A stretch of 64,000 nt of DNA from Actinomycetes bacterium. Lineage in GTDB: Bacteria; Actinomycetota; Acidimicrobiia; Acidimicrobiales; Bog-793. The stretch covers positions 1-64,000 of the forward strand of contig JAKBAA010000005.1 in assembly GCA_021809425.1 (NCBI GenBank), written 5' to 3'. The notes below the pieces were generated by a model. The model saw only the letters and a program-made list of their open reading frames with translations, was not told the origin of the DNA and ran no database searches. Below are positions 1 through 64,000 of the stretch, in pieces. The position numbers were made by a program, and so were the translations under genes. How positions within the stretch are numbered: the first letter of the stretch is position 1; every line of letters begins with the position of its first letter.

Positions 1-453
1 CAGTTACTGCTCGAGCATCCCGTGGCGGTGGCGAGCCTGCTCGCCTCGGACGTGGCGCGGGACTTCCCGGAGCTGAAGCTCGTCATCTCCCACGGGGGCG
101 GCGCCATCCCCTACCAGATGGGCCGCTTCCTCGCCGGCGCCACCCGCAGCGGCGTCGAGCTCCGCGACCAGCTACGCACGCTGTGGTTCGACACCTGCCT
201 GTACACCCGGGACGCCATCGAGCTGCTCGTCCGGGCTGTCGGCGCCGACCGGTGCTGCTTCGGCTCGGAGAAGCCCGGCACGGGGTCGGTGCGGAACCCG
301 GCGACCGGCCGGTGGTACGACGACATCAAGGTGCTCGTCGAGGAGATCGAGTGGCTCGGCGACGAGGACCGGGCCCAGATCTTCCAAGGCAACGCCGTAG
401 CGCTGTTCCACCTCGAGGCGGCAGGCGTCGCCTCGAGGGGCGATGCCCGCTGA
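1..453 (+). CDS. Amidohydrolase family (amidohydrolase_2) C-terminal part, gene starts upstream of window
   Basis: ORF open at left edge; ISHGGGAIPYQMGRF and RCCFGSEKPG motifs typical of amidohydrolase_2 / ACMSD-type proteins. Confidence 0.75.
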   Translation, partial: QLLLEHPVAVASLLASDVARDFPELKLVISHGGGAIPYQMGRFLAGATRSGVELRDQLRTLWFDTCLYTRDAIELLVRAVGADRCCFGSEKPGTGSVRNPATGRWYDDIKVLVEEIEWLGDEDRAQIFQGNAVALFHLEAAGVASRGDAR

Positions 454-2242
454 CGTGGCCGGCTCGGCACGCACCGGGGCGTGGCGCGGCCGGCGCCGCG
501 CCGGCCGGCCGCCCCGGCGGATCACCCCGGGGCTGCTCGTGCTGTGCGCGCTCTGCCTCGTGCTGTTCGTCTGGCCGGTGCTCATGCTCGCCTACGGCGC
601 CTTCCGCACAGCGCCGCCGGACCTCGGCGGCAGCTTCTCGGCACACGGGTTCCTCGCCACGCTCTCGGACGGTTCGATGTGGCAGGCGTTCGGCAACTCG
701 ATCCTTCTGTCGGGCTCGACCGTGCTCCTGTCGACGGCGCTCGCCGTCTACCTGGCCTGGACCGTGACCCGCACCGACACGCCGCTGCGGCGGCTGGTCA
801 CGCCGATGATGGTGATGACCTTCGCCATCCCGCCCCTGTTCTTCACCCTCAGCTGGGCGATGCTCGGCCAGCAGCCGGTCGGCCTTCTCGACAAGGCGCT
901 CCACGCCCTGTTCGGCGTGGCCCCGTTCAACGCCCAGTCGTGGTACGGGATGATCGGCGTGAGCGTGCTGGCGGCCACCGCCGCCGAGTACCTGTTGCTG
1001 CTCGGCCCCTTCCTGGCGCTCGACCGCTCGCTCGAGGAGGCGGCGCTCGTGAGCGGCGCCCGCAGGCTCCGCGCCTTCGTCACGATCGAGCTGCCGGCGC
1101 TCGCCCCGTCGATCCTCGGCGTGATGATCCTCGGCTTCGTGCTCGGTCTCGGCTTCCTCACGGTGCCGCTGCTGCTCGGCGAGCCCGCCGGCATCTACGT
1201 GCTGCCGACCGAGATCTACCGCCTGATCGACGGCACCAGCCCGGCGAACTACGCCGGCGCCAGCACCCTGTCGCTGCTGCTCGTCGCCGTCGTGCTCGTG
1301 CTGGTCGCCGCACAGCAACGCCTGATCGGACGGCGGTCGTTCACGACGATGACGGGCAAGAGCTTCCGCCGCGAGCGGCTGCGCCTCGGCAAGGCCCGTT
1401 ACGTCGGTACGGCCGTCATCCTCGTCTACGGGCTCCTCGCGCTCGTCCTGCCGCTCGGGCAGTTCGTCCTCGGCTCGTTCGAGCCGTACTTCGGCGTGTA
1501 CAAGCACCTGTCGCTCGTCAACTACCGGACCGTGCTCGGCACGGCGGGCACCGGCAGCGCCTTCTGGACGACCGTGGTCGTGGCCGTGGTCGCCGGGTTC
1601 TGCGCGTCGTGCCTGGCCGTCTGGATCGCCCTCGTCGGCCAGCGCTCCCGGTCGCGCCTGCGACGGCTGCCGGACCTGTCGCTGTGGCTGCTGTGGGCCG
1701 TGCCCGGCATCACGCTGAGCCTCGGCATCATCTGGGCCTACCTCTCGGTTCCCGGGCTGAAGCGCCTGTACGCCACCCAGTGGATCGTCCTCCTCGCCCT
1801 CGTCGTCGGCACCGCCCCGATCGCCAGCCGGGCCCTCTCCGGCCCGATCGGCCAGATCGCCCGTGACCTCGAGGAGGCGGCCCGGACCGCCGGCGCCTCG
1901 GCGTTCCGGGCCACCGTCGGCATCCTGCTCCGCCTCGTCCTTCCGGCGTTCGCCGTGTCGTGGTTCCTCGCCGGCATCGTGGCCTCGGGGAACCTCGACA
2001 TCCCGATCCTCCTGGCGTCGCCGACGAACCAGACGGTCCCGCTCGTCGCCTACAACCTGTACGACAACGGCTCGCTCGCCGGTGCCGCCGCCGTGTTCTG
2101 CCTGCTGCTCGCCGGCATCGCCTGCGTCCTCGCCCTCGGCGCCGCCGTCCGCGGTGTGCTCGGGCTGCGGGCACGACGCCTGCTCGGGGGCGACCGGGCG
2201 CCGCAGGGGGCGGGCACGACGCCGGCGGGCGGGGTCGGCTGA
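443..2242 (+). CDS. ABC transporter permease, fused two-domain Fe3+/thiamine/phosphonate type
   Basis: About 12 hydrophobic segments and two EAA-like loops (LEEAALVSGARRLRAF, LEEAARTAGASAFRATVGILLRLVLP); overlaps preceding stop. Confidence 0.88.
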   Translation: MPADVAGSARTGAWRGRRRAGRPPRRITPGLLVLCALCLVLFVWPVLMLAYGAFRTAPPDLGGSFSAHGFLATLSDGSMWQAFGNSILLSGSTVLLSTALAVYLAWTVTRTDTPLRRLVTPMMVMTFAIPPLFFTLSWAMLGQQPVGLLDKALHALFGVAPFNAQSWYGMIGVSVLAATAAEYLLLLGPFLALDRSLEEAALVSGARRLRAFVTIELPALAPSILGVMILGFVLGLGFLTVPLLLGEPAGIYVLPTEIYRLIDGTSPANYAGASTLSLLLVAVVLVLVAAQQRLIGRRSFTTMTGKSFRRERLRLGKARYVGTAVILVYGLLALVLPLGQFVLGSFEPYFGVYKHLSLVNYRTVLGTAGTGSAFWTTVVVAVVAGFCASCLAVWIALVGQRSRSRLRRLPDLSLWLLWAVPGITLSLGIIWAYLSVPGLKRLYATQWIVLLALVVGTAPIASRALSGPIGQIARDLEEAARTAGASAFRATVGILLRLVLPAFAVSWFLAGIVASGNLDIPILLASPTNQTVPLVAYNLYDNGSLAGAAAVFCLLLAGIACVLALGAAVRGVLGLRARRLLGGDRAPQGAGTTPAGGVG

Positions 2243-3420
2243 TGGCCGGGGTCCGCATCCGCGGGCTCGCCAAGCGTTTCGAGGGCAAGGTCGTCCTCGA
2301 GGGGCTCGACCTCGAGGTGGGCGACGGCGAGCTGCTCACCCTCCTCGGCCCGAGCGGCTGCGGCAAGACGACGACCCTGCGCTGCGTCGCCGGGCTGGAG
2401 CGGCCGGACGGCGGCGAGATCCACATCGGTGACCGCCTCGTGGCCTCGCCGGCGGCGGGCGTCCACGAGCCACCCAACCGGCGCGGCATCGGCATGGTGT
2501 TCCAGAGCTACGCCCTCTGGCCGCACATGACGGTGTTCTCGAACGTCGCCTACCCACTCCGCATCCGCCGGCGCGATCGGGCGACGATCCGCCGCCAGGT
2601 CCTCGAGGTCCTCGCCGCCGTCGGCATGGAGGCCTACGCCGAGCGGTCGGTGACGGCACTGTCCGGCGGCCAGCAGCAGCGCGTGGCGCTCGCCCGGGCC
2701 CTCGTCGCCCAGCCACAGGTCCTGCTCTTCGACGAGCCCCTTTCCAACCTGGACGCCAAGCTGCGCATCGCCATGCGCCGCCAGATCCGCGCCGTCCACG
2801 ACCAGGCGGGCGCCGCCTCGGTGTACGTCACCCACGACCAGGAGGAGGCGATCACGCTCTCGGACCGGGTCGTCGTCCTCGACCGCGGCGTCGTCCAGCA
2901 GGTCGGCACTCCCCGGGACATCTACCGGCGGCCGGCGAACCGGTTCGTGGCCGACTTCCTCGGCTTCGAGAACCTGCTCACGGCGACCGTCGTCGGCGGC
3001 GGCGGCGACCGGGTCGGGCTCCGCCTGGCGGGTGCCGGTGGTGGGGTCATGGCAAGCTCCACGCACCCCCGCCTCGCCGGCGAGACCGTGGTGCTCGCCG
3101 TGCGCGCCGGCGATATCGCCTGCGAGCCGGTGCCTACGGCCGGCAGCCCAGGGGACCCGGCCGGCGGGCTCCTCGGCACGCTCGTGTCCACCGAGGACGC
3201 CGGCGACCGGGTCGAGCGGACCGTCGAGGTCGGCGGTCAGCGGTTGCTCGCCCGCAGCCCCGAGACGGAGGGCGACCCCGACGTGCTGCGGCCGGGCGAC
3301 GCCGTGCTCGTGCGCGTCGCCCCGACCCGCGCCGTCGCCCTCGACGACACCGGGGCACGGCCGGCCGAGACCCGGCCACACCACCATCGACCAGCAGCAT
3401 CCACCAGGGAGGGAACATGA
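2242..3420 (+). CDS. ABC transporter ATP-binding protein (PotA/FbpC type)
   Basis: Walker A GPSGCGKTTTLR, signature LSGGQQQRVALARAL, Walker B LLFDEPLSNLD; TGATG overlap with permease. Confidence 0.92.
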   Translation: MAGVRIRGLAKRFEGKVVLEGLDLEVGDGELLTLLGPSGCGKTTTLRCVAGLERPDGGEIHIGDRLVASPAAGVHEPPNRRGIGMVFQSYALWPHMTVFSNVAYPLRIRRRDRATIRRQVLEVLAAVGMEAYAERSVTALSGGQQQRVALARALVAQPQVLLFDEPLSNLDAKLRIAMRRQIRAVHDQAGAASVYVTHDQEEAITLSDRVVVLDRGVVQQVGTPRDIYRRPANRFVADFLGFENLLTATVVGGGGDRVGLRLAGAGGGVMASSTHPRLAGETVVLAVRAGDIACEPVPTAGSPGDPAGGLLGTLVSTEDAGDRVERTVEVGGQRLLARSPETEGDPDVLRPGDAVLVRVAPTRAVALDDTGARPAETRPHHHRPAASTREGT

Positions 3421-4514
3421 AGCTCAAGAAGGCCGTGATGGCGGCGACCGCGACCACGGTCACCGGGATCGCGCTCGTCGGTAGCGGGGTCGCCGGTGCC
3501 TCGTCACCACAGCGGGCCAGCCGGCAGCGCGCGCACGGTGGGTCGCCACTGTCGGCCCTGTACCACAAGGCGATGGCCGCCAAGCAGACCAGCGTCGTCA
3601 TCTACGGACCGACCGCCGGCACCGACACCGCCCTGTACAACGCCTTCAAGCAGGAGTTCCCGGGCATCACGGTCACCGGCGTGCCGGTCGTCGGCCCGCC
3701 CATGTCGGCCAAGCTGGCAGCAGAGTTCTCGAGCGGCAAGCACGTCGCGGATCTGGCCTACACCGGCAGCACCAACATGCTCCAGTACGCCCAGGCCCAC
3801 TGGCTCGTCCCCTTCACCCCGGCGACGGCCCCTGCGGCGAGCCGCCTGCCGGCTGGTGACGTCGGGCCGGGGAACACCTTCTACGGGACGAGCATCACGC
3901 CGTTCGTCACCATCTACAACACCTCGGCCGTCACCGCCGCCCAGGTGCCGAAGACGTGGCAGGCGCTGCTGGCGCCGCGCTGGAAGAACAAGATGGGGAT
4001 CGTCGACCCGACCGCCATCGGCGAGATGGACGACGTGTTCGCCCACCTCGCCAAGGCACCGGGCATGGCCGACTACATGGCCAAGCTGCACGCCCAGCAG
4101 GTCGAGCTGTTCCCGGCGTCCGAGGTCACCGGCGCCCTCACCGCCGTCGCCCAGGGGGCCAAGGCGATCGGCATCGAGGAGGGTTACAACTTCTACGAGG
4201 TCGCGGCGAAGGCGGGTGCCCCGATCGCCTTCTCGCTCCTCCAGAAGGACAACTACACGACGACGCTGTACATGGGCCTGCTGAAGGGGGCACCGGACCC
4301 GCTCGCCGCGCAGCTGTACGAGGACTTCCTGTTCACCCCGACGGCGCAGAAGGTGATCGCCGCCAACGGCGACTACTCGCCGGTTCCCGGCTCGCCGGCG
4401 CCGAAGGGGCTGCCCTCCTACGCCAAGCTGCCGAAGATGCCGTTCATCCCGCTCTCCGCCAGCCTGCAGGCAGACCTCGCGGCGATCGCCCAGGCGAAGA
4501 AGCTCTGGGGCTAG
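3417..4514 (+). CDS. ABC transporter extracellular solute-binding protein (Fe3+-type)
   Basis: Signal peptide; VVIYGPTAGTDTALYNAFKQEFPGITVTG and KKTWQ/LLAPRWKNKMGIVDPTA-type motifs; ATGA overlap with ATPase gene. Confidence 0.88.
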   Translation: MKLKKAVMAATATTVTGIALVGSGVAGASSPQRASRQRAHGGSPLSALYHKAMAAKQTSVVIYGPTAGTDTALYNAFKQEFPGITVTGVPVVGPPMSAKLAAEFSSGKHVADLAYTGSTNMLQYAQAHWLVPFTPATAPAASRLPAGDVGPGNTFYGTSITPFVTIYNTSAVTAAQVPKTWQALLAPRWKNKMGIVDPTAIGEMDDVFAHLAKAPGMADYMAKLHAQQVELFPASEVTGALTAVAQGAKAIGIEEGYNFYEVAAKAGAPIAFSLLQKDNYTTTLYMGLLKGAPDPLAAQLYEDFLFTPTAQKVIAANGDYSPVPGSPAPKGLPSYAKLPKMPFIPLSASLQADLAAIAQAKKLWG

Positions 4515-4537
4515 CCGGCCCGGGCGCCGGCACGGCA

Positions 4538-4575
4538 CCCCCCGGCGGAGCGGACCTGCCGCTCCCGCCGGGGGG
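4538..4575 (+). terminator. Strong GC-rich hairpin 3' of the ABC importer operon
   Basis: CCCCCCGGCGGAGCGG-acctg-CCGCTCCCGCCGGGGGG, near-perfect stem with one bulge; no clear U tract. Confidence 0.6.
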
Positions 4576-4679
4576 CGCCGCCGAGCCCGGCAGACCAGGC
4601 CTTCTGCCTCCTCCCGTCTCCTGTTCTCAGCGCAGCGCCACATGTCGCGCGCTCTGTCTCATCCCGAGTGCGATAGATT

Positions 4680-5255
4680 GTGGCGATGACGTCCTCTCCG
4701 CGCCGGCTCGTCGTCGGCATGTCGGGTTCGAGCGCACCGCAGCTCGGCATCAAGCTCCTCGAGGTCCTGCACCAGCTCCGTACCGTCGAGACCCATCTCG
4801 TCCTGACCGAAGGCGCCAAGCTCACCATCAAGCTCGAGACCAGCCATGACCCCGACGCCGTCGCCACGCTGGCTGACGTCGTTCACGACAACAACAACCT
4901 GGCTGCCGCCATCTCGTCGGGCTCCTTCCTCACGATGGGGATGGTCGTCGTCCCCTGCTCGATGCGCTCCCTCGCCTCCATCGCCGCCGGAACCTCGACC
5001 GATCTCCTCACGAGAGCGGCCGACGTCACCTTGAAGGAGCGACGCCCGCTCATCCTTGTCACAAGAGAGACGCCGCTCAGCCTGATCCACCTCCGCAACA
5101 TGGAGACGGTGACCCTTGCCGGCGGGACGATCCTGCCACCCATGCCCGCCTTCTATCACCATCCCGAGTCGATCGACGACCTGCTTGCCCAGACGACCGG
5201 CAAGGTCTTGGACCAGTTCCGCATCGAGCACGAGCTGTTCCGGCGATGGGACTAG
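4680..5255 (+). CDS. ubiX: UbiX-family flavin prenyltransferase
   Basis: VVGMSGSSAPQLGIKLLE, GSFLTMGMVVVPCSMRSLASIAAG, RRPLILVTRETPLSLIHLRNM motifs; GTG start. Confidence 0.92.
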   Translation: MAMTSSPRRLVVGMSGSSAPQLGIKLLEVLHQLRTVETHLVLTEGAKLTIKLETSHDPDAVATLADVVHDNNNLAAAISSGSFLTMGMVVVPCSMRSLASIAAGTSTDLLTRAADVTLKERRPLILVTRETPLSLIHLRNMETVTLAGGTILPPMPAFYHHPESIDDLLAQTTGKVLDQFRIEHELFRRWD

Positions 5256-5695
5256 CCGTTCCGCGCGAGCTCGTCGCGTACCTCTCGGGCATGCCCGCCC
5301 TCGGCACCGCGGAGTCGGTCATCCCGCTCCTCACGGTCGACGCCGCCGGCTTCCCCCACGGCTGCCTCCTCTCGCGTGGCCAGATCGCTGCGACCGGGTC
5401 GGAGATCCAGCTCGCCGTGACGAGCCCGGGGACTCGGGGCAACCTCCACGAGCGAGGCCGCGGGCTGCTGCTCGTCGCCCTCGGCGACACCGTCCACCAC
5501 TGCAAGCTGCGCCTGCTCCGTCTGGACGAGGCGGACGAGCTGCTCGTCGCCTCGTGCGAGCTCGTCGCCCACAAGGCGGACTCGCTCGGGATCGCGCTCG
5601 CACCGATGACCTTCGTCGCCAGCCCCGAGATCGCTCGCTTCGAGCGGTGGGAGGAGGTCGCCTCTCGCTTGGAGGCGATCGCCGGCGAGCACTGA
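5246..5695 (+). CDS. Pyridoxamine 5'-phosphate oxidase-like / FMN-binding split-barrel protein
   Basis: Size and split-barrel-like pattern; overlaps ubiX stop (translational coupling). Confidence 0.5.
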   Translation: MGLAVPRELVAYLSGMPALGTAESVIPLLTVDAAGFPHGCLLSRGQIAATGSEIQLAVTSPGTRGNLHERGRGLLLVALGDTVHHCKLRLLRLDEADELLVASCELVAHKADSLGIALAPMTFVASPEIARFERWEEVASRLEAIAGEH

Positions 5696-5797
5696 CCCGT
5701 CGCCGCCATCAGGTCGCCCGACCGCGCAGCGCTCGCGTCGCCGGCCGGCCGGCATCACGAGGCCCGGCCCCGCCACACGGTACCCTTGCCTTGGAGC

Positions 5798-5810
5798 AGA
5801 ATCCCTTTCT
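5798..5810. promoter_or_regulatory. Putative cluster operator AGAA-TCCCT-TTCT
   Basis: Shared palindrome, about 130 bp 5' of the amidohydrolase start. Confidence 0.5.
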
Positions 5811-5940
5811 AGTGCAGCGAGCGTAGCAACACGCCGATCCGCTGGCAACGGCCGACGCTCGAGGCCGCACGGCGCCGGAGCAGCTCCACGAGGCGGATGG
5901 TCCGCCACATCCGACGATCTCCGACGAGGAGGAGCGACCC

Positions 5941-6984
5941 GTGCTCTCCGGGCTACCCGTGATCGACCTCCACCACCACTACATCCCCCCGGCCCTGCTG
6001 ACCTCGCTGCAAGCCCTGGCCAACGGCAAGGCCCGCCTCGTGAACCACCTCGTGTCGGTGACCCTCAATCCGGACCTTGCCGACGTCGAGGCGCATCTCG
6101 AGGCCATGGCGCGCGCAGGGATCGACCTGGCCGTCGTCGCCTACTCCGCCCTCAGCGCGCTCGGTCCGGAGGTCTGCGCGAGCCTCAACGAGGCCGTCGC
6201 CGAGCTGCAGGCCGACCATCCGGCAGCCTTCCTCGGCGCTGCGCACGTCGACCTTCGCGACCCGGCGACCGCCGTGCGAGAGCTCGTCCGATGCGAGTCC
6301 GAGCTCGGCCTCCGGGCGCTCGCCCTCCCGACCTCTGCCCCGGCGCTCCAGCTCGACGACCCGTCCCTGGCGCCGCTCTGGGACAAGGCCGAGCAGCTGG
6401 GCCTTCCCATCATCTTGCACCCCGCCTCCCTGCCGGTCGGCGCCTCGACCGACCACGGGCTCGAGCGCTCCTGCGCTCGGCCCTTCGACACCACGACGGC
6501 CATCGTGCGCCTCATGCACGCCGTCCTCCCCCTGCACCCCACCCTTCGCTTCGTCGCGCCACACTGCGGGGGCACCGCTCCCTACCTGAAGGGACGCCTC
6601 CAGATGTTCCACACGGCACCTGGCGAGCGGCCGCGAAGCCTCCCGCGCACCCAGCGGGAGCTGCACGAAGAGGGTCTAAACGACCAGTTCGAGCGTCTCT
6701 GGCGCCAGCTCTACGTGGACACCGCCGGCAACGGAGGATGGACGCCAGTGGTGCGGGCCGCGCTCGACATCGTCTCGGCCGACCGTGTCTGCTTCGGATC
6801 GGACTACCCCCTCGAGGCCCACAGCCCCGAGACGATGACCGAGCTGGTCGACGCCATGGCCTCGCTCCAGCTCCCGAAGGCCGACCTCGCCGCCGTGGCC
6901 TTCGCGAACGCTGCGTCGCTCCTCGGCCTCCACGACCTCGCCGGGGCGCCGACCGACCGGACAGGGCCAGCCTCAGCCGGTTGA
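5941..6984 (+). CDS. Amidohydrolase (ACMSD/PicC/gamma-resorcylate decarboxylase-like)
   Basis: IDLHHHYIPP N-terminal metal motif, APHCGGTAPYLKGR, VCFGSDYPLEAHSPETM. Confidence 0.82.
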   Translation: MLSGLPVIDLHHHYIPPALLTSLQALANGKARLVNHLVSVTLNPDLADVEAHLEAMARAGIDLAVVAYSALSALGPEVCASLNEAVAELQADHPAAFLGAAHVDLRDPATAVRELVRCESELGLRALALPTSAPALQLDDPSLAPLWDKAEQLGLPIILHPASLPVGASTDHGLERSCARPFDTTTAIVRLMHAVLPLHPTLRFVAPHCGGTAPYLKGRLQMFHTAPGERPRSLPRTQRELHEEGLNDQFERLWRQLYVDTAGNGGWTPVVRAALDIVSADRVCFGSDYPLEAHSPETMTELVDAMASLQLPKADLAAVAFANAASLLGLHDLAGAPTDRTGPASAG

Positions 6985-7749
6985 GGCGGACATCGCCCGT
7001 CCGTCGAGCGGGTGGCGCGCACCGGCTCCGTTCGTCGAGAAGCCGCTCGCCTTCCGCCGCAGGTACTGCCACCCCGAGTCCATGAGGCGCGGGTTCCACA
7101 CCTCTTCCCGCTTCAGCGCCGACTCGGCCTCGTTGGACCACGTCACGAGCTCGCCCGCCGCCATGGCCGCGAGCTGTACCTGGCATGCCCGGTCGAGGAG
7201 CAATGCGGTCATGACACCGGCCGCCACCGTCTCGCCGGCCGTGACGAGGCCGTGGCGTGGCATGAGGCACGCCCGGGCATCGCCGAGGGCGCTCGCGAGG
7301 TCGGCCCCCAGCTCCCTCGTCTTCACGAGGCTCCCGGTCTGCAAGAAGCGCGGCAGCTCCGGATGCGAGAAGAGCACCCCTTCGTGGGAGAGCGCCCGAA
7401 GCGCGACGCCGAGCGACGAGAAGGCGTTCGCCGCCGCCGAGTGCGTGTGGACGACGCAGTTGACCTCGGGTCGTCGCCGAAGGATCTCGCCGTGGATCGG
7501 GAACTCGATATGACGCGACCCCGTGCCTGCGAGGATCTCGCCGTCGAAGCTGAGCAGCAGGAGGTTCGAGGGATCGACCTCCTCGAACCCGAGGCCGGAG
7601 GCCTTCATCCAGAAGCCCCGGCCACCCGGGTCCCGGACCGACACGTGACCCCAGACGAGATCCCCCTGCCCCTCGGCGCCGAGCACCTGGTTGGCCTCGA
7701 CGGCCAACCGTACGATCTCCTCGACGTCATCCTCACGCGCCAGTGCCAT
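6973..7749 (-). CDS. Class II aldolase/adducin family protein (paralog 1)
   Basis: GHVSVRDP, CVVHTHSAAANAFSSL, PRHGLVTAGETV; ATG at 7749 preferred over longer ORF. Confidence 0.85.
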   Translation of the reverse strand: MALAREDDVEEIVRLAVEANQVLGAEGQGDLVWGHVSVRDPGGRGFWMKASGLGFEEVDPSNLLLLSFDGEILAGTGSRHIEFPIHGEILRRRPEVNCVVHTHSAAANAFSSLGVALRALSHEGVLFSHPELPRFLQTGSLVKTRELGADLASALGDARACLMPRHGLVTAGETVAAGVMTALLLDRACQVQLAAMAAGELVTWSNEAESALKREEVWNPRLMDSGWQYLRRKASGFSTNGAGARHPLDGRAMSASTG

Positions 7750-7754
7750 GCGGC

Positions 7755-7769
7755 AAGAATATATTTCTT
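7755..7769. promoter_or_regulatory. Putative cluster operator AAGAA-TATAT-TTCTT between divergent aldolase and Pht5-like genes
   Basis: Shared palindrome extended to 15 bp. Confidence 0.55.
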
Positions 7770-7843
7770 TTACCGATAGCGCTAGGTGCCCACGCCGACC
7801 CTCGCCCGAGGGTGGCCGCCGCAGCGCGACGAGGGGGACGACG

Positions 7844-8833
7844 ATGGGTGCGCTTCGCCTGAGCATCGCCACCACCGACTACGACCACTTCCGGGACTTC
7901 CGGCTCGGCGAGGTGCGCGCAGCCGGGATCGACCCCATCTGGTCGCTTCTCGGCCACCACGAGATCTTTGCCCGCTTCGCCGCCCACCGGGAGTGGGATG
8001 TGAGCGAGCTCTCCATCGCCAAGTTCTCCGCCGAGGTGACGCGACCGGACGCCGACATCGTCGGCCTCCCCGTGGTCTGCTCGCGCTTGTTCCGCTTCGG
8101 CTCGTTCTACGTGAACCGCAGGAGCGGGATCAAGGAGGCAGCCGACCTGCGCGGGCGGCGGGTCGGCTCACCCGAGTGGGCCCATTCCGCCGCCGTGTAC
8201 ATGCGCGGGTGGCTCGGCGACGAGGTCGGCGTCCGCCTCGACGAGGTCGACTGGTACCAGGCCGGGGCCAATGCCCCGGGACGGAGGGAGAAGGTCCAGA
8301 TCGAGCTGCCCGAGGGCGTCTCGCTCACGCGGGTCGCCGACCGCTCGCTCTCGGACATGCTCGCCTCGGGCGACCTCGACGCCGCCATCATCGCCCGCCC
8401 GCCCACCTGCTTCCTCGAGGGGCATCCGGACGTCGTCCGCCTCTTCCCGGACTTCCGAGCGCGCGAAGAGGACTACTACCGCCGCACCCGCGTCTGGCCC
8501 ATCATGCACATCGTGGCCCTCCGGCGCGACCTCGTCGAAGCGCACCCGTGGGTGCCGCGAAACCTGTACAACGCCTTCGCGGAGTCCAAGCGCCGCAGCC
8601 TCGAGCGCCTGCTCGACCCGGCCGTCTCTCGCTACCCGCTCGCCTGGCTGCCGGCATACGGCCAGCGGATGGCCCAGCTGTTCGAGGGCGACCCCTTCCC
8701 CTTCGGGCTCGAGGCCAACCTCCCGACCTTCTCCCTGCTGCTGCGCTATGCCCACGAGCAGGGCATCGCCCAGCGCCAGGCGACCCCCGCCGAGGTGTTC
8801 ACCGCCGGCATCGAGACGGCCGTCGTGATCTGA
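7844..8833 (+). CDS. 4,5-dihydroxyphthalate decarboxylase-like protein (Pht5-like, PBP-II fold), paralog 1
   Basis: WDVSELSIAKF, RRVGSPEWAHSAAVYMRGWL, FPDFRAREEDYYRRTRVWPIMHIV; no signal peptide. Confidence 0.78.
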   Translation: MGALRLSIATTDYDHFRDFRLGEVRAAGIDPIWSLLGHHEIFARFAAHREWDVSELSIAKFSAEVTRPDADIVGLPVVCSRLFRFGSFYVNRRSGIKEAADLRGRRVGSPEWAHSAAVYMRGWLGDEVGVRLDEVDWYQAGANAPGRREKVQIELPEGVSLTRVADRSLSDMLASGDLDAAIIARPPTCFLEGHPDVVRLFPDFRAREEDYYRRTRVWPIMHIVALRRDLVEAHPWVPRNLYNAFAESKRRSLERLLDPAVSRYPLAWLPAYGQRMAQLFEGDPFPFGLEANLPTFSLLLRYAHEQGIAQRQATPAEVFTAGIETAVVI

Positions 8834-8838
8834 CCCGG

Positions 8839-9711
8839 TCAGCCGCCACGGCGGGGCGTGACAAGACCCGCGACCGCCCGGCGCGCCCACACGGCGGCCA
8901 TCGCCGTCTTGTACTCGACCGAGCCCCGCTGATCGTCCGTCGGAGCCGCCGCCTCGGCCGCAGCCTCGGCCAACCGGTCGAGATCGCCGGCGGAGGGTCG
9001 CCGGCCGACGAGGGCCGCCGGGGCGCCCGCCACGAGCACCGCCGTCGGCGCGACACCGCCGAGGGCGACCCTCGCCGCCGTGACGACGCCCGACTCGTCG
9101 AGCACCACCTCGGCGGCGACCCCGACGGTCGGGAAGTCGAGGGCGCTGTTCGGCGCGAACCGGACATAGCCGTCCCGCCTCCCCGCCCGTGGCGGGATGC
9201 CCACCTCGACGACCAGCTCGTCCGGCTGGAGCACCGTCGCCATGAACCCCGTCAGCAGCTCCCCCACCGGGATCTGACGTACACCGTGCGGTCCCGACAC
9301 CGTGACCACCGCGCCCAGGGCGAGCAGCACCGGTGGCAGGTCCTGGCGCGGGTCGGCGTGGGCAAGGTGGCCGCCAAGCGTCGCGACGGCACGGATCCGA
9401 GGGTTGGCCGCTCGTGCTGCTGCCTCCGCCAAGCTCGGACAGCTGGACCGGACGCGGCGGTCTGCCGCGAGCTCCGCCAGGGTCGCCATCGCACCCAGGC
9501 GGAGGGTCCCACCCGCGTCGAGCTCGATCCCCGACAGGCCGGGGATCCGTCCGAGCAGGACCAGGCGCTCGGGCGCGAGGAGCCTTGCGCGCAGCAGCAG
9601 GCCGACGGCGGTGCCACCGGCGACCGCGACGGCGCCCGGTGCCTGCAGCGCCGCACAGGCCTCGGCGACCGTGCCGGCGACGACGAGCTCACAAGGTTGC
9701 GAGATAGTGCC
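8839..9711 (-). CDS. Molybdenum hydroxylase FAD-binding subunit (CoxM/CutM type); 5' boundary uncertain
   Basis: NPRIRAVATLGGHLAHADPRQDLPPVLLAL and LDFPTVGVAAEV; in-frame upstream VAVAGGTAVGLLLRARLL lies 5' of the first ATG (9489); in-frame stop at 9712-9714. Confidence 0.85.
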   Translation of the reverse strand, partial: GTISQPCELVVAGTVAEACAALQAPGAVAVAGGTAVGLLLRARLLAPERLVLLGRIPGLSGIELDAGGTLRLGAMATLAELAADRRVRSSCPSLAEAAARAANPRIRAVATLGGHLAHADPRQDLPPVLLALGAVVTVSGPHGVRQIPVGELLTGFMATVLQPDELVVEVGIPPRAGRRDGYVRFAPNSALDFPTVGVAAEVVLDESGVVTAARVALGGVAPTAVLVAGAPAALVGRRPSAGDLDRLAEAAAEAAAPTDDQRGSVEYKTAMAAVWARRAVAGLVTPRRGG

Positions 9712-10138
9712 TCACCGCCTCGACGATCGTGCCGTAACCCGTGCATCGGCAGAGGTTGCCGGACAGGTACTCGCGCACCTCCTCCTCGGACGCGGACGGG
9801 CACGCCCGCGCGAGCGCCGCCGCGGCAACGACCTGGCCCGGCGTGCAGATGCCGCACTGCATCGCCTCGTGCTCGACGAACGCAGCCACGAGGCCTGGCG
9901 CCCGCTCCGCGAGGCCCTCGATCGTCCAGACCTCGGCGCCCTCGAGGGCAGCGCACAGGTACAGGCAGGAGCTGACCGGCCGGTCGTCGACGAGCACCGA
10001 GCACACCCCGCACACCCCGACCCCGCAACCCTCCTTCGTCCCGGTGAGCCCACGGGCGCGCAGCACATCGAGCAGGAGCGCGTCCGGCTCGACCTCGAGG
10101 CCGACGGCACTCCCGTTCAGCCGGAAGCCCACCCTCAC
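9689..10138 (-). CDS. Molybdenum hydroxylase [2Fe-2S] subunit (CoxS/CutS type)
   Basis: GCGVGVCGVCSVLVDDRPVSSC, CGICTPGQ, GNLCRCTGY. Confidence 0.95.
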   Translation of the reverse strand: MRVGFRLNGSAVGLEVEPDALLLDVLRARGLTGTKEGCGVGVCGVCSVLVDDRPVSSCLYLCAALEGAEVWTIEGLAERAPGLVAAFVEHEAMQCGICTPGQVVAAAALARACPSASEEEVREYLSGNLCRCTGYGTIVEAVRHYLATL

Positions 10139-12276
10139 GTCGCACCGCCGCGCCCGGCAGCGTGCAGCGCGCGATAGACATCCTCGGCGCTCACCGGAAG
10201 GCGCCGGAGCCGCGCCCCGGTGGCCGCCGCCACCGCGTTGGCGATCGCCGCCCCGGTCGGCACGTTGGCAAGCTCGCCCACCGCCTTCACGTCCAGGGCG
10301 CCGATCCCCCGGCTACCGGTCACGAGGACGGTTCGCAGCTGCGGAACCTCGCGAGCGGCCGGGATCCGGAACTCGCCAAGGCTCCCCGCCCACACCTGTC
10401 CATCCTCGAGCAGCAGATCCTCCATGCAGGCGAACCCGTAGCCCATCACGGCACCACCCTCGATCTGCATCCGATGGGCCGCAGGCTCGATGATCTCGGC
10501 GACGTCGAGCGCCGTCAGGAGCTGCAGCACGCGGACCTGACCAGTGGCAGGGTCCACGGCCACCTGGGCGAGCTGCACGCAGCAGGACGTCACCCGCAAG
10601 GGACCGGCACCGTCGATCTCCGCGGTCACCGCCCGCTCGGCGCCACGCTGCGACCACCGACGGGCCGCCTCGGCCAGGACCGTGCTCAGCTCCGCCGTGA
10701 CGCGGCTCGCGCCGACGCCGACGTCGTAGGGCAGCTCCGCCGTGCTCACCTGCAGCACGTCCACCGTGTCGGGATCGACGCCGAGCAGCCGTGCAAGGCC
10801 ATCTCGAGCGACCGTATGGCTCCCCGTTCCCGTCTCAGGGAGCGGCAGCTCGAGGACGATGCGTCCGGCCTCCCCCTCGCGCAGGCGCACGCTCGTCCTT
10901 CCCGGGGCCGTCTCCCGGTCGTAGACGCCGATGCCGAGCCCGCTCGCCCACCCGCTCGGGGTAGGGAGCGGCTCGTACGCCGCAAGCGCCGCCTCCAGCA
11001 CCTCCACGGCTCGGATCTCGACGAAGGACGCGCCGTTGTGCGCGACCTCCGGGGTACGGAGCAGGTTCCGACGGCGGATCTCCTCGGGACCGATGCCGGC
11101 GCGGTGCGCGAGCTCGTCGAGGGCCGACTCGAAGGCGAACGTCACCTGCGGAGATCCCGGGGCGCGCATGTGCCCCTTCGGGACGCTGTTCGTGTAGGCG
11201 ATCCGGGCGTCGACGTGCACGTGGGGGATCCGGTAGGTCGTCCCGACGAGCTCCATCCCGTGCAGGCCGACCGAGGGGATCGGCTTCCCGCCCGCGTAGG
11301 CACCCCCGTCGGCGACCGCCTCCAGCTGCAAGGCGACCAGGCGACCGTCCCGGTCGGCGCCGAGGCGCACTCGCATGCGCACCGGATGGCGGGGGCTCGC
11401 CGCCATGAGCTCCTCGTTGTAGGAGTGCACCATCTGGACCGGTTGGCCGACCAGGCGCGTCAGCGCAGCACACAGCGGGATGAGCTCCGACGTCCCCTTG
11501 CCTCCGAAGTCCCCGCCGATCAGCACCGGGTGGAGGATGATCGAGGACGTCTCCATGTCGAAGGTCTCCGCCAACTGCTGGCGCATGCGGTAGGGCGCCT
11601 TGTTGCTCGCCCAGATCTCGAGGACCCCCTCCCCGGTCATCCTCGCCACGCAGGCTTGCGGCTCCAGATACCCCTGATGGCCCGCCACGGTCTCGTAGGT
11701 CTGCTCGACCACGAAGGCGGCACCCCGCAGGGCCGCCTCGACGCGAGCGGCGTCTCCGTGGACCACGCGCGACTGCAGGTTGACCCCGTCGCCCTCCGAC
11801 ACGACCGCCCCCGGGTACGCCCACGGCGCCTCGTGCACCCTCGGGCTGTCCTGCTCGAGCGCCTCGGTGGCATCGAAGACCCCAGGGACCTCGTCGACCT
11901 CGATCTCGACGAGGTCGGCAGCGCGCTCTGCGTCCTGGCGGCGTCTCGCCACGACCACGGCAACCGGCTCGCCGATGTGGCGCACCTTGCCGGTGGCAAG
12001 GATCGGCGAATCGCGAACCCGTCGACCGAACAGACCTGCGGGGAGCTGGTCGGCCACGAAGACGCCTAGCACGCCGTCGCCCGCAAGGGCTCGGCCGACG
12101 TGGACGGCACGGATCACCCCGTGCGCCACCGAGCTTCGGGCCACGGCGGCGTGCACCAGCCCCGGCAGGTGCACGTCCGCCGTGTAGCGCGCCGAGCCCG
12201 TCGCCTTGGCGACCGCGTCGAGACGCCCGGCCCGACCGAGCCCCAACCCGTTCGAGACGAGCGTGTCGCTGCCCAT
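10135..12276 (-). CDS. Molybdenum hydroxylase molybdopterin-binding large subunit (xanthine dehydrogenase/aldehyde oxidase family)
   Basis: ATGSARYTADVHLPGLVHAAV, GGDFGGKGTSELIPLCAALTR, HMRAPGSPQVTFAFE; ATG at 12276. Confidence 0.92.
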   Translation of the reverse strand: MGSDTLVSNGLGLGRAGRLDAVAKATGSARYTADVHLPGLVHAAVARSSVAHGVIRAVHVGRALAGDGVLGVFVADQLPAGLFGRRVRDSPILATGKVRHIGEPVAVVVARRRQDAERAADLVEIEVDEVPGVFDATEALEQDSPRVHEAPWAYPGAVVSEGDGVNLQSRVVHGDAARVEAALRGAAFVVEQTYETVAGHQGYLEPQACVARMTGEGVLEIWASNKAPYRMRQQLAETFDMETSSIILHPVLIGGDFGGKGTSELIPLCAALTRLVGQPVQMVHSYNEELMAASPRHPVRMRVRLGADRDGRLVALQLEAVADGGAYAGGKPIPSVGLHGMELVGTTYRIPHVHVDARIAYTNSVPKGHMRAPGSPQVTFAFESALDELAHRAGIGPEEIRRRNLLRTPEVAHNGASFVEIRAVEVLEAALAAYEPLPTPSGWASGLGIGVYDRETAPGRTSVRLREGEAGRIVLELPLPETGTGSHTVARDGLARLLGVDPDTVDVLQVSTAELPYDVGVGASRVTAELSTVLAEAARRWSQRGAERAVTAEIDGAGPLRVTSCCVQLAQVAVDPATGQVRVLQLLTALDVAEIIEPAAHRMQIEGGAVMGYGFACMEDLLLEDGQVWAGSLGEFRIPAAREVPQLRTVLVTGSRGIGALDVKAVGELANVPTGAAIANAVAAATGARLRRLPVSAEDVYRALHAAGRGGAT

Positions 12277-12284
12277 CCCCCTCC

Positions 12285-13787
12285 CTACTCGAGCAGGTAG
12301 GCCCAGCGGGCAAGAGCCGCGCGGCGGGCGGACAGGGGCGGCACGTTCACCGGGGGGAACCGGTCGCGCCACTCAAAGGGGCGGGTCGCGTCGATCAGCG
12401 CCCGTGAATTGGTGAAGTCGCCAGCGGCCCGCTGGGCAGGGGTCAGGCGAGGGTCGAGCGGGGTGCTCCACGCCCGGCGGACGATGTCGATCGACTCGGC
12501 AGGGTCCGAGCGCGTGCAGACCGCCCACATCACCTCCTCGAGGTCCGACGGGTCGATGTCGTCGTCGACGACGATGGCGTACTTCCCGGCGTACCCGCCG
12601 GTGTGGCACTGCGAGGCGACGTGCAACACCTGGCGGGCGTGGCCGGGGTAGCGCTGGCGGATCGCCACGACGAGCAGCATCCTGCTCCCGCCCGCCTCGT
12701 GCTGCCACACGCCGGTCACCTCGGGAACGCCCGCCTTCAGCAGCTCCTCGTGCAGCAGGGCCGAGCGGAGCGGAGCGCGGTACCGGGCCAGCTCGTCCGG
12801 CGGTCGGCCGGGAGGGCAGCCCAGGATGATCGGGTCGTTCCGGTGGTAGACGGCCGCCACCTCGAGCACCGGCTCGGCACGCTCCCCGGAGGCGTAGTAG
12901 CCGGTCCACTCGCCGAACGGGCCCTCCGGGAGCATCTCCTGGTCACTGGCGAAGCCCTCGACCACGATCTCTGCACAGGCCGGGATCGGCAGGCCCGTGA
13001 TCGGGCCGCGAAGGACCTCCATCGGCTCGCCGAGGATGCCACCGGCCCAGTCGTACTCGCTCACCCCGTACGGCACCTCGTTGCTCGCAGCGAGGAACAG
13101 GAGCGGATGCGATCCGAAGACCATCGCCACCGGGCACGGCTCGCCGCGATCGAAGTACTTCTGGCGATGCAGGCGACCGTGCTTGCCGGGCGAGATGTAA
13201 TAGCCGAGCCGCCGGGCGTCGTGGACCATCACCCGATACGTCCCGACGTTCACCCAGCCGTCGTCCGGGTCCCGCGTGACATCGTAGGAGCCCGTCCCCA
13301 GGTAACGACCCCCGTCGCCTGGATGCCAGAGCGGCGCCGGGAAGCGCGTCAGATCGACCTCGTCACCCCTCAGGACGTTCTCCATGACCGGCCCGTCGGC
13401 CACCTCGACCGCCGGCCTCGGCTCGAGCCCGAGGATGCGCTCCCGCCAGACCTCTGACAGCTGCAGCTTCGTGAGCCCCATCGGGGCACCGAGGGCGATC
13501 GCCATGCGGTCGACGCTCCCCAGGGCGTTCACGAGCACCCGGAACCCCGGCGAGTAGCCGGGGATCTTGTCGAAGAGCACCGCCGGCGCCCGCTCCGAGT
13601 GCTGCAGGAGGTCGGTCACCTCCCCGATCTCCCCCTCGACCGATGCCCCCTCGACCGTTCGGAGCACCCCGAGCTCCTCTACCCGCTCGAGCCATCCCCG
13701 AAGGTCGTAGGTCTTCGATGTCGTTGCCTTCCCAGTGGCGATCGCCACAGCACTACCTCCCTCGACGGTCATCTGCACTGTGTCCAT
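12285..13787 (-). CDS. UbiD-family (prenylated-FMN) decarboxylase
   Basis: GDEVDLTRFPAPLWHPGDGGRYLGTG, GPFGEWTGYYASGE, SQCHTGGYAGKYAIVVDDDIDPSDLEEVMWAV. Confidence 0.92.
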   Translation of the reverse strand: MDTVQMTVEGGSAVAIATGKATTSKTYDLRGWLERVEELGVLRTVEGASVEGEIGEVTDLLQHSERAPAVLFDKIPGYSPGFRVLVNALGSVDRMAIALGAPMGLTKLQLSEVWRERILGLEPRPAVEVADGPVMENVLRGDEVDLTRFPAPLWHPGDGGRYLGTGSYDVTRDPDDGWVNVGTYRVMVHDARRLGYYISPGKHGRLHRQKYFDRGEPCPVAMVFGSHPLLFLAASNEVPYGVSEYDWAGGILGEPMEVLRGPITGLPIPACAEIVVEGFASDQEMLPEGPFGEWTGYYASGERAEPVLEVAAVYHRNDPIILGCPPGRPPDELARYRAPLRSALLHEELLKAGVPEVTGVWQHEAGGSRMLLVVAIRQRYPGHARQVLHVASQCHTGGYAGKYAIVVDDDIDPSDLEEVMWAVCTRSDPAESIDIVRRAWSTPLDPRLTPAQRAAGDFTNSRALIDATRPFEWRDRFPPVNVPPLSARRAALARWAYLLE

Positions 13788-13902
13788 CCGTAACGGCCCG
13801 GACGGCTCGTGGACGAGCCCCGGCCCATCGCCCAGCCGCTCCGTCACGGAGCCGACCCGCGGCCCCACGGCGTGCCGTCGCCGGCTGCCGCCCCGCGCCT
13901 CC

Positions 13903-14742
13903 CTAGCGCGCCACCAACGTCCACCGGAAGAAGCGCGCCTGCAGGAACCGGACGATCGTGACGTTCACCACGCCGATGAGCGCGGCGACGACGATCAGCG
14001 CCAGCAGGTCCCCCGTCTGGAAGCCGTTCCCGTAGAAGTTCAACAGGTAGCCCATCCCGACGTTGCTCACCTCGATCTCGCCGACGATCATCCCGATCAC
14101 GGCGAGCGCGACACCGATGCGCGCCCCGGCGAAGATGTACGGCACCGCCCCCGGGAGGATCACCTTGCGGAGGAGCTGCCGCTCCGTCATTCCGAGGGTC
14201 TGGCCTACCTCGACGTACCCGCGACTCACGTTCTGCATACCGCTCGCCGTGTTCAGAAGGACCGGGAACATCGTGATCAGCACGACGAACAGGATTCGAG
14301 CCTCGGCGGAGATCCCCACCCAGACGATGAGGAGCGGGATGAGCACGTTGAGCGGCGTGGCGTTCGCCGAGTTCACGAAGGGGCTGAAGAGGCTGTTCAG
14401 CATCCGGTAGCGTCCCATCACGACCCCGAGGACCACGCCGGCAACGAACCCGATCGCGAGACCGATGTAGAGCTCCCGCAGCGAGATGGCGAGCGCGCTC
14501 GTCACCGCACCCCGGCTGAACTGGCCTGCGAAGTCCGATGCCACCTGCTGGGGCGACGAGATGAGCACAGGGTTGATGAAGTGGCCGGCGATCTCCCACG
14601 CGCCGAGGACGATGCCTCCGGCCACCACGGGCGCGAGCACACCGACGAGGCGCCGCTCGGAGAAGCGCGGCCGCTTTCTGGCGGCCGCCGCCACCCACGC
14701 CTCCATGCCCTCGTCCCGGGCGTGCGGCGCGAGCGAGGTCAT
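13903..14742 (-). CDS. ABC transporter permease (SsuC/TauC type) 1
   Basis: EVGQTLGMTERQLLRKVILPGAVPYIFAGARIGVALAV EAA-type loop. Confidence 0.88.
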   Translation of the reverse strand: MTSLAPHARDEGMEAWVAAAARKRPRFSERRLVGVLAPVVAGGIVLGAWEIAGHFINPVLISSPQQVASDFAGQFSRGAVTSALAISLRELYIGLAIGFVAGVVLGVVMGRYRMLNSLFSPFVNSANATPLNVLIPLLIVWVGISAEARILFVVLITMFPVLLNTASGMQNVSRGYVEVGQTLGMTERQLLRKVILPGAVPYIFAGARIGVALAVIGMIVGEIEVSNVGMGYLLNFYGNGFQTGDLLALIVVAALIGVVNVTIVRFLQARFFRWTLVAR

Positions 14743-15569
14743 CGCCCGCCCAGCCTTCCGACCTCCAGGTGCTGGGTGATGTGCCGACGGAGCTCCAACG
14801 TGCGCGGGTCCGACCGAAAGTCGTACTCGGTGCGCGGCCGGGGGAGATCGACGTCGACGATCTCGGTGATGCGCCCGGGGTTGACGTGGAACAGCGCGAT
14901 GCGGTCGCCGAGGAAGATCGCCTCGTCCACGTCGTGGGTCACGAAGACGATCGTCGCCCCGAGCTCGGCCCAGAGTCGGGCGAGCTCGACCTGGAGGCCC
15001 TCGCGGGTGAAGTTGTCGAGCTGGCCGAACGGCTCGTCCATGAGGAACACCTTGGGATGCATCGCCAACGCTCGGGCGACCCCCACCCGTTGCTGCATCC
15101 CTCCGGACAGCGTGTACGGAGGGCTCTTCGCGACATCGGCGAGGCCGACCATCTCGAGCACCTCCATCGCCCGCTGCTGGCGCTCCTGCTTCGGCAGGCC
15201 ACGCACCTCGAGGCCGAGGGCGACATTGTCGAGCACCGACCTCCATGGCAGCAGGTTGATGTCCTGGAACACGTACGCCATGTCCCGAGAGACCCCGGTG
15301 AGCTGCTGGCCGTCGAGGAACATCGTTCCCGCGTCCGCCTCGTCGAGGCCGTCGATGATGCGCAGCAGCGTCGTCTTTCCGCAGCCGCTCGGCCCCACGA
15401 GGCAGACGAACTCCCCTCGACGGACCCGCAGCGTCACGCGGTCCAGGGCGACGACGGTGCGCTCACCGCCCGAGAACATCTTGCAGACCTCGACGACCTC
15501 GAGGAGCGCTCTGCCCTGATCCGGCTCCCGGGCGACCGCCGTCGCCGTCGCCGTCACGGATTCCTCCAT
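14739..15569 (-). CDS. ABC transporter ATP-binding protein (SsuB/TauB type)
   Basis: GPSGCGKTTLLR, YTLSGGMQQRVGVARALAMHPKVFLMDEPFGQLD. Confidence 0.93.
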   Translation of the reverse strand: MEESVTATATAVAREPDQGRALLEVVEVCKMFSGGERTVVALDRVTLRVRRGEFVCLVGPSGCGKTTLLRIIDGLDEADAGTMFLDGQQLTGVSRDMAYVFQDINLLPWRSVLDNVALGLEVRGLPKQERQQRAMEVLEMVGLADVAKSPPYTLSGGMQQRVGVARALAMHPKVFLMDEPFGQLDNFTREGLQVELARLWAELGATIVFVTHDVDEAIFLGDRIALFHVNPGRITEIVDVDLPRPRTEYDFRSDPRTLELRRHITQHLEVGRLGGR

Positions 15570-15604
15570 CCCTGCACGCCCCTCTCTCGTACCCTCTCGA
15601 ACCG

Positions 15605-16549
15605 TCACCGCCGCCGCCCGGCTGACGTCGCCGCGATCCAGGGGAACGCCCGGTCCCGAACGATGCGGAGACCGAGGAACATGAGCATCGCGAGACCGGT
15701 GGTCGTGATGATGGCAGCGATCAGGTCGGAGGTCTGGCTGTACTCGGCGTACACCTCGGTCAGCCCGCCGAGACCTGCCTGGCCCACCTCCTGGCCGCCG
15801 AGGATCATCCCGACGGCGCCGACCGCCAGCGAGATCCGCATGCCCACGAGGATGTACGGCATCGAGGCGGGGAAGTAGATCTTCCAGGTCTGGCGCCACG
15901 GGCTCAGGCCGAACGCCTTCCCGACGTCGGTCAGGCGGGACCGGGCCGTCCGCACCCCGGCATAGGTGTTCACGAGGATCGGCCAGACGGCGATCACCAT
16001 GATGAACGCCACCCTTGCCGTCGTGCCGAAGCCGAACCAAACCTCCATCACCGGGAGCAGCGCGATGGTCGGGGTCGCGTTGCCCAGGGCGACGAGCGGA
16101 TCGAGCGCCTTCTCGACGAGGCGGACCCGCCCCATCAAGAGACCCACGCCGACCCCGACGAGCGTGGCGGCGAGCAGGCCCCCGAGCATCTCGAGGAGGC
16201 TCCGCAAGAAGGCGGACGGGAGCGCGCCAGAGGCGATGATGTGCGCGAGCGCCCGGACCACCGCGCTCGGCGTCGAGACGAAGATCGGGTTCATGAACAG
16301 ACCCGTCAGCTGCCAGATGCCGATCGCCGCGACGACACCGACCGCCCCGACAAGCACGTGACCGTGGTCGCGGTAGCGCTTGGACAGGTCCCACTTCCGC
16401 CCACGAGCCGGGACCGGCATCGAGATCGTCGCCACGGCAGCGCCTCCTCCCTTCGCGCGCTCGGCCGACGGATCCCCGACCGCCACACCGACGAGCCTGC
16501 CCGCGTCGACGCCGACCGGCGAGCCCCGCTCTCCTCCGCTCACCACCAT
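15605..16549 (-). CDS. ABC transporter permease (SsuC/TauC type) 2
   Basis: DVGKAFGLSPWRQTWKIYFPASMPYILVGMRISLAVGAVGMI; start uncertain. Confidence 0.86.
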   Translation of the reverse strand: MVVSGGERGSPVGVDAGRLVGVAVGDPSAERAKGGGAAVATISMPVPARGRKWDLSKRYRDHGHVLVGAVGVVAAIGIWQLTGLFMNPIFVSTPSAVVRALAHIIASGALPSAFLRSLLEMLGGLLAATLVGVGVGLLMGRVRLVEKALDPLVALGNATPTIALLPVMEVWFGFGTTARVAFIMVIAVWPILVNTYAGVRTARSRLTDVGKAFGLSPWRQTWKIYFPASMPYILVGMRISLAVGAVGMILGGQEVGQAGLGGLTEVYAEYSQTSDLIAAIITTTGLAMLMFLGLRIVRDRAFPWIAATSAGRRR

Positions 16550-16845
16550 GCCTCGCGCTCCACGTTGTCCGATTCTGGTCCTTGTCGCTTCGCCGTGCTC
16601 GTGACCGGCGCCGGCGCCGGCGCCCCTGCCGCCCCGCCGGCCGGCTCAACCCGTGCGGGACGGCCGATCGGGGCGCCGAGCACTCCGACTGCAAGGGTCA
16701 GCGGGTAGCGCTCCCGGATTGGCGTCCGACCCTCCGCGAGTCGCTGGAGGGGCGCCCGCCTCCAGCCCGCCAGAGGCCGACGCGCGCCACCCGTGGCCCG
16801 TCCACGGGTGGGCGCGTCGTCCGCCATCAGCTTCGTGCGCTGGCG

Positions 16846-17967
16846 CTAGTAGCTACGGGCGTGGGCGCTGAACTGCTTCCACGCCGCCTGCCAGGGGCCG
16901 TAGTTTGCCTCCTGCGAGGCCGGGCGGAGACCCGAGCCCGTGAGCGCAGCCTGCTGCTTCGCGACCTTCAGGTTGTACGTGAACTGCGGCTTGCTGAAGG
17001 AGGACAAGGCAAGCGGCCAGCCGTTCAGGTGCTTCAGCTGCCGCCAAGCCAGCTCGTAGTCCGCGACCGGGTCGGCGTTGCTCGTGTAGGTCGCCGCATT
17101 CGCCACCCACGACACCTCGTTGCCGTTGAAGAGCTTCGCCGACGCGAGCCAGGCAAGGTCGATCGCCTCGGCCTCCGCCGGGTTGGCCTTCAGCCAGGAC
17201 GGCTGGGCGGCCATGAAGCTGTCGGCGTAATTCGGAAGCAACTCCGTCGCCGTGGCAAGCGAGTGGAACTTGGAGGTGATCGAGGACGGCAACCCGGCAG
17301 CCGCCGTGAAGGCCGCGTCCACCTGGCCGGCCACGAGGGCGTTCAGCGAGGACGAGCTTGCGCCGGTGGCGATGAGGTGGATGTCGGACTGCTTCAGCCC
17401 CGCCTTTGCCAGCACGGCGCTCAGCATCACGCCGTCGGGCGACGCCCCACAGCAGTACGCGACCGACTTGCCCTTCAGATCGGCAAGGGTCTTGATGCTC
17501 GGGCTCGCGAGCAGCTCGTCGTCGAGGTGCACCTGGTTCGGACCGAAGGCGACGAGGCCTGCGTCCACCTCGGTCGGCAGCGGTCCCGACGTCGCCACGA
17601 GCTTCCCTCCGGCGACGGCCAGCTCGGTGGCGTTCTGCGAGGCGTTCGTCTGCGACGCGTTCGCGCCCCACTTCTGGAGGAACCGAACAAGGTTGTGCAC
17701 GTTCGTGTCCCCGACGTGGGCGCTGCCGGCCGCGTTCCCGAGGTTGAAGGTCATCCCGTTGAGGATCGGCGTCCCGTTCGAGCGGAACGCCAGGTGGGTC
17801 GGCGTCGAGCCCGCTCGTGACCCGACCCTTGCCGGCGCGCTCGCTCCCGAGGCCGCCGTCATCCCCGCCGTCATCGTGACGAGCACCGCCCCGACGACCG
17901 TCCGGCGAAGCCCTCTCGCCAGACCCCGACGACGCGTCACCTTTGCATGTTGCAGACTTTCCCCCAC
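16846..17967 (-). CDS. NMT1/SsuA-type ABC substrate-binding protein
   Basis: N-terminal signal sequence; LADLKGKSVAYCCGASPDGVMLSAVLAKAGLKQSDIHLI. Confidence 0.85.
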   Translation of the reverse strand: MGESLQHAKVTRRRGLARGLRRTVVGAVLVTMTAGMTAASGASAPARVGSRAGSTPTHLAFRSNGTPILNGMTFNLGNAAGSAHVGDTNVHNLVRFLQKWGANASQTNASQNATELAVAGGKLVATSGPLPTEVDAGLVAFGPNQVHLDDELLASPSIKTLADLKGKSVAYCCGASPDGVMLSAVLAKAGLKQSDIHLIATGASSSSLNALVAGQVDAAFTAAAGLPSSITSKFHSLATATELLPNYADSFMAAQPSWLKANPAEAEAIDLAWLASAKLFNGNEVSWVANAATYTSNADPVADYELAWRQLKHLNGWPLALSSFSKPQFTYNLKVAKQQAALTGSGLRPASQEANYGPWQAAWKQFSAHARSY

Positions 17968-17989
17968 GCTGGGATCCCCCTCCCTAAAC

Positions 17990-18002
17990 GGAAACCGTTT
18001 CT
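17990..18002. promoter_or_regulatory. Putative cluster operator GGAA-ACCGT-TTCT
   Basis: Matches RGAA-N5-TTCT shared with four other promoter regions of the cluster; 22 bp 5' of SBP start. Confidence 0.55.
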
Positions 18003-18129
18003 TGCGGTATAGCCGCCAGATCCGAGTGCGTCAACTCATGCCATGGTGCCTGACGGATCCGAGCAGGCGCGCGGCGCCGCGGGCCCGTGGGCACCGGCTG
18101 CCCGGCACCGGCTGCCCAGGGCCCGGCGC

Positions 18130-18861
18130 TCAGGCATGGAGCCAAGTCTCCGGCAGGACGCCCGCGTGGGCCGCCACCGTTGCGTAGTACTTCCAGACCT
18201 TCTCGACATGACGCTCGCGTCGGAACGTCGAGAGGAACGAGGCAATCTCCTCGTCGCTGAGGCGATCGACCTGCCCGAGCAGCAGACCCTGCGACAGCGC
18301 CTCGGCGTTCTCGACGAGGTGCAGGGCGTCCACGAAGACGGCGCGGGGGCTCTCGGCGAGCACGACCTCGCCGTGCGCCCGCAGCAGGGTGGCGTGGCAG
18401 TCACCCGTCGTTGCGGCAAGCGCCGCTCCCTTGGCGGGGCTGTCGATGTGCGAGACGTCGCGGTGCACGGGGATGCCCCCGGACCAGCGACTCGCGTGGT
18501 TCTTGACGGGCACGAGCTCCAGGCCTTCGACCATGCTGAACAGCGTCGTCCTGTCGTGGTGGAAGTGGGCGACCGATCCCACATCGGGGCGAGCCCGGTA
18601 GATCTCGGTGTGGATGAACACCTCCGACGGGGGCTTGCCTTCGCCCTTCGTGACCGACCCGTCCAGGTCGACCACGAGGAGGCGCTCGGGCGCGAGCTCG
18701 GCGCGCACGTCGTCGACCGGTTGGATGACGATCTCGCGCTCCCCGACGCGGGCGCTCACGTGCCCGCTGTAGCCGAGGATCCCGGCCTCGACCAGCAGTC
18801 GAGTGCACATTGCGACGTCCACACAGACCGCTTCGAGCTCCATGACCTCTCCCCCAAGCAT
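18130..18861 (-). CDS. Class II aldolase/adducin family protein (paralog 2)
   Basis: GYSGHVSARVGEREIVIQP, SVAHFHHDRTTLFSMV, LRAHGEVVLAE. Confidence 0.83.
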   Translation of the reverse strand: MLGGEVMELEAVCVDVAMCTRLLVEAGILGYSGHVSARVGEREIVIQPVDDVRAELAPERLLVVDLDGSVTKGEGKPPSEVFIHTEIYRARPDVGSVAHFHHDRTTLFSMVEGLELVPVKNHASRWSGGIPVHRDVSHIDSPAKGAALAATTGDCHATLLRAHGEVVLAESPRAVFVDALHLVENAEALSQGLLLGQVDRLSDEEIASFLSTFRRERHVEKVWKYYATVAAHAGVLPETWLHA

Positions 18862-18969
18862 CGAGGCAGGCGACCGCCCGCCGCTTCTGGCAACCTCATC
18901 GTTCGCCTCACCGCCGGCCGTGCGCGGGCCGGCGACGGCTGCTCGGGCAGGCGCGCCCGACGGCCGTGC

Positions 18970-20085
18970 TCAGCGGCCGTGCCCTGCTGGCTCCATCTGG
19001 CAGTCGACCCCGCGATGGTCGAGCTCTTCCAGGTAGATGGCCCGAATGCGCGGGTCCTCGTCCTCGTAGTCGATCTGGCGGCCTCCGTCCTCGAGCGACT
19101 TGTCCACACCCAGGAAGTGCCGCCTCCGCTCGTCGGTCAGTGGATAGCGAAGGCCGCCATAGGCGACAGCGAGGTAGCGGACCGGCGACTCGGAGGTGTT
19201 GAAGTGCTGGTGGAACATCTGGTCGGGTGGCGCGTAGACGACACCGTGGCGCCAGTCGATCCGCCGGAACTCCTCGTCGCCCTCGTACCACAACAGGCTG
19301 TAGCCGTGCCCGTCCACGGTGAACACGTGAAAGTCCGGACCGTGCCGGTGCCCCTTCTTGTAGGTCCCCACGGGCATCTCCGACACGTGGGCGTGCATCG
19401 TCGAGTCGGCGAGCACGAACTTGAGGTTCCGGCTCCCGGCGCCCCTCGCTGCCCAGGCCGGCAGCTCGAACTGGCGGAGGTCGGGGACGAAGTTGGTCTC
19501 CCACATGTGCCGACCCGGCGCCACGCCGACGAAGTCGCCCTCACCGGCGAACCGGCCGTCCCTCCCGAACCGCTCCTCGAAGGACCACGGGTTCTCGAAG
19601 ATGAAGCGCTCCTGACGAAACACCTTCATCACGAGCGGCAGGCTCGTCACCGAGGCGAAGCGCGCCGGTGCCGACCCGCTGGCATTGAAGTGGCGGTAGC
19701 GAGCGTTGAGCGGGAGGCCGAAGAGGCTGCGGGGCCCCCACTCGAAGCTATGGGCCCGGCCGTCGGCACGCTCGACCGTCGTCGTGCCGTGCCCGGAGAG
19801 GACGTAGACGACCTCTTCGTAGAGGTGCTGCTGCAGGATGGTCGAGCCGCCGGGCGGCAGCTCGGCCACCACCACGTTCACGTTGTCACCGCGACCGAGC
19901 AGGTGGACGACCGCGGCCGGCACGCCGAGGCGGGCCCATGGCGCCACCTCGACCTCGAGCAGGTCGACCCCGAAGTCCTCGACGATCGGGATCCCTTCGT
20001 TCCGGACCCATCGGTCGTACGGGTCGACCAGCAGCTTTCCCTCGGTCGCCGCTGCGGCGATGAGCTCGTCGACGTTCTCGCTCAA
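18970..20085 (-). CDS. Bicupin protein (type found next to EutA-like genes)
   Basis: Two cupin motifs: LPPGGSTILQQHLYEEVVYVLSGHG and KKGHRHGPDFHVFTVDGHG...PPDQMFHQHFNT; likely TTG start next to eutA-like stop. Confidence 0.8.
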   Translation of the reverse strand: MSENVDELIAAAATEGKLLVDPYDRWVRNEGIPIVEDFGVDLLEVEVAPWARLGVPAAVVHLLGRGDNVNVVVAELPPGGSTILQQHLYEEVVYVLSGHGTTTVERADGRAHSFEWGPRSLFGLPLNARYRHFNASGSAPARFASVTSLPLVMKVFRQERFIFENPWSFEERFGRDGRFAGEGDFVGVAPGRHMWETNFVPDLRQFELPAWAARGAGSRNLKFVLADSTMHAHVSEMPVGTYKKGHRHGPDFHVFTVDGHGYSLLWYEGDEEFRRIDWRHGVVYAPPDQMFHQHFNTSESPVRYLAVAYGGLRYPLTDERRRHFLGVDKSLEDGGRQIDYEDEDPRIRAIYLEELDHRGVDCQMEPAGHGR

Positions 20086-20086
20086 C

Positions 20087-21724
20087 TCACACCCCCGGGC
20101 TCTCGTCGCCCCATCGTGGCATCCCTGACCTTTCCGGCGTCGGCTCGGCCACGAGACGGCTCGGCGGCGCGAACAGCAGCGACTTGACGACGACCGGCAC
20201 GACCCCACTCGGCCGGCGCGGTGGCGCCAGGTCGACGAAGTCCATGCCGCCCAGCTCGAGGCCGTCGAGCGCCACGACCACTGGCGAGACGAGCCCGATC
20301 TCCTCGGCCATGATGCGGCCGAGGGAGGCGCCGAGGTCGCGATCGACCACGAGCACGGCGAGCTCGACGCCGTCGCCGCCCGAGGTGCGCACCGCGTCGG
20401 CGACCCCGGCGCCCAGCGCGAGCAGGCGCTCGTGGGACGGGTCGCCCTCCCACGAGAAGGCCAGGGCGACCGCCCGCGCCGCCTCGATGGCCTCCCGACG
20501 GGTCGCCATCGCCCGACGAGCCGCCTCGGCGATCGCCCTGCGCTCCGGGTGCTCGAGGTCGATCGCCGGCCGCACCACCGGGACACCGTGCGCCGGAAGG
20601 ACCGCCTCGTCCCCGACGAGCACCGTGCTCCCGCTCACCTGGGTCGAGAACTGTGCGACGCCGATCACCGTTGCCCGGATGCCCTCGCCTGCGGGCAGCA
20701 GGGCCGGCGAGGAGGCCTCGGCGGCGAGGCGCCATCGGATCGCCTCGGCGAGCGATCGGCCGAGGTCGCCGAAGTCTCCCTGCTCACGCCCGGAGAGGAA
20801 CTCTGCGACCCCTCCCGAGAAGCTCACCGCGGCCACCGGAGACCACCGGATCGCCTCGGTGAGCCAGAGCGCCCTCGCCAGCGGGTCGTCCCGCCCGAGG
20901 ATCGTCGCCACCAGGACCTCCGCCATGCGGGCCGCGAGGACCTCCTCCAGCTGCGGCGAAAGCCGCGAGCCGACCTCGAGGTCGGCGCCGACGGCGGCAG
21001 CGATGGCACGACCGTTCCCCTCCAGGCGGACGATCCGGCGCCCCTCGCCCCAAGCCATGAGACGGCTCCCGAGACCGAGCGCCCCGGTGGAGACGACCGC
21101 CCCTGCCTCGCAGCGTGCCAGCTTGGTCGTGCTCCCTCCGACGTCGACCGCCAGGACCGCCGCACCGGTCGCCCTCGAGCGACCCACCGCGCCCGACCCG
21201 TGCGCGGCAAGCTCGGCCTCGAGATGGTGGCCGGCAGCGGCACACACGAAGCGGCCGGCGTCGCGGGCGATGGCATTGGCCACGGCCTGCGCATTGCTCC
21301 GCTCGAGGGCCGCTCCGGTGAGGAGCACCGCACCCGTGTCGACCTCCTCGAAGCCCAGGCCCGAGGCTCGCTCCGACGCCGCGAGAAAGTCCGCGAGGCG
21401 CGCGGCGTCGATCAGCCCGCCGTCGTCGGCGTACGGTGTGAGCAGGACGGGCGAGCGCCACAGCTCCTCGCGCCCGGTCATCACGTATCGGCTCGAGAGC
21501 GCCGTGGCCAACCGCTCGAGGCGGACCTTGGAATGGGAGAGGTGCGTGGTGGAGGAGCCGACGTCGATCCCCACCGTGCGGAGCTCGAACGCCTCGACGC
21601 CCTCGAGCAGTTGCCACGTGGAGCTCACCGCAGCGCGTGTGCGACGGGGCGAGGGCCGCCGGCCCGGGCCGACGGACACGTGCGGCTGCACCAGCACGCC
21701 AGCCCCCTTGACCGCCCCATGCAT
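20087..21724 (-). CDS. EutA-like ethanolamine ammonia-lyase reactivase family protein (ASKHA ATPase)
   Basis: TVGIDVGSSTTHLSHSKVRLE, GAVLLTGAALERSNAQAVANAIA, VLAVDVGGSTTKLARCE, AAVSFSGGVAEF; ATG at 21724 (alternative 21751). Confidence 0.8.
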   Translation of the reverse strand: MHGAVKGAGVLVQPHVSVGPGRRPSPRRTRAAVSSTWQLLEGVEAFELRTVGIDVGSSTTHLSHSKVRLERLATALSSRYVMTGREELWRSPVLLTPYADDGGLIDAARLADFLAASERASGLGFEEVDTGAVLLTGAALERSNAQAVANAIARDAGRFVCAAAGHHLEAELAAHGSGAVGRSRATGAAVLAVDVGGSTTKLARCEAGAVVSTGALGLGSRLMAWGEGRRIVRLEGNGRAIAAAVGADLEVGSRLSPQLEEVLAARMAEVLVATILGRDDPLARALWLTEAIRWSPVAAVSFSGGVAEFLSGREQGDFGDLGRSLAEAIRWRLAAEASSPALLPAGEGIRATVIGVAQFSTQVSGSTVLVGDEAVLPAHGVPVVRPAIDLEHPERRAIAEAARRAMATRREAIEAARAVALAFSWEGDPSHERLLALGAGVADAVRTSGGDGVELAVLVVDRDLGASLGRIMAEEIGLVSPVVVALDGLELGGMDFVDLAPPRRPSGVVPVVVKSLLFAPPSRLVAEPTPERSGMPRWGDESPGV

Positions 21725-21734
21725 CCCCCTGAGC

Positions 21735-21747
21735 AGAATTGACTTCT
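21735..21747. promoter_or_regulatory. Putative cluster operator AGAA-TTGAC-TTCT in eutA-like/iclR divergent promoter region
   Basis: Shared palindrome RGAA-N5-TTCT. Confidence 0.55.
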
Positions 21748-21885
21748 TCATTGTGTTCCGGGGCGCCCGACACGTCAAGCGCAGCGTCGTCCCAGGTGAT
21801 CCCGCCGTTCCGAGATCGGCTCGATAGGATGGGCGACGTGCCATCTTTGCGGACCGGGCCCATCGGCCGTCTCGCGTAGGCCTCG

Positions 21886-22689
21886 ATGACGGATCACCCA
21901 CGGAGGACGAGCAAGGGCGCCAGCGCCAACGAGCGGCGGCCCAACTACCCGATCGAGTCGGTCGACAACGTCCTGCGACTTCTCCTCCTGATCGAGGCAC
22001 ACGGTGAGATCCGGGTCTCCGAGGCGAGCGCCAAGCTCGGCATCGCCGTCTCGACGGCACACCGGCTTCTCGCGATGCTGCTCCACCACGACTTCGTGAA
22101 GCAGGATCCGGTCTCGAAGGTGTATGCCCCGGGGCCGGTGCTCGTCCGGCTCGGCCTCGGCGCCATCCGCGAGATGGACATCCGGGTCATCGCCCGGCCC
22201 TACCTCGTGAAGCTGCGTGACGAGGTCGGGGAGACCGTCCACCTCGCGTTGCCGAAGGGACCGGAGATCCTCTTCGTCGACTCCATCGAGAGCAACAAGG
22301 CCCTGCGCGTCTCCGGCCGGATCGGCGCGTCCATGTGGGCCCACTGCACCTCGGTCGGCAAGGCCTATCTCGCCGAGGAGAGCGACGAGCGGCTCCTCGA
22401 GCTCTACCCCTCCATCGAGCTTGCCTCGATCACGTCCGCCTCCATCACGTCCAGGTCCCGCCTGTTCGCCGAGCTTCAGGAGGTGCGTGAGCGAGGCTAT
22501 GCGGAGAACGCGAACGAGAGCGAGGAGGGCGTCGGCTCCGTAGGGGTCGCGATCCACGACCGCCAGGGTCGAGCGGTCGCCTCGATCTCGGTGTCCCTCC
22601 CCCTTTCGCGCCTCACGCCCACGATCCGCGCAGAGGTCGTGCAGGCGGCCCTTGGCGCGGCCCACGACATCGAGGACGCGCTGCCCTGA
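21886..22689 (+). CDS. IclR-family transcriptional regulator
   Basis: N-terminal wHTH VDNVLRLLLLIEAHGEIRVSEASAKLGIAVSTAHRLLAML and IclR effector domain. Confidence 0.93.
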   Translation: MTDHPRRTSKGASANERRPNYPIESVDNVLRLLLLIEAHGEIRVSEASAKLGIAVSTAHRLLAMLLHHDFVKQDPVSKVYAPGPVLVRLGLGAIREMDIRVIARPYLVKLRDEVGETVHLALPKGPEILFVDSIESNKALRVSGRIGASMWAHCTSVGKAYLAEESDERLLELYPSIELASITSASITSRSRLFAELQEVRERGYAENANESEEGVGSVGVAIHDRQGRAVASISVSLPLSRLTPTIRAEVVQAALGAAHDIEDALP

Positions 22690-22755
22690 ACCCTCGCGAC
22701 GGGACCGCCGCCGGTGACCGTGCGCCGGTCCGTGCGCCGGTCATCGTCCGCCGGT

Positions 22756-22776
22756 CCGCTCCGCCGCCCGGAGCGG
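22756..22776. terminator. Hairpin between convergent iclR and Pht5-like 2 genes
   Basis: CCGCTCCG-CCGCC-CGGAGCGG perfect 8-bp stem. Confidence 0.45.
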
Positions 22777-22785
22777 CGTCGCTGG

Positions 22786-23769
22786 TCAGACTCTGAAGCT
22801 CGCCAGCACCTGGCGGGGAAAGAGCTCCTCGGGGGTCAACAACGTGCGGGCGACCCCCTGCTCGTGGGCGAAGCGCAGGAACGCCTCGATCGTGGTGCGG
22901 TTGGGCTCGAGGCCGTACGGCCACAATGGGCCCCCGAGCTGCGCCGTCAGCTCGCGGATGCGCTCGGGGATCCACGGGATGGGCAGCCGGCTCGCCGTCA
23001 TGTCGGCGAGGCGAGCCTCGCTGCGGCGCTTTGCCTCCTCGAAGGCGGACAAGAGGTTCATCGCGACCCACGGATGCTCCTCGAGCAGCCGGGCGCGAAG
23101 GACCACGACGTGCATGATCGGGAAGATGCCCGTCCTGCGCACGTACGCTTCCTCCACCGGCTGGTGGTCGGGAAAGAGCCGGACGATCCCCGGGTCGCCT
23201 TCCTCGAAGCTGCGTGGGGGGTGCGCCGAGAAGACCGCGTCCAGGTCGCCGGCGTGGAGCATCTCGTCGAGCGTCCGGTCCTTCACCGGCGTGAGCCGGA
23301 CACCGTCCGGCAGGCTCAGCTCGACCTTCTCGGTCCGACCCGCCTGGTTGACGCCAGCCTGGAACCATTCCACGTCGGACAGCGCAACGCCCCACTCGTG
23401 CATGAGGAGCGACCTGCTGTAGACGGCGGCGGTCTGGCACCACTCGGGCACGCCGATGCGCGCGCCGGCGAGCTCGTCCGGTGTCCGCGGCCCCGTCGGC
23501 GTGACGTAGATCGACGAGTGGCGGCACACCCGCGACGGGAACACGGGCAGGGCCACGACCGACTCGTCGCCCGCCGCGCGCAGGGCGACGTACTTCGCGA
23601 AGGACAGCTCGGAGACGTCCCACTCCCGGTAGTTGATGAAGCGGAAGAAGATCTCCTCGACCGGCAACGAGAGAAAGGAGAGCGCCATGCCCTCGGCCCG
23701 GACTCTCTCCTCGACCAGGTCGCGGGTGTGCTCGTAGTCGCTCATGGCGACGGTGAGCCGGACGGTCAC
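22786..23769 (-). CDS. 4,5-dihydroxyphthalate decarboxylase-like protein, paralog 2
   Basis: WDVSELSFAKYVAL, ARIGVPEWCQTAAVYSRSLL, FPDHQPVEEAYVRRTGIFPIMHVVVLR; colinear with 7844..8833; GTG start inferred. Confidence 0.8.
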   Translation of the reverse strand: MTVRLTVAMSDYEHTRDLVEERVRAEGMALSFLSLPVEEIFFRFINYREWDVSELSFAKYVALRAAGDESVVALPVFPSRVCRHSSIYVTPTGPRTPDELAGARIGVPEWCQTAAVYSRSLLMHEWGVALSDVEWFQAGVNQAGRTEKVELSLPDGVRLTPVKDRTLDEMLHAGDLDAVFSAHPPRSFEEGDPGIVRLFPDHQPVEEAYVRRTGIFPIMHVVVLRARLLEEHPWVAMNLLSAFEEAKRRSEARLADMTASRLPIPWIPERIRELTAQLGGPLWPYGLEPNRTTIEAFLRFAHEQGVARTLLTPEELFPRQVLASFRV

Positions 23770-23934
23770 CCTCGGAGCCTTCCGGTCATCAGGACCTCCC
23801 GTCCGTTCGGCCGCCCTCGTCACGCTGCCCCTGCGTCGAAGGAGCTCCGAAGGGAGGACACCTTCTGCGGCGGCCCACCGCCACCTCGCGCGCCCCCCGC
23901 CCGGGACCCACGACCCACAGGATCCGGGGCTTTT

Positions 23935-23951
23935 CCAGAAGGCGATTCTGG
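23935..23951. promoter_or_regulatory. Inverted repeat CCAGAA-GGCGA-TTCTGG, putative cluster operator
   Basis: Contains AGAA-N5-TTCT; upstream of Pht5-like 2. Confidence 0.55.
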
Positions 23952-24104
23952 CACAAGCTAGGGACGGCGCACGAGCCTGTCAAGCGGTGCGCGGGTACGG
24001 CCACCACGCCCGGTCCGTCGGCCGACGGAGGCGCCGGGCCGCGCCTGGCACGCCGACGGTGGGCACGTTGCGCCCACGGCACGCCACGGCGGCCGCAGCG
24101 ACGG

Positions 24105-25673
24105 TCAGAGCTTGACCGGCACAGAGGCGCCGAGGCGCTTCCCGTGCACGTCGAGCGCCGCCACGCCCACGTACGGGCCCTTGGCGTGGCTCGTGATGGC
24201 CGTCTCGAAGCCGGACTTCGGCACCACGGCGACCGGCTCGAGGGTCGCGGCGCTGGCCCCGGAGAGCACCTGCCACTGGGCGACCTCGGTGGCGCCGTTC
24301 CAGCTCACCCGCAGCGCGTAGCCCCCGATCTCGTCCCGCTCGAGCGTCACCGCCGGCGGCTCGCCCGGGGTCGCCGTCCAGGGGTATCGGAAGGCGCGGT
24401 AGGACTGGTCGTTCGTCGGGAACCGGTAGTCGGCGATCAGCTCGCCGCTCGAGGCGAACTCGCTCGAGTACGGCTCGGTGCCCCACCCCACGAACACGTT
24501 GCCGCTCGGCAGGACCTGCACGCTCCCCTCGTAGTACGTGAGGAGCTTGGCCGGGTGGGTGAACGCCTTCGCGAGGGCGACACGGCGGTGCGTCGTGTCC
24601 ATGTTCAGCACGAGCCCACGTGACTGGGGCTCTTCGGGCGGGTAGGCGCCGTCGTCGAACACCGTCAGCTGGGCCGTGCCGAGCCGGCGGACGTGGTGCT
24701 GCCAGTAGAAGCGCGCCCCGGTGCCGAAGGAGAAGTCGGACCGCTTGCCGCCGAGGCGCCACACGACCGCACCGGTGCGACGGTCGACGAGGTACACCGT
24801 CCACGTGTTGCGTGCCGAGACGATCAGGTGGTCGGCGTCCCACAGCGCCACCGAGTTGACGTGGAAGTAGTCCTGGGGCCCCTTCCCCTGCATCGGCATG
24901 TACGACTCCGCCACCGGGACGTGGTCGAGGCTGTTCCACTGCAGGAGGACCTTGCCGGTCGCCACGTCGACCTCCTGCACGACGCTCTCGAAGGCCTGCC
25001 CGACAGCGGGACCGCCGATGGCGCTGAGGTCGGCGGCGCGCACCCGGTAGGCGGTGAGCAGGGCGGTCCCCTGCGGGGTGAGCGTCAGCTCGTGCAGGTC
25101 CGCCTGGAGGCCGTTCCCGGCCTTGACCGTCGCCACGGGCTGGTACTGCTGGTCGAGGACGTACCCGTTGCCGTAGCCGATGCCGCTGTCGATCCGGCCG
25201 GTCCAGTAGGTGAGGACCGGGCGGCCCCGGTAGGACTGCACCTGCAGGTTGGTCGAGAAGCCCTGCTCGGGCAGGAACCAGACGAGGCTGCCGTTCGGGT
25301 GCGAGATCATCATCCCGCTCATCCCCAGCCGCTCGTCCACCGCCTCCGCGGTGGTCAGCTCCCGGCCCGTCGGCAACGGGCTCGGCGTCGTCATGAGGAG
25401 GCCGGTCGCCGGGACGATGCCGAGGTCGACCACCTGGAGGTGCGGCGGCACGAGGCTGGGCGCCGACTTGAACCGGGGCGGCCGCACCACCGGGGCGGGG
25501 GCGGCCGCCGCCCCTGCGACCGGGGCGCGGCCGAGCTCGAGCGCCCCGCCGGCGGACAGGGCCGCCAGGCCGAGGGCGCCCTGGCCGCTCCGGGCGAGAA
25601 AGTCCCGCCGTGACACGCCGCGGCGCCCTGGGGCACCCGCTCCAGGCCTGTCTCCCTGCTGGCTCGTCGGCAT
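24105..25673 (-). CDS. Arylsulfotransferase (ASST)-family protein with Tat-like signal
   Basis: RRDFLARSGQGALGLAAL leader; DLHELTLTPQGTALLTAY, YFHVNSVALWDADHLIVSARNTWTVYLVDRRTGAVVWRLGGKRSDF. Confidence 0.82.
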   Translation of the reverse strand: MPTSQQGDRPGAGAPGRRGVSRRDFLARSGQGALGLAALSAGGALELGRAPVAGAAAAPAPVVRPPRFKSAPSLVPPHLQVVDLGIVPATGLLMTTPSPLPTGRELTTAEAVDERLGMSGMMISHPNGSLVWFLPEQGFSTNLQVQSYRGRPVLTYWTGRIDSGIGYGNGYVLDQQYQPVATVKAGNGLQADLHELTLTPQGTALLTAYRVRAADLSAIGGPAVGQAFESVVQEVDVATGKVLLQWNSLDHVPVAESYMPMQGKGPQDYFHVNSVALWDADHLIVSARNTWTVYLVDRRTGAVVWRLGGKRSDFSFGTGARFYWQHHVRRLGTAQLTVFDDGAYPPEEPQSRGLVLNMDTTHRRVALAKAFTHPAKLLTYYEGSVQVLPSGNVFVGWGTEPYSSEFASSGELIADYRFPTNDQSYRAFRYPWTATPGEPPAVTLERDEIGGYALRVSWNGATEVAQWQVLSGASAATLEPVAVVPKSGFETAITSHAKGPYVGVAALDVHGKRLGASVPVKL

Positions 25674-25817
25674 GTCGCCCCTCCCGCGTCGCCACCGACG
25701 AGCCCGGTGCACGGCTGCCGGTCAGCCTCAGCTTAGGGACGGGAGCGGGCCGACCGAAGCCGGCACGCCGGGCGGCGAGCGCCCCCGGGCCCTGGTGGCG
25801 TTATCCTGCATCGCTCC

Positions 25818-28184
25818 ATGTGCGCGTCCTTCCAGCCCGGGGACATCGACCGGTCGCCGGCGCGCCCGGGGAACGGCGCCGGGTCGGGGCGGGCCGGCGA
25901 CGGGCCGGCGACCGAGCTCGGCCGGGAGGCCGCCTACCTCGATCTGCTGTACCGGCGGCTCGACGAGCTGCGCGCCCTCCAGCGGAAGCGCCTCGCCGAG
26001 GTGCGGCTCGCACCACGGGGCGGGACGCCCCAGTCGCGCACCGAGCGAGACGTGCTCGCCCGCCAGCTGGAGCGGAGGCTCGACGCCCTCGCCATCGGCG
26101 ACCTCCCGCTGTGCTTCGGCCGGCTGGACCTCGCCGACGGCTCGGTGCTCTACGTGGGTCGGGTCGGCCTGTCCGGCGACGGCGACGACCCGCTCCTCGT
26201 CGACTGGCGCGCCCCGAAGGCCGCCCTCTTCTACCGGGCCACCCCGGGCTCGCCCGAAGGGGTCGTGCGCCGCCGCCACTTCATCACCCGCGGCCGGCGG
26301 CTCGTGTCGATCGAGGACGAGGTGCTCGACCCGGCAGCGCTCGGCGGCGAGGCAGTGCACGAGCTGCACGGCGACGCGGCGCTGCTCGCCGAGCTGAGCC
26401 GGTCGCGCACCGGCCAGATGCGCGACATCGTCGCCACCATCCAGCGGGAGCAGGACCAGATCATCCGCTCGGAGCTGTCCGGCGCCCTCGTCGTGCAGGG
26501 TGGCCCCGGCACGGGCAAGACCGCCGTGGGCCTGCACCGCGCCGCCTACCTGCTCTACACCCACCGCAGCCGGCTGGCCCAGTCCGGCGTGCTGATCGTC
26601 GGCCCGAACGCCGTGTTCCTGCGCTACATCGAGCAGGTGCTTCCCTCGCTCGGCGAGACCGGCGCGCTCATGGCGACGATCCGCTCGCTCTTCCCCGGCG
26701 TGCGCCCGACCGAGCACGACGTGCCGGCCGTGGCCGAGGTGAAGAGCCGGCCGGAGATGGCCCGGCTCCTCGCACAGGCCATCCTCGACCGCCAGCGGAC
26801 GCCGAGGGAGGACGCCGAGCTGGTGTTCGAGCGCCATCGGGTGGTCCTCGCACGGGAGCTGCTGGCGCGCGCCGTCGAGCGCGGCCGGCGGGCCAACCGC
26901 CCCCACAACGAGGCGCGCCCGCTCGTCGAGGCCGCCATCGTCGAGGCCGCCATCGCCCAGGTCCGCCGCGACCGGGCCGCCTCCGGCCTCCCCGAGCCCC
27001 GCCCGGACGAGCTGGCCGAGCAGCGCCGGCGGCTGCGCCGGACGCGCGCCGTGCGGGTGCTCATGGAGCAGCTGTGGCCGGTGCTCACCCCCCAGCAGCT
27101 CCTGAGCGACCTGTTCGGCTTCCCGGCGCTCGCCCGGTCCGCCGCCCGGGGGCTGACCGGTGTCGACCACCACCTGCTCGTTCGACCCCGCAGCGGCGAC
27201 CCGGACAAGACGCCGTGGACGGTCGAGGACGTCGCCCTGCTCGACGAAGCGGCCGAGCAGCTCGGCTCGTGGTCGAGCGAGGCCGATCGCCGCGCCCGGC
27301 GCGCCGAGGCGGCGCAGCGGCGGGAGCAGGTCGACTACGCCCGCTCGGTGCTGCGCGGCCTCCACCTCGGCATCGACGTCGACCCCGAGCAGCTCGTCGA
27401 GCGGTTCACGGCGACCGACCGGCCGAGCCTCGCCGAGCAGGCGGCCAACGACCGCAGCTGGCGGTTCGGCCACGTCATCGTGGACGAGGCCCAGGAGCTG
27501 TCCCCGATGGCCTGGCGGGCCGTGTTCCGCCGCGTGCCGAACCGCTCGATGACGGTGCTCGGCGACCTCGCCCAGAGCGGTGCACCGTGGGCGCCGGCAC
27601 GCTGGTCGTCCGTCCTCGAGCCCTTCGCCACGGGACGGTGGCGGCTCGTCGAGCTCTCCACCAACTACCGGACACCGGCCGAGATCATGGCGGTGGCGAA
27701 CGCCGTGCTGGCCGTCGCCGCGCCCGGCGTGCGCCCGACCGTCGCCGTCCGGGCGTCGGGACGGGCCCCCACCCGCCTTGCCACCCTGCCGGCGGCGCTC
27801 CCGGACGTGGCTGCCGAGGTCGCCGCCGCCCTGCTCGACGAGCAGGGCGGCGGTCGCCTCGTCGTCGTCTCGCCCCGGCGCCACCTCGAGGCGCTCCGGG
27901 CGGCCCTCTCGACGACGCTCGGCCCGCGCTTCGATGCCGCCAACCCCCTCGGCGCCCCGGCAGCGCTGCTCGAGGTGGCCGACGTGAAGGGCCTGGAGTT
28001 CGACGCCGTCTTGCTCGTCGAGCCCGGCGAGCTGGCCCGCCACGGCCGGCGGGGCGCCAACGACCTGTACGTGGCGCTCACCCGGCCGACCACGCGCCTC
28101 GTCCTGCTCCACGCCGAGGCGCTCACGCCCGAGCTCGAGGCGACCGTCTCGATCGAGCCGGCATGGCCGCCCCTTCGCCGCTGA
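25818..28184 (+). CDS. HelD/HelR-like UvrD-family ATPase (RNA polymerase recycling type)
   Basis: MRDIVATIQREQDQIIRSELSGALVVQGGPGTGKTAVGLHRAAYLLYTHR, HVIVDEAQELSPMAWRAVFRR, DVKGLEFDAVLLVEP. Confidence 0.87.
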   Translation: MCASFQPGDIDRSPARPGNGAGSGRAGDGPATELGREAAYLDLLYRRLDELRALQRKRLAEVRLAPRGGTPQSRTERDVLARQLERRLDALAIGDLPLCFGRLDLADGSVLYVGRVGLSGDGDDPLLVDWRAPKAALFYRATPGSPEGVVRRRHFITRGRRLVSIEDEVLDPAALGGEAVHELHGDAALLAELSRSRTGQMRDIVATIQREQDQIIRSELSGALVVQGGPGTGKTAVGLHRAAYLLYTHRSRLAQSGVLIVGPNAVFLRYIEQVLPSLGETGALMATIRSLFPGVRPTEHDVPAVAEVKSRPEMARLLAQAILDRQRTPREDAELVFERHRVVLARELLARAVERGRRANRPHNEARPLVEAAIVEAAIAQVRRDRAASGLPEPRPDELAEQRRRLRRTRAVRVLMEQLWPVLTPQQLLSDLFGFPALARSAARGLTGVDHHLLVRPRSGDPDKTPWTVEDVALLDEAAEQLGSWSSEADRRARRAEAAQRREQVDYARSVLRGLHLGIDVDPEQLVERFTATDRPSLAEQAANDRSWRFGHVIVDEAQELSPMAWRAVFRRVPNRSMTVLGDLAQSGAPWAPARWSSVLEPFATGRWRLVELSTNYRTPAEIMAVANAVLAVAAPGVRPTVAVRASGRAPTRLATLPAALPDVAAEVAAALLDEQGGGRLVVVSPRRHLEALRAALSTTLGPRFDAANPLGAPAALLEVADVKGLEFDAVLLVEPGELARHGRRGANDLYVALTRPTTRLVLLHAEALTPELEATVSIEPAWPPLRR

Positions 28185-29193
28185 GGGCGGGTCCACCTGC
28201 CGGGGCCGGCCCGGCCGTCCGGCGGAGGAAGAGCGTGCTCGGCACCCGCACCAGCCGGCTGCGCCGGGGCGCCCCGCCGGCCCGGCGCGCGATCTGCTCG
28301 ATCAACAGGCCGGCCGCCGCCGCCCCCACCGAGTCGAAGGGCGCCCCGATGGTCGCCAGGCCGAGCTGGCCGGCCATGGGGATGTCGTCGCAGCCGATCA
28401 CGGCGACGTCGCCCGGAACCCGGACGTCCCGGTCGGCGAGCCCGGCGACGATCCCGAGGGCGGTGATGTCGTCGTAGGCCAGCACCGCCGTCGCACCCGC
28501 CGCCAGCAGGTCGTCGACGCAGGCGCGGCCACGCTCGAACGCCCCGACGCTCGGTGCGAGGACGTGGCAGGCGGTCCCGCTCGCGTCGCACGCCGCCTGC
28601 ACGGCCGCCACCCGCTGCTTGTTCGACCAGCTGTCGGCGGGACCGCTCACGTAGTGGACCGCGTCGTGGCCGGCCCCGACGAGGTGGCGCACCGCCCGGC
28701 GCGCGCTCGGCGCCGTGTCGATCACCACCCCGCTGACGCCCCGGACGACCCGGTTGACGACGACCACCTCGCACCGCTCACGGAGCTCCAGGATCTCGCG
28801 GGCCGGGAGGCGGGAGCTCATCAGCAGCAGCCCGTCCACCTGGGCAGCAAGCTCGTTCGCCACGTGGAGCTCGCGCGCCGCGTCCTCGTTGCTGTCGCCG
28901 AGCAGGACGCTGAAGCCCCGCCGCCATGCCTCCTGCTGGCCCCCCCGGATGAGCGGCGGGAAGAACGGGTTGACGATGTCCGGGACGACCACCGCGATGT
29001 TCTCGGTCGACCCTCTCGTCAGGGAGCGTGCGAGCCGGTTGGGCACCCAGTCGAGGGCGCGCGCCGCCTCGAGCACCCGCCCCCGCGTCTCGGCGGAGAT
29101 CATCTCCGGGCGCGCGAGCGCCCGGGAGACCGTGGACGGCGACACGCCGGCGAGGCGTGCCACGTCGCGCACCGTGGCGCTCACCGGCGCCAC
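28123..29193 (-). CDS. LacI-family transcriptional regulator
   Basis: VRDVARLAGVSPSTVSRALARPEMISAETRGRVLEAARALDWVPNRLARSL. Confidence 0.95.
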   Translation of the reverse strand: MAPVSATVRDVARLAGVSPSTVSRALARPEMISAETRGRVLEAARALDWVPNRLARSLTRGSTENIAVVVPDIVNPFFPPLIRGGQQEAWRRGFSVLLGDSNEDAARELHVANELAAQVDGLLLMSSRLPAREILELRERCEVVVVNRVVRGVSGVVIDTAPSARRAVRHLVGAGHDAVHYVSGPADSWSNKQRVAAVQAACDASGTACHVLAPSVGAFERGRACVDDLLAAGATAVLAYDDITALGIVAGLADRDVRVPGDVAVIGCDDIPMAGQLGLATIGAPFDSVGAAAAGLLIEQIARRAGGAPRRSRLVRVPSTLFLRRTAGPAPAGGPALSGEGAAMPARSRRSPRARA

Positions 29194-29197
29194 CGGC

Positions 29198-30361
29198 TCA
29201 CCCCTCCCCGCCGCCCACGACGCACCCGGCGAGCAGCACCCGCACGACCTCCAGGCGGGTACGGTCGGCGTCGTAGGCGAGCACCGTCACGTCCGCCGGC
29301 GCGCCCACGCGCACCGCCCCGCCCGCCCGGCCGAGGAGGCCGTTGGGATTGGCCGAGGCCATCTGGACCGCCTGGCCGAGCGACACGCCGCCGTGGCGGA
29401 CGGCGCCGGCGACGCAGTCGACCAGGCCGACCGCCGAGCCGGCGAGGTACGGGGTTCCGGCCATCGACAGCCGCCGGTCGCCCGTCAGCGCAACCCGCCC
29501 GCCGATGTGCGCCTCGTACTCTCCCGGCGGCATCCCGGTGAAGGCGGTCGAGTCGCTGACGAGGATGCTCCGCTCGACGCCCTTCGCCCGCAGCATCGCC
29601 GTCAGCGTCGCCGCCGGCAGGTGGTGACCGTCCGCGATGAAGCTCGCCGCCAGCCGGTCGTCGGCCAGCTGCTCCCACAGGTGGTTCGGGTGCCTCGCCA
29701 GCACCGCCGGCGCCCCGTTGCCGAGGTGGACCGACAGGCGCGCGCCGGCGTCGACCGCCCGGGTCACGTCCTGCGCCGTGCAGGACGTGTGGCCGATCGC
29801 CACGATCAGCCCCTGCAGGGTGAGCGACCGGATGAGCTCGAGCGCTCCCGGCAGCTCGGGGGCGACCGTCACCATGCCGATCGCCCCCTCGGCCGCCACC
29901 TGCAGCCGGGCGATCTCGTCCAGGTCGGGAGGCCGGAGGTGCGCGACGGCATGGGCACCGCGGGCGCCGTCCTCCGGGCTCAGGTACGGGCCCTCCAGGT
30001 GGACGAGCGGGAGCGCGGCGGCGACCCGAGGGTCCATGCGCCGCGCCCCGGCGATCGCCGCCAGCCGGTGCGCCATCGCCTCCTCGGAGGCCGACACGAG
30101 GGTCGGGCACCACGCCGTCACCCCGGCGCGCCAGTGGTGCTCGGCGAGGGAGCAGACGCGTCCCGGCGTGAGGTCGTCGTCGTTGAGGTCGATCCCGCTC
30201 GCCCCGTTCACCTGGAGGTCGACGAGCCCCGGCGCGATCCACGCCTCCGCCTCCTCCGCCTCTGCCTCGTCGGCGGCGCACAGGTCGGCGATCACGCCGT
30301 CCTCGTAGGTCAGGCGGACGGCGCGCCCGCCCTGGACGAGGCGCCCGACGAGCTCGCCCAC
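29198..30361 (-). CDS. nagA: N-acetylglucosamine-6-phosphate deacetylase
   Basis: APGLVDLQVNGASGIDLND, HLEGPYLSPEDGARGAH, IAIGHTSCTAQDV, DSTAFTGMPPGEYE. Confidence 0.93.
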   Translation of the reverse strand: MGELVGRLVQGGRAVRLTYEDGVIADLCAADEAEAEEAEAWIAPGLVDLQVNGASGIDLNDDDLTPGRVCSLAEHHWRAGVTAWCPTLVSASEEAMAHRLAAIAGARRMDPRVAAALPLVHLEGPYLSPEDGARGAHAVAHLRPPDLDEIARLQVAAEGAIGMVTVAPELPGALELIRSLTLQGLIVAIGHTSCTAQDVTRAVDAGARLSVHLGNGAPAVLARHPNHLWEQLADDRLAASFIADGHHLPAATLTAMLRAKGVERSILVSDSTAFTGMPPGEYEAHIGGRVALTGDRRLSMAGTPYLAGSAVGLVDCVAGAVRHGGVSLGQAVQMASANPNGLLGRAGGAVRVGAPADVTVLAYDADRTRLEVVRVLLAGCVVGGGEG

Positions 30362-30362
30362 C

Positions 30363-31154
30363 TCACCGCCCCCGGGCCGCTGGCACGGGGAACGCGTCGC
30401 GGTCGACGAACAGCGTCGCCGCCCGGTGCGTGCGCAAGATGGTCGCAGGGCACGACTCGTCGATCGGCCCGTCCATCGTCCGGGCCAGTGCCGCGGCCTT
30501 GGTCGGGCCCGGCACGACGCCGACGATGCGCCGGGCCGAGACGAGGGCCGGGACGGTCATCGTGACGGCGGTCACGGGAACGTCGGCCAGCTGCGCGAAG
30601 CAGCCGTCGTTCACCTGCTGGCGGCGGGACGCCTCCGAGAGGGGGACGAGCGCGAGCCACGCCTCGTCGGAGAAGCTGCAGCTGCCGGGCTCGTTGAAGG
30701 CCAGGTGGCCGTTCTCGCCGATGCCGCAGCAGACGAGGTCGATGGGCGCGTCGCGCAGCAGCGCCTCGTACCGTGCAAGCTCCGTGTCCGGGTCCGACGG
30801 CTCGATGAGGTTGACCGCGCCCGGCGCCACCAGGTCGAACAGCTCTCGGCGCAGGAACGCCGAGAACCGCTGCGGCGCGTCGGGCGGGAGCCCCAGGTAC
30901 TCGTCCATGTGGAATGCCACGACCCTCGACCAGTCGACCTGCGTGCTGGCGCGCAATGCCTGGAGCAGCTCGAGCTGCGAGGGGGCCGAGGCGAAGACGA
31001 CACGGACCAGCTCCTGCCGGTCGAGCAGCTCGCTCATCGCCGCCTCGACCAGCTCGCCCGCCGCCGCGCCGGCAGCGGTGCGGGTCGCGTACACGTTCAC
31101 GTCGAGGCGCCCGACGCGGCGGCGCTCGACGGGCGCGCACGAGCCGGCGGTCAC
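30363..31154 (-). CDS. nagB: Glucosamine-6-phosphate deaminase/isomerase family
   Basis: VAFHMDEYLGLPPDAPQRFSAFLRRELF, CGIGENGHLAFNEPG; GTG start. Confidence 0.92.
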   Translation of the reverse strand: MTAGSCAPVERRRVGRLDVNVYATRTAAGAAAGELVEAAMSELLDRQELVRVVFASAPSQLELLQALRASTQVDWSRVVAFHMDEYLGLPPDAPQRFSAFLRRELFDLVAPGAVNLIEPSDPDTELARYEALLRDAPIDLVCCGIGENGHLAFNEPGSCSFSDEAWLALVPLSEASRRQQVNDGCFAQLADVPVTAVTMTVPALVSARRIVGVVPGPTKAAALARTMDGPIDESCPATILRTHRAATLFVDRDAFPVPAARGR

Positions 31155-32500
31155 CGGCCCGCCCCGGTCGCCCCGGGCCGCCCGTCCAGCAGCTCGACGA
31201 GCTCCATCAGGCCCCGGGTGATGTGGAAGGGGTCCTTCACCGGGAGGGCCACCACGCGGTCGATCGGCGCGCCCGCCCGGTCGCGGATCTGGATCCACTC
31301 GCTCCCCTCGCCGGGTCGGGCCGGAAAGGTGTCGAAGGTGTAGTCGTGCACCTTCTGCGCCCAGCGGGCCAGCACCGGGTCGCCGGTGCGCTCGACGACG
31401 AGCCGCAAGGCGTACACCGCCTCGATGTGCGGCCACCACAGCTTCGTGTGCCACGTCGCCACGATCAGCTCCTCGAACGAGCCACCCCGCCTGGAGCCGG
31501 TCGGCTGCCCGCCGCCGGCGTCGACGTAGCGGAACAGTCCCCCGTGCTCCTCGTCCCATCCCACCTCGACCGCCCACCGCATCACCGCGCGGGCGAGCGC
31601 CGAGGTGTCCCGTCCGATGGAGCGCTCCGCCTTGAGCGCGAAGGCCATCCCCTCGAGGGCATGTCCCGGCGTCCGGTGCCGGCTGAGCAAGGCCGACTCG
31701 CCCGGGTCGGCGGCGCTCACGAGCTCGCGGATGCACGAGCCGGGGCCGACGAAGGTCCCGACGACGGCGTCGAGCCAGCGGGACGCCTCGGCCTCCGGTG
31801 CGACCCGGACCTCGACCCCGAGCTCCCCGACGCTCCGGCACAGCTGCTCGGCGAGGCCGAGCAGGATCATCGCCGCGCCGTGGGCCCGGTAGCCGTCGGG
31901 CACGGGGTACGGGGCCGACGGGAAGCGGCCGGTCTGCACCCGGGCCGCCACCGCGGCGTACACCTCGACCGCCTGGTGCACGAGGGCGGCGCGACCGGTG
32001 ACGCGTGCGAGCTCGGCCAGCCCGAGCGCCACGAAGCAATCGGCATAGATGCTCGGCGTGTCGGGCGTCCGGACGCCACCGAGGCGGTCCAGCAGGTACC
32101 AGCACGAGCCGTCCGGCTTCACGGCATGAGCGAGCACGAAGTCGGCAGCACGCTCGGCGAGGTCGAGGAGGTGCGCCGCCGGCGCGTCGAGCAGCCCTCG
32201 CCCGGCGAGGTCGGCGGCACGAGCGAGCAGCCAGATGGCACGACCCTGGGACCAAGTGTACTTGTCGGTGCCGAGGAGCCGCTCCCCGCGGTTGTCGAAG
32301 CAGGTGAAGAGACCCCCCGCCTCCTCGTCGACCGCCCGCTCGAGCCAGAACGGCAGCACCACGGTCTCGAGGTGCTCGCGGTAGACCTCCACGCCCGGCA
32401 GGCCCGCGCCGTCCGCCCCCGGTCCGTGCCGCGCCGTCGCCGGCGCCTTCCCGACCTCCGATGCTGCGTGCACGTCGCCTGGGCTACCCACTGGCCTCAT
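31151..32500 (-). CDS. AGE-family N-acylglucosamine 2-epimerase-like protein
   Basis: GTDKYTWSQGRAIWLLARAA, RTPGHALEGMAFAL, KLWWPHIEAVYAL. Confidence 0.9.
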   Translation of the reverse strand: MRPVGSPGDVHAASEVGKAPATARHGPGADGAGLPGVEVYREHLETVVLPFWLERAVDEEAGGLFTCFDNRGERLLGTDKYTWSQGRAIWLLARAADLAGRGLLDAPAAHLLDLAERAADFVLAHAVKPDGSCWYLLDRLGGVRTPDTPSIYADCFVALGLAELARVTGRAALVHQAVEVYAAVAARVQTGRFPSAPYPVPDGYRAHGAAMILLGLAEQLCRSVGELGVEVRVAPEAEASRWLDAVVGTFVGPGSCIRELVSAADPGESALLSRHRTPGHALEGMAFALKAERSIGRDTSALARAVMRWAVEVGWDEEHGGLFRYVDAGGGQPTGSRRGGSFEELIVATWHTKLWWPHIEAVYALRLVVERTGDPVLARWAQKVHDYTFDTFPARPGEGSEWIQIRDRAGAPIDRVVALPVKDPFHITRGLMELVELLDGRPGATGAGR

Positions 32501-32531
32501 GGCTCCCCGATCGAAGCGGCTGGTCCGAAGC

Positions 32532-32545
32532 TGCAACCGGTTGCA
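32532..32545. promoter_or_regulatory. Perfect LacI-type palindromic operator TGCAACCGGTTGCA
   Basis: 14-bp perfect palindrome with central CG, 31 bp 5' of the AGE epimerase start, in an operon ending with a LacI gene. Confidence 0.75.
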
Positions 32546-32677
32546 CGGTAGCCAGTCCCACCGGGGCTGTCAACGTCGCGCAGGCCCGGCTTCCGTGCGT
32601 GCGCCGCCGGCATGGCCCCCGGTCCGCCGGCGTGACGGACCCGGCCGGTCAGCGCGAGAGCGCCCCGGGCGGGGCGC

Positions 32678-34522
32678 TCACGCCTGCGCGCCGCCGAAGC
32701 GAGCGGCGGTGCTCCAGAGGCCGAGGGCAGGGTTGGCGATGTGGAAGAAGGGGCTACCGCCGGCGTCGAGGCGCGGCCCGGTCGGCGAGCCCGCCCCGAC
32801 GCCGAGCTCGTCGAGCGCCTGGGCGAGCGGTCGCCAGCCGTAGCCGACGGCCTCCAGCTCCGCCCGAGTGAGGCCACCCCGGTCGGGGTCGGTGCAGTAG
32901 GTCACCGAGAAGCGGCCCTCGGTGCTGCCGTGGACGAGGTGGGCCGCGGCGCTCGCGTTCCCGGCGAGCTCCGAGTCCCGGCCGAGCGCCCCGACGACTG
33001 CTGGGGTGCCGCGGTACCCGTGGCGGCGGATGAGGGCGTCGATCTGCGCGTCCTCGCCGAAGCGGTCCACCCCGGGCGCCAGCACGAGGAGGTGCGCCCC
33101 GTCGGCCAGCGCCATCCGGGTGCGGTAGACCGCCTTGTTGCCGAGCCAGGTCGAGTGGAACTCCGCAGGGTCGAGGTAGCACGACACCCTCGCCAACGGC
33201 TCCGGCACGATCTGGACGTTGCACACGCCCGCGAGCTGCGCGGCCTGCCGGTAGGCCGCGCCGCCCGTCCCGCCGGAGCCGCCGCGCCCGGCGAGCACGG
33301 CGCGCAGCACGGTCCGGTCGCCACGCTGCTCCACGACGGTCACGACGAAGAGCACCTCGACGAGCGGGGCGACGAACCGGTCGAAGGCGGCGTCGACCAC
33401 GTCGCGCACCGGCGTCGAGGCCCGACCCATGATCGTCTCCATCCCGCAGAGCGCACCGAGCAGGTGGGTCTGGTCGATCGTCGCGGCGCCACCGAGCCCG
33501 ACCACCAGGTTCTTCGTGTAGTTGGCCATCCCCACCACCTCGTGCGGGAGGACCTGGCCGATCGAGACGACGAGGTCCCAGCCTTCGAGCAGCTGGGCGT
33601 CGACCGCCACCGGGACGGGCACCTCGAGCCGGCCGCCCGAGACGGCCGACACCTCGGCGGCCCCGATCTCCCCCACCTGCACCACGCCGTGGCGCCAGTC
33701 GTGGTGGCGCAGGCGGCCGGGCGGCACCCGCTCGCCGAACAGCTGGGCGCAGTCCTGCTCCGACATCGGCCGGTGCGTGCCGGTCGCCGGCAGGACGGCC
33801 ACCTCGGCGCCCGCGTCCTCGAGGGCGTGGAGCAGGAGCCCCGTCAGCTCGCCGCCCCGCGAGCCCAGCCGGGTGTGGTCCGGTGGGACGAGCAGGATCC
33901 GCTGCGCCGGCCTCGGCACGATCTGCTCGGCGACGAGCGAGGCAACCAGCTGCTCGAGGTCGTCGGTCCGGAGGTCGGCCGACGCGCCGCCCCACTGGCG
34001 GAGCGGAGCGACGGCCGTACCGGGCGTCAGCCGGGCGAGCGCCGTGCGCGCCAGCTGGACGAGCTCGCCCGGCGCTCGCCCGGCGTCGAGGCACGCCACG
34101 TCGGTCTCGTCCGGGTCGGGGCGCTCGAGCGCGGCGAACTGGCTCTCCAGCATCGCCACGCCCATGAAATGCGCCGAGCGACCCCCGACGCGACGGGCCG
34201 CCTCCAGCGGGTCGACGTAGAGGTAGAGGAAGCAGACGTCGCCGGCGGCACGGAGCGCGTCCCGGTAGGAGCGGCGCAGGGCCGAGCACGACACCACCGC
34301 CGCCGGCCGGTCGCGCAGCGCCTGGCGGATCGCCGCAAGCCACGGCCAGCGCTCCCGGTCGGTGAGGGGGGTGCCGGCGCGCATCGCCGCCACGTTGTCG
34401 GCCGGGTGCAGGTCGTCGCCCTCGAGGAACGGCACGCCCAGCGCCAAGGCGAGGGCGGAGCCGACGAGCGACTTGCCGGATCCGGCCACACCCATCACGA
34501 CGACCCGCCGTGCGCCGCTCAT
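32678..34522 (-). CDS. Fusion protein: N-terminal gluconokinase (GntK) + C-terminal LarA-like nickel-dependent lactate racemase/hydroxyacid epimerase
   Basis: GntK: VVVMGVAGSGKSLVGSALALALGVPFLEGDDLHPADNVAAMRAGTPLTDRERWPWL; LarA: LVPPDHTRLGSRGGE, GTHRPMS, VLPHEVVGMANYTKNLVVGLGG. Confidence 0.88.
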   Translation of the reverse strand: MSGARRVVVMGVAGSGKSLVGSALALALGVPFLEGDDLHPADNVAAMRAGTPLTDRERWPWLAAIRQALRDRPAAVVSCSALRRSYRDALRAAGDVCFLYLYVDPLEAARRVGGRSAHFMGVAMLESQFAALERPDPDETDVACLDAGRAPGELVQLARTALARLTPGTAVAPLRQWGGASADLRTDDLEQLVASLVAEQIVPRPAQRILLVPPDHTRLGSRGGELTGLLLHALEDAGAEVAVLPATGTHRPMSEQDCAQLFGERVPPGRLRHHDWRHGVVQVGEIGAAEVSAVSGGRLEVPVPVAVDAQLLEGWDLVVSIGQVLPHEVVGMANYTKNLVVGLGGAATIDQTHLLGALCGMETIMGRASTPVRDVVDAAFDRFVAPLVEVLFVVTVVEQRGDRTVLRAVLAGRGGSGGTGGAAYRQAAQLAGVCNVQIVPEPLARVSCYLDPAEFHSTWLGNKAVYRTRMALADGAHLLVLAPGVDRFGEDAQIDALIRRHGYRGTPAVVGALGRDSELAGNASAAAHLVHGSTEGRFSVTYCTDPDRGGLTRAELEAVGYGWRPLAQALDELGVGAGSPTGPRLDAGGSPFFHIANPALGLWSTAARFGGAQA

Positions 34523-34550
34523 GGCGCCGGCCGCCACGAGCGCACCGGGC

Positions 34551-35351
34551 TCACGCGGGGGTCGGGCGACCGCGCCGGGGTCGAGGCCCCAGCGGGGCCC
34601 TCGTGTCGGGGACCGCCAGCCGCTCCCGGATCCCGGCGAAGTGCTCGACCATCGCGGCGACCGCCGCCTTCTGGCTGCGCCGCCGCACCGCCTCGTAGAT
34701 CTGCCGGTGGCGGTGCACCATCGCGAACGGATCCTCGGCGATCGGGGGAAGGTCGCTCTGCAGCTCGTGGAGGGCGTCCCAGAAGGCCCCGAGCACCCGG
34801 TTGACGAGCGGGTTGCCGAGTCGCCCGTAGAGCAGCTCGTGAAAGGCACGGTCGGTCTCGTCCGAGTGCGTTCCGTGCACCGCTTCCTCCTCCATGCGGG
34901 CCAGCACCGACTCGAGCTCGGTCAGGTCCGTCTCGGACCGATTCTCGAGGAGGTACTCGATCAGACCGCGCTCGAGGATCTCGCGCAGCTCGACCAGCTG
35001 CAGCAGGCTCTCCCGGCCCGTCTGGAGGGAGAGGCGCCCGTGGAAGGTCAGCTCGTCGACGAGGCCGCCGAGCGACAATTGGCCGACGTACATGCCGAAC
35101 CCACGACGCACCTCTACCACGCCGACCGCCTGCAGCGCCTTCAACGCCTCCCGGAGCGGGTTGCGGCTGACGTTCAGCTCGTTCATCAGCTCGAACTCGG
35201 TGGGAAGCGGCTCCCCGGCCGCCAGCCTGCGCTCGAGGATCAGGGCCTTGATCCGCTCCTGGAGGTCGAGGGACGAGTTGCTGCGCACCAGCGGGGGTCG
35301 CCTCGAGTTGCGGAGGTAGGCGTCACCGCCCGGAGGTCGATCGACGGTCAT
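34551..35351 (-). CDS. GntR/FadR-family transcriptional regulator
   Basis: AAGEPLPTEFELMNELNVSRNPLREALKALQAVGVVEVRRGFGMYV plus FCD domain; start chosen at 35351. Confidence 0.9.
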   Translation of the reverse strand: MTVDRPPGGDAYLRNSRRPPLVRSNSSLDLQERIKALILERRLAAGEPLPTEFELMNELNVSRNPLREALKALQAVGVVEVRRGFGMYVGQLSLGGLVDELTFHGRLSLQTGRESLLQLVELREILERGLIEYLLENRSETDLTELESVLARMEEEAVHGTHSDETDRAFHELLYGRLGNPLVNRVLGAFWDALHELQSDLPPIAEDPFAMVHRHRQIYEAVRRRSQKAAVAAMVEHFAGIRERLAVPDTRAPLGPRPRRGRPTPA

Positions 35352-35488
35352 CGGCGCGTCGGCGGCCGCAGCGCGCTTCGCCCGGGCGGGCAACGGCACG
35401 TGGCGCCGACCGGTGGTCCTCCACGACGGCGCTGCCCGACCATCTCGCTCCCCGGCTCGCTGTCGTTGTAGGACATCGATCATCCCAT

Positions 35489-36550
35489 CTATCGTCCGGA
35501 AAGGAGCGTACCTCCGCTTGCGGCGGCACGAGGAAGCTCCTCCCAGAGGTGGCACGCTACCGCCCCTCCGTCCGGCGTCGGGGCCAGGACCGGCACCTCG
35601 GTCCGGCAGCGGTCGCGGGCGAACGGGCAGCGCGTGTGGAAGCGGCAGCCGGCGGGGACGTCCATCGGGCTCGGGATCTCGCCGCGCAACAGGGGCGGCG
35701 GCGAGGAGCGGGCAGGATCGGCGACCGGCGTGGCTGCCACGAGGCCCTGGGTGTAGGGGTGGCGAGGCCGCTCGAACAGCGAGCTGCTGGCACCTCGCTC
35801 GACGACGGCCCCGAGGTACATCACGTACGTCTCGCGGGCCAGGTGGCGGACCACGTTCAGGTCGTGCGCGATGAACAGGTACGAGACGCCGGTGGCGCGC
35901 TGGACCTCCTTCAACAGCTCGAGCACCTGCGCCTGCACGCTGACGTCGAGGGCGGCGACCGGCTCGTCGCAGACGATGAGAGAGGGCGCAGGCGCCAGCG
36001 CCCGGGCCAGCGCGACCCGCTGCTGCTGGCCGCCCGACAGCTCGTGCGGGTAGCGGTGCTCCGCTCCGGCCGGCAGGCCAACCTGGTCGAGGAGCTCCCG
36101 GACCCGCTGCGGACGGGACGCCCTGTCACCGATCCGCTGGATGTCGAGCGGCTCGCGCACGATGCTCCCGACCCGCATGCGGCCGTTCAGGCTCCCGATC
36201 GGGTTCTGGAACACCAGCTGTGCACGCTGGCGGAGCACCCTGAGGGAGCCACGTCCGGCGCTCAGGACCTCGTGGCCCTCGAAGGTGACCGCGCCGCCCG
36301 CGGCCGGCGTGAGCCGGAGGAGGGCTCGACCGAGGGTGCTCTTGCCGGAGCCGGACTCGCCGACCAGGCCGACCGTCACCCCCCGGCCGACGGTCAGCGA
36401 CACCCCGTCGACGGCGCGGACGACCGCGTGCGACCGGGCCCCACGGACACGCACGCGGTAGTTCACGACGAGGTCGGAGACCTCGACGAGCGGCGATGCA
36501 CCGGGCGGGGCGCCGGGAGGGGCGCCGGGAACGGCCCGGGGGGCGCTCAC
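35489..36550 (-). CDS. Oligopeptide/dipeptide-type ABC transporter ATP-binding protein (OppF/DppF)
   Basis: VGLVGESGSGKSTLGRALLRL, HELSGGQQQRVALARALAPAPSLIVCDEPVAALD; GTG start. Confidence 0.92.
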   Translation of the reverse strand: MSAPRAVPGAPPGAPPGASPLVEVSDLVVNYRVRVRGARSHAVVRAVDGVSLTVGRGVTVGLVGESGSGKSTLGRALLRLTPAAGGAVTFEGHEVLSAGRGSLRVLRQRAQLVFQNPIGSLNGRMRVGSIVREPLDIQRIGDRASRPQRVRELLDQVGLPAGAEHRYPHELSGGQQQRVALARALAPAPSLIVCDEPVAALDVSVQAQVLELLKEVQRATGVSYLFIAHDLNVVRHLARETYVMYLGAVVERGASSSLFERPRHPYTQGLVAATPVADPARSSPPPLLRGEIPSPMDVPAGCRFHTRCPFARDRCRTEVPVLAPTPDGGAVACHLWEELPRAAASGGTLLSGR

Positions 36551-37551
36551 TGGCCCACCCGGACGCACGCCACCTCGTGGCCGGCGGCGACGGCGCGCAG
36601 CTCGGGGAGCGCGACCGTGCACTCGGGTGCGGCAAGCGGGCAGCGAGGGGCGAAGGAGCAGCCGGCCGGCAACGTGGCGAGCTGCGGCGGCGCGCCGGGG
36701 ATCGCCGAGAGCACAGTGGTCGTGGGCGAGGCGATGTCGCGTACCGTGCGCAGGAGGGCCTGGGTGTAGGGGTGGGCCGGTGCCGAGAAGAGGTCGGCGG
36801 TCGGTGCCCGCTCGACGATCCGGCCGGCGTACATGACGTCGACCTCGTCGGCCATGCCGGCGACCAGGCCGAGGTCGTGGGAGACCAGCAGGACGCCCAT
36901 CCCGAGCTGGGCCTGGCGCTCGGCGAGGAGCGCCATCACCTGCGCCTGCAGGGTCGTGTCGAGCGCCGTCGTGGGCTCGTCGGCGACGAGCACGTCGGGC
37001 TCGGCCGAGAGGGCGAGCGCCAGCATGATCCGCTGGAGCATGCCGCCCGACATCTCGAAGGGGTACTGGTCGAGGCGGCGAGGGGCGTCGGCGACCCCGA
37101 CGGCACCGAGCAAGTCGCGGGCGCGGGCCCGCGCCGCCGGTCGTGACAGGGCGAGGTTGTGCCGGAGCACCTGCAGGAACTGCTGCCCGATGGTGAGGAC
37201 CGGGTTCATGGCCACCATCGGGTTCTGGAAGACCATGGCGATGCGCCGGCCGCGGAACCGGGCGAGGTCGGCGTCGGAGCAGCTGGCGAGCTCCTCGCCG
37301 CCGATCTGGAGCCGCCCGGCAGCCACCGACGTCCCCGGCGGCGTGAGCCCCAACAGGGCGAGGCCGGTGAGCGTCTTTCCGGAGCCGGACTCGCCGACGA
37401 GAGCGACCGTGCGGTGTCGGTGCACGGTGAGGGACACCCCGCGGACGAGGTCGTGCCCGCCCGTGCGCGGCCCGAGCGTGACGCGCAGGCGCTCCACCGC
37501 GAGGGCGGTCGCTGCGCCGACCGGGGTGGCCGGCTCGGTGACGGCCCTCAC
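36547..37551 (-). CDS. Oligopeptide/dipeptide-type ABC transporter ATP-binding protein (OppD/DppD)
   Basis: GESGSGKTLTGLALLGL, EMSGGMLQRIMLALALSAEPDVLVADEPTTALD; GTG start. Confidence 0.92.
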   Translation of the reverse strand: MRAVTEPATPVGAATALAVERLRVTLGPRTGGHDLVRGVSLTVHRHRTVALVGESGSGKTLTGLALLGLTPPGTSVAAGRLQIGGEELASCSDADLARFRGRRIAMVFQNPMVAMNPVLTIGQQFLQVLRHNLALSRPAARARARDLLGAVGVADAPRRLDQYPFEMSGGMLQRIMLALALSAEPDVLVADEPTTALDTTLQAQVMALLAERQAQLGMGVLLVSHDLGLVAGMADEVDVMYAGRIVERAPTADLFSAPAHPYTQALLRTVRDIASPTTTVLSAIPGAPPQLATLPAGCSFAPRCPLAAPECTVALPELRAVAAGHEVACVRVGQ

Positions 37552-38444
37552 GGCCGGCGCCTCTCGGCCCCGCGGTGGGGGTCGAGGCGGTCCTGCAGCC
37601 CGTCGGCGAGCAGGGTCAGGCAGACGACGAGGACGACGATCACGGCGATCGGGAAGACGATGGGCCCGGCTGCGTAGGCGAGGAAGGCCTGACCCTCGCT
37701 CACCATGGCCCCGAGCGACGGCGCCGGCGGGTGCGTCCCGAGGCCGAGGTAGTTGAGCGAGGCCTCGGCGACGAGCGCCTGGGGTGCGGCGATGGCGAAC
37801 TGGACGACGAGCGGCGCGACGACGAAGGGCAGGACGTGGCGCACCATGATCCGCGGAGCGGAGGCGCCGGCCGCCTTGGCGGCCACCACGTGGTCCGACC
37901 GCGCGGCGAGGAGCGCGATCGACCGGACGAGGCGCGAGAAGACCGGCACCTCGGCCAGACCGATGGCGATGATGACCTGGAGCTCGCCGGTCCCGAGGAG
38001 GAGCACGACGGCGAGCGCGAGGAACACGGCTGGCCACGCCACGAGCAGGTCGAGGATCCTCGTCACGATCGAGTCGATCACCGAGCCGAAGTAGCCCGAC
38101 GGCAGCCCGAGCAGCACGCCGACGACCGCTGCCAGGGCGATCGCGGCGAACCCCGACTCGAGCGAGGGCCGCAGCCCGTAGAGGATCCGGCTGAGCAGGT
38201 CCCGGCCGAGCTGATCGGTGCCGAGAAGGTGGGCGGTCGATGGGCCCTGCAGCCTGCTGCCGATGGCGAGGGCGTCCGGCGACCAGGGGCTCACGACGCC
38301 CGCCAGCACGGCGGCCAGCACGAAGGCGACCAGCCCGCCGCCGCCTACGAGCTCGCGCCACGACAGCCGGCGGACGCCGGCGCGCACGCGGGGAAGCGTG
38401 GCCCGCACTGCCACCGGGGCGGCCGTCACCGGGGAGGCCGTCAC
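37548..38444 (-). CDS. ABC transporter permease (DppC/OppC type)
   Basis: HLLGTDQLGRDLLSRILYGLRPSLESGF. Confidence 0.92.
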   Translation of the reverse strand: MTASPVTAAPVAVRATLPRVRAGVRRLSWRELVGGGGLVAFVLAAVLAGVVSPWSPDALAIGSRLQGPSTAHLLGTDQLGRDLLSRILYGLRPSLESGFAAIALAAVVGVLLGLPSGYFGSVIDSIVTRILDLLVAWPAVFLALAVVLLLGTGELQVIIAIGLAEVPVFSRLVRSIALLAARSDHVVAAKAAGASAPRIMVRHVLPFVVAPLVVQFAIAAPQALVAEASLNYLGLGTHPPAPSLGAMVSEGQAFLAYAAGPIVFPIAVIVVLVVCLTLLADGLQDRLDPHRGAERRRP

Positions 38445-39388
38445 CGTACCTGCACGCGAAGGCGCGGGTTCGCCAGGCCGACGACGAGGTCGACGACGAA
38501 CATGACGAGCAGGAACACCGCTGCGCCGAGGAGGAGCACCCCTTCCACCACCGGGTAGTCGAGGCTCTGGATCGACTGCACCGTCAGGTACCCGATGCCG
38601 GGGTACGAGAACACGGTCTCGGTGATGAGCGCCCCGGCGAGCAGCCGGCCGACCTGGATGCCCATGACGGTGATCGTGGGGATCACGGCGTTGCGCCAGG
38701 CGTTGGCGATCACCGTGCGCCGGGGGAGCCCGAGCGAGCGAGCCGTCAGGACGTACGGCTCCCCCATCGCCTCACCGAGCTCGATACGCACGTAGCGTGC
38801 CAGCACCGCGGCGAACGGGATGGCGAGCGTCACGGCGGGCAGCCACAGGAAGTGGAGCGCCGAGAGCAACGACTGGCCGGGAACGCCTGCGCCTGCAGCG
38901 GGCATCACCCGGAAGTGCACGGCGAACACCAGCACGAGCAGGGTCCCGAGGGCGAACACCGGGACGCTCAGCCCGAGCGCGGCGAAGGCCGAGATGGCCG
39001 TGTCGGCCCAGCTCCCCCGCCGGAGGGCCGCGACGAGCCCGAGCGGCAGCCCGAGCACCAGCCCGAGCACGATCGCCACCACGTCCAGGCGCAACGTGTA
39101 GCCGAAGGCGGTGACGACCGTGCTCGTCACGGGCAGCCCGGTGGTGAAGGACTTCCCGAGGTTCAGGTGCAGCACCTGGGTCGCCCAGATCAGGTACCGA
39201 TGCAGGATCGACGCGTCGAGGCCCAGCTTCTGGCGCTCGACGGCGATCTGGGCTGGCGTGGCGGTCAGCCCGAGCTGCACCTGCGCGGGATCCCCCGGCG
39301 CGTGCTGGATGACGAGGAACACGGCGATCGAGGCCAGGAGCAGCGTGAGGAGCAGCTGACCCGACCGGACGAGCGCAAAGCGCCACAT
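38441..39388 (-). CDS. ABC transporter permease (DppB/OppB type)
   Basis: HAPGDPAQVQLG, GALITETVFSYPGIGYLTVQSIQSLDYPVVEG. Confidence 0.92.
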   Translation of the reverse strand: MWRFALVRSGQLLLTLLLASIAVFLVIQHAPGDPAQVQLGLTATPAQIAVERQKLGLDASILHRYLIWATQVLHLNLGKSFTTGLPVTSTVVTAFGYTLRLDVVAIVLGLVLGLPLGLVAALRRGSWADTAISAFAALGLSVPVFALGTLLVLVFAVHFRVMPAAGAGVPGQSLLSALHFLWLPAVTLAIPFAAVLARYVRIELGEAMGEPYVLTARSLGLPRRTVIANAWRNAVIPTITVMGIQVGRLLAGALITETVFSYPGIGYLTVQSIQSLDYPVVEGVLLLGAAVFLLVMFVVDLVVGLANPRLRVQVR

Positions 39389-39397
39389 GGCGTCAAC

Positions 39398-40180
39398 CTA
39401 TCCCGGCCTGCTTGCCTGCAGCGCCGCTGCCCGCAACGTCTCGGCGAGGCGCTGGACGCCGCGAGCGACGAGGTCGGTGTCCGACGAGCAGGTCGTCACG
39501 AGCGAGCCCTCGCCGATCCAATGGGTCGCCTGCTCCGGCGTCGAGGTGAAGAACCCGAACGGGACGTCGCGCTCGAGGCAGCGGTCGCGGATCGACACGA
39601 ACACCTTCTCGACCTCCGAGTTGGCGCGGTCGTCGGAGTAGCCGAGCGAGATGGCAAGGTCCGCCGGCCCCACCATGATCCCCGAGAGCCCCTGGACCGA
39701 GAGGATCTCGTCGAGGTTGTCGACGGCCAGCGCGGTCTCGACCTGGGCGAGCACCACGACCTCCCCGTTCGCCTCGCGCGCGTAGTCGAGGGCGTCGCCC
39801 CCCGTCGCGCGCCGGCTCGGTCCCCAGCTCCGGCGCCCCTCGGGTGGGTAGCGCGCCGCGTCGACCGCGCGGCGCGCCTCCTCGGCGCTGTTGACCATGG
39901 GCACGATGACCCCCGTCGCCCCCACGTCGAGCGCCTGGCCGATGCGCACCGGGTCGTTGCTCGCGACCCGGACGAGGACCGACAGCTCGGTCGGTCGCAG
40001 GGCGATGACCATCCGCTGCAGCGACTCGACGGAGAGCGCCACGTGCTGGGTGTCGACGAGCACGAAGTCGAGGTCCACGTTGCGCAGCAATTCGCTGACG
40101 GTCACGTCGGAGATCATGTGGGCGGAGCCGATCGCCGGTCGTCGGTTGCGGAGGGCCTCCGGCAGCCTGCTCGAGCGCAT
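39398..40180 (-). CDS. HpcH/HpaI-family aldolase
   Basis: VDLDFVLVDTQHVALSVESLQRMV, GATGVIVPMVNSAEEARRAVDAARYPPEGRRS, GIMVGPADLAISLG. Confidence 0.9.
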   Translation of the reverse strand: MRSSRLPEALRNRRPAIGSAHMISDVTVSELLRNVDLDFVLVDTQHVALSVESLQRMVIALRPTELSVLVRVASNDPVRIGQALDVGATGVIVPMVNSAEEARRAVDAARYPPEGRRSWGPSRRATGGDALDYAREANGEVVVLAQVETALAVDNLDEILSVQGLSGIMVGPADLAISLGYSDDRANSEVEKVFVSIRDRCLERDVPFGFFTSTPEQATHWIGEGSLVTTCSSDTDLVARGVQRLAETLRAAALQASRPG

Positions 40181-40211
40181 CAGGCCGCCCTCCCCATTCC
40201 TGCGGCGGCGC

Positions 40212-41816
40212 TCACGAGAGCGACGCCCCGCCGAGCTGGAGGTTGCCGATCAGGTCGGCGGACTGGCCGCGCACCTTCGACGACCAGGCCCAGGTGTTCG
40301 AGTAGGTGACGATCGAGATGCAGTGGGCGCTGTCGACCACGATGCGGTTCAGGTCCTGGTAGGTCTGGGCGCGCTGCTTCGGGTCCACCTGGCGCTGGCC
40401 CTGGGCGATGAGCGAGAGGACGAAGCTGTCCTGGTACCCCATCGCCTGGGAGTTCCCGGGGATGAAGTTGCCCTGGGTCCCCCAGAAGACGCCCCCGTCG
40501 AGCAGGCACCGGCCGTTGTTCCAGATGAGCACGTCGGTGGCCGGATTGGTGATGTTGCTCAGCCACGACGGGGTGTCGGCCGGCTGGATGTTCAAGGTGA
40601 TCCCGATGCGGGCGAGGTCCGCCTGCCAGATCTCTGCCAAGGTCTGCAAGGGGGGGTAGGCGACCGGCAGCGGGAAGTTCATGGTGAGGCTCCCGACGCT
40701 CGCCGAGTCGAGCAGCGTCTTCGCCGTGTCGAGGTTGAACGGCTGGGCGTGGACGAGGCTCTCCACGTAGCCGGTGGCCGCCGGGGTGTAGAAGGGGGTC
40801 GACACGGGCTTCTCGTAGCCGAAGTAGGCCGCCTGGGAGATCTGCTGGCGGTTCAGCGAATAGGAGAGGGCCTGGCGGACCGCCTTGTCGTTGAAGGGCG
40901 GCTTCGCGCAGTTGACCATTAGGTCCCAGACCCCGGTCTGGACGCGCGAGTGGGTGTACTGCCGGCTGTGGATCGACTTCATGTCGGCGTAGTTCGTCAC
41001 GAGCACGCCGTCGACCAGGCCGGAGCGGAGGTCGGACACGAGGGAGGTCCCTGCAGCGAACGTGTCGAACTGCAGCTGGGAGACGGCCGGGCGCCCCGCC
41101 CAGTAGCCGGGGAACGCCTCGAGGTACGCCCCCTGTGACGGGTCGAATCGCTTCATCGCGTACGGACCCGTGCCGTCGGGCAGGTGGGAGGTGAAGTTGG
41201 GGTCGCTCGGCTTGTCGAAGTTCACGAGGTACCAGTACGACAGGATGTCGAAGGCGTACGGAAGCGGCTCGCTGAACTCCATGACCACTGTCTGGGCATC
41301 GGGCGCCCGGACGGCGGCGACCGGCTTGAACAGCCCGGTCATCTTCTCGACGCCGAGGTCGGTCTTGAGCGCGGGGTCGGTGAGGTAGCCGAACATGCGA
41401 ACGAAGTCGTCGGCGGTGACCCGCTTGCCGCTGTGCCAGGTGAGCTTCGGACGGAGCTTCAACGTCAGCCGCCGGGCATTCGGGGCAAGGGTCCACGACT
41501 CGGCGAGGTCCGCCACGGGCTTTCCCTGGCTGTTCACGTAGAGGAGCCGGGAGAAGATCTGGTTGGCGATGTCCTCCTCGACCGGCTGCTCGTGCCACGG
41601 GTTGAACGTGGCGAACGCTCCGGCCTCGGCATAGCGCAGGATGCTGCTCGCCTTCCCGCGCGTGGTGCTCGCCGACCTGGCGGCGGACGGGAAGGACAGG
41701 CCGCTCGCCCGTCCGACCCCCTTGACGGCAGCAAGCCCTGCGAGCGCGCCGCCGCCTGCCAGCAGCTTGCGGCGGCTGAACGTGACGCCGTCAGCCTGCA
41801 ACGGTGATTCCGGCAT
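40212..41816 (-). CDS. Peptide/nickel-type ABC substrate-binding protein (SBP_bac_5), Tat-like signal
   Basis: SRRKLLAGGGALAGLAA; LAESWTLAPNARRLTLKLRPKLTWHSGKRVTADDFVRMF. Confidence 0.92.
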   Translation of the reverse strand: MPESPLQADGVTFSRRKLLAGGGALAGLAAVKGVGRASGLSFPSAARSASTTRGKASSILRYAEAGAFATFNPWHEQPVEEDIANQIFSRLLYVNSQGKPVADLAESWTLAPNARRLTLKLRPKLTWHSGKRVTADDFVRMFGYLTDPALKTDLGVEKMTGLFKPVAAVRAPDAQTVVMEFSEPLPYAFDILSYWYLVNFDKPSDPNFTSHLPDGTGPYAMKRFDPSQGAYLEAFPGYWAGRPAVSQLQFDTFAAGTSLVSDLRSGLVDGVLVTNYADMKSIHSRQYTHSRVQTGVWDLMVNCAKPPFNDKAVRQALSYSLNRQQISQAAYFGYEKPVSTPFYTPAATGYVESLVHAQPFNLDTAKTLLDSASVGSLTMNFPLPVAYPPLQTLAEIWQADLARIGITLNIQPADTPSWLSNITNPATDVLIWNNGRCLLDGGVFWGTQGNFIPGNSQAMGYQDSFVLSLIAQGQRQVDPKQRAQTYQDLNRIVVDSAHCISIVTYSNTWAWSSKVRGQSADLIGNLQLGGASLS

Positions 41817-42080
41817 AGCCTTCCCTCCTCTGCGAAGCGCCGATCGCGTCAGCGCGGCCTTCCTGCCGGGCATGGTTGACCGTGGCGGTCTGACGGGTCT
41901 GCTCCGCGCCGACCACCGCGTCGCTCACGGGCAGGAAGGGGCCGGAGCCGAGGCCGATCCCCCGTGCGCTCCGTTCCCTCCCGCCGGTGCACGACCGGCA
42001 ACGGGAGCCGGCGTGAGCGGGGGCTCCCCATGCCCGTCTCGCCACGCCTGCATCGTAACCCGAGCGCTGCAGGATGTCCA

Positions 42081-42098
42081 ACATGGGATGACCCATGT
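42081..42098. promoter_or_regulatory. Inverted repeat ACATGGG-ATGA-CCCATGT
   Basis: Perfect 7-bp arms, 4-bp spacer, in the long intergenic region 5' of the SBP operon. Confidence 0.35.
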
Positions 42099-42498
42099 CA
42101 TACGTGCCGCTGCGCAGCACCCGTCGGGGCATAGGCGTCGGTACCCCCGCCAGTATCATTGCACCTGTCACCGGGCGGGCAGGCGCACGAGGGACAGCCC
42201 GTGCGGTGCCGTGAGCGACGGGACGCCGGGGGGCGGGGGGCGGGGTGGGGGTGGGGCGGGGGCGACGGGACGCGCTCGCCGCGGGCGGGCATCCACCGTC
42301 CGGTTGCCCGCTCGGCGCCGAGGTGCCGCCTGCGCGGCCCCCTCGGCCGTCCGCTGGCCAGGTGCCAGCCGGTAGCAGCGACACCCCCACGCCACGGCGC
42401 AGGCGCGTACGCCCGGCGGGTTGGAGGTGCCCTCTTCAGGGTGCCGTGGTCGAGCAGCTGGTGAGGGCGCCGCCTGCAAACCGCGGCCCCGCGAGCAG

Positions 42499-42521
42499 GC
42501 CCCAGGCCGTCGACCTGGGGC
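42499..42521 (-). terminator. Hairpin immediately 3' of tRNA-Gly
   Basis: GCCCCAGG-CCGTCGA-CCTGGGGC perfect 8-bp stem; no clear U tract. Confidence 0.4.
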
Positions 42522-42526
42522 TCTTG

Positions 42527-42602
42527 TGGAGCGGACGACGGGACTCGAACCCGCGACCCTCACCTTGGCAAGGTGATGCTCTACCAACTGAGCCACGTCC
42601 GC
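42527..42602 (-). tRNA. tRNA-Gly (anticodon GCC), CCA encoded
   Basis: GCGGACGTGGCTCAGTTGGTAGAGCATCACCTTGCCAAGGTGAGGGTCGCGGGTTCGAGTCCCGTCGTCCGCTCCA; cloverleaf arms readable. Confidence 0.96.
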
Positions 42603-42659
42603 GTTGCGCAGGTCATCCTACCAACTTCGCGTCGCCCACGTCCGCGTGGGTCGGGAGAG

Positions 42660-43097
42660 TCAGCGGCCGCTGTGGCCGAACCCGCCGTCGCCGCGCTCGC
42701 TGGCCGGCAGGGTAGCGACGGCGAGGAAGGCCGCCTGGGCAACGGCGACCACGACGAGCTGGGCGATCCGGTCGCCGCGCTCCACCTGGTAGGCCTCGTG
42801 CGGGTCGGTGTTGACGAGCAGGACCTGCAGCTCCCCGCGGTACCCGGCGTCGACGAGGCCGGGGGCGTTCAGGCAGGTCACGCCGTGCCGCGCCGCCAGC
42901 CCGCTGCGGGGCAGCACGAGCCCGGCGTACCCGTCCGGCAACGCCAGGGCCACCCCGGTCGGCACGAGCGCCCGGCCGCCCCCCGGCTCGAGGCGCACGG
43001 CGGCGCGTGCCCGAAGGTCGGCACCGGCGTCGCCCGGTCGGGCATAGGACGGCGGGTCGAGGCCGGGGTCGAGCCGGCAGAGCGGGACCTCGAGCAC
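42660..43097 (-). CDS. dut: dUTP diphosphatase
   Basis: PGDAGADLRA, VLPRSGLAARHGVTCLNAPGLVDAGYRGELQV, RGDRIAQLVV, GDGGFGHSG. Confidence 0.96.
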   Translation of the reverse strand: MLEVPLCRLDPGLDPPSYARPGDAGADLRARAAVRLEPGGGRALVPTGVALALPDGYAGLVLPRSGLAARHGVTCLNAPGLVDAGYRGELQVLLVNTDPHEAYQVERGDRIAQLVVVAVAQAAFLAVATLPASERGDGGFGHSGR

Positions 43098-43155
43098 CGG
43101 CGGAGGCTAGCCCGGGGGGGCGCCAACTCGCGGCGGGCGGCCGGCGGCCATTACC

Positions 43156-43749
43156 ATGCTGCGGATGCTCGTCTGGATGGACCTCGAGATGACCGGGCTC
43201 GACCCGACCCGGCACGTCATCGTCGAGATTGCCACGCTCGTCACGACCGACGACCTCGAGATCGTGGCCGAGGGGCCGGACCTCGTGGTGCAGGCGGCCG
43301 ACGACCAGCTGGCCGAGATGGACGACGTGGTGCGCGTGATGCACACGACGTCGGGGCTGCTCGAGGCGATCAAGGCCTCGACGGTGACGCTCGAGGCGGC
43401 CGGTGAGGCGACGTTGGCCTTCCTGCGCCAGCACGTTCCCGAGGCCAAGCGGGTGCCGCTCTGCGGCAACTCCATCGGTGTCGACCGGCGCTTCCTCCGT
43501 CACCAGCTGCCGGCGATCGACGAGCACCTGCACTACCGCACCATCGACGTGTCGACGGTGAAGGAGCTGTGCAAGCGGTGGGCACCGGCCGTCTACGGCA
43601 GGGCGCCAAAGAAGGCAGGTGCGCATCGGGCGCTGGACGACATCCGCGAGAGCGTCGCCGAGCTCGCCTACTACCGCGATCGCCTGTTCCGCCTTCCCGG
43701 TGACGAGCGCATGTCGGCGGCCGGCGAAGCCGGCTCGCCTGCGCCGTAA
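43156..43749 (+). CDS. orn: Oligoribonuclease
   Basis: LVWMDLEMTGLDPTRHVIVEIATLVTT, PLCGNSIGVDRRFLRHQLPAIDEHLHYRTIDVSTVKELCKRW, HRALDDIRES. Confidence 0.96.
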   Translation: MLRMLVWMDLEMTGLDPTRHVIVEIATLVTTDDLEIVAEGPDLVVQAADDQLAEMDDVVRVMHTTSGLLEAIKASTVTLEAAGEATLAFLRQHVPEAKRVPLCGNSIGVDRRFLRHQLPAIDEHLHYRTIDVSTVKELCKRWAPAVYGRAPKKAGAHRALDDIRESVAELAYYRDRLFRLPGDERMSAAGEAGSPAP

Positions 43750-43858
43750 CCGCCGGCTCCGCGGGCGGGGTCGCCCGTCGGCCCCACCGACCGGGTGCTT
43801 GGTCGCCCCTCCGGTCGGGTCGCCTTCCCGCCGCCCCAAGGGGTCGCCCGGAGCCCGA

Positions 43859-44878
43859 TCAGCTGCGGTCGGGGCGCTGGGTGCCCGCCGGCGCCACCCG
43901 CACGACGAGCCGGCCGCGGACGCGGCCGTCGAGCACCTGCGGCGCCCGGTCGATCACGTCGGCCAGGTCGATCTCCTCGGCGACGCCGCCGACGAGACCG
44001 GCCGGCAGCTCGGCGCGAAGGCGTGCCCAGGCCGCCGCGCGGACGGTCGGGTCGGGCCAGACGGCGTTGATCCCCATCAGCGTGACCCCGCGGAGGATGA
44101 ACGGGTAGACGGTGGTGTGCAGGTCGGACCCGCCGGCCAACCCGCAGGCGGCGACCGCGCCGCCGGCACGCACCGCGGTGAGCACACGGGCGAGGAGCGG
44201 GCCGCCCGCCACGTCGACGGCCGCAGCGAACCGCTCCCGCCCGAGCGGCCGGTCCGGGCCGGCGAGGAGGTCGGCACGGGCGACCACCTCGTCGGCGCCC
44301 AGCCGACGAAGGTAGGCGGCCTCCTCGGGGCGACCGGTGCCGGCGACGACGTGGGCCCCGCGCGCTGCCAGCAGGGCGACCGCGAAGGAGCCCACGCCGC
44401 CCGCCGCTCCGGTGACGAGGACGGGCGGCTCGTGGCCGTCGAGGGCGCCGAGACGCTCGAGGCCGAGCACGCACAGCATCGCCGTGAACCCGGCCATGCC
44501 GACGGTGATCGCCCACCGGGCCTCCTCCGCCGAGGCGAGCGGGACGCACCAGCCGGCCTGCACGCGCGCCCGCTCGGCGAAGCCCCCGTCGTGGTCCTCG
44601 CCGAGGCCGCAACCGGTGACGACGACGTAGCTGCCCACTGCCGGACCGCCGGGCGGCGACTCCACGACACGCCCGGCAAGGTCGATGCCGGCGACGAGGG
44701 GGAACCGCCGGACCACCGGCGACCGGCCGGTGACGGCGAGGGCGTCCTTGTAGTTGAGGCTGGCCCAGGCCACCTCGACCGTGACGTCGCCGTCGCCGAG
44801 CTCGTCCTCGGCCCGCCCCACCAGGCGGGCCGGAGTGCCGTCCGGCTCGGCGGCGAGCAGCGCCCGGAACCTCGTCAC
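43859..44878 (-). CDS. AcuI/YhdH-family quinone oxidoreductase (acrylyl-CoA reductase-like)
   Basis: SLNYKDALAVTGRSPVVRRFPLVAGIDLAG, VLVTGAAGGVGSFAVALL, DLHTTVYPFILRGVTLMGINAV. Confidence 0.9.
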   Translation of the reverse strand: MTRFRALLAAEPDGTPARLVGRAEDELGDGDVTVEVAWASLNYKDALAVTGRSPVVRRFPLVAGIDLAGRVVESPPGGPAVGSYVVVTGCGLGEDHDGGFAERARVQAGWCVPLASAEEARWAITVGMAGFTAMLCVLGLERLGALDGHEPPVLVTGAAGGVGSFAVALLAARGAHVVAGTGRPEEAAYLRRLGADEVVARADLLAGPDRPLGRERFAAAVDVAGGPLLARVLTAVRAGGAVAACGLAGGSDLHTTVYPFILRGVTLMGINAVWPDPTVRAAAWARLRAELPAGLVGGVAEEIDLADVIDRAPQVLDGRVRGRLVVRVAPAGTQRPDRS

Positions 44879-44947
44879 GGCCGGCAACCGGCAGGATGGG
44901 CCGCAGAGGGAGCGGGGCACGGGGCGGGCGGCATCACCTCGTCCTAC

Positions 44948-45040
44948 CACGGCGTGCCCGCAGGGGCACGCCCGGTGTCACGGCGTGCCCGCAGGGGCAC
45001 GCCCGGTGTCACGGCGTGCCCGCAGGGGCACGCCCGGTGT
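44948..45040. repeat. Three perfect tandem 31-bp repeats, each a 9-bp-stem hairpin
   Basis: CACGGCGTGCCCGCAGGGGCACGCCCGGTGT x3; GGCGTGCCC-GCAG-GGGCACGCC hairpin in each. Confidence 0.95.
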
Positions 45041-45074
45041 CACGGCCGTCGGCTGGGTTGGGCATGATCTGGGG

Positions 45075-45500
45075 ATGGCCCACCCGCCGCGCCCCGGGCG
45101 CCCTCATCGCACCCGTCGCTGCCCCCGGACCGTCGGGGTGGCGGTCGGCGCGCTCGCCTCGGTCGGGCTCGTGGGCGGCGGGCGGGCCGGCGCTGCCGGC
45201 GGCGGGCGGGCCGGCGCTGCCGGCGGCCTGCAGGGGGCGGCCGGATCGAGCTGGACCACCTACGGCGGCGACATGGCGCGGACGTCCAGCACGTCGGGCC
45301 CACCGCTCCGGCCGCTGCGCGAGCGATGGCAGGCGTCGGGGCTGGGCGGGCCCATCCACGGCGAGCCGCTCGTGCGGGACGGCCGGGTGCTGGTGGCCAC
45401 CGAGCCCTACGCCGCCCCGAGCGCCGCCGACGGCCTGCTCGTGGTCGCCGGGGACGGCAACGTGGAGGGCATCGAGGGCGTGGCCGGGTATCGGCCATGA
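45075..45500 (+). pseudogene. PQQ-binding-like beta-propeller (BamB-like) protein with apparent large internal deletion
   Basis: Signal peptide, first-blade motif SSWTTYGGDMARTSS...GGPIHGEPLVRDGRVLVATE directly joined to C-terminal-like APSAADGLLVVAGDGNVEGIEGVAGYRP. Confidence 0.5.
45174..45221. repeat. 24-bp perfect tandem duplication in signal-peptide region
   Basis: GGCGGCGGGCGGGCCGGCGCTGCC x2 encoding GGGRAGAA twice. Confidence 0.9.
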
Positions 45501-46873
45501 GCGCTGCACCCCCACCGGCAGCGCCCGGAGCCGGTGCCGACGCCAGCGCCGGGCCGGCTTGCGACGCCGGGCCGGATGCCGGGGCCGGGGCCGACCTGGT
45601 CGGGCTGGCCGACCTGGTCGAGCTGGTGGTCGGCGACCCTGCCGCCGGCGGCGGCTGTGTGGCACGGGCGCCCGACGGCCGGGTGGTGTTCGTGCGCCAC
45701 TCGCTCCCCGGCGAGCGGGTCGTCGCCAGGGTGACCGGCGAGACCGCCCACTACCTACGGGCCGACGCCGTCGAGGTGCGCACGGCGTCACCCGAGCGGG
45801 TCGCCCCGCCGTGCCCGGCGGCGGGCCCGGGCGGGTGCGGCGGGTGCGACTACCAGCACGTGGCGCTCGACGCTCAGCGACGGCTGAAGGGCCGCCTCGT
45901 GGAGGTGCAGCTGGAGCGGCTCGGCGGCCTGCGCCGGCAGGTCGAGGTGGAGGCGCTGCCCGGTAGCCCGGATGGGCTCGGCTGGCGCACGCGGGTCCGC
46001 TTCGCCGCCGACCGGGCGGGCAACCTGGGGCTGCACCGCCACCGGTCGCACGAGCTGGTGCCCCTCGGCAGCTGCCCGCTCGCCGCCCCGGAGGTGGCGG
46101 CGCTCGACGTGGTGGGGCGGCGGTGGCCTGGTGCCCGTCACGTCGAGGTGTTGGCCGTCGACACGCCCGACGCGCCGTCCGCCCTCGTCACCGTGGACGC
46201 GCCGAGGCCCCTCCCCCGGTCGACCCTGCCCCGTCTCGGCGCCGGCGTGGGCCTTACCGTCGCCGGTCGCAGCCGGCACGGAGCCGGTCACGTGGTCGCC
46301 ACGGCCGGCGGGCGCCGGTACGTCGTGAGCGCCGGCGCCTTCTGGCAGGTCCACCGGGCCGCCGCCGACGCCCTCGTCGCGGCGGTGCTCGACCTGCTCG
46401 ACCCGCGCCCTGGCGAGCACGTGGCCGACCTGTACGCCGGCGTCGGCCTCTTCAGCGTCCCGCTGGGCGCGGCGGTCGGCCCGCGCGGGAAGGTGATCGC
46501 CGTCGAGCGGCACCGGGCGGCGAGCGCCGACCTCGTCACCAACACCGCCCTTCTCCCCGCCGTCGAGGTGCGCGTCGGGGCGGTCGAGCCGTCGAGCGTC
46601 CTCGACGGTGACCGGCTCGACCTCGTCGTGCTCGACCCGCCTCGTGCCGGGGCGGGGACGGCCGTGATGGCCGCCCTCGACGCGCGACGACCGCGCGCCG
46701 TGGCCTACGTGGCCTGCGATCCGGCCTCCTTCGCCCGCGACGCCCGGGTGCTGCTCGACGCCGGCTGGTCGCTCGCCGCACTGCGCGCCTTCGACGCCTT
46801 CCCGATGACCGAGCACGTCGAGCTGGTCGCCTTGCTCGTCCCTCCCGGCGCGTTGCACGAGGCGGGAAGGTAG
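45497..46873 (+). CDS. RNA (uracil-5-)-methyltransferase, RumA/TrmA family with TRAM-like N-terminus and Fe-S cysteines
   Basis: HSLPGERVVARV, CPAAGPGGCGGCDYQHVALDAQ, LYAGVGLFSVPLG, LDPPRAGAG, VACDPASFARDARVL. Confidence 0.92.
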   Translation: MSAAPPPAAPGAGADASAGPACDAGPDAGAGADLVGLADLVELVVGDPAAGGGCVARAPDGRVVFVRHSLPGERVVARVTGETAHYLRADAVEVRTASPERVAPPCPAAGPGGCGGCDYQHVALDAQRRLKGRLVEVQLERLGGLRRQVEVEALPGSPDGLGWRTRVRFAADRAGNLGLHRHRSHELVPLGSCPLAAPEVAALDVVGRRWPGARHVEVLAVDTPDAPSALVTVDAPRPLPRSTLPRLGAGVGLTVAGRSRHGAGHVVATAGGRRYVVSAGAFWQVHRAAADALVAAVLDLLDPRPGEHVADLYAGVGLFSVPLGAAVGPRGKVIAVERHRAASADLVTNTALLPAVEVRVGAVEPSSVLDGDRLDLVVLDPPRAGAGTAVMAALDARRPRAVAYVACDPASFARDARVLLDAGWSLAALRAFDAFPMTEHVELVALLVPPGALHEAGR

Positions 46874-46883
46874 CGTCGCCTCC

Positions 46884-47399
46884 ATGGAGACCTGGGACGC
46901 ATTGCGCGCCCGCCGTAACGTGCGGGCCTACGAGGACCGGACCATCCCGGCGGAGCACCTCGAGCGGATCGTCGAGGCGGGCTGGAGGTCGCCGTCGGCG
47001 TCGAACCGCCAGCGGTGGGGCTTCGTCGTCGTCACCGACCGGGCGACGCTGCAGGCGCTCTCCGCCGTCTGGCAGGGGGCGGGCCACGTGGCGACGAGCG
47101 CCGCCACCATCGTGCTCGTGACGCCGGGAGACGCCGAGGGGCGCGTGGCGCTGCTCGACCAGTACGACCTCGGCCAGGCGACGATGGCCATGCTGCTCGT
47201 GGCCGCCGACCTCGGCATCGGCAGCGGGCACGCTGCCATCGGCGACAAGGAGGAGTGCCGGCGGATCCTCTCGATCCCGGCCGACGAGGATCCCTGCTAC
47301 CTGTTGGCGCTCGGCTACCCCGCCGACCGGCCGCTCCGCCCGATCGGCAGCCCCAACCGGAGGCCGCTCGACGAGGTGGTGCACCGCGGTCGCTGGTAG
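46884..47399 (+). CDS. Nitroreductase-family protein
   Basis: ALRARRNVRAYEDRTIPAEHLERIVEAGWRSPSASNRQRWGFVVV. Confidence 0.9.
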   Translation: METWDALRARRNVRAYEDRTIPAEHLERIVEAGWRSPSASNRQRWGFVVVTDRATLQALSAVWQGAGHVATSAATIVLVTPGDAEGRVALLDQYDLGQATMAMLLVAADLGIGSGHAAIGDKEECRRILSIPADEDPCYLLALGYPADRPLRPIGSPNRRPLDEVVHRGRW

Positions 47400-47536
47400 G
47401 GCTGCCCTGACGGCCCCGCGGCGTCGGCTGGCCCGGCCGCTCCCGGGGGGACCTCCTCCGGCTCGGCGAGCGGGCCGCGCCGGCCCGTAGCATCTCGGCA
47501 GGCGACGCCCGATCGGGCGGCACGAGGGGGGGCACC

Positions 47537-48292
47537 ATGGATCTCGGGCTCGATGGGCGGCGGGCGCTCGTGACGGGCGGCAGCCGAGGCATCGGCAAGG
47601 CGATCGCCCGCCAGCTCGCCCTCGAGGGCGCCCACGTGGCGATCGCCGCTCGCGACGGGGGGCGTCTTGCTGCTGCTGCTGCCGAGCTGTCCGCCGAGGC
47701 CGGCCGACCGGTGGTCGGGGTCGCCGTCGACACCGGCGAGGCGGCCGCCGTCACGGCGATGGCCGGCGCGGTCCTCGAGGCGCTCGGTGGCGTCGACATC
47801 CTGGTCAACGCCGCCGCCCGCCCTGCCGGTCAGGCGCCGGCGCCGCGCTGGGACGCCGTCGGCGAGGACGACCTGTTCGACGAGGTTCGGGTCAAGGTCC
47901 TCGGGTACCTGCGCGTCGCCCAGGCCGTGGTCCCGTCGATGCAGCAGGCCGGCTGGGGGCGGATCATCAACATCTCGGGCCTCGCCGCCCGCCAGGCGTC
48001 CTCGGTCGTCGGCTCGATCCGCAACGTGGCCGTCGCCGCCCTCACGAAGAACCTGGCCGACGAGCTCGCCGGCACCGGCATCAACGTGGTCACCGTCCAC
48101 CCTGGCGTGACGGTGACCGAGGCGATGTCCGACGAGCGCCGGGCCCTTCCGTCACGCAACCTCGTCGGGCGGTACATCGAGGCGAGCGAGGTCGCCGACC
48201 TCGTCGCCTTCCTCGCCTCACCCCGCTCGGTCGCCGTGAACGGCGACGTGATCGCCGCCGGCGGCGGGGCGCCGGGGGCCATCTTCTACTGA
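47537..48292 (+). CDS. SDR-family oxidoreductase
   Basis: ALVTGGSRGIGKAIARQLA, DILVNAAARPAG; C-terminal NGDVIAAGGGAPGAIFY. Confidence 0.9.
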   Translation: MDLGLDGRRALVTGGSRGIGKAIARQLALEGAHVAIAARDGGRLAAAAAELSAEAGRPVVGVAVDTGEAAAVTAMAGAVLEALGGVDILVNAAARPAGQAPAPRWDAVGEDDLFDEVRVKVLGYLRVAQAVVPSMQQAGWGRIINISGLAARQASSVVGSIRNVAVAALTKNLADELAGTGINVVTVHPGVTVTEAMSDERRALPSRNLVGRYIEASEVADLVAFLASPRSVAVNGDVIAAGGGAPGAIFY

Positions 48293-48387
48293 TCGGCTGA
48301 TCGGCTGATCGGCTGGTCGGCACACCGGTGGGCGGCGCGGCGGTGGGCGGCGCGGCGGTGGGCGGCGCGGCGGAGGGCGGCGCGGCG
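48289..48387. repeat. Two adjacent simple tandem arrays: 8-bp (CTGATCGG x4, last degenerate) and 15-bp (GTGGGCGGCGCGGCG x4, last degenerate)
   Basis: Read directly at 48289-48320 and 48328-48387; first copy contains the SDR stop codon. Confidence 0.95.
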
Positions 48388-48388
48388 G

Positions 48389-49312
48389 TCAGTGGAGGTG
48401 GGCGAGCACCTCGGCGCACAGCTCGACCGACCGGGCGGCCGCGCCGGGACCGAGGTCGCCTGGGAGCGGACTCATCGTGCGCACGACGAGGTCGGTGAAG
48501 CCGAACTCACCGTACGGGGCGAGCTGCTCGGCGACGTGCTCAGGGTCGCCGTAGGCGACGGCGTCGCGCGCGAAGCCCCGGTAGCCGGCGGCCAGCAGCG
48601 CATCGCCGGCGCGCTCGGCATCCGCCTGGCGCTCGGTGACGAGGACGTCCTTGCGGATCGGCAGGCGCACCGGCGTGCGGCCGTACCGGTCGCAGGCCTC
48701 CCGGTAGACGGCCAGCAGGTCGCCGGCGGTGGTCGGGGTGAGGTCGGCGTTCCCGTACCAGCAGTCGCCGAGGCGCGCCGCCCGGTCGATCGCCCGCGGG
48801 ACGCCGCCGCCGATCCACCACTGGGTGCCGTCGGGCGGAAGCGGCGCGATGGCCGCCCCCCGGATGCCGAGCGCCTCGCTGTCGACCGTCTCACCCCGCA
48901 AGAGCGCCTGGGCGATCCGGATCCCGTCATCGGTCCGCCGGCCCCGCCCCGCCAGGGTGGCGCCCATGGCGGCGAACTGGGCTGCGCCCCCGCCCACGCC
49001 CGTCTGCACGATGAACGGGCCGGGCGCCAGCGCCGCGAGCGTGCCGACCTGCTCGGCGAGCAGCACCGGGTTCCAGAGGGGCACGAGGAAGAGGCAGCCG
49101 GCCGGACGTTCGGTCCACTCGGCGAGGAGCCGTCCGAGCATCGGCACGTTCTGCACGTAGGCGCTCGGCGCCATCGAGTGGTGGTCGCCCAGCACCAGGT
49201 GGTCGAGGCCTGCCAGGCTGGCCGCCCGCGCCTGGGCGAGCACCGCTGCCGGCCCCGCCCGGTGGTCGTCGCCGGGGTACGTCGAGCCGATGGAGATCCC
49301 GATGCGCATCAC
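48389..49312 (-). CDS. LLM-class (likely F420-dependent) oxidoreductase
   Basis: RIGISIGSTYPGDD...LDHLVLGDHHSMAPSAYVQNVPMLGRLLAEW; WWIGGGVPRAIDRAARLGDCWYG. Confidence 0.88.
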   Translation of the reverse strand: MMRIGISIGSTYPGDDHRAGPAAVLAQARAASLAGLDHLVLGDHHSMAPSAYVQNVPMLGRLLAEWTERPAGCLFLVPLWNPVLLAEQVGTLAALAPGPFIVQTGVGGGAAQFAAMGATLAGRGRRTDDGIRIAQALLRGETVDSEALGIRGAAIAPLPPDGTQWWIGGGVPRAIDRAARLGDCWYGNADLTPTTAGDLLAVYREACDRYGRTPVRLPIRKDVLVTERQADAERAGDALLAAGYRGFARDAVAYGDPEHVAEQLAPYGEFGFTDLVVRTMSPLPGDLGPGAAARSVELCAEVLAHLH

Positions 49313-49375
49313 GCCGTTGTAGCCGCCGCGGCGGCGCCGTGCCTGCGGCGGGACCGGAGGCCTGGTCGGACGGGG

Positions 49376-49789
49376 TCAGGCGGCGCGCAGCTCGACGACC
49401 GGGATGACCCGGCTCGTCTTCGCCTGGTACTCGGCGAACCCCGGGTACCGGCGGGCCTGCTCGGCGTAGACCTCCCCACGCTCCTCGCCCGACAGCGGGA
49501 CGGCGATGGCCTCGAGGGTCGACGTGCCGATCTCGACGCGCACCCGGGGGTTGGCGACCAGGTTGTGGTACCAGTCCGGGTGGCGGTCGGACCCCGCCTT
49601 CGAGGCGAACACGAACCGGCGCCCGTCGAGCTCGAGGTACATCATCGGGTTGACCCGCTCCTCACCTGTGCGGGCACCGGTCGAGTGGAGCAGCAGGATC
49701 GGTGCCCCCTCGAACTGACCGGCCACCTTGCCGCCGTTGGCTCGGAACTCCTCGATGATCCGGGCGTTCCAGTCGTTCATGTCGCTCAC
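49376..49789 (-). CDS. Deazaflavin (F420)-dependent nitroreductase/Ddn family protein
   Basis: APILLLHSTGARTGEERVNPMMYL, FVFASKAGSDRHPDWYHNLVANPRVRVEIG. Confidence 0.92.
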   Translation of the reverse strand: MSDMNDWNARIIEEFRANGGKVAGQFEGAPILLLHSTGARTGEERVNPMMYLELDGRRFVFASKAGSDRHPDWYHNLVANPRVRVEIGTSTLEAIAVPLSGEERGEVYAEQARRYPGFAEYQAKTSRVIPVVELRAA

Positions 49790-49875
49790 GGGCACCGAGC
49801 CTACCGGCCGGCGGCCGGCCGTGACGTCCCGGGCCCGGCGTCCCCCGATCGGCGCCGTGCGCCGGCCGGCCCGTG

Positions 49876-50511
49876 TCAGCGCACGGTGGCGCGCAGCACC
49901 ATCGTGGCGGCGAGCGGCGGGATGCGCCCGGCGCGGGTCAGCCCGACCGGGGCGAAGCCGCACTCCGACGCAAGTGCCGTGAGGGTGCTCGGCGAGAAGA
50001 ACTTGATGTGGCCGTAGTCGGACCCCGCGCTCCAGTGCCGGTCGAACCTGCCGAGAAGGGCCAGGGCCAGGTTCTTCGTGTAGCCGTGGTACGGCGTCGA
50101 CACGACGAGGGCACCTCCCGGCCGGAGGGCCTCGCGGGCCCGGGCGAACAGCTGGCGAGGGAGCAGGAGGTGCTCGATGACCTCGGTCGACACGACGGCG
50201 TCGAACCGGCCGAGCAGGTCGGACGGGAGCGGGGCGCCGATGTCGTGACGCCGGAAGGTGATGTGCGGGTAGGCCGCACCGGCAAGGGCGATGCCGGACG
50301 GCTCGAAGTCGATGCCGGTCATCGTGAAGCCCCGCGCCGCCAGCTTGGCGCTGAGCGCCCCGTTGCCGCAGCCGACGTCGAGCACGGAACGACCGGCCGG
50401 TGCGCCGAGCGCCTCGAGGACCGCCGGGACCAGGTAGCGGTGGTCCGGGGGGTCGGCGATCGCCTGCCAACGCCAGTAGCCGCTCTCCCCGGCAGGTGCC
50501 ACGACGCTCAT
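49876..50511 (-). CDS. Class I SAM-dependent methyltransferase (UbiG-like)
   Basis: SVLDVGCGNGALSAKLAARGFTMTGIDFEPSGIALA. Confidence 0.88.
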   Translation of the reverse strand: MSVVAPAGESGYWRWQAIADPPDHRYLVPAVLEALGAPAGRSVLDVGCGNGALSAKLAARGFTMTGIDFEPSGIALAGAAYPHITFRRHDIGAPLPSDLLGRFDAVVSTEVIEHLLLPRQLFARAREALRPGGALVVSTPYHGYTKNLALALLGRFDRHWSAGSDYGHIKFFSPSTLTALASECGFAPVGLTRAGRIPPLAATMVLRATVR

Positions 50512-50680
50512 CGGGCCGCCCTCGGCGCTGCGCTGCGCCGCCGCCGACTGGCGGCCACGACGCCATGCCAGTGCGGCGCCGTGCTCGTGCCGTTGCTCCA
50601 CCGCTCCTCCATGGTCCGGCCGCTCCTGACGTCAGCATGCACGAGGCGACAGGTCCGCGTCCCCGCGCTCTCGTGGGACG

Positions 50681-51220
50681 CTACGAGCCGGCCGTCCCCG
50701 TCGCGTCTGCACGGCGTCCCGCGCCCCGCCCGCCGCTCGACCCTGCCGCCGCGTGTGCGTCGGCGCGCCGGTGGGCGACCTGGACGTCGTGCCAGCCGGC
50801 GTCGTCGAGGATCATCCGGCTGGCCGGGAACAGGTCGTACTCCTCCGTCTCGATGTGCCTGGCCAGGTCGTCGAGCGCCCCGAGCACGGCCGGCGCAGGG
50901 GCAGGCGCCGCCGGGGGGAAGGCGAGGAGGGTGGCCCGCGCCTGCTCGTGGTCGCCGAGCAGCTCGGCCAGGTACTGCTCGAAGCCCGGGCGCCGCGCCA
51001 GCTCGGCGAACAGCCCCGCCTCCTCCTTGGCGAGGTGGGGGCCGAGCGCCGCCTGCAGCGACGCGAGGGTCGCACCGGTCGCCTGGCCGGACTCCACCCG
51101 CCGGCGGAGCTCCGCGGCGAGCGTGGAGATGCGCTCGTGCTCGTCGGACAGCTCCTTGATCGGCGCCAGCTCTCGACAGTCGCAGTAGTCACACACGCCC
51201 GACAGGTTGGCCTGCGGCAC
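50681..51220 (-). CDS. Hemerythrin HHE domain protein
   Basis: ELSDEHERISTLAAEL, LGPHLAKEEAGLF, LARHIETEEYDLFPASR; Cys-rich N-terminus CDYCDC. Confidence 0.85.
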   Translation of the reverse strand: MPQANLSGVCDYCDCRELAPIKELSDEHERISTLAAELRRRVESGQATGATLASLQAALGPHLAKEEAGLFAELARRPGFEQYLAELLGDHEQARATLLAFPPAAPAPAPAVLGALDDLARHIETEEYDLFPASRMILDDAGWHDVQVAHRRADAHAAAGSSGGRGAGRRADATGTAGS

Positions 51221-51342
51221 GCCCGCCTCCCAGGGCCAAAGGTCACTCTCAGCAACCTCACGGCCCCGCCAGAGCCGGGTCCGAGGTTCGGGCGCGATGG
51301 TGAGAGCACGAGGCCCGACCTGCGGCCAGGACGGAGGCGCAC

Positions 51343-52416
51343 ATGAACGAGCACGAGAAGACCTCGACCGGCGAGGGGGAGCACCGGCAGGCAGCCCGAG
51401 GCCGCAGCGGCCGCCGTGGCCGCCTCCCGCGCGCCGCGCGCTTCGCCACGGGCGCCGTCCTCGCCGCCGGCGTCGGAGCGACCGGCGTTGCCGCGGCCGG
51501 TGCCGTCACCGGGTCCGGCGGCGCCACCGGGTCGCTCGCCAATCTCACCTCGGCGACCACCGGTTCGCCGTCGCCGAGCGCCACGACCGATCCGGGCGGG
51601 CCGGTCATCTGGCGCGGGAGGCACCGCGGCGGGCCGGGCTTTCCCGGGATCGGGCGCGGGCTCACCGGCACGATCGCCTCGGTCGGTGCCGGGTCGATAT
51701 CGCTCACGACGCCCAACGGCGCCTCGGTCACGGTGACGCTCGCCTCATCGACCGCCTACCGAGAGCGGACGGCGACCATCTCGGTCAGCGACCTGCAGGT
51801 CGGCGAGGACGTGGTGGTCGTCCCGACGGCGGCCACCGCCGGCTCCTCCTCGCCGAGCGCCGCCACCGTCGTCGTGGTCGGCCCGCACATCGCCGGGCGG
51901 GTCGTGAGCGTGAGCGGCTCCGACATCGTCGTGGCCGACCCCCAGGGCTTCTACCGGACCGTCGTCACCTCGTCGTCGACCACCGTCACCGAGGCCGGTG
52001 CCACCTCGAGCCTCAATGCGCTCCTACCGGGCACCACCATCGACGCCCTCGGCACGATCGCCGCCGACCACACCGACCTCGACGCGACCTCCATCCGGAT
52101 CGTGCTGCCCCACGTCGCCGGCAGGGTCACCGCCGTGGACACGACCACCGGCACGCTCACCGTCACGACCCGTGGCACCACGGGAACGACGACCATCACC
52201 ACGACCGCCGCCACCCGCTTCCGGCGCGGCACGTCCACCACCACCCTGTCGGCGATCCCGATCGGGTCGCTCGTCGTGGCGGCCGGCACGCCCGGAACCG
52301 GGAGCACGTTCGCCGCGGTCCAGGTCTCCGTCCTGACCCGCGGCAGCCGCAACGGCGCCGGCCCGGGCGGGGGCTTCGGCGGCCCCGGGGGCGGACCCGG
52401 CCTCGGCCTCGGCTAG
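51343..52416 (+). CDS. Secreted/anchored protein with repeated beta-rich DUF5666-like domains
   Basis: TM/signal segment; repeated G(T/R)(I/V)xSVxxxSIxxxTPxGxSVTVT-like units, Thr/Ser-rich, Gly-rich tail. Confidence 0.6.
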
Positions 52417-53660
52417 TCGGTGAGCCTGCCGTGCAGGTAGTCGTCGTAGGCGGAAAGGTCGAGCAGGCCGTGGCCGGAGTAGCTGAAGAGGATGACCCGC
52501 TCCTCGCCCAGCTCCTTCGCCACCAGGGCCTCGTCGATGGCCGCCCGGATGGCATGCGTCGTCTCGGGCGCCGGCACGGCCCCCTGGGTGCGGGCAAACT
52601 GGACCCCGGCCTCGAACACCTTGGACTGCGCATAGGCGACCGCCTCCATCCTGCCGGCCCGCACGAGCGCGCTGATGATCGGCGAGTCCCCGTGGTAGCG
52701 GAGGCCGCCGGCATGGATCGTCGGTGGGATGAATTCGTGGCCGAGGGTGTACATCGGAAGGAGCGGCGTCAGGCCGGCGGTGTCGCCGAAGTCGTAGTCG
52801 AAGTGACCCTCCGTCAGCGTCGGGCAGGAGGCGGGCTCGACGGCGAGCAGGCGCACGCCGTCGTCGGGAACGAACGGCAGGCTGATGCCGCCGAGGTTTG
52901 AGCCGCCGCCGCACGAGCCGATGACCACGTCCGGCAGCCGCTCGCCGGCAAGCTCCAGCTGCTGCTTGGCCTCGAGCCCGATGACGGTCTGGTGGAGCAG
53001 GACGTGGTTGAGGACCGAGCCGAGCGCGTAGTGGCTGTCGCTCCGGCCGACGGCGTCGCGCACGGCGTCGCTGATGGCCGAGCCCAGCGAGCCGGGATGG
53101 CCGGGGTCGTCGACCGGTGAGGGGACCACGCTGCCGCCCCAGGTCTCCATGAGCATGCGGCGGTAGGGCTTCTGCTCGAACGAGGCCCGCACCATGTAGA
53201 CCATGCACTCGAGGCCGAACAGCGAGGTGGCGAAGGAGAGCGCGCTCCCCCACTGGCCCGCCCCCGTCTCGGTCGTCAGTCGCGGGACGCCCTCCACCTT
53301 GTTGTAATAGGCCTGCGGCACCGCCGTGTTCGGCTTGTGCGATCCGGCCGGCGAGACCGACTCGTCCTTGTAGTAGATGCGCGCCGGTGTCCCGAGCGCC
53401 GCCTCGAGCCGCGTCGCCCGCACGAGCGGGGTCGGCCGCCACAGTCGCAGCACGTCGAGGACCGGACCGGGGATGTCGACGGTGGGCTCGGTGGACACCT
53501 CCTGGGCGATCAACGCCATCGGGAAGAGCGGCGCCAGGTCGTCGGGACCGATCGGCTCCCTCGTCGCCGGGTGGAGCGGTGGCTCGAGGGGAGCCGGCAG
53601 GTGCGGCGCCACGTTGAACCACGCCGTCGGGAGGTCGTCAGGGGGCAGGTTCCAGCGCAT
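52413..53660 (-). CDS. TrpB2-type tryptophan synthase beta-like PLP enzyme
   Basis: [64 protein letters not shown]. Confidence 0.93.
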
Positions 53661-53832
53661 GGTTCCTCCGAGGGCCCTCTTCGGCGTCAGCCGGCCGGCG
53701 CGAGGCGCCGGCGCGCGTAGCTTGGCACATGGCGCGCAGCAGGGCGTGGCTCGGTGCCGGCAAGGCGGTGCCCACCGCGTCGCACGCAGCAGCAGCCGGG
53801 CGCGTCCGCCGCTGCCCGGCTGCGACCGGCCG

Positions 53833-55413
53833 TCAGCCGGCGCCGGTGCGGGCGGAGAGCGCGGTCGACACGACGAGTGCCGCCTCGTCCCCGAGCGACC
53901 GTCGCTGCACCTTGCCGGTCGGCGACAACGGAAAGGTGTCGACGAAGACGTAGTGGCGGGGCGCCTTGTAGCTGGCGAGGGCGGCACGGCAGTGCGCCTC
54001 GAGCGCCGCGGCCGAGACCGACGCACCGGCGGCGAGCCGGACGAAGGCCACCGGGATCTCCCCCAGCCGGGGCTCGGGTGCCCCGACGACGACGGCCTCG
54101 GCGACCGCCGCGTGGGCGCTCAAGACCCGCTCGATCTCGCCCGGGGTGACGGTGTAGCCGCCGACGAGGATGATCTCCTTGAGGCGGCCGGCGAAGCTGA
54201 GGGCGCCGTCGGCCCGCTCGATCACGAGGTCACCCGTGCGCAGCCAGCCGTCGGGTGTGACGGCCCGCCCGCTCTCGTCCGGGTCACCCCAGTAGCCGAG
54301 GCAGACCGGCTCGCCGCGCACCCACAGCTCCCCGCGCGCACCCGGCGGGCAGGGCGTCCCGGTCGACGGATCGACCACCCGCACCTCGAAGGTCGGAAGG
54401 GGGCGTCCGACCGAGTCGAGCTGGACGTCGAGCGGATCACCAGGGACCACCGAGGTCACCCCTCCGCTCGTCTCGCTCATGCCGAAGCCGCCGAGCAGCC
54501 AGGCGACGCCCAGCCCCTCGGTGATCCGGCGAGCCACCTCCCGGGTCATCGGCGCACCCCCGTACATGAGGAAGCGCAGGCTCGAGCAGTCCCGCTGCGC
54601 CCGCGCCGGGTGCTCGACGAGCATCAGGTGGTGCGTCGGCGTCCCGGCCACGGCGACGGCCCGGTGGCGCTCGATCAGCTCGAGGGCGCGCTCGGGGGTG
54701 AACGCCGACATCGTGAGCACTGTCGCGCCGACGACCGCCGGCACCAGGCAGCCGGTGAGGAACCCGAGAATGTGGCTGAACGGGCCTGGTACGACGATGG
54801 ACTCGCCGGTTGCCAACCCCCAGGCCTCGCCGAGCGCCGCGGCGTTGGCGAGGAGTCCGCGGTGGGTGAGCATGGCCGCCTTCGGCAGGCCGGTCGAGCC
54901 GGAGGTGAGCTGCAGCAGGTGGACGTCGCCCGGCGTCGCCCGGCCGTCGAGGCCGGGGAGCGGGCGCCCGCTCGGCCATCCGTCCGCCGGACCGACCGCC
55001 TCGAGGCCACGTGCCACCCGGGCGGCGCCGAGCTGGTCGGCGAGCCCAGCGTCCGGCCCGGCGACGAGGAGCCGCGCCCCGCAGCGCTCGACCATCGCCT
55101 CGACCTCGGACGGCCGGCTGCGGATGTCGATCGGGACGACGACCAGGGCGGCGAGCGCGCCCGACCAGTAGGCGACGAGCCAGTCCCGCCCGTTCGCCAT
55201 CTGCAGCGCCACCCGGTCGCCGGGGGCGAGCCCGGCGCCGAGCAGCCGGCGGGCGCCGTCGTGCGCCGCCTCGAGCAGCGCCCCGTAGGTGAGCGTCCCG
55301 CCGTCGTCCACGACGGCGGGACGCTCCGGGCGCTCCTCGGCCCGACGCGCCAGCACCTCGGGGATGGTCGTCGGCCGTGGCGGGCGCCCGTCGCGCGCTC
55401 CGGTGGTGTCCAT
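53833..55413 (-). CDS. Acyl-CoA synthetase (AMP-dependent synthetase/ligase)
   Basis: [73 protein letters not shown]. Confidence 0.93.
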
Positions 55414-55799
55414 CGCCTGCCTCCCCCGTTGCCACGTGCCCGGCCCGCTCCGGCGAGCCCGATGCGAAGGGCCTCGAACCTACTGCACGGTCACCTGCTC
55501 CAAGGCCAGCCCGACGTCGGACGTCCGATCGATCTTCCTGGTCGACAGCCGGCCATGGACCGTGGCCGGGCGATCGGGACGGTCGGCGACGGGCCCGACC
55601 CGCCCCGGCGACCGCAGCAGTCAGTGCGAGTCGCGCCCGACGGCATCAGGTCGACGAGGGTGGGAACGGGCCGCGCCAGCTCGTCGAGCTGGGCCAGCTC
55701 GAAGCGTCGGGCGTCCACGGCCGGCCAGTCGGCGCCACCCGGGGAGCTGCATGCCGAGCGCCTCCGCCATGCAGGCCATCGTGGAAGCGGTGCCCATCG

Positions 55800-56339
55800 T
55801 CATGCATTGCATCCTCCCCACGGCTGAAGCCGGGGGATTCCTGGCTCATGCAGCCAGGACCGGAGGCTCCGGCCCTGGTCTTGCGCCCTCGGCACCAGAG
55901 GGACGAAACCGGCCCTCTCGACCATGACGGCCGCTTCGTTCTTGTCCCTCGGGAGCACCACGCCGCATGCCTTGCAGGCATAGGTTCGTTCCGAGAGGTC
56001 CAGGCGGTGCTTGGCTCTCGCACCGCAGATCGAGCAGTCCATCGTCGTGTAGGCGGGATCGACGAGGCAGAGGTCGCGGCCGTGCTTGTCGGCCATGTGG
56101 ACGAGCGCCGCCTTCGTCGCCCCGATCGCTGCTTCGGCCGGCCTCTTCGCCATCGTCGAGCGCGCGAGGAACTTCGGTCGGAAGTCCTCGGCGGCGATCT
56201 GGTCGAAGGCTGCGACGACGCCCTTCGCCCACTTGCGGGCATCGTCGCTCCGCTGGCGGGCCACCTGGCGATGCAGCTTCGCCACCTGGCGCTTGGCCTT
56301 CTTGTAGCCCGTGGAGCGGGCTTGGTCTTCGGTGGCTTC
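55800..56339 (-). mobile_element. tnpB: 5'-truncated IS200/IS605-family TnpB (OrfB) fragment with right-end hairpin
   Basis: TGYKKAKRQVAKLHRQVARQRSDDARKWAKGVVAAFDQIAAEDF..., zinc finger CSICG...CKACG, PRDKNEAAVMV; RuvC-I region absent; 3' hairpin at 55816-55836. Confidence 0.82.
55816..55836. repeat. IS605-type right-end hairpin CCCCACGGCTGAAGCCGGGGG
   Basis: Stem-loop with GGCTGAAGCC core characteristic of IS605/TnpB right ends, inside tnpB 3' end. Confidence 0.7.
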
Positions 56340-56802
56340 GCGCTTCACCGCCTCGGCGACTCGGTCGAGGTGGGCGTTGCACGGTGCCAGCTCGGACCAT
56401 GTCGAGGCGATCCCGATCACCGGGCGACCGTCGAACACCTCGCCGCCGAATTCCTCGTTGCGCACCCACGACCGGTACAGCATCCCCGTCCGGCCGGACG
56501 CCCCGAACCACGCCTGGCTGCGACGACCCACCGGTTGCCTCACGCCTCTTCCCCTCTCGCCGGCGCGGGGAGGTCTGCCGCCGCAGCCTCCCGCTCGGCC
56601 GGGCAGTCGACGCCGCGTCCGTCGGCCGGTCGCCGGAGCCTCACGGCCGCGACGCGAACGGCATCTGACGTCGGACCGAACCGGAGCGGCTCCGAAGGTC
56701 GCAAGCGGGGGCGCCCGCACGGCGGCGCACCCAGCCAGGCGTCGGCACGGGCTGCGCCAGAATGGACGCCGTTGTGCCGCTCGACCACGACGGGAGGGGA
56801 AC

Positions 56803-59286
56803 GTGGCGCTCTTGGCCGGCTACCGGGTGCTCGACGACACGGCCGAGTGGGGGCTCATGGCCGGTCGCCTGCTCGCCGACCTCGGGGCGGACGTGGTGCA
56901 GCTCGAGCCACCGGACGGGTCGCCCGCCCGGGCGTGCGCGCCGGTCGACACCGACGGCGGGCGGTCGGCCTACTGGGCGGCCTTCGCCGCCAACAAGCGC
57001 GGCCTCGCCCTCGACCGGTCCGGCCCGGACGGGCGGGCTGCGCTCGCCGAGCTTGTCGCCGCGGCCGACTTCTTCCTGACCTCGCAGGACCCCGAGACGC
57101 TGGCCGCCGATGGCCTCGGCTGGGAGCAGCTGTCGGCACGCCACCCGTCGCTCGTCTACGTGCACGTGTCCCCCTTCGGCCTCACCGGCCCGAAGTCGAC
57201 CTACGCCGCGAGCGACCTCGTGGTCTGGGCGGCGAGCGGCGCCCTCCAGCCGAACCGCGACGGCGACCGGCCGCCGGTGCGCCTGAGCTCGGAGCAGGCC
57301 CGGCTGCATGCCGGGGCCGATGCCGCCTGCGGGGCGCTCGTCGCGCACCACCACCGGATGCGGACCGGCCGGGGGCAGCTCGTCGAGGTGTCGGCGCAGG
57401 TGTCCTCGGCGATGGCCACCATCAGCCGGATGCTCGCCCACGCCGTCCACGACACCGAGCCAGGCTGGCAGTTCGAGCAGGGCCCGCTCGATCGCAGCGG
57501 CAGCGGCTCGTCGACGCCGTCGAGCCAGAAGAAGTGGCGCTGCCGGGACGGGTGGGTCGAGTGGCACCTCGCCGTCGGGCCCGGAACCGGCCGGTTCACC
57601 GCCAACCTGTGCGCCTGGCTTCGTGACGAGGGCGTCCTGCCCGACGACCTCGCCGCCGTCGACTGGGACACCCTCCCCGAGCAGCTCGAGCGGGGCGAGG
57701 CGGACCCCTCGGTGCGCGACCGCCTGCGCGGCGTCGTCGGCGCCTTCTTCGCCGGCAAGACGAAGGAGGAGGTGAACGAGGCGGCCCTTACCTACCGCCT
57801 GAGCTGCTCGGGCATCCGCGACATCGCCGACGTGGTCGCTGCGCCCCACCTCGAGGCGCGCGACGTCTGGGTGCGCCTCGGTGGCGACGGCGCCGCCCCG
57901 CTGCCCGGGCGGTTCGCCACGGTGAGCGTGGACGCCTACCGACACCACCGCCGGGCGCCGCGCCTCGGCGAGCACACAGCCGAGGTGCTCGCCGAGTGGC
58001 GGGGCACCGTGCCGGTCCACTCCCGCCACCTCCCCGCGCCGCCGCCCGGCCCGGCGCCGGCAGGGGCGCTCGACGACCTGAAGGTGCTCGACCTCAGCTG
58101 GGTCGTCGCCGGGCCGATGGTCGGCCGGGCGCTCGCCGACTTCGGCGCCACCGTCGTGCGGGTCGAGTCGGCCACCCGCCCGGACGTGACGAGGGGGATG
58201 AAGCCGCTGTTCGGCGGGACCCCCGGGCTCGAGCGGTCCTCCGTGTACGCCAACTGCAACGCCGGCAAGCGGTCGATCTCGCTCGACCTGCGACACGACG
58301 AGGCCCGCCTGGTCGTCGCCGAGCTGGCCGGCTGGGCGGACGTGCTGATCGAGTCCTTCGCCCCCGGCGTCATGGCCCGCTGGGGCCTCGGCTACGACCG
58401 CCTAGCCGAGGTCAACCCGGGGCTCGTCATGCTGAGCTCGTCGCTCGGCGGCCAGCACGGCCCCCTCGCGCGCCTCGCCGGGTTCGGCAACACGGGCGCA
58501 TCCCTTTCCGGGTTCCAGGCGCTCGGCGGGTGGCCCGACCGCCCCCCGCTCGGCCCGTTCGGCCCCTACACCGACTACGTGGCGCCACGATTCGGCCTGG
58601 CGATGGTCCTCGCGGCGCTCGACCGCCGGCGCGCGACCGGAACCGGCTGTGCGATCGACCTCTCCCAGGTCGAGTGCGGCGTCTACTTCCTCTCCCCCGA
58701 GATCGCCCACCACCACGCCACCGGCGCCGTCGCCGCCCGGGCCGGCAACGCCGATCCCCTGCATGCGCCCCACGGCGTGTTCCCCACGTTGGACGACGAG
58801 GCAGCCGGTGCCGGGGAGCGCTTCGTGGCGGTCGCCGTCACGACCGACGACCAGTGGCAGGCGCTCGCCCGCCGCGTCGGCGGGGAGGGGCTGGCGGCGG
58901 ACCGGCGTTACGCCACCGCCGGCGGTCGCCTCCGCCACGCCGCCGACCTCGAGCGGCTCGTCGCCGACTGGTGCGCCACCCGGCGGGCCGACGAGGTCGA
59001 GCGGGAGCTGCAGGCGGTCGGCGTGCCGGCCCACCGCTCGGCCACCTCGGCCGACTTCTGCGACGACCCGCAGTTCGCCCACCGCCACCACCTGCGCCGG
59101 CTCCCCCATCCCGAGCTCGCCACGACGGTCGTCGAGGGGCCTCGCTACACCTTGTCGTCCACCCCTGGCGTCGTCGCCGGTGCTGCGCCCGTGCTCGGCG
59201 CGGAGAGCCGCTGGGTGCTGCGCGAGCTGCTCGGCTGGACGCCGGAGGCCGTCGACGCCCTCGCCGCCTCGGGCGCCCTTGCCTGA
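56803..59286 (+). CDS. Tandem two-domain CoA-transferase family III (CaiB/BaiF-like) protein
   Basis: Two CaiB-like units: GRLLADLGADVVQLEPPDG...NKRGLALD and LSWVVAGPMVGRALADFGATVVRVES...NAGKRSISLDLRHDEAR; GTG start. Confidence 0.9.
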   Translation: MALLAGYRVLDDTAEWGLMAGRLLADLGADVVQLEPPDGSPARACAPVDTDGGRSAYWAAFAANKRGLALDRSGPDGRAALAELVAAADFFLTSQDPETLAADGLGWEQLSARHPSLVYVHVSPFGLTGPKSTYAASDLVVWAASGALQPNRDGDRPPVRLSSEQARLHAGADAACGALVAHHHRMRTGRGQLVEVSAQVSSAMATISRMLAHAVHDTEPGWQFEQGPLDRSGSGSSTPSSQKKWRCRDGWVEWHLAVGPGTGRFTANLCAWLRDEGVLPDDLAAVDWDTLPEQLERGEADPSVRDRLRGVVGAFFAGKTKEEVNEAALTYRLSCSGIRDIADVVAAPHLEARDVWVRLGGDGAAPLPGRFATVSVDAYRHHRRAPRLGEHTAEVLAEWRGTVPVHSRHLPAPPPGPAPAGALDDLKVLDLSWVVAGPMVGRALADFGATVVRVESATRPDVTRGMKPLFGGTPGLERSSVYANCNAGKRSISLDLRHDEARLVVAELAGWADVLIESFAPGVMARWGLGYDRLAEVNPGLVMLSSSLGGQHGPLARLAGFGNTGASLSGFQALGGWPDRPPLGPFGPYTDYVAPRFGLAMVLAALDRRRATGTGCAIDLSQVECGVYFLSPEIAHHHATGAVAARAGNADPLHAPHGVFPTLDDEAAGAGERFVAVAVTTDDQWQALARRVGGEGLAADRRYATAGGRLRHAADLERLVADWCATRRADEVERELQAVGVPAHRSATSADFCDDPQFAHRHHLRRLPHPELATTVVEGPRYTLSSTPGVVAGAAPVLGAESRWVLRELLGWTPEAVDALAASGALA

Positions 59287-59305
59287 ACGCAGGGGACGCC
59301 ACGAC

Positions 59306-60157
59306 GTGACCTCCGACACCCCACCCGCCGGCGACGGCTACGACCGCCTCCTCGCCGACCTCGCCGCCGAACAGGGCGCCGTCGACGCGCTCGTCCTCCC
59401 GGCCGCCCTCGACCGGCCGACGATCGCCGTCGGCTGGACCGTCGGGGCGACCGTGGCCCACCTCCACGCGAGCGACCGGGCCGCGCTCGTCGCCGTCACC
59501 GATCCCCCCGCCTTCGACGCCCTCCGTGCCCGCCTTGCCCACCGAGACCGTGGCGGGCACGGAGACGAGCCGGTGGGCGGCGAGCTGCTGGAGGCGTGGC
59601 GCACCACGCGGGCGGCGTTGCAGGACGCCCTGGGCGCCCTCGCCGGGCGGGACCGCGTGGCGTGGTTCGGGCCCCCCATGTCGGCACGCTCCTTCGCCAC
59701 TGCCCGCCTCATGGAGTACTGGGCACACGGCGAGGACGTGGCGCTCGCCGTCGGTGACCCGCTGCCGGCGACCAGGCGCCTCCGCCACGTCGCCCACCTC
59801 GGGGTGCTCACCCGCCGCTTCTCCTTCGTGGTGCGCGGCGAGGAGCCACCGGCGGCATCCGTCCTCGTCGACCTCGAGGCACCCGACGGCACCCGCTGGA
59901 CATGGGGGCCCCCGGACGCCACCGAGGTGGTGCGCGGTCCGGCTCGCCACTTCTGCCTGGTCGTCACCCAGCGCCGCCACCTCGCGGACACCGCCCTCGA
60001 GGTGGTCGGACCCGGGGCAGGCGCCTGGCTGCGCGTTGCCCAGGCCTTCGCCGGCGCGGCCACGGTGACGGCACCCGAACGCCGCGGCCTTCCGACGTCG
60101 CCGCCGGGCCCGTCGACGCCGGCGGCGCCGCCCCGCCCCGGCCGCCGTCGCCGGTGA
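59306..60157 (+). CDS. Maleylpyruvate isomerase/mycothiol-dependent-like metal-binding protein (TIGR03084-like)
   Basis: VGWTVGATVAHLHASDRAAL (DinB-like His motif), LMEYWAHGEDVALAVG. Confidence 0.78.
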   Translation: MTSDTPPAGDGYDRLLADLAAEQGAVDALVLPAALDRPTIAVGWTVGATVAHLHASDRAALVAVTDPPAFDALRARLAHRDRGGHGDEPVGGELLEAWRTTRAALQDALGALAGRDRVAWFGPPMSARSFATARLMEYWAHGEDVALAVGDPLPATRRLRHVAHLGVLTRRFSFVVRGEEPPAASVLVDLEAPDGTRWTWGPPDATEVVRGPARHFCLVVTQRRHLADTALEVVGPGAGAWLRVAQAFAGAATVTAPERRGLPTSPPGPSTPAAPPRPGRRRR

Positions 60158-60204
60158 CCGGGCTGGTGCATCGGTTACCGTCAGCCCCCGAGAGGAGCGT
60201 GGCG

Positions 60205-60606
60205 ATGGGTGACGACGAGGCTTCCCTGGCGATCGACACGCTGGTGGCCGGTATCGGCGACTGGCGGGGGCCGGCCCTCGCACGCCTGCGTGACCTCATC
60301 CGGGGCGCCTCCCCCGAAGTGGTCGAGGAGGTGAAGTGGCGGAAGCCGAGCAACCCGGCTGGCGTCCCCACCTGGTCGGCCCACGGGCTGCTCTGTACCG
60401 GCGAGGTCTACCGGACCCACGTGAAGGTGACCTTCGCCAAGGGCGCCGCGCTCGAGGACCCCGACGGGCTGTTCAACGCCAGCCTCGACGGCAACCTCCG
60501 CCGTGCGATCGACCTGCGCGAGGGCGAGCACCTCGACGAGGCGGCCTTCCTTCGCCTGGTCCAGGCGGCCGTCGCGCACAACCGCGACGGGGCTCGGCGC
60601 TCGTGA
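60205..60606 (+). CDS. DUF1801-like protein
   Basis: LRDLIRGASPEVVEEVKWRKPSNPAGVPTWSAHGLLCTGEVYRTHVKVTFAKGA. Confidence 0.8.
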   Translation: MGDDEASLAIDTLVAGIGDWRGPALARLRDLIRGASPEVVEEVKWRKPSNPAGVPTWSAHGLLCTGEVYRTHVKVTFAKGAALEDPDGLFNASLDGNLRRAIDLREGEHLDEAAFLRLVQAAVAHNRDGARRS

Positions 60607-60682
60607 CCGCGGCCTGCGACGGCTGCCTGCGACCGGTGGTGGGCGGTAGGCGGTAGCGGGCTCGTCCAGGGCGTCCCGTACC

Positions 60683-60788
60683 GGGTGACCGGGTTGCCGG
60701 GTGACCGGGTTGCCGGGTGACCGGGTTGCCGGGTGACCGGGTTGCCGGGTGACCGGGTTGCCGGGTGACCGGGTTGCCGGTGACCGGG
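60683..60788. repeat. 16-bp tandem repeat, six perfect copies plus a partial
   Basis: GGGTGACCGGGTTGCC x6 (60683-60778) then GGTGACCGGG. Confidence 0.97.
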
Positions 60789-60805
60789 CACGGGACGCCG
60801 GGAGG

Positions 60806-61933
60806 TCACAACGTGCCGGTGAGCGCCTGCAAGCCGAGGCTCGCGAGACCCACGGTCGCCCACAGGATCGCCCCGAGGGCGATCGGCCGAAGGCCGGCAC
60901 GGCGGATGTGGCCGAGGTCGGTCGAAAGCCCGATGGCGGCGAGGGCGGCGGTGATCATCCAGGTGGCGACGTCGGCAAGCGGCGCGTGCCAGTGCGAGGG
61001 GACGAACCCTGCGGTGTTGGCGGCGACGGCGCCGACGAACACCACGATGAACATCGGGAAGACCTTGCGGATCTGGAGCTGCCGCGTCGAGCGCCCGGTG
61101 CCGGCCGGTCGACGGGAGCTGCGCCAGGCGGCGAGACCGAGGGCGATCGGGATGATGGCGAGCGTCCGGGTGAGCTTCACGATCACCCCGTAGGACGCTG
61201 CCGCGTGGCCGTAGATCGTCGAGGCGGCCACGACCGAGGACAGGTCGTTGATCGCCGTGCCGGCCCACAGCCCGAAGGTGTGCTGCGAGAAGCCGAGCAG
61301 GTGACCGAAAGTCGGGTAGAGCAGGACGGCGACCACGTTGAACGTGAAGATGGTGGCGATCGCATAGCTGACGTCCGCCTCGTCGGCGTCGATCACGGCA
61401 TCGGTGGCAGCGATGGCCGACGCCCCGCAGATGGCGGTGCCCACCCCGATCAGGGTGGCAACGTCCCGGCGCAGCCCGAGGGCCCGCCCAGCGACGAAGG
61501 CCATGAGGAGCGCCACGACGAGCGTCCCGACGAGCACCGGAAGGGAGCGGGCACCCGTCGACACGACCTGGCCGAGCGACAGCCCGGTCCCCATCACCAC
61601 GATGGACGCCTGGAGGACCTTCTTCGAGGTGAACGTCATTCCCGGGCGCAACCGGCTCGACGGTCGGCGCACGACGGCGATGACGACGCCGATCACGATG
61701 GCGATCACCGGCGCGCCGACCACCGGCGCCCGGCTGCCGAGCACGGTTGCGACGGCCGCGATCGCCGCCGAGGCGGCGAGACCGGGAGCGATCGCCCACG
61801 ACCACGACCGCGACGCGGTCGCCGGCCGGGAGCCACCAACGGGGGCAGGCGCCGGCAGGGCGACGGCGACGGCACGGCCACCGCCGTCGGGCGGGCGGGT
61901 CGAGTCGACCGGGGGGACATCGGTTTCGGACAT
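60806..61933 (-). CDS. YeiH-family putative sulfate exporter/permease
   Basis: LSLGQVVSTGARSLPVL, GVGTAICGASAIAATDAVIDADEADVSYAIATIFTFN, LWAGTAINDLSSVVAAS. Confidence 0.9.
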   Translation of the reverse strand: MSETDVPPVDSTRPPDGGGRAVAVALPAPAPVGGSRPATASRSWSWAIAPGLAASAAIAAVATVLGSRAPVVGAPVIAIVIGVVIAVVRRPSSRLRPGMTFTSKKVLQASIVVMGTGLSLGQVVSTGARSLPVLVGTLVVALLMAFVAGRALGLRRDVATLIGVGTAICGASAIAATDAVIDADEADVSYAIATIFTFNVVAVLLYPTFGHLLGFSQHTFGLWAGTAINDLSSVVAASTIYGHAAASYGVIVKLTRTLAIIPIALGLAAWRSSRRPAGTGRSTRQLQIRKVFPMFIVVFVGAVAANTAGFVPSHWHAPLADVATWMITAALAAIGLSTDLGHIRRAGLRPIALGAILWATVGLASLGLQALTGTL

Positions 61934-62111
61934 GGCTCCACTGTGGGACCCCGCTGCCAGCGCCGGTAGGGAGTGGCTGTCGAGTACCTCATCAGCTGAA
62001 GCTATGAGCTCGGTGCAGGCGACCAGCGTGACGCCGGGACCGCGCTCCCGAGCGGCACGAGGTCGGGCGGACCCCCGGTCGTCCGGTGCCGCCGTGGAGC
62101 ACCGGCGGTGC

Positions 62112-62870
62112 TCACGAGGGAGGCAGGCGAAGGCGGCTGAGCCCGCCGTCGACCTCGACCGCCGCGCCGGTCGTCGACCCCGATGCCGGTGAGGCGAGCG
62201 CGACGATCGCCGAGGCAACCTCCTCGGCGCGGACGAGCCGGCCGTGTGGCTGGCGCGCCACCAGCGCGGCGCGCTCGGCGACGGGGTCCGCGGCGCGCTG
62301 GAGCAGCCGCTCGACCCACGGCGTCTCCGCCGTGCCCGGGTTCACGCAGTTCACCCGGATCCCCTCCCGCAGGTAGTCGGCCACCATCGCCCGCGTGAGG
62401 GCGAGCACGGCGCCCTTGGAGGCGCTGTACACGGCACGCTGGACCAACCCGACCGTCGCCGCCACCGAGCTCGTGTTGACGATCGACCCCCGACGGACCC
62501 GAAGTGCCGGCAGCGCGGCCCGCGTCACCCGGACGATCCCGAGCACGTTGACCTCGAAGACCCGGCGCCACTCGTCGTCGCCGTTGTCCTCGACGGTGCC
62601 CACCGCCCCGATGCCGGCGTTGTTGACGAGCACCTCGAGCCCCCCGAGGTGCGCCACGGCCTCGGCTACCCCGGCCCGCACCGAGGCGTCGTCGGCCACG
62701 TCGACCCGAACGGCGTACAGGTCCGGGTCGTCCGGCGCGACGAGGTCCAGCACCGCCACCCGTGCGCCGTGGCGGCGCAGCTCGGCAACCGTCGCGAGGC
62801 CGATGCCGGAGCTTCCGCCGGTGACGATCGCGCGAGCATCGCCGAGGGTCCACGCCTGCGCCTCGCTCAC
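62112..62870 (-). CDS. SDR-family oxidoreductase
   Basis: AIVTGGSSGIGLATVAELRRHG, LVNNAGIGAVG, YSASKGAVLALTR; GTG start coupled to upstream small ORF. Confidence 0.9.
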   Translation of the reverse strand: MSEAQAWTLGDARAIVTGGSSGIGLATVAELRRHGARVAVLDLVAPDDPDLYAVRVDVADDASVRAGVAEAVAHLGGLEVLVNNAGIGAVGTVEDNGDDEWRRVFEVNVLGIVRVTRAALPALRVRRGSIVNTSSVAATVGLVQRAVYSASKGAVLALTRAMVADYLREGIRVNCVNPGTAETPWVERLLQRAADPVAERAALVARQPHGRLVRAEEVASAIVALASPASGSTTGAAVEVDGGLSRLRLPPS

Positions 62871-63067
62871 GGGGCGCCCGCCGCGTCCGGTACTGCATCC
62901 ACTGCCATCTCCACTGCCGCGCCCACTGCCATCTCCGCTGCCGTCACCACGGCCGTCTGGCGGTGGGTGCCGAGGCCGCCGACACGAAGCCCCCTGACGC
63001 CCCCTGGCCCTCGGCAGCAGCTCCCGCCGAGGCGCACCGTCACCATGTCGACCCGTGTGGTCTTCAC
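62867..63067 (-). CDS. Small 66-aa ORF with strong SD, coupled (GTGA) to SDR; product unknown, possibly truncated gene
   Basis: GGGAGGGGG-AC-GTG start; VKTTRVDMVTVRLGGSCCRGPGG...TAAEMAVGAAVEMAVDAVPDAAGAP. Confidence 0.4.
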   Translation of the reverse strand: MKTTRVDMVTVRLGGSCCRGPGGVRGLRVGGLGTHRQTAVVTAAEMAVGAAVEMAVDAVPDAAGAP

Positions 63068-63168
63068 GTCCCCCTCCCGTCGCGGTGCTCCCGGACGAGG
63101 CCGGCCCGGCCGACGAGCGACCACGCAAGAATTGCAGGGTAGAGCACGCCCACCCACCCGTCAACTCC

Positions 63169-63201
63169 TTCATCTGAGGAAGCACCACCTTCATCTGATG
63201 A
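63169..63201. promoter_or_regulatory. Two direct operator-like copies TTCATCTGA(G/T)GA spaced 21 bp
   Basis: TTCATCTGAGGA (63169-63180) and TTCATCTGATGA (63190-63201), the latter containing palindrome TCATCTGATGA, in a divergent promoter region. Confidence 0.55.
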
Positions 63202-63265
63202 TAACTGGACGGCGCCTGCCGCCCGGGTTAGGGTCGTGCACGGAGCGAGCGCCACAGGGAGACGG

Positions 63266-64000
63266 ATGAGCGAGCGGGCACAGGCCTACCCACGCAGCTT
63301 GCGGCATGCGCGTGTGGTGCACGACCTCGGGGCGGCGATCGTGCGGGGTGCGCTCCTTCCCGGCGACGTCGTCCCCACCGAAGACCAGCTGGTCGGGCAG
63401 TTCGGCGTGGGTCGCTCGGCGCTCCGGGAGGGGGTAAAGGTGCTCGCCGGCAAGGGCCTGCTCGAGAGCAGGACGAGCGCCGGCACGCGCGTGCGCCCGC
63501 GGGAGTCATGGAACCTGCTCGATCCCGACGTGCTGCAGTGGCGCTTCTCTGCCAGCACGAGCCCCGAGGAGCTGCAGGTTCTCGCCGACCTGCGCGTGGC
63601 GCTCGAGCCTGGCGTCGCGCGCCTCGCCGCCGAGTCCACCGACATCGCCGCCCGCCACGAGGTGCAGGCCGCCGCCGCGCGCCTCTGGGCGACCGTCGAC
63701 GAGCCAGAGCAGTTCGTCGAGAGCGACCTGGCCTTCCACCGGTCGATCTTCGTCGCCTCGGGGAACGAGCTGCTGCTGTATGTGCACGACGTGGTCAGCG
63801 GCGCCCTTCGCAGCATCCGCCCGCTGCACACCCACTCGGTCGCGCACAACCGGGAGACGTTGCCCAACCACAGCGCGGTTGCCACCGCCATCGTACGGGG
63901 GCACGTCCGGCGGTCCGAGGAGATCATGCGCGAGATCGTCGAGGTGGCACGCCGCGACGCCCTCGCGGTCGGGCGCCCCGGGGGAGGTGACGATGAGGGA
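63266..64000 (+). CDS. GntR/FadR-family regulator (FCD domain), open at right window edge
   Basis: PGDVVPTEDQLVGQFGVGRSALREGVKVLAGKGLLESRTSAGTRVRPRESWNLLDPDVLQW. Confidence 0.9.
   Translation, partial: MSERAQAYPRSLRHARVVHDLGAAIVRGALLPGDVVPTEDQLVGQFGVGRSALREGVKVLAGKGLLESRTSAGTRVRPRESWNLLDPDVLQWRFSASTSPEELQVLADLRVALEPGVARLAAESTDIAARHEVQAAAARLWATVDEPEQFVESDLAFHRSIFVASGNELLLYVHDVVSGALRSIRPLHTHSVAHNRETLPNHSAVATAIVRGHVRRSEEIMREIVEVARRDALAVGRPGGGDDEG

Follow-up and report, generated by a model that had tools for sequence, protein, structure and literature searches.

An orphan EutA-like ATPase gene and a bicupin gene form a conserved and widespread two-gene module

Introduction

EutA uses ATP to swap out the damaged cofactor of the B12-dependent ethanolamine ammonia-lyase. 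The protein family considered here shares with EutA (PF06277) homology over the full length, the ASKHA fold and 57 signature positions, but it occurs without EutB, forms a separate clade, carries residues of its own (Lys157/Arg27/Gln318 and Cys117/His122), has a bicupin as partner and in many members bears a His-rich tail. The bicupin in turn has the two-cupin architecture of the gentisate, salicylate and 5-aminosalicylate 1,2-dioxygenases, with a candidate 3-His-type site in its C-terminal domain, and is weakly similar to the MabB and gentisate profile models (MabB, the best NCBIfam match of the copy studied here, reaches only 19.9 bits where the cut-off is 650). Unlike these cupin ring-cleaving dioxygenases, it has lost the HxH motif of the N-terminal cupin domain and comes with a dedicated ATPase. 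The best Foldseek matches to its AF2 model are bicupins of the oxalate decarboxylase type, although the identity is 12-18%, the TM-scores are only ~0.46 and the metal-ligand pattern differs. Dedicated maintenance factors are known for ring-cleaving dioxygenases, which are re-reduced by XylT-type ferredoxins, redox proteins and not ATPases. With the nickel metallochaperones UreE and HypB the EutA-like family has in common a His-rich segment and, in part of the family, nickel/cobalt transporter neighbours. However, HypB is a G3E GTPase and UreE a non-NTPase, whereas the EutA-like protein is an actin-like ATPase, and its His-rich segment is a tail at the N-terminus of a EutA homologue, which the copy studied here lacks.

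The locus

All coordinates refer to the window, i.e. the whole stretch of 64,000 nucleotides analysed, which belongs to a 3.55-Mb genome (179 contigs, 93% complete). The relevant features are:

18130..18861, minus strand: class II aldolase gene (PF00596, 107 bits), downstream of the bicupin gene; context, not an invariant partner
18970..20085, minus strand: bicupin gene with a TTG start (PF07883, Cupin_2, match), the proposed client
19204..19350, minus strand: putative metal site of the C-terminal cupin, four His invariant in 26 homologues
19348-19350, 19342-19344, 19210-19212 and 19204-19206, minus strand: His246, His248, His292 and His294, respectively, the putative ligands
20087..21724, minus strand: EutA-like ASKHA ATPase gene of an orphan family, in-frame ATG at 21724-21722, an alternative GTG start further in being possible
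21122..21124, minus strand: codon of Lys157 in the phosphate-2 loop, K in 103/103 EutA-like proteins and N in 9/9 EutAs
21227..21244, minus strand: Cys117 and His122 in the motif FVCAAAGH, C in 92/103 and H in 86/103 EutA-like proteins
21886..22689, plus strand: IclR-family regulator gene (PF01614 and PF09339), divergent from the EutA-like gene

The possible TTG start of the bicupin lies 1 nt past the stop codon of the EutA-like gene, and the divergent IclR-family gene probably encodes the regulator of this operon. These features agree with the original prediction, which had described an adjoining TTG-started bicupin, a class II aldolase and a divergent IclR regulator.

Relation to EutA

The same prediction had credited the 20087-21724 product with a EutA pattern and with two nucleotide-binding motifs, VGIDVGSSTTHL and VDVGGSTTKLA. 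Both motifs are present, and the pattern is borne out by a PF06277 match of 295 bits (cut-off 27) spanning profile positions 2-474 of 475. The AF2 model (pLDDT 85.7) adopts an ASKHA fold and retrieves the actin-like ATPases PPX/GppA, PilM, HgdC and MreB with Foldseek, which together with the phosphate-1 and phosphate-2 loop motifs in the sequence places the protein in the ASKHA superfamily. It nevertheless falls below all of the NCBIfam EutA equivalog cut-offs (239.6 versus 598 bits, and 191, 173 and 146 versus 769, 952 and 799). Among sequences in the PDB, phmmer found no relatives of either the EutA-like protein or the bicupin, and profile searches returned generic ASKHA and cupin matches only.

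Full-length EutA matches in 298 Actinomycetota genomes are bimodal. Five matches exceed 500 bits, each with eutB immediately adjacent, while six genes in five genomes score 295-399 bits and occur without eutB. The two kinds are also separated in a tree of 57 sequences, where a branch with SH-aLRT 100 divides nine EutAs (eight seen beside eutB, the ninth, from Acetoanaerobium, taken from an unannotated record) from 48 EutA-like proteins. Besides Lys157, the EutA-like proteins are distinguished by Arg27 (103/103) and Gln318 (102/103), both found in 0/9 EutAs, and at the sites of Cys117 and His122 all nine EutAs have V or I, and P or A, respectively. The copy in the window carries all five of these residues.

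EutB (PF06751) is absent from the genome to which the window belongs, in agreement with the predicted orphan status, as well as from the four further Actinomycetota and the 15 Chloroflexota genomes that encode a EutA-like protein. An ethanolamine ammonia-lyase encoded elsewhere in this 93% complete genome was rejected as the client on this ground. Neither of the outcomes that would speak against the prediction, eutBC elsewhere as consistent partner or a placement in another known ASKHA family, appeared. Of the reactivase reading, the homology to EutA stands over the full length, while the protein lies in a clade outside true EutA and may, by analogy, have a reactivase role. These results indicate that the label ‘ethanolamine ammonia-lyase reactivating factor’, which the family carries where it is annotated, is wrong.

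Association with the bicupin

The EutA-like gene and the bicupin gene make up a real, conserved and widespread two-gene module that has no name; a literature search found no papers describing EutA with cupins or this pair. All six orphan EutA-like genes in Actinomycetota have a bicupin directly beside them, and a full-length bicupin occurs in exactly the same five of the 298 genomes (Fisher p 5e-11), the weakest true match to the bicupin profile scoring 532 bits and the next best 83. In 201 Chloroflexota genomes, 15 have a EutA-like protein (17 profile matches minus two EutAs directly beside eutB), and the 14 genomes with a bicupin are all among them (p 1e-20), leaving one with the EutA-like protein and without the bicupin. 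The pairing extends to plasmids, as the four PLSDB records with a EutA-like match (at least 80% of the length, ~41% identity) are the same four that have a bicupin. A Pseudomonadota-wide sample was uninformative, the query genome alone having a bicupin.

Across many phyla, 52/80 loci have the bicupin no more than 500 nt away from the EutA-like gene, and eight more have it elsewhere in the locus. These counts (60/80 in all) were obtained by profile search on stop-to-stop open reading frames, as a simple gene caller gave frames antisense to the bicupin; several of the 20 loci with none end at a contig border. Thirteen genomes without a bicupin near the EutA-like locus were searched whole, and 12 hold strong bicupins elsewhere. 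The thirteenth (L047, NHFY01000040.1, labelled Flavobacteriales) has a EutA-like gene and no real bicupin, and is set aside as probably a mis-binned contig because the locus is very similar to loci L044, L048 and L083 from Rhodospirillaceae.

No other neighbour approaches this frequency. When the genes of 87 loci were clustered, bicupins were found in at least 53, compared with Pht5-like genes in 26, Rieske oxygenases in 18, class II aldolases and IclR regulators in 15 each and UbiD in seven. UbiD, the aldolase, the Rieske and the Pht5-like proteins, all far less frequent than the bicupin in the same clustering, are consequently rejected as client. Of the genes proposed for a co-occurrence check, only the bicupin proves a consistent partner; UbiD and the Pht5-like genes do not, and neither does the aldolase. 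The suggestion that the EutA-like protein serves a different client likewise holds in part: the consistent partner is the adjacent bicupin, probably a metal-dependent protein, and not a prFMN or radical enzyme, since UbiD and Pht5-like genes are merely occasional neighbours.

That the two genes simply co-travel in catabolic clusters, without functional interaction of their products, would fit their occurrence in variable surroundings with TctABC or ABC transporters, IclR, aldolase and Rieske genes. Yet it is precisely these neighbours that change from locus to locus, whereas the pair is retained in many phyla, and all bicupin-bearing genomes in Chloroflexota (14/14) and Actinomycetota (5/5) also have the EutA-like gene, which makes such an artefact barely credible. 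The pairing itself is well supported.

The bicupin and its candidate metal site

The bicupin family is annotated as ‘hypothetical protein’ wherever annotation was seen. The AF2 model of the window copy (pLDDT 87.3) matches oxalate decarboxylase, gentisate dioxygenase and quercetinase in Foldseek. Taken with the four invariant histidines, this predicted fold suggests that the likely enzyme of the module is a metalloprotein of the 3-His cupin-dioxygenase type, which probably acts in the breakdown of aromatic acids or other organic acids.

In the twelve genomes with bicupins away from the EutA-like locus, 5-39 bicupin matches are accompanied by 1-5 EutA-like matches per genome (fragments counted), and in many of them 7-39 by 3-5. 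This excess of bicupins is more readily understood if the EutA-like protein is a maintenance factor shared by several clients than if it is a fixed subunit. This bears on the possibility that the pair is one enzyme, in which the ASKHA protein would phosphorylate or activate the substrate, like the ASKHA subunits of 5-oxoprolinase or acetone carboxylase, and the bicupin would carry out the second half-reaction. Genes 1 nt apart, strict co-occurrence and an intact nucleotide site with the family-specific Lys157 are all in keeping with such an enzyme. We nonetheless hold it to be unlikely, as several genomes have far more bicupins than EutA-like genes, unlike what fixed subunits display, the full-length similarity of the EutA-like protein is to EutA, and the His-rich tails and transporter neighbours described below are left unexplained.

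The bicupin family has grown to 15-39 copies in six genomes (G301-G306) from SAR202, Dehalococcoidia and some proteobacteria, and in one SAR202 genome (G302) seven bicupins stand in tandem (G302:C1:93773-102494). A SAR202-VII-2 genome has been described with 25 ring-cleaving dioxygenases and no complete reference pathway (PMC6123686); these are not equated here with the bicupins.

Indications of a metal

An N-terminal His/Asp-rich tail (e.g. DHDHDHDDF or MHDxxFDHEH) with at least three His is present in 69/98 EutA-like proteins, the His content being 8.2% in the tail and 3.1% in the body, while ~30% of the tails are not His-rich; EutAs with clear starts have no such tail. NicO-type nickel/cobalt transporter genes occur in 14/80 loci, 13 of them within 2.3 kb of the EutA-like gene, where the NicO density in 31 genomes gives a chance expectation of 0.39; kinship among the loci limits their independence (the tree has 8 label changes), and both the tail and the NicO signal come from the same loci that prompted the idea of a metal. 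Six of these 13 genes lie directly downstream of the EutA-like gene at 4-120 nt and two more have overlapping open frames. Five NicO proteins were tested and all exceed the Pfam NicO cut-off, one by only 5 bits. The window copy has neither a His-rich tail nor a NicO gene nearby, and its genome holds one NicO elsewhere.

At three loci (L124:14505-15146, L067 and L070) a YjbE-family putative metal transport gene lies downstream of the EutA-like gene in Phyllobacterium, additional to the NicO genes elsewhere.

As NicO-family proteins can carry cobalt, which they might supply for B12, and as EutA homology extends over the full length, the EutA-like protein could be a true B12-dependent reactivase of an unrecognised B12 enzyme. 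This we judge highly improbable given that eutB is found in 0/5 Actinomycetota and 0/15 Chloroflexota genomes with the EutA-like protein, that the recurrent partner is a cupin and that no B12 enzyme is among the recurrent neighbours identified. A metal-independent chaperone or assembly factor, acting on the folding or oligomerisation of the bicupin with the tail as a minor or metal-storing element, would account equally well for the co-occurrence and for the stoichiometry of a shared helper, and the window copy and ~30% of the family without a His-rich tail speak in its favour. Cys117/His122 and the linkage to NicO instead point to a metal, and we consider a purely chaperoning role rather doubtful.

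Proposed function

The reading we prefer, although it stands evenly poised between right and wrong, is that the EutA-like protein is a dedicated actin-like ATPase that loads or repairs the metal of the bicupin, an enzyme of aromatic or organic acid catabolism. As EutA does for its own client, the EutA-like ATPase would bind the bicupin and spend ATP on opening or remodelling it, so that a metal, perhaps nickel or cobalt and possibly iron, could be loaded at the His site, or an inactive one replaced there. In most members the metal may be carried by the His/Asp-rich tail together with the Cys117/His122 pair, and in the window copy by the Cys/His pair only. The analysis shows the pairing, the lack of eutB, the separate clade, the fold and the diagnostic residues; from these we infer the direct interaction, the use of ATP, the metal and the reaction of the bicupin.

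A more far-reaching proposal, which we put forward tentatively and think more likely to fail than to hold, is that these proteins constitute a new class of ATP-driven factors that load or reactivate metal centres, in which a EutA-related ASKHA ATPase, with nickel or cobalt on its His-rich tail and Cys/His pair, services a large family of cupin oxygenases that SAR202 and other environmental bacteria carry by the dozen. If the inferred mechanism is right, the reactivase fold of B12 enzymes has found a second use with a cupin metalloenzyme. The proposed enzyme family, with up to 39 bicupin copies per genome, may account for a sizeable share of the degradation of aromatic and organic acids by bacteria of oceans and soils. 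The module offers a direct experimental route to this unnamed enzyme family.

Other neighbouring genes

Next to the IclR-family gene in the window, positions 22786-23823 (minus strand) encode a Pht5-like, solute-binding-like protein without a match in Pfam or NCBIfam, a member of the cluster seen in 26/87 loci, and a second, similar-looking open reading frame lies at 7844-8833 (plus strand). Rieske oxygenases recur near EutA-like genes (L065, with a LigXa-like C-terminal domain, L088, L084, L116 and others), which suggests that aromatic acids are demethylated or hydroxylated in the same pathways. Finally, two tandem single-cupin genes encoding ~200 aa recur in part of the EutA-like loci, at L071:15492-16814, L098:6475-7761 and L099:3270-4530, and also in L085, L095, L103, L105, L106 and L123; such pairs often stand beside a bicupin, and their products bear a weak resemblance to 5-aminosalicylate dioxygenase and mandelonitrile lyase.

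Follow-up and report, generated by a model that had tools for sequence, protein, structure and literature searches.

The window, by which we mean the whole 64,000-nucleotide stretch of acidimicrobial DNA analysed here, holds a minus-strand gene cluster that runs from position 41816 to 28123 and encodes, in order, a substrate-binding protein, an aldolase, an ABC transporter, a GntR/FCD regulator, a GntK-LarA fusion, an AGE-family protein, NagB, NagA and a LacI-family regulator (Table 1). The fusion gene, translated from the minus strand, reads without a stop from an ATG at 34522 to its stop codon at 32678 and gives a protein of 614 amino acids. An earlier note on this DNA had described a single open reading frame joining a gluconokinase (GntK) domain to a LarA-like domain, and this description holds: the frame is uninterrupted, matches the models TIGR01313, NF052594 and Lar_N, and contains all of the motifs that had been quoted. 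As a conjecture, the amino-sugar setting would fit import of an oligosaccharide containing both uronate and hexosamine.

Elsewhere in the window are a EutA-family protein (ethanolamine ammonia-lyase reactivase type) adjoining a cupin protein (18970-21751), an 827-amino-acid protein with two stretches matching CoA-transferase family III (56803-59286) and, side by side, a molybdenum hydroxylase large subunit and a UbiD-type decarboxylase (10135-13868), this pair suggesting an aromatic-acid degradation cluster.

Table 1 Coordinates of the fusion gene, its domains and key residues, and the neighbouring genes.
Feature	Position in window	Strand	Basis
Family-5 substrate-binding protein of transporter	40212..41816	(-)	PF00496
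HpcH/HpaI-family aldolase (2-dehydro-3-deoxy sugar acid type)	39398..40180	(-)	Profile matches
Opp/Dpp-type ABC transporter, two ATPases and two permeases	35489..39388	(-)	Profile matches
GntR/FCD transcriptional regulator directly upstream of fusion, start uncertain	34551..35288	(-)	PF00392, PF07729
GntK-LarA fusion gene, 614 aa	32678..34522	(-)	Single open frame; both domains with curated models; fused orthologues
GntK domain, residues 1-150	34073..34522	(-)	TIGR01313; 48% identity to gluconokinase structure 3t61
P-loop GVAGSGKS, residues 11-18	34469..34492	(-)	Sequence; G11, V12, G14, G16, K17 and S18 invariant in 5 fusions
Linker, residues 151-184	33971..34072	(-)	Least conserved part; ordered in structure model
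LarA (group-18-like) domain, residues 182-604	32711..33979	(-)	NF052594; fold best matched by 4nar
D215-x-T-R218 (LarA D72, R75)	33869..33880	(-)	Alignment to 2yjg; 87/87 group-18 rows
H250 (catalytic H108)	33773..33775	(-)	Alignment to solved LarA chains; group-18 alignment
H327 (catalytic H174), then loop E328-V329	33536..33544	(-)	Alignments; EV signature of groups 18-20 from PMC7583248
K337 (K184, Lys tethering the nickel-pincer nucleotide)	33512..33514	(-)	Alignments
H353 (H200, nickel ligand)	33464..33466	(-)	Alignments
W459...K463 (alpha-11 Trp of groups 18-20; K298)	33134..33148	(-)	Alignments
N-acylglucosamine 2-epimerase (AGE) family protein, start uncertain	31151..32392	(-)	PF07221
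NagB-like deaminase	30363..31154	(-)	Profile matches; neighbour also kept in G012, 66% identity
NagA-like deacetylase	29198..30361	(-)	Profile matches
LacI-family regulator, closes the minus-strand cluster	28123..29193	(-)	Profile match

Two domains and a predicted nickel-pincer cofactor

The N-terminal domain is a GntK/IdnK-type gluconokinase, with kinase activity predicted from sequence. In a profile search, residues 7-149 scored 160.2 bits against the gluconokinase model TIGR01313, above its membership cut-off of 113.75, and the fold agreed with GntK/IdnK-type gluconokinase structures (3t61, 1knq) at a TM of 0.84. The gluconokinase motifs GVAGSGKS, EGDDLHP, SCSALRRSYRD and HFM are all present by sequence and by alignment to 3t61, and core GntK positions are invariant across all five aligned fusions.

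The nearest family to the C-terminal domain is NF052594, ‘nickel-dependent putative hexonate epimerase’ (LarA group 18), whose match covers the whole LarA segment listed in Table 1 at 465.4 bits, with the next LarA-type family at 53.6. Because this score is below the equivalog cut-off of 500, we label the domain group-18-like and do not count it as a formal member. The other three acidimicrobial fusions (430-474 bits) and an unfused LarA protein from genome G011 also fall below this cut-off, which is passed by the fusion of Saccharobesus (619 bits), by Catenovulum and by one Bacteroidota member (656 bits). Both the Pfam Lar_N domain (PF09861; 53.1 bits, cut-off 23.3) and the LarA fold (Foldseek TMt 0.80 to 4nar and 0.67 to 5huq) were found. 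The AlphaFold model of the fusion has a mean pLDDT of 94.2 and a pTM of 0.91, the latter suggesting that the two modelled domains adopt a defined arrangement. Its top Foldseek match was 4nar, a Thermotoga maritima LarA homologue that we take to be GntE, followed by LarA holoenzymes and gluconokinases. Identity to the other four fusions is 53, 26, 38 and 13% in the linker, compared with 43-69% in the GntK domain and 44-71% in the Lar domain.

Alignment, proposed earlier as a check on the cofactor-binding His and Lys residues, recovered the lysine, the nickel-ligand histidine and both catalytic histidines. Equivalents of D72, R75, H108, H174, K184, H200 and K298 are conserved without exception across the 87 group-18 rows, and so are the EV loop and the alpha-11 Trp (E328, V329 and W459 in the fusion); ten acidimicrobial LarA paralogues that were aligned with them, though more distant, carry these same residues. 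Loss of cofactor residues is thereby ruled out and, both histidines being present, so is a LarA of the single-histidine type (PMC12393405). Desguin et al. gave this EV loop and Trp as marks of LarA groups 18-20 (PMC7583248). In that study, members of groups 19 and 20 catalysed D-mannonate/D-gluconate epimerisation in vitro, and for group 18 action on a hexonate was a prediction only; the literature searched yielded no assayed group-18 enzyme.

The earlier note saw no larB, larC or larE near the fusion, correctly, and the search that it suggested found all three elsewhere in the genome, each above cut-off: larB and larC as neighbours on contig 5 (C5:2329-4124) and larE on contig 170 (C170:10073-10837). 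A genome devoid of larBCE is therefore ruled out. G012, a relative with a fusion of its own, likewise has larB and larC on one contig and larE on another, and LarC occurs in five of five further genomes with a fused, adjacent or contig-edge gene. LarBCE is common in the family with or without a group-18 LarA, so its presence permits the reaction and is no proof of it. In G011 (94% complete), which encodes an unfused group-18 LarA (L058:2991-4295), the searches gave neither a LarC match nor any LarB above cut-off.

Conservation and origin of the fusion

Full-length fusions occur in three other Acidimicrobiia genomes at 58-69% identity: 69% in G012 (locus L069), from another genus of the same family, and 58% each at loci L070 and L073. 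With the acidimicrobial fusion thus found in four independent genomes, neither a frameshift nor an assembly join, the artefacts against which the earlier note had cautioned, explains it. The LarA-domain tree places the four acidimicrobial fusions, the unfused G011 protein and L071, a gene whose contig starts inside the reading frame so that its N-terminal side lies off the contig, in one well-supported acidimicrobial group.

The database survey of this architecture, also suggested earlier, added a fifth fusion on a gammaproteobacterial plasmid (Saccharobesus litoralis WP_159084288.1, L149:11920-13689; 42% identity). That protein is annotated as a gluconokinase only, though the LarA domain makes up two thirds of it. 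In the LarA tree it falls beside gntK-larA pairs that are not fused, from Catenovulum and from a Cellvibrionaceae genome; given the starred branches, the fused state must have changed at least twice. The Catenovulum genes overlap by TAATG, and two bases fewer in Saccharobesus produce an in-frame join. The Saccharobesus fusion would have a separate origin, less secure than the first since it was found on one plasmid, where a sequencing error is conceivable in principle. In the GntK tree, which is small and mostly weakly supported, the acidimicrobial fused kinases group with unfused acidimicrobial ones (95/97), apart from those of Gammaproteobacteria and Phycisphaerae.

The fused form is rare. 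Our class, order and phylum searches covered samples; the genome holding the window gave the sole fused match in a class sample of 395 genomes, three fusions were present among the best 80 of 545 group-18 candidate loci, and none was found among 50 genomes with a LarA-domain match from Planctomycetota, the phylum with the LarA nearest to that of the acidimicrobial clade. Unfused gntK and larA lie adjacent or overlapping at four loci (L072, L079, L150 and L187), the last, in another acidimicrobial genome, having them overlap in the opposite order. Such adjacency, together with the two-base difference behind the Saccharobesus join, would suit a neutral merger of neighbouring genes, with both activities as in the route proposed below and no functional coupling between them. 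The persistence of the fusion, with neither active site impaired, in four divergent genomes, and the separate fusion in another clade of the LarA tree, speak against neutrality, which we consider rather unlikely, its probability overlapping that of the proposed route.

Hexuronate context and a proposed route

In the window's own genome, a glucuronate isomerase gene (uxaC; 499.6 bits, cut-off 387) lies beside a fructuronate-reductase-like gene on contig 15, a different contig from that of the fusion, and a 6PGDH match is on the same contig 15. UxuA (mannonate dehydratase) had no match in this genome, where at 93% completeness absence is not final, or in G098, G099, G100 and G101; UxuA-family proteins are present in G102 and in G012, the G012 homologue being distant (153 bits).

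Among relatives, L070 and L073 have the gene order SDR, uxaC, fusion, with genes touching or overlapping, and L072 has SDR, uxaC, gntK, larA. The best model for the L073 SDR is D-mannonate oxidoreductase and the L073 UxaC passes the glucuronate isomerase cut-off; the L070 SDR was assigned from Pfam and from similarity to its L073 counterpart. The G012 fusion adjoins a fructuronate-reductase-like gene and lies beside genes for NagB (66% identity), a SIS protein and a BadF-type ATPase/kinase, in a genome with no UxaC match. The Saccharobesus fusion is grouped with larB, UxaE, gnd and uxaC, and the Catenovulum gntK-larA overlap sits beside larC, larB and uxaC. The genome of the L073 fusion (G100) also has a second cluster on contig 84 (L169:1-5023), with a LarA-like fragment, uxaC, a fructuronate-reductase-like gene and an FGGY-like kinase.

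Among the best 80 of 545 group-18 candidate loci, Gnd is encoded within 3 kb of larA in 48, SDRs matching the mannonate-oxidoreductase query occur in 39 and UxaC in 10. A genome normally has one or a few copies of Gnd, which puts its frequency near larA far from chance, and this neighbourhood says that carbon leaves as 6-phosphogluconate. Hexuronate-pathway context is found in these Gnd counts and in the adjacency of uxaC and SDR genes at L070, L073 and L072.

We favour, at a probability of roughly three in four, reading the fusion as a bifunctional enzyme of hexuronate breakdown that takes D-mannonate to D-gluconate (LarA) and then to 6-phosphogluconate (GntK), bypassing mannonate dehydratase. 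The earlier note had suggested this sequence of reactions, and it is strengthened by the relatives' operons, the adjacency of Gnd and the lack of a recognisable UxuA in the fusion's own genome; the activity itself is a sequence-based prediction. D-glucuronate would reach mannonate via UxaC and fructuronate reductase, and LarB, LarC and LarE would make the nickel-pincer nucleotide in trans for the C-terminal LarA domain. This domain would reversibly epimerise D-mannonate at C2 to D-gluconate, which the N-terminal GntK domain would phosphorylate with ATP, pulling the reversible epimerisation forward; Gnd would take 6-phosphogluconate onward. The route would stand in for mannonate dehydratase and KDG kinase. 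The data show the fusion, its conservation, its unaltered active-site residues, the cofactor genes of the genome and the gene neighbourhoods in relatives; which substrates are used, which step comes first and whether fusion brings any kinetic benefit are inferred. Points against this reading are the NF052594 score (465 against 500), the amino-sugar genes neighbouring the fusion in the window and the placement of uxaC and the reductase on another contig. The missing UxaC match and the distant UxuA homologue in G012, and the opposite order of steps in Lactobacillus suebicus extracts (PMC6978723), also count against it.

The two steps could run in reverse order, with the GntK domain acting as a mannonate kinase and the LarA domain converting 6-phosphomannonate to 6-phosphogluconate, which would leave the net reaction unchanged and differ in the intermediate. 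Phosphorylation first has been shown in cell extracts of L. suebicus, which expresses gntK-like kinases (PMC6978723), and the Gnd and UxaC context fits this order as well as epimerisation first, so context alone cannot settle the matter. Epimerisation first is favoured because tested GntE enzymes with the same EV/Trp signature use free mannonate (PMC7583248) and because E. coli GntK is reported not to, as far as the citation of that report in PMC6978723 goes; we regard the reverse order as improbable.

More improbable still is a redirection of the subclade formed by the window and G012 fusions to another hexonate, within a pathway for amino-sugar/uronate oligosaccharides that the Opp-type transporter would feed. 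The NagA, NagB and AGE-family genes that come after the fusion in the window, and the NagB, SIS and BadF-type neighbours of the G012 fusion, would be at home in such a pathway; however, the GntK and LarA active-site residues are the same as in the relatives' uxaC operons, and a fructuronate-reductase-like gene lies beside the G012 fusion. LarA chemistry requires a 2-hydroxy acid, which excludes 2-amino acids derived from hexosamines, and a mixed uronate/hexosamine substrate would equally fit mannonate epimerisation followed by phosphorylation.

Putative group-18 epimerases and known systems

Across 82 loci (the best 80 of 545 candidates plus two plasmids), group-18 larA is accompanied by GntK in 7 and by a PfkB-family kinase (PF00294) in 37, with both together in none. 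The PfkB kinases, exemplified by L101:6251-7345 and L087:3582-4703 and present at 35 other group-18 larA loci, are often found with Gnd and an SDR. An FGGY gluconokinase was rejected as the usual partner of unfused group-18 larA, being present at only 1 of the best 80 loci, where PfkB is commoner. The split between GntK and PfkB partly follows phylogeny and fits non-orthologous replacement of one kinase step, predicting the PfkB-family protein as a candidate second hexonate kinase. It is an evenly balanced proposition that group-18 LarA proteins overall epimerise mannonate and gluconate in a widespread route leading from hexuronates to 6-phosphogluconate without mannonate dehydratase, that their partner is GntK (fused or adjacent) in some lineages and a PfkB-family kinase in Bacteroidota and others, and that the fusion is a kinase-driven, one-polypeptide version of the two steps.

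Full-text searches of open-licence PMC papers found none describing a GntK-LarA fusion. The chemistry, both protein families and the separate-gene operon are known; the fusion and the group-18 assignment appear to be new. The fusion offers a Rosetta stone for group 18 of the LarA family: the substrate of that group is so far a guess, which the fusion opens to direct testing. It illustrates how one polypeptide can couple a reversible epimerisation that depends on a nickel cofactor to a phosphorylation that is practically irreversible. It also suggests that poorly studied lineages have an alternative to mannonate dehydratase, and it predicts what the PfkB kinase encoded next to this epimerase in many genomes does.

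In Thermotoga this route is encoded by separate genes in one operon, gnd-uxaRED-gntEK (PMC3750489). T. maritima GntE and GntK share with the fusion the same two inferred reactions, the LarA fold and the pathway neighbours gnd and uxaE; however, they are separate proteins, identity is 23% by structural alignment and GntE belongs to another LarA group. LarAH group 18 (NF052594) is by far the nearest family to the LarA domain (465 against 54 bits) and has the same signature residues, whereas the fusion falls below the curated cut-off of 500 and is joined to a kinase. Compared with GntK/IdnK gluconokinases (TIGR01313; 3t61, 1knq), the kinase is a full domain with the P-loop and conserved core, but forms the N-terminal part of a two-domain protein. 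The mannonate kinase/6-phosphomannonate 2-epimerase pathway of L. suebicus achieves the same net conversion of mannonate to 6-phosphogluconate with the steps in opposite order and no fusion reported (PMC6978723). Saccharobesus WP_159084288.1 is likewise a GntK-LarA fusion, has 42% identity to the window protein and lies near uxaC, uxaE, gnd and larB, but is separate in the Lar tree, has almost no linker and scores above the group-18 cut-off (619 bits).
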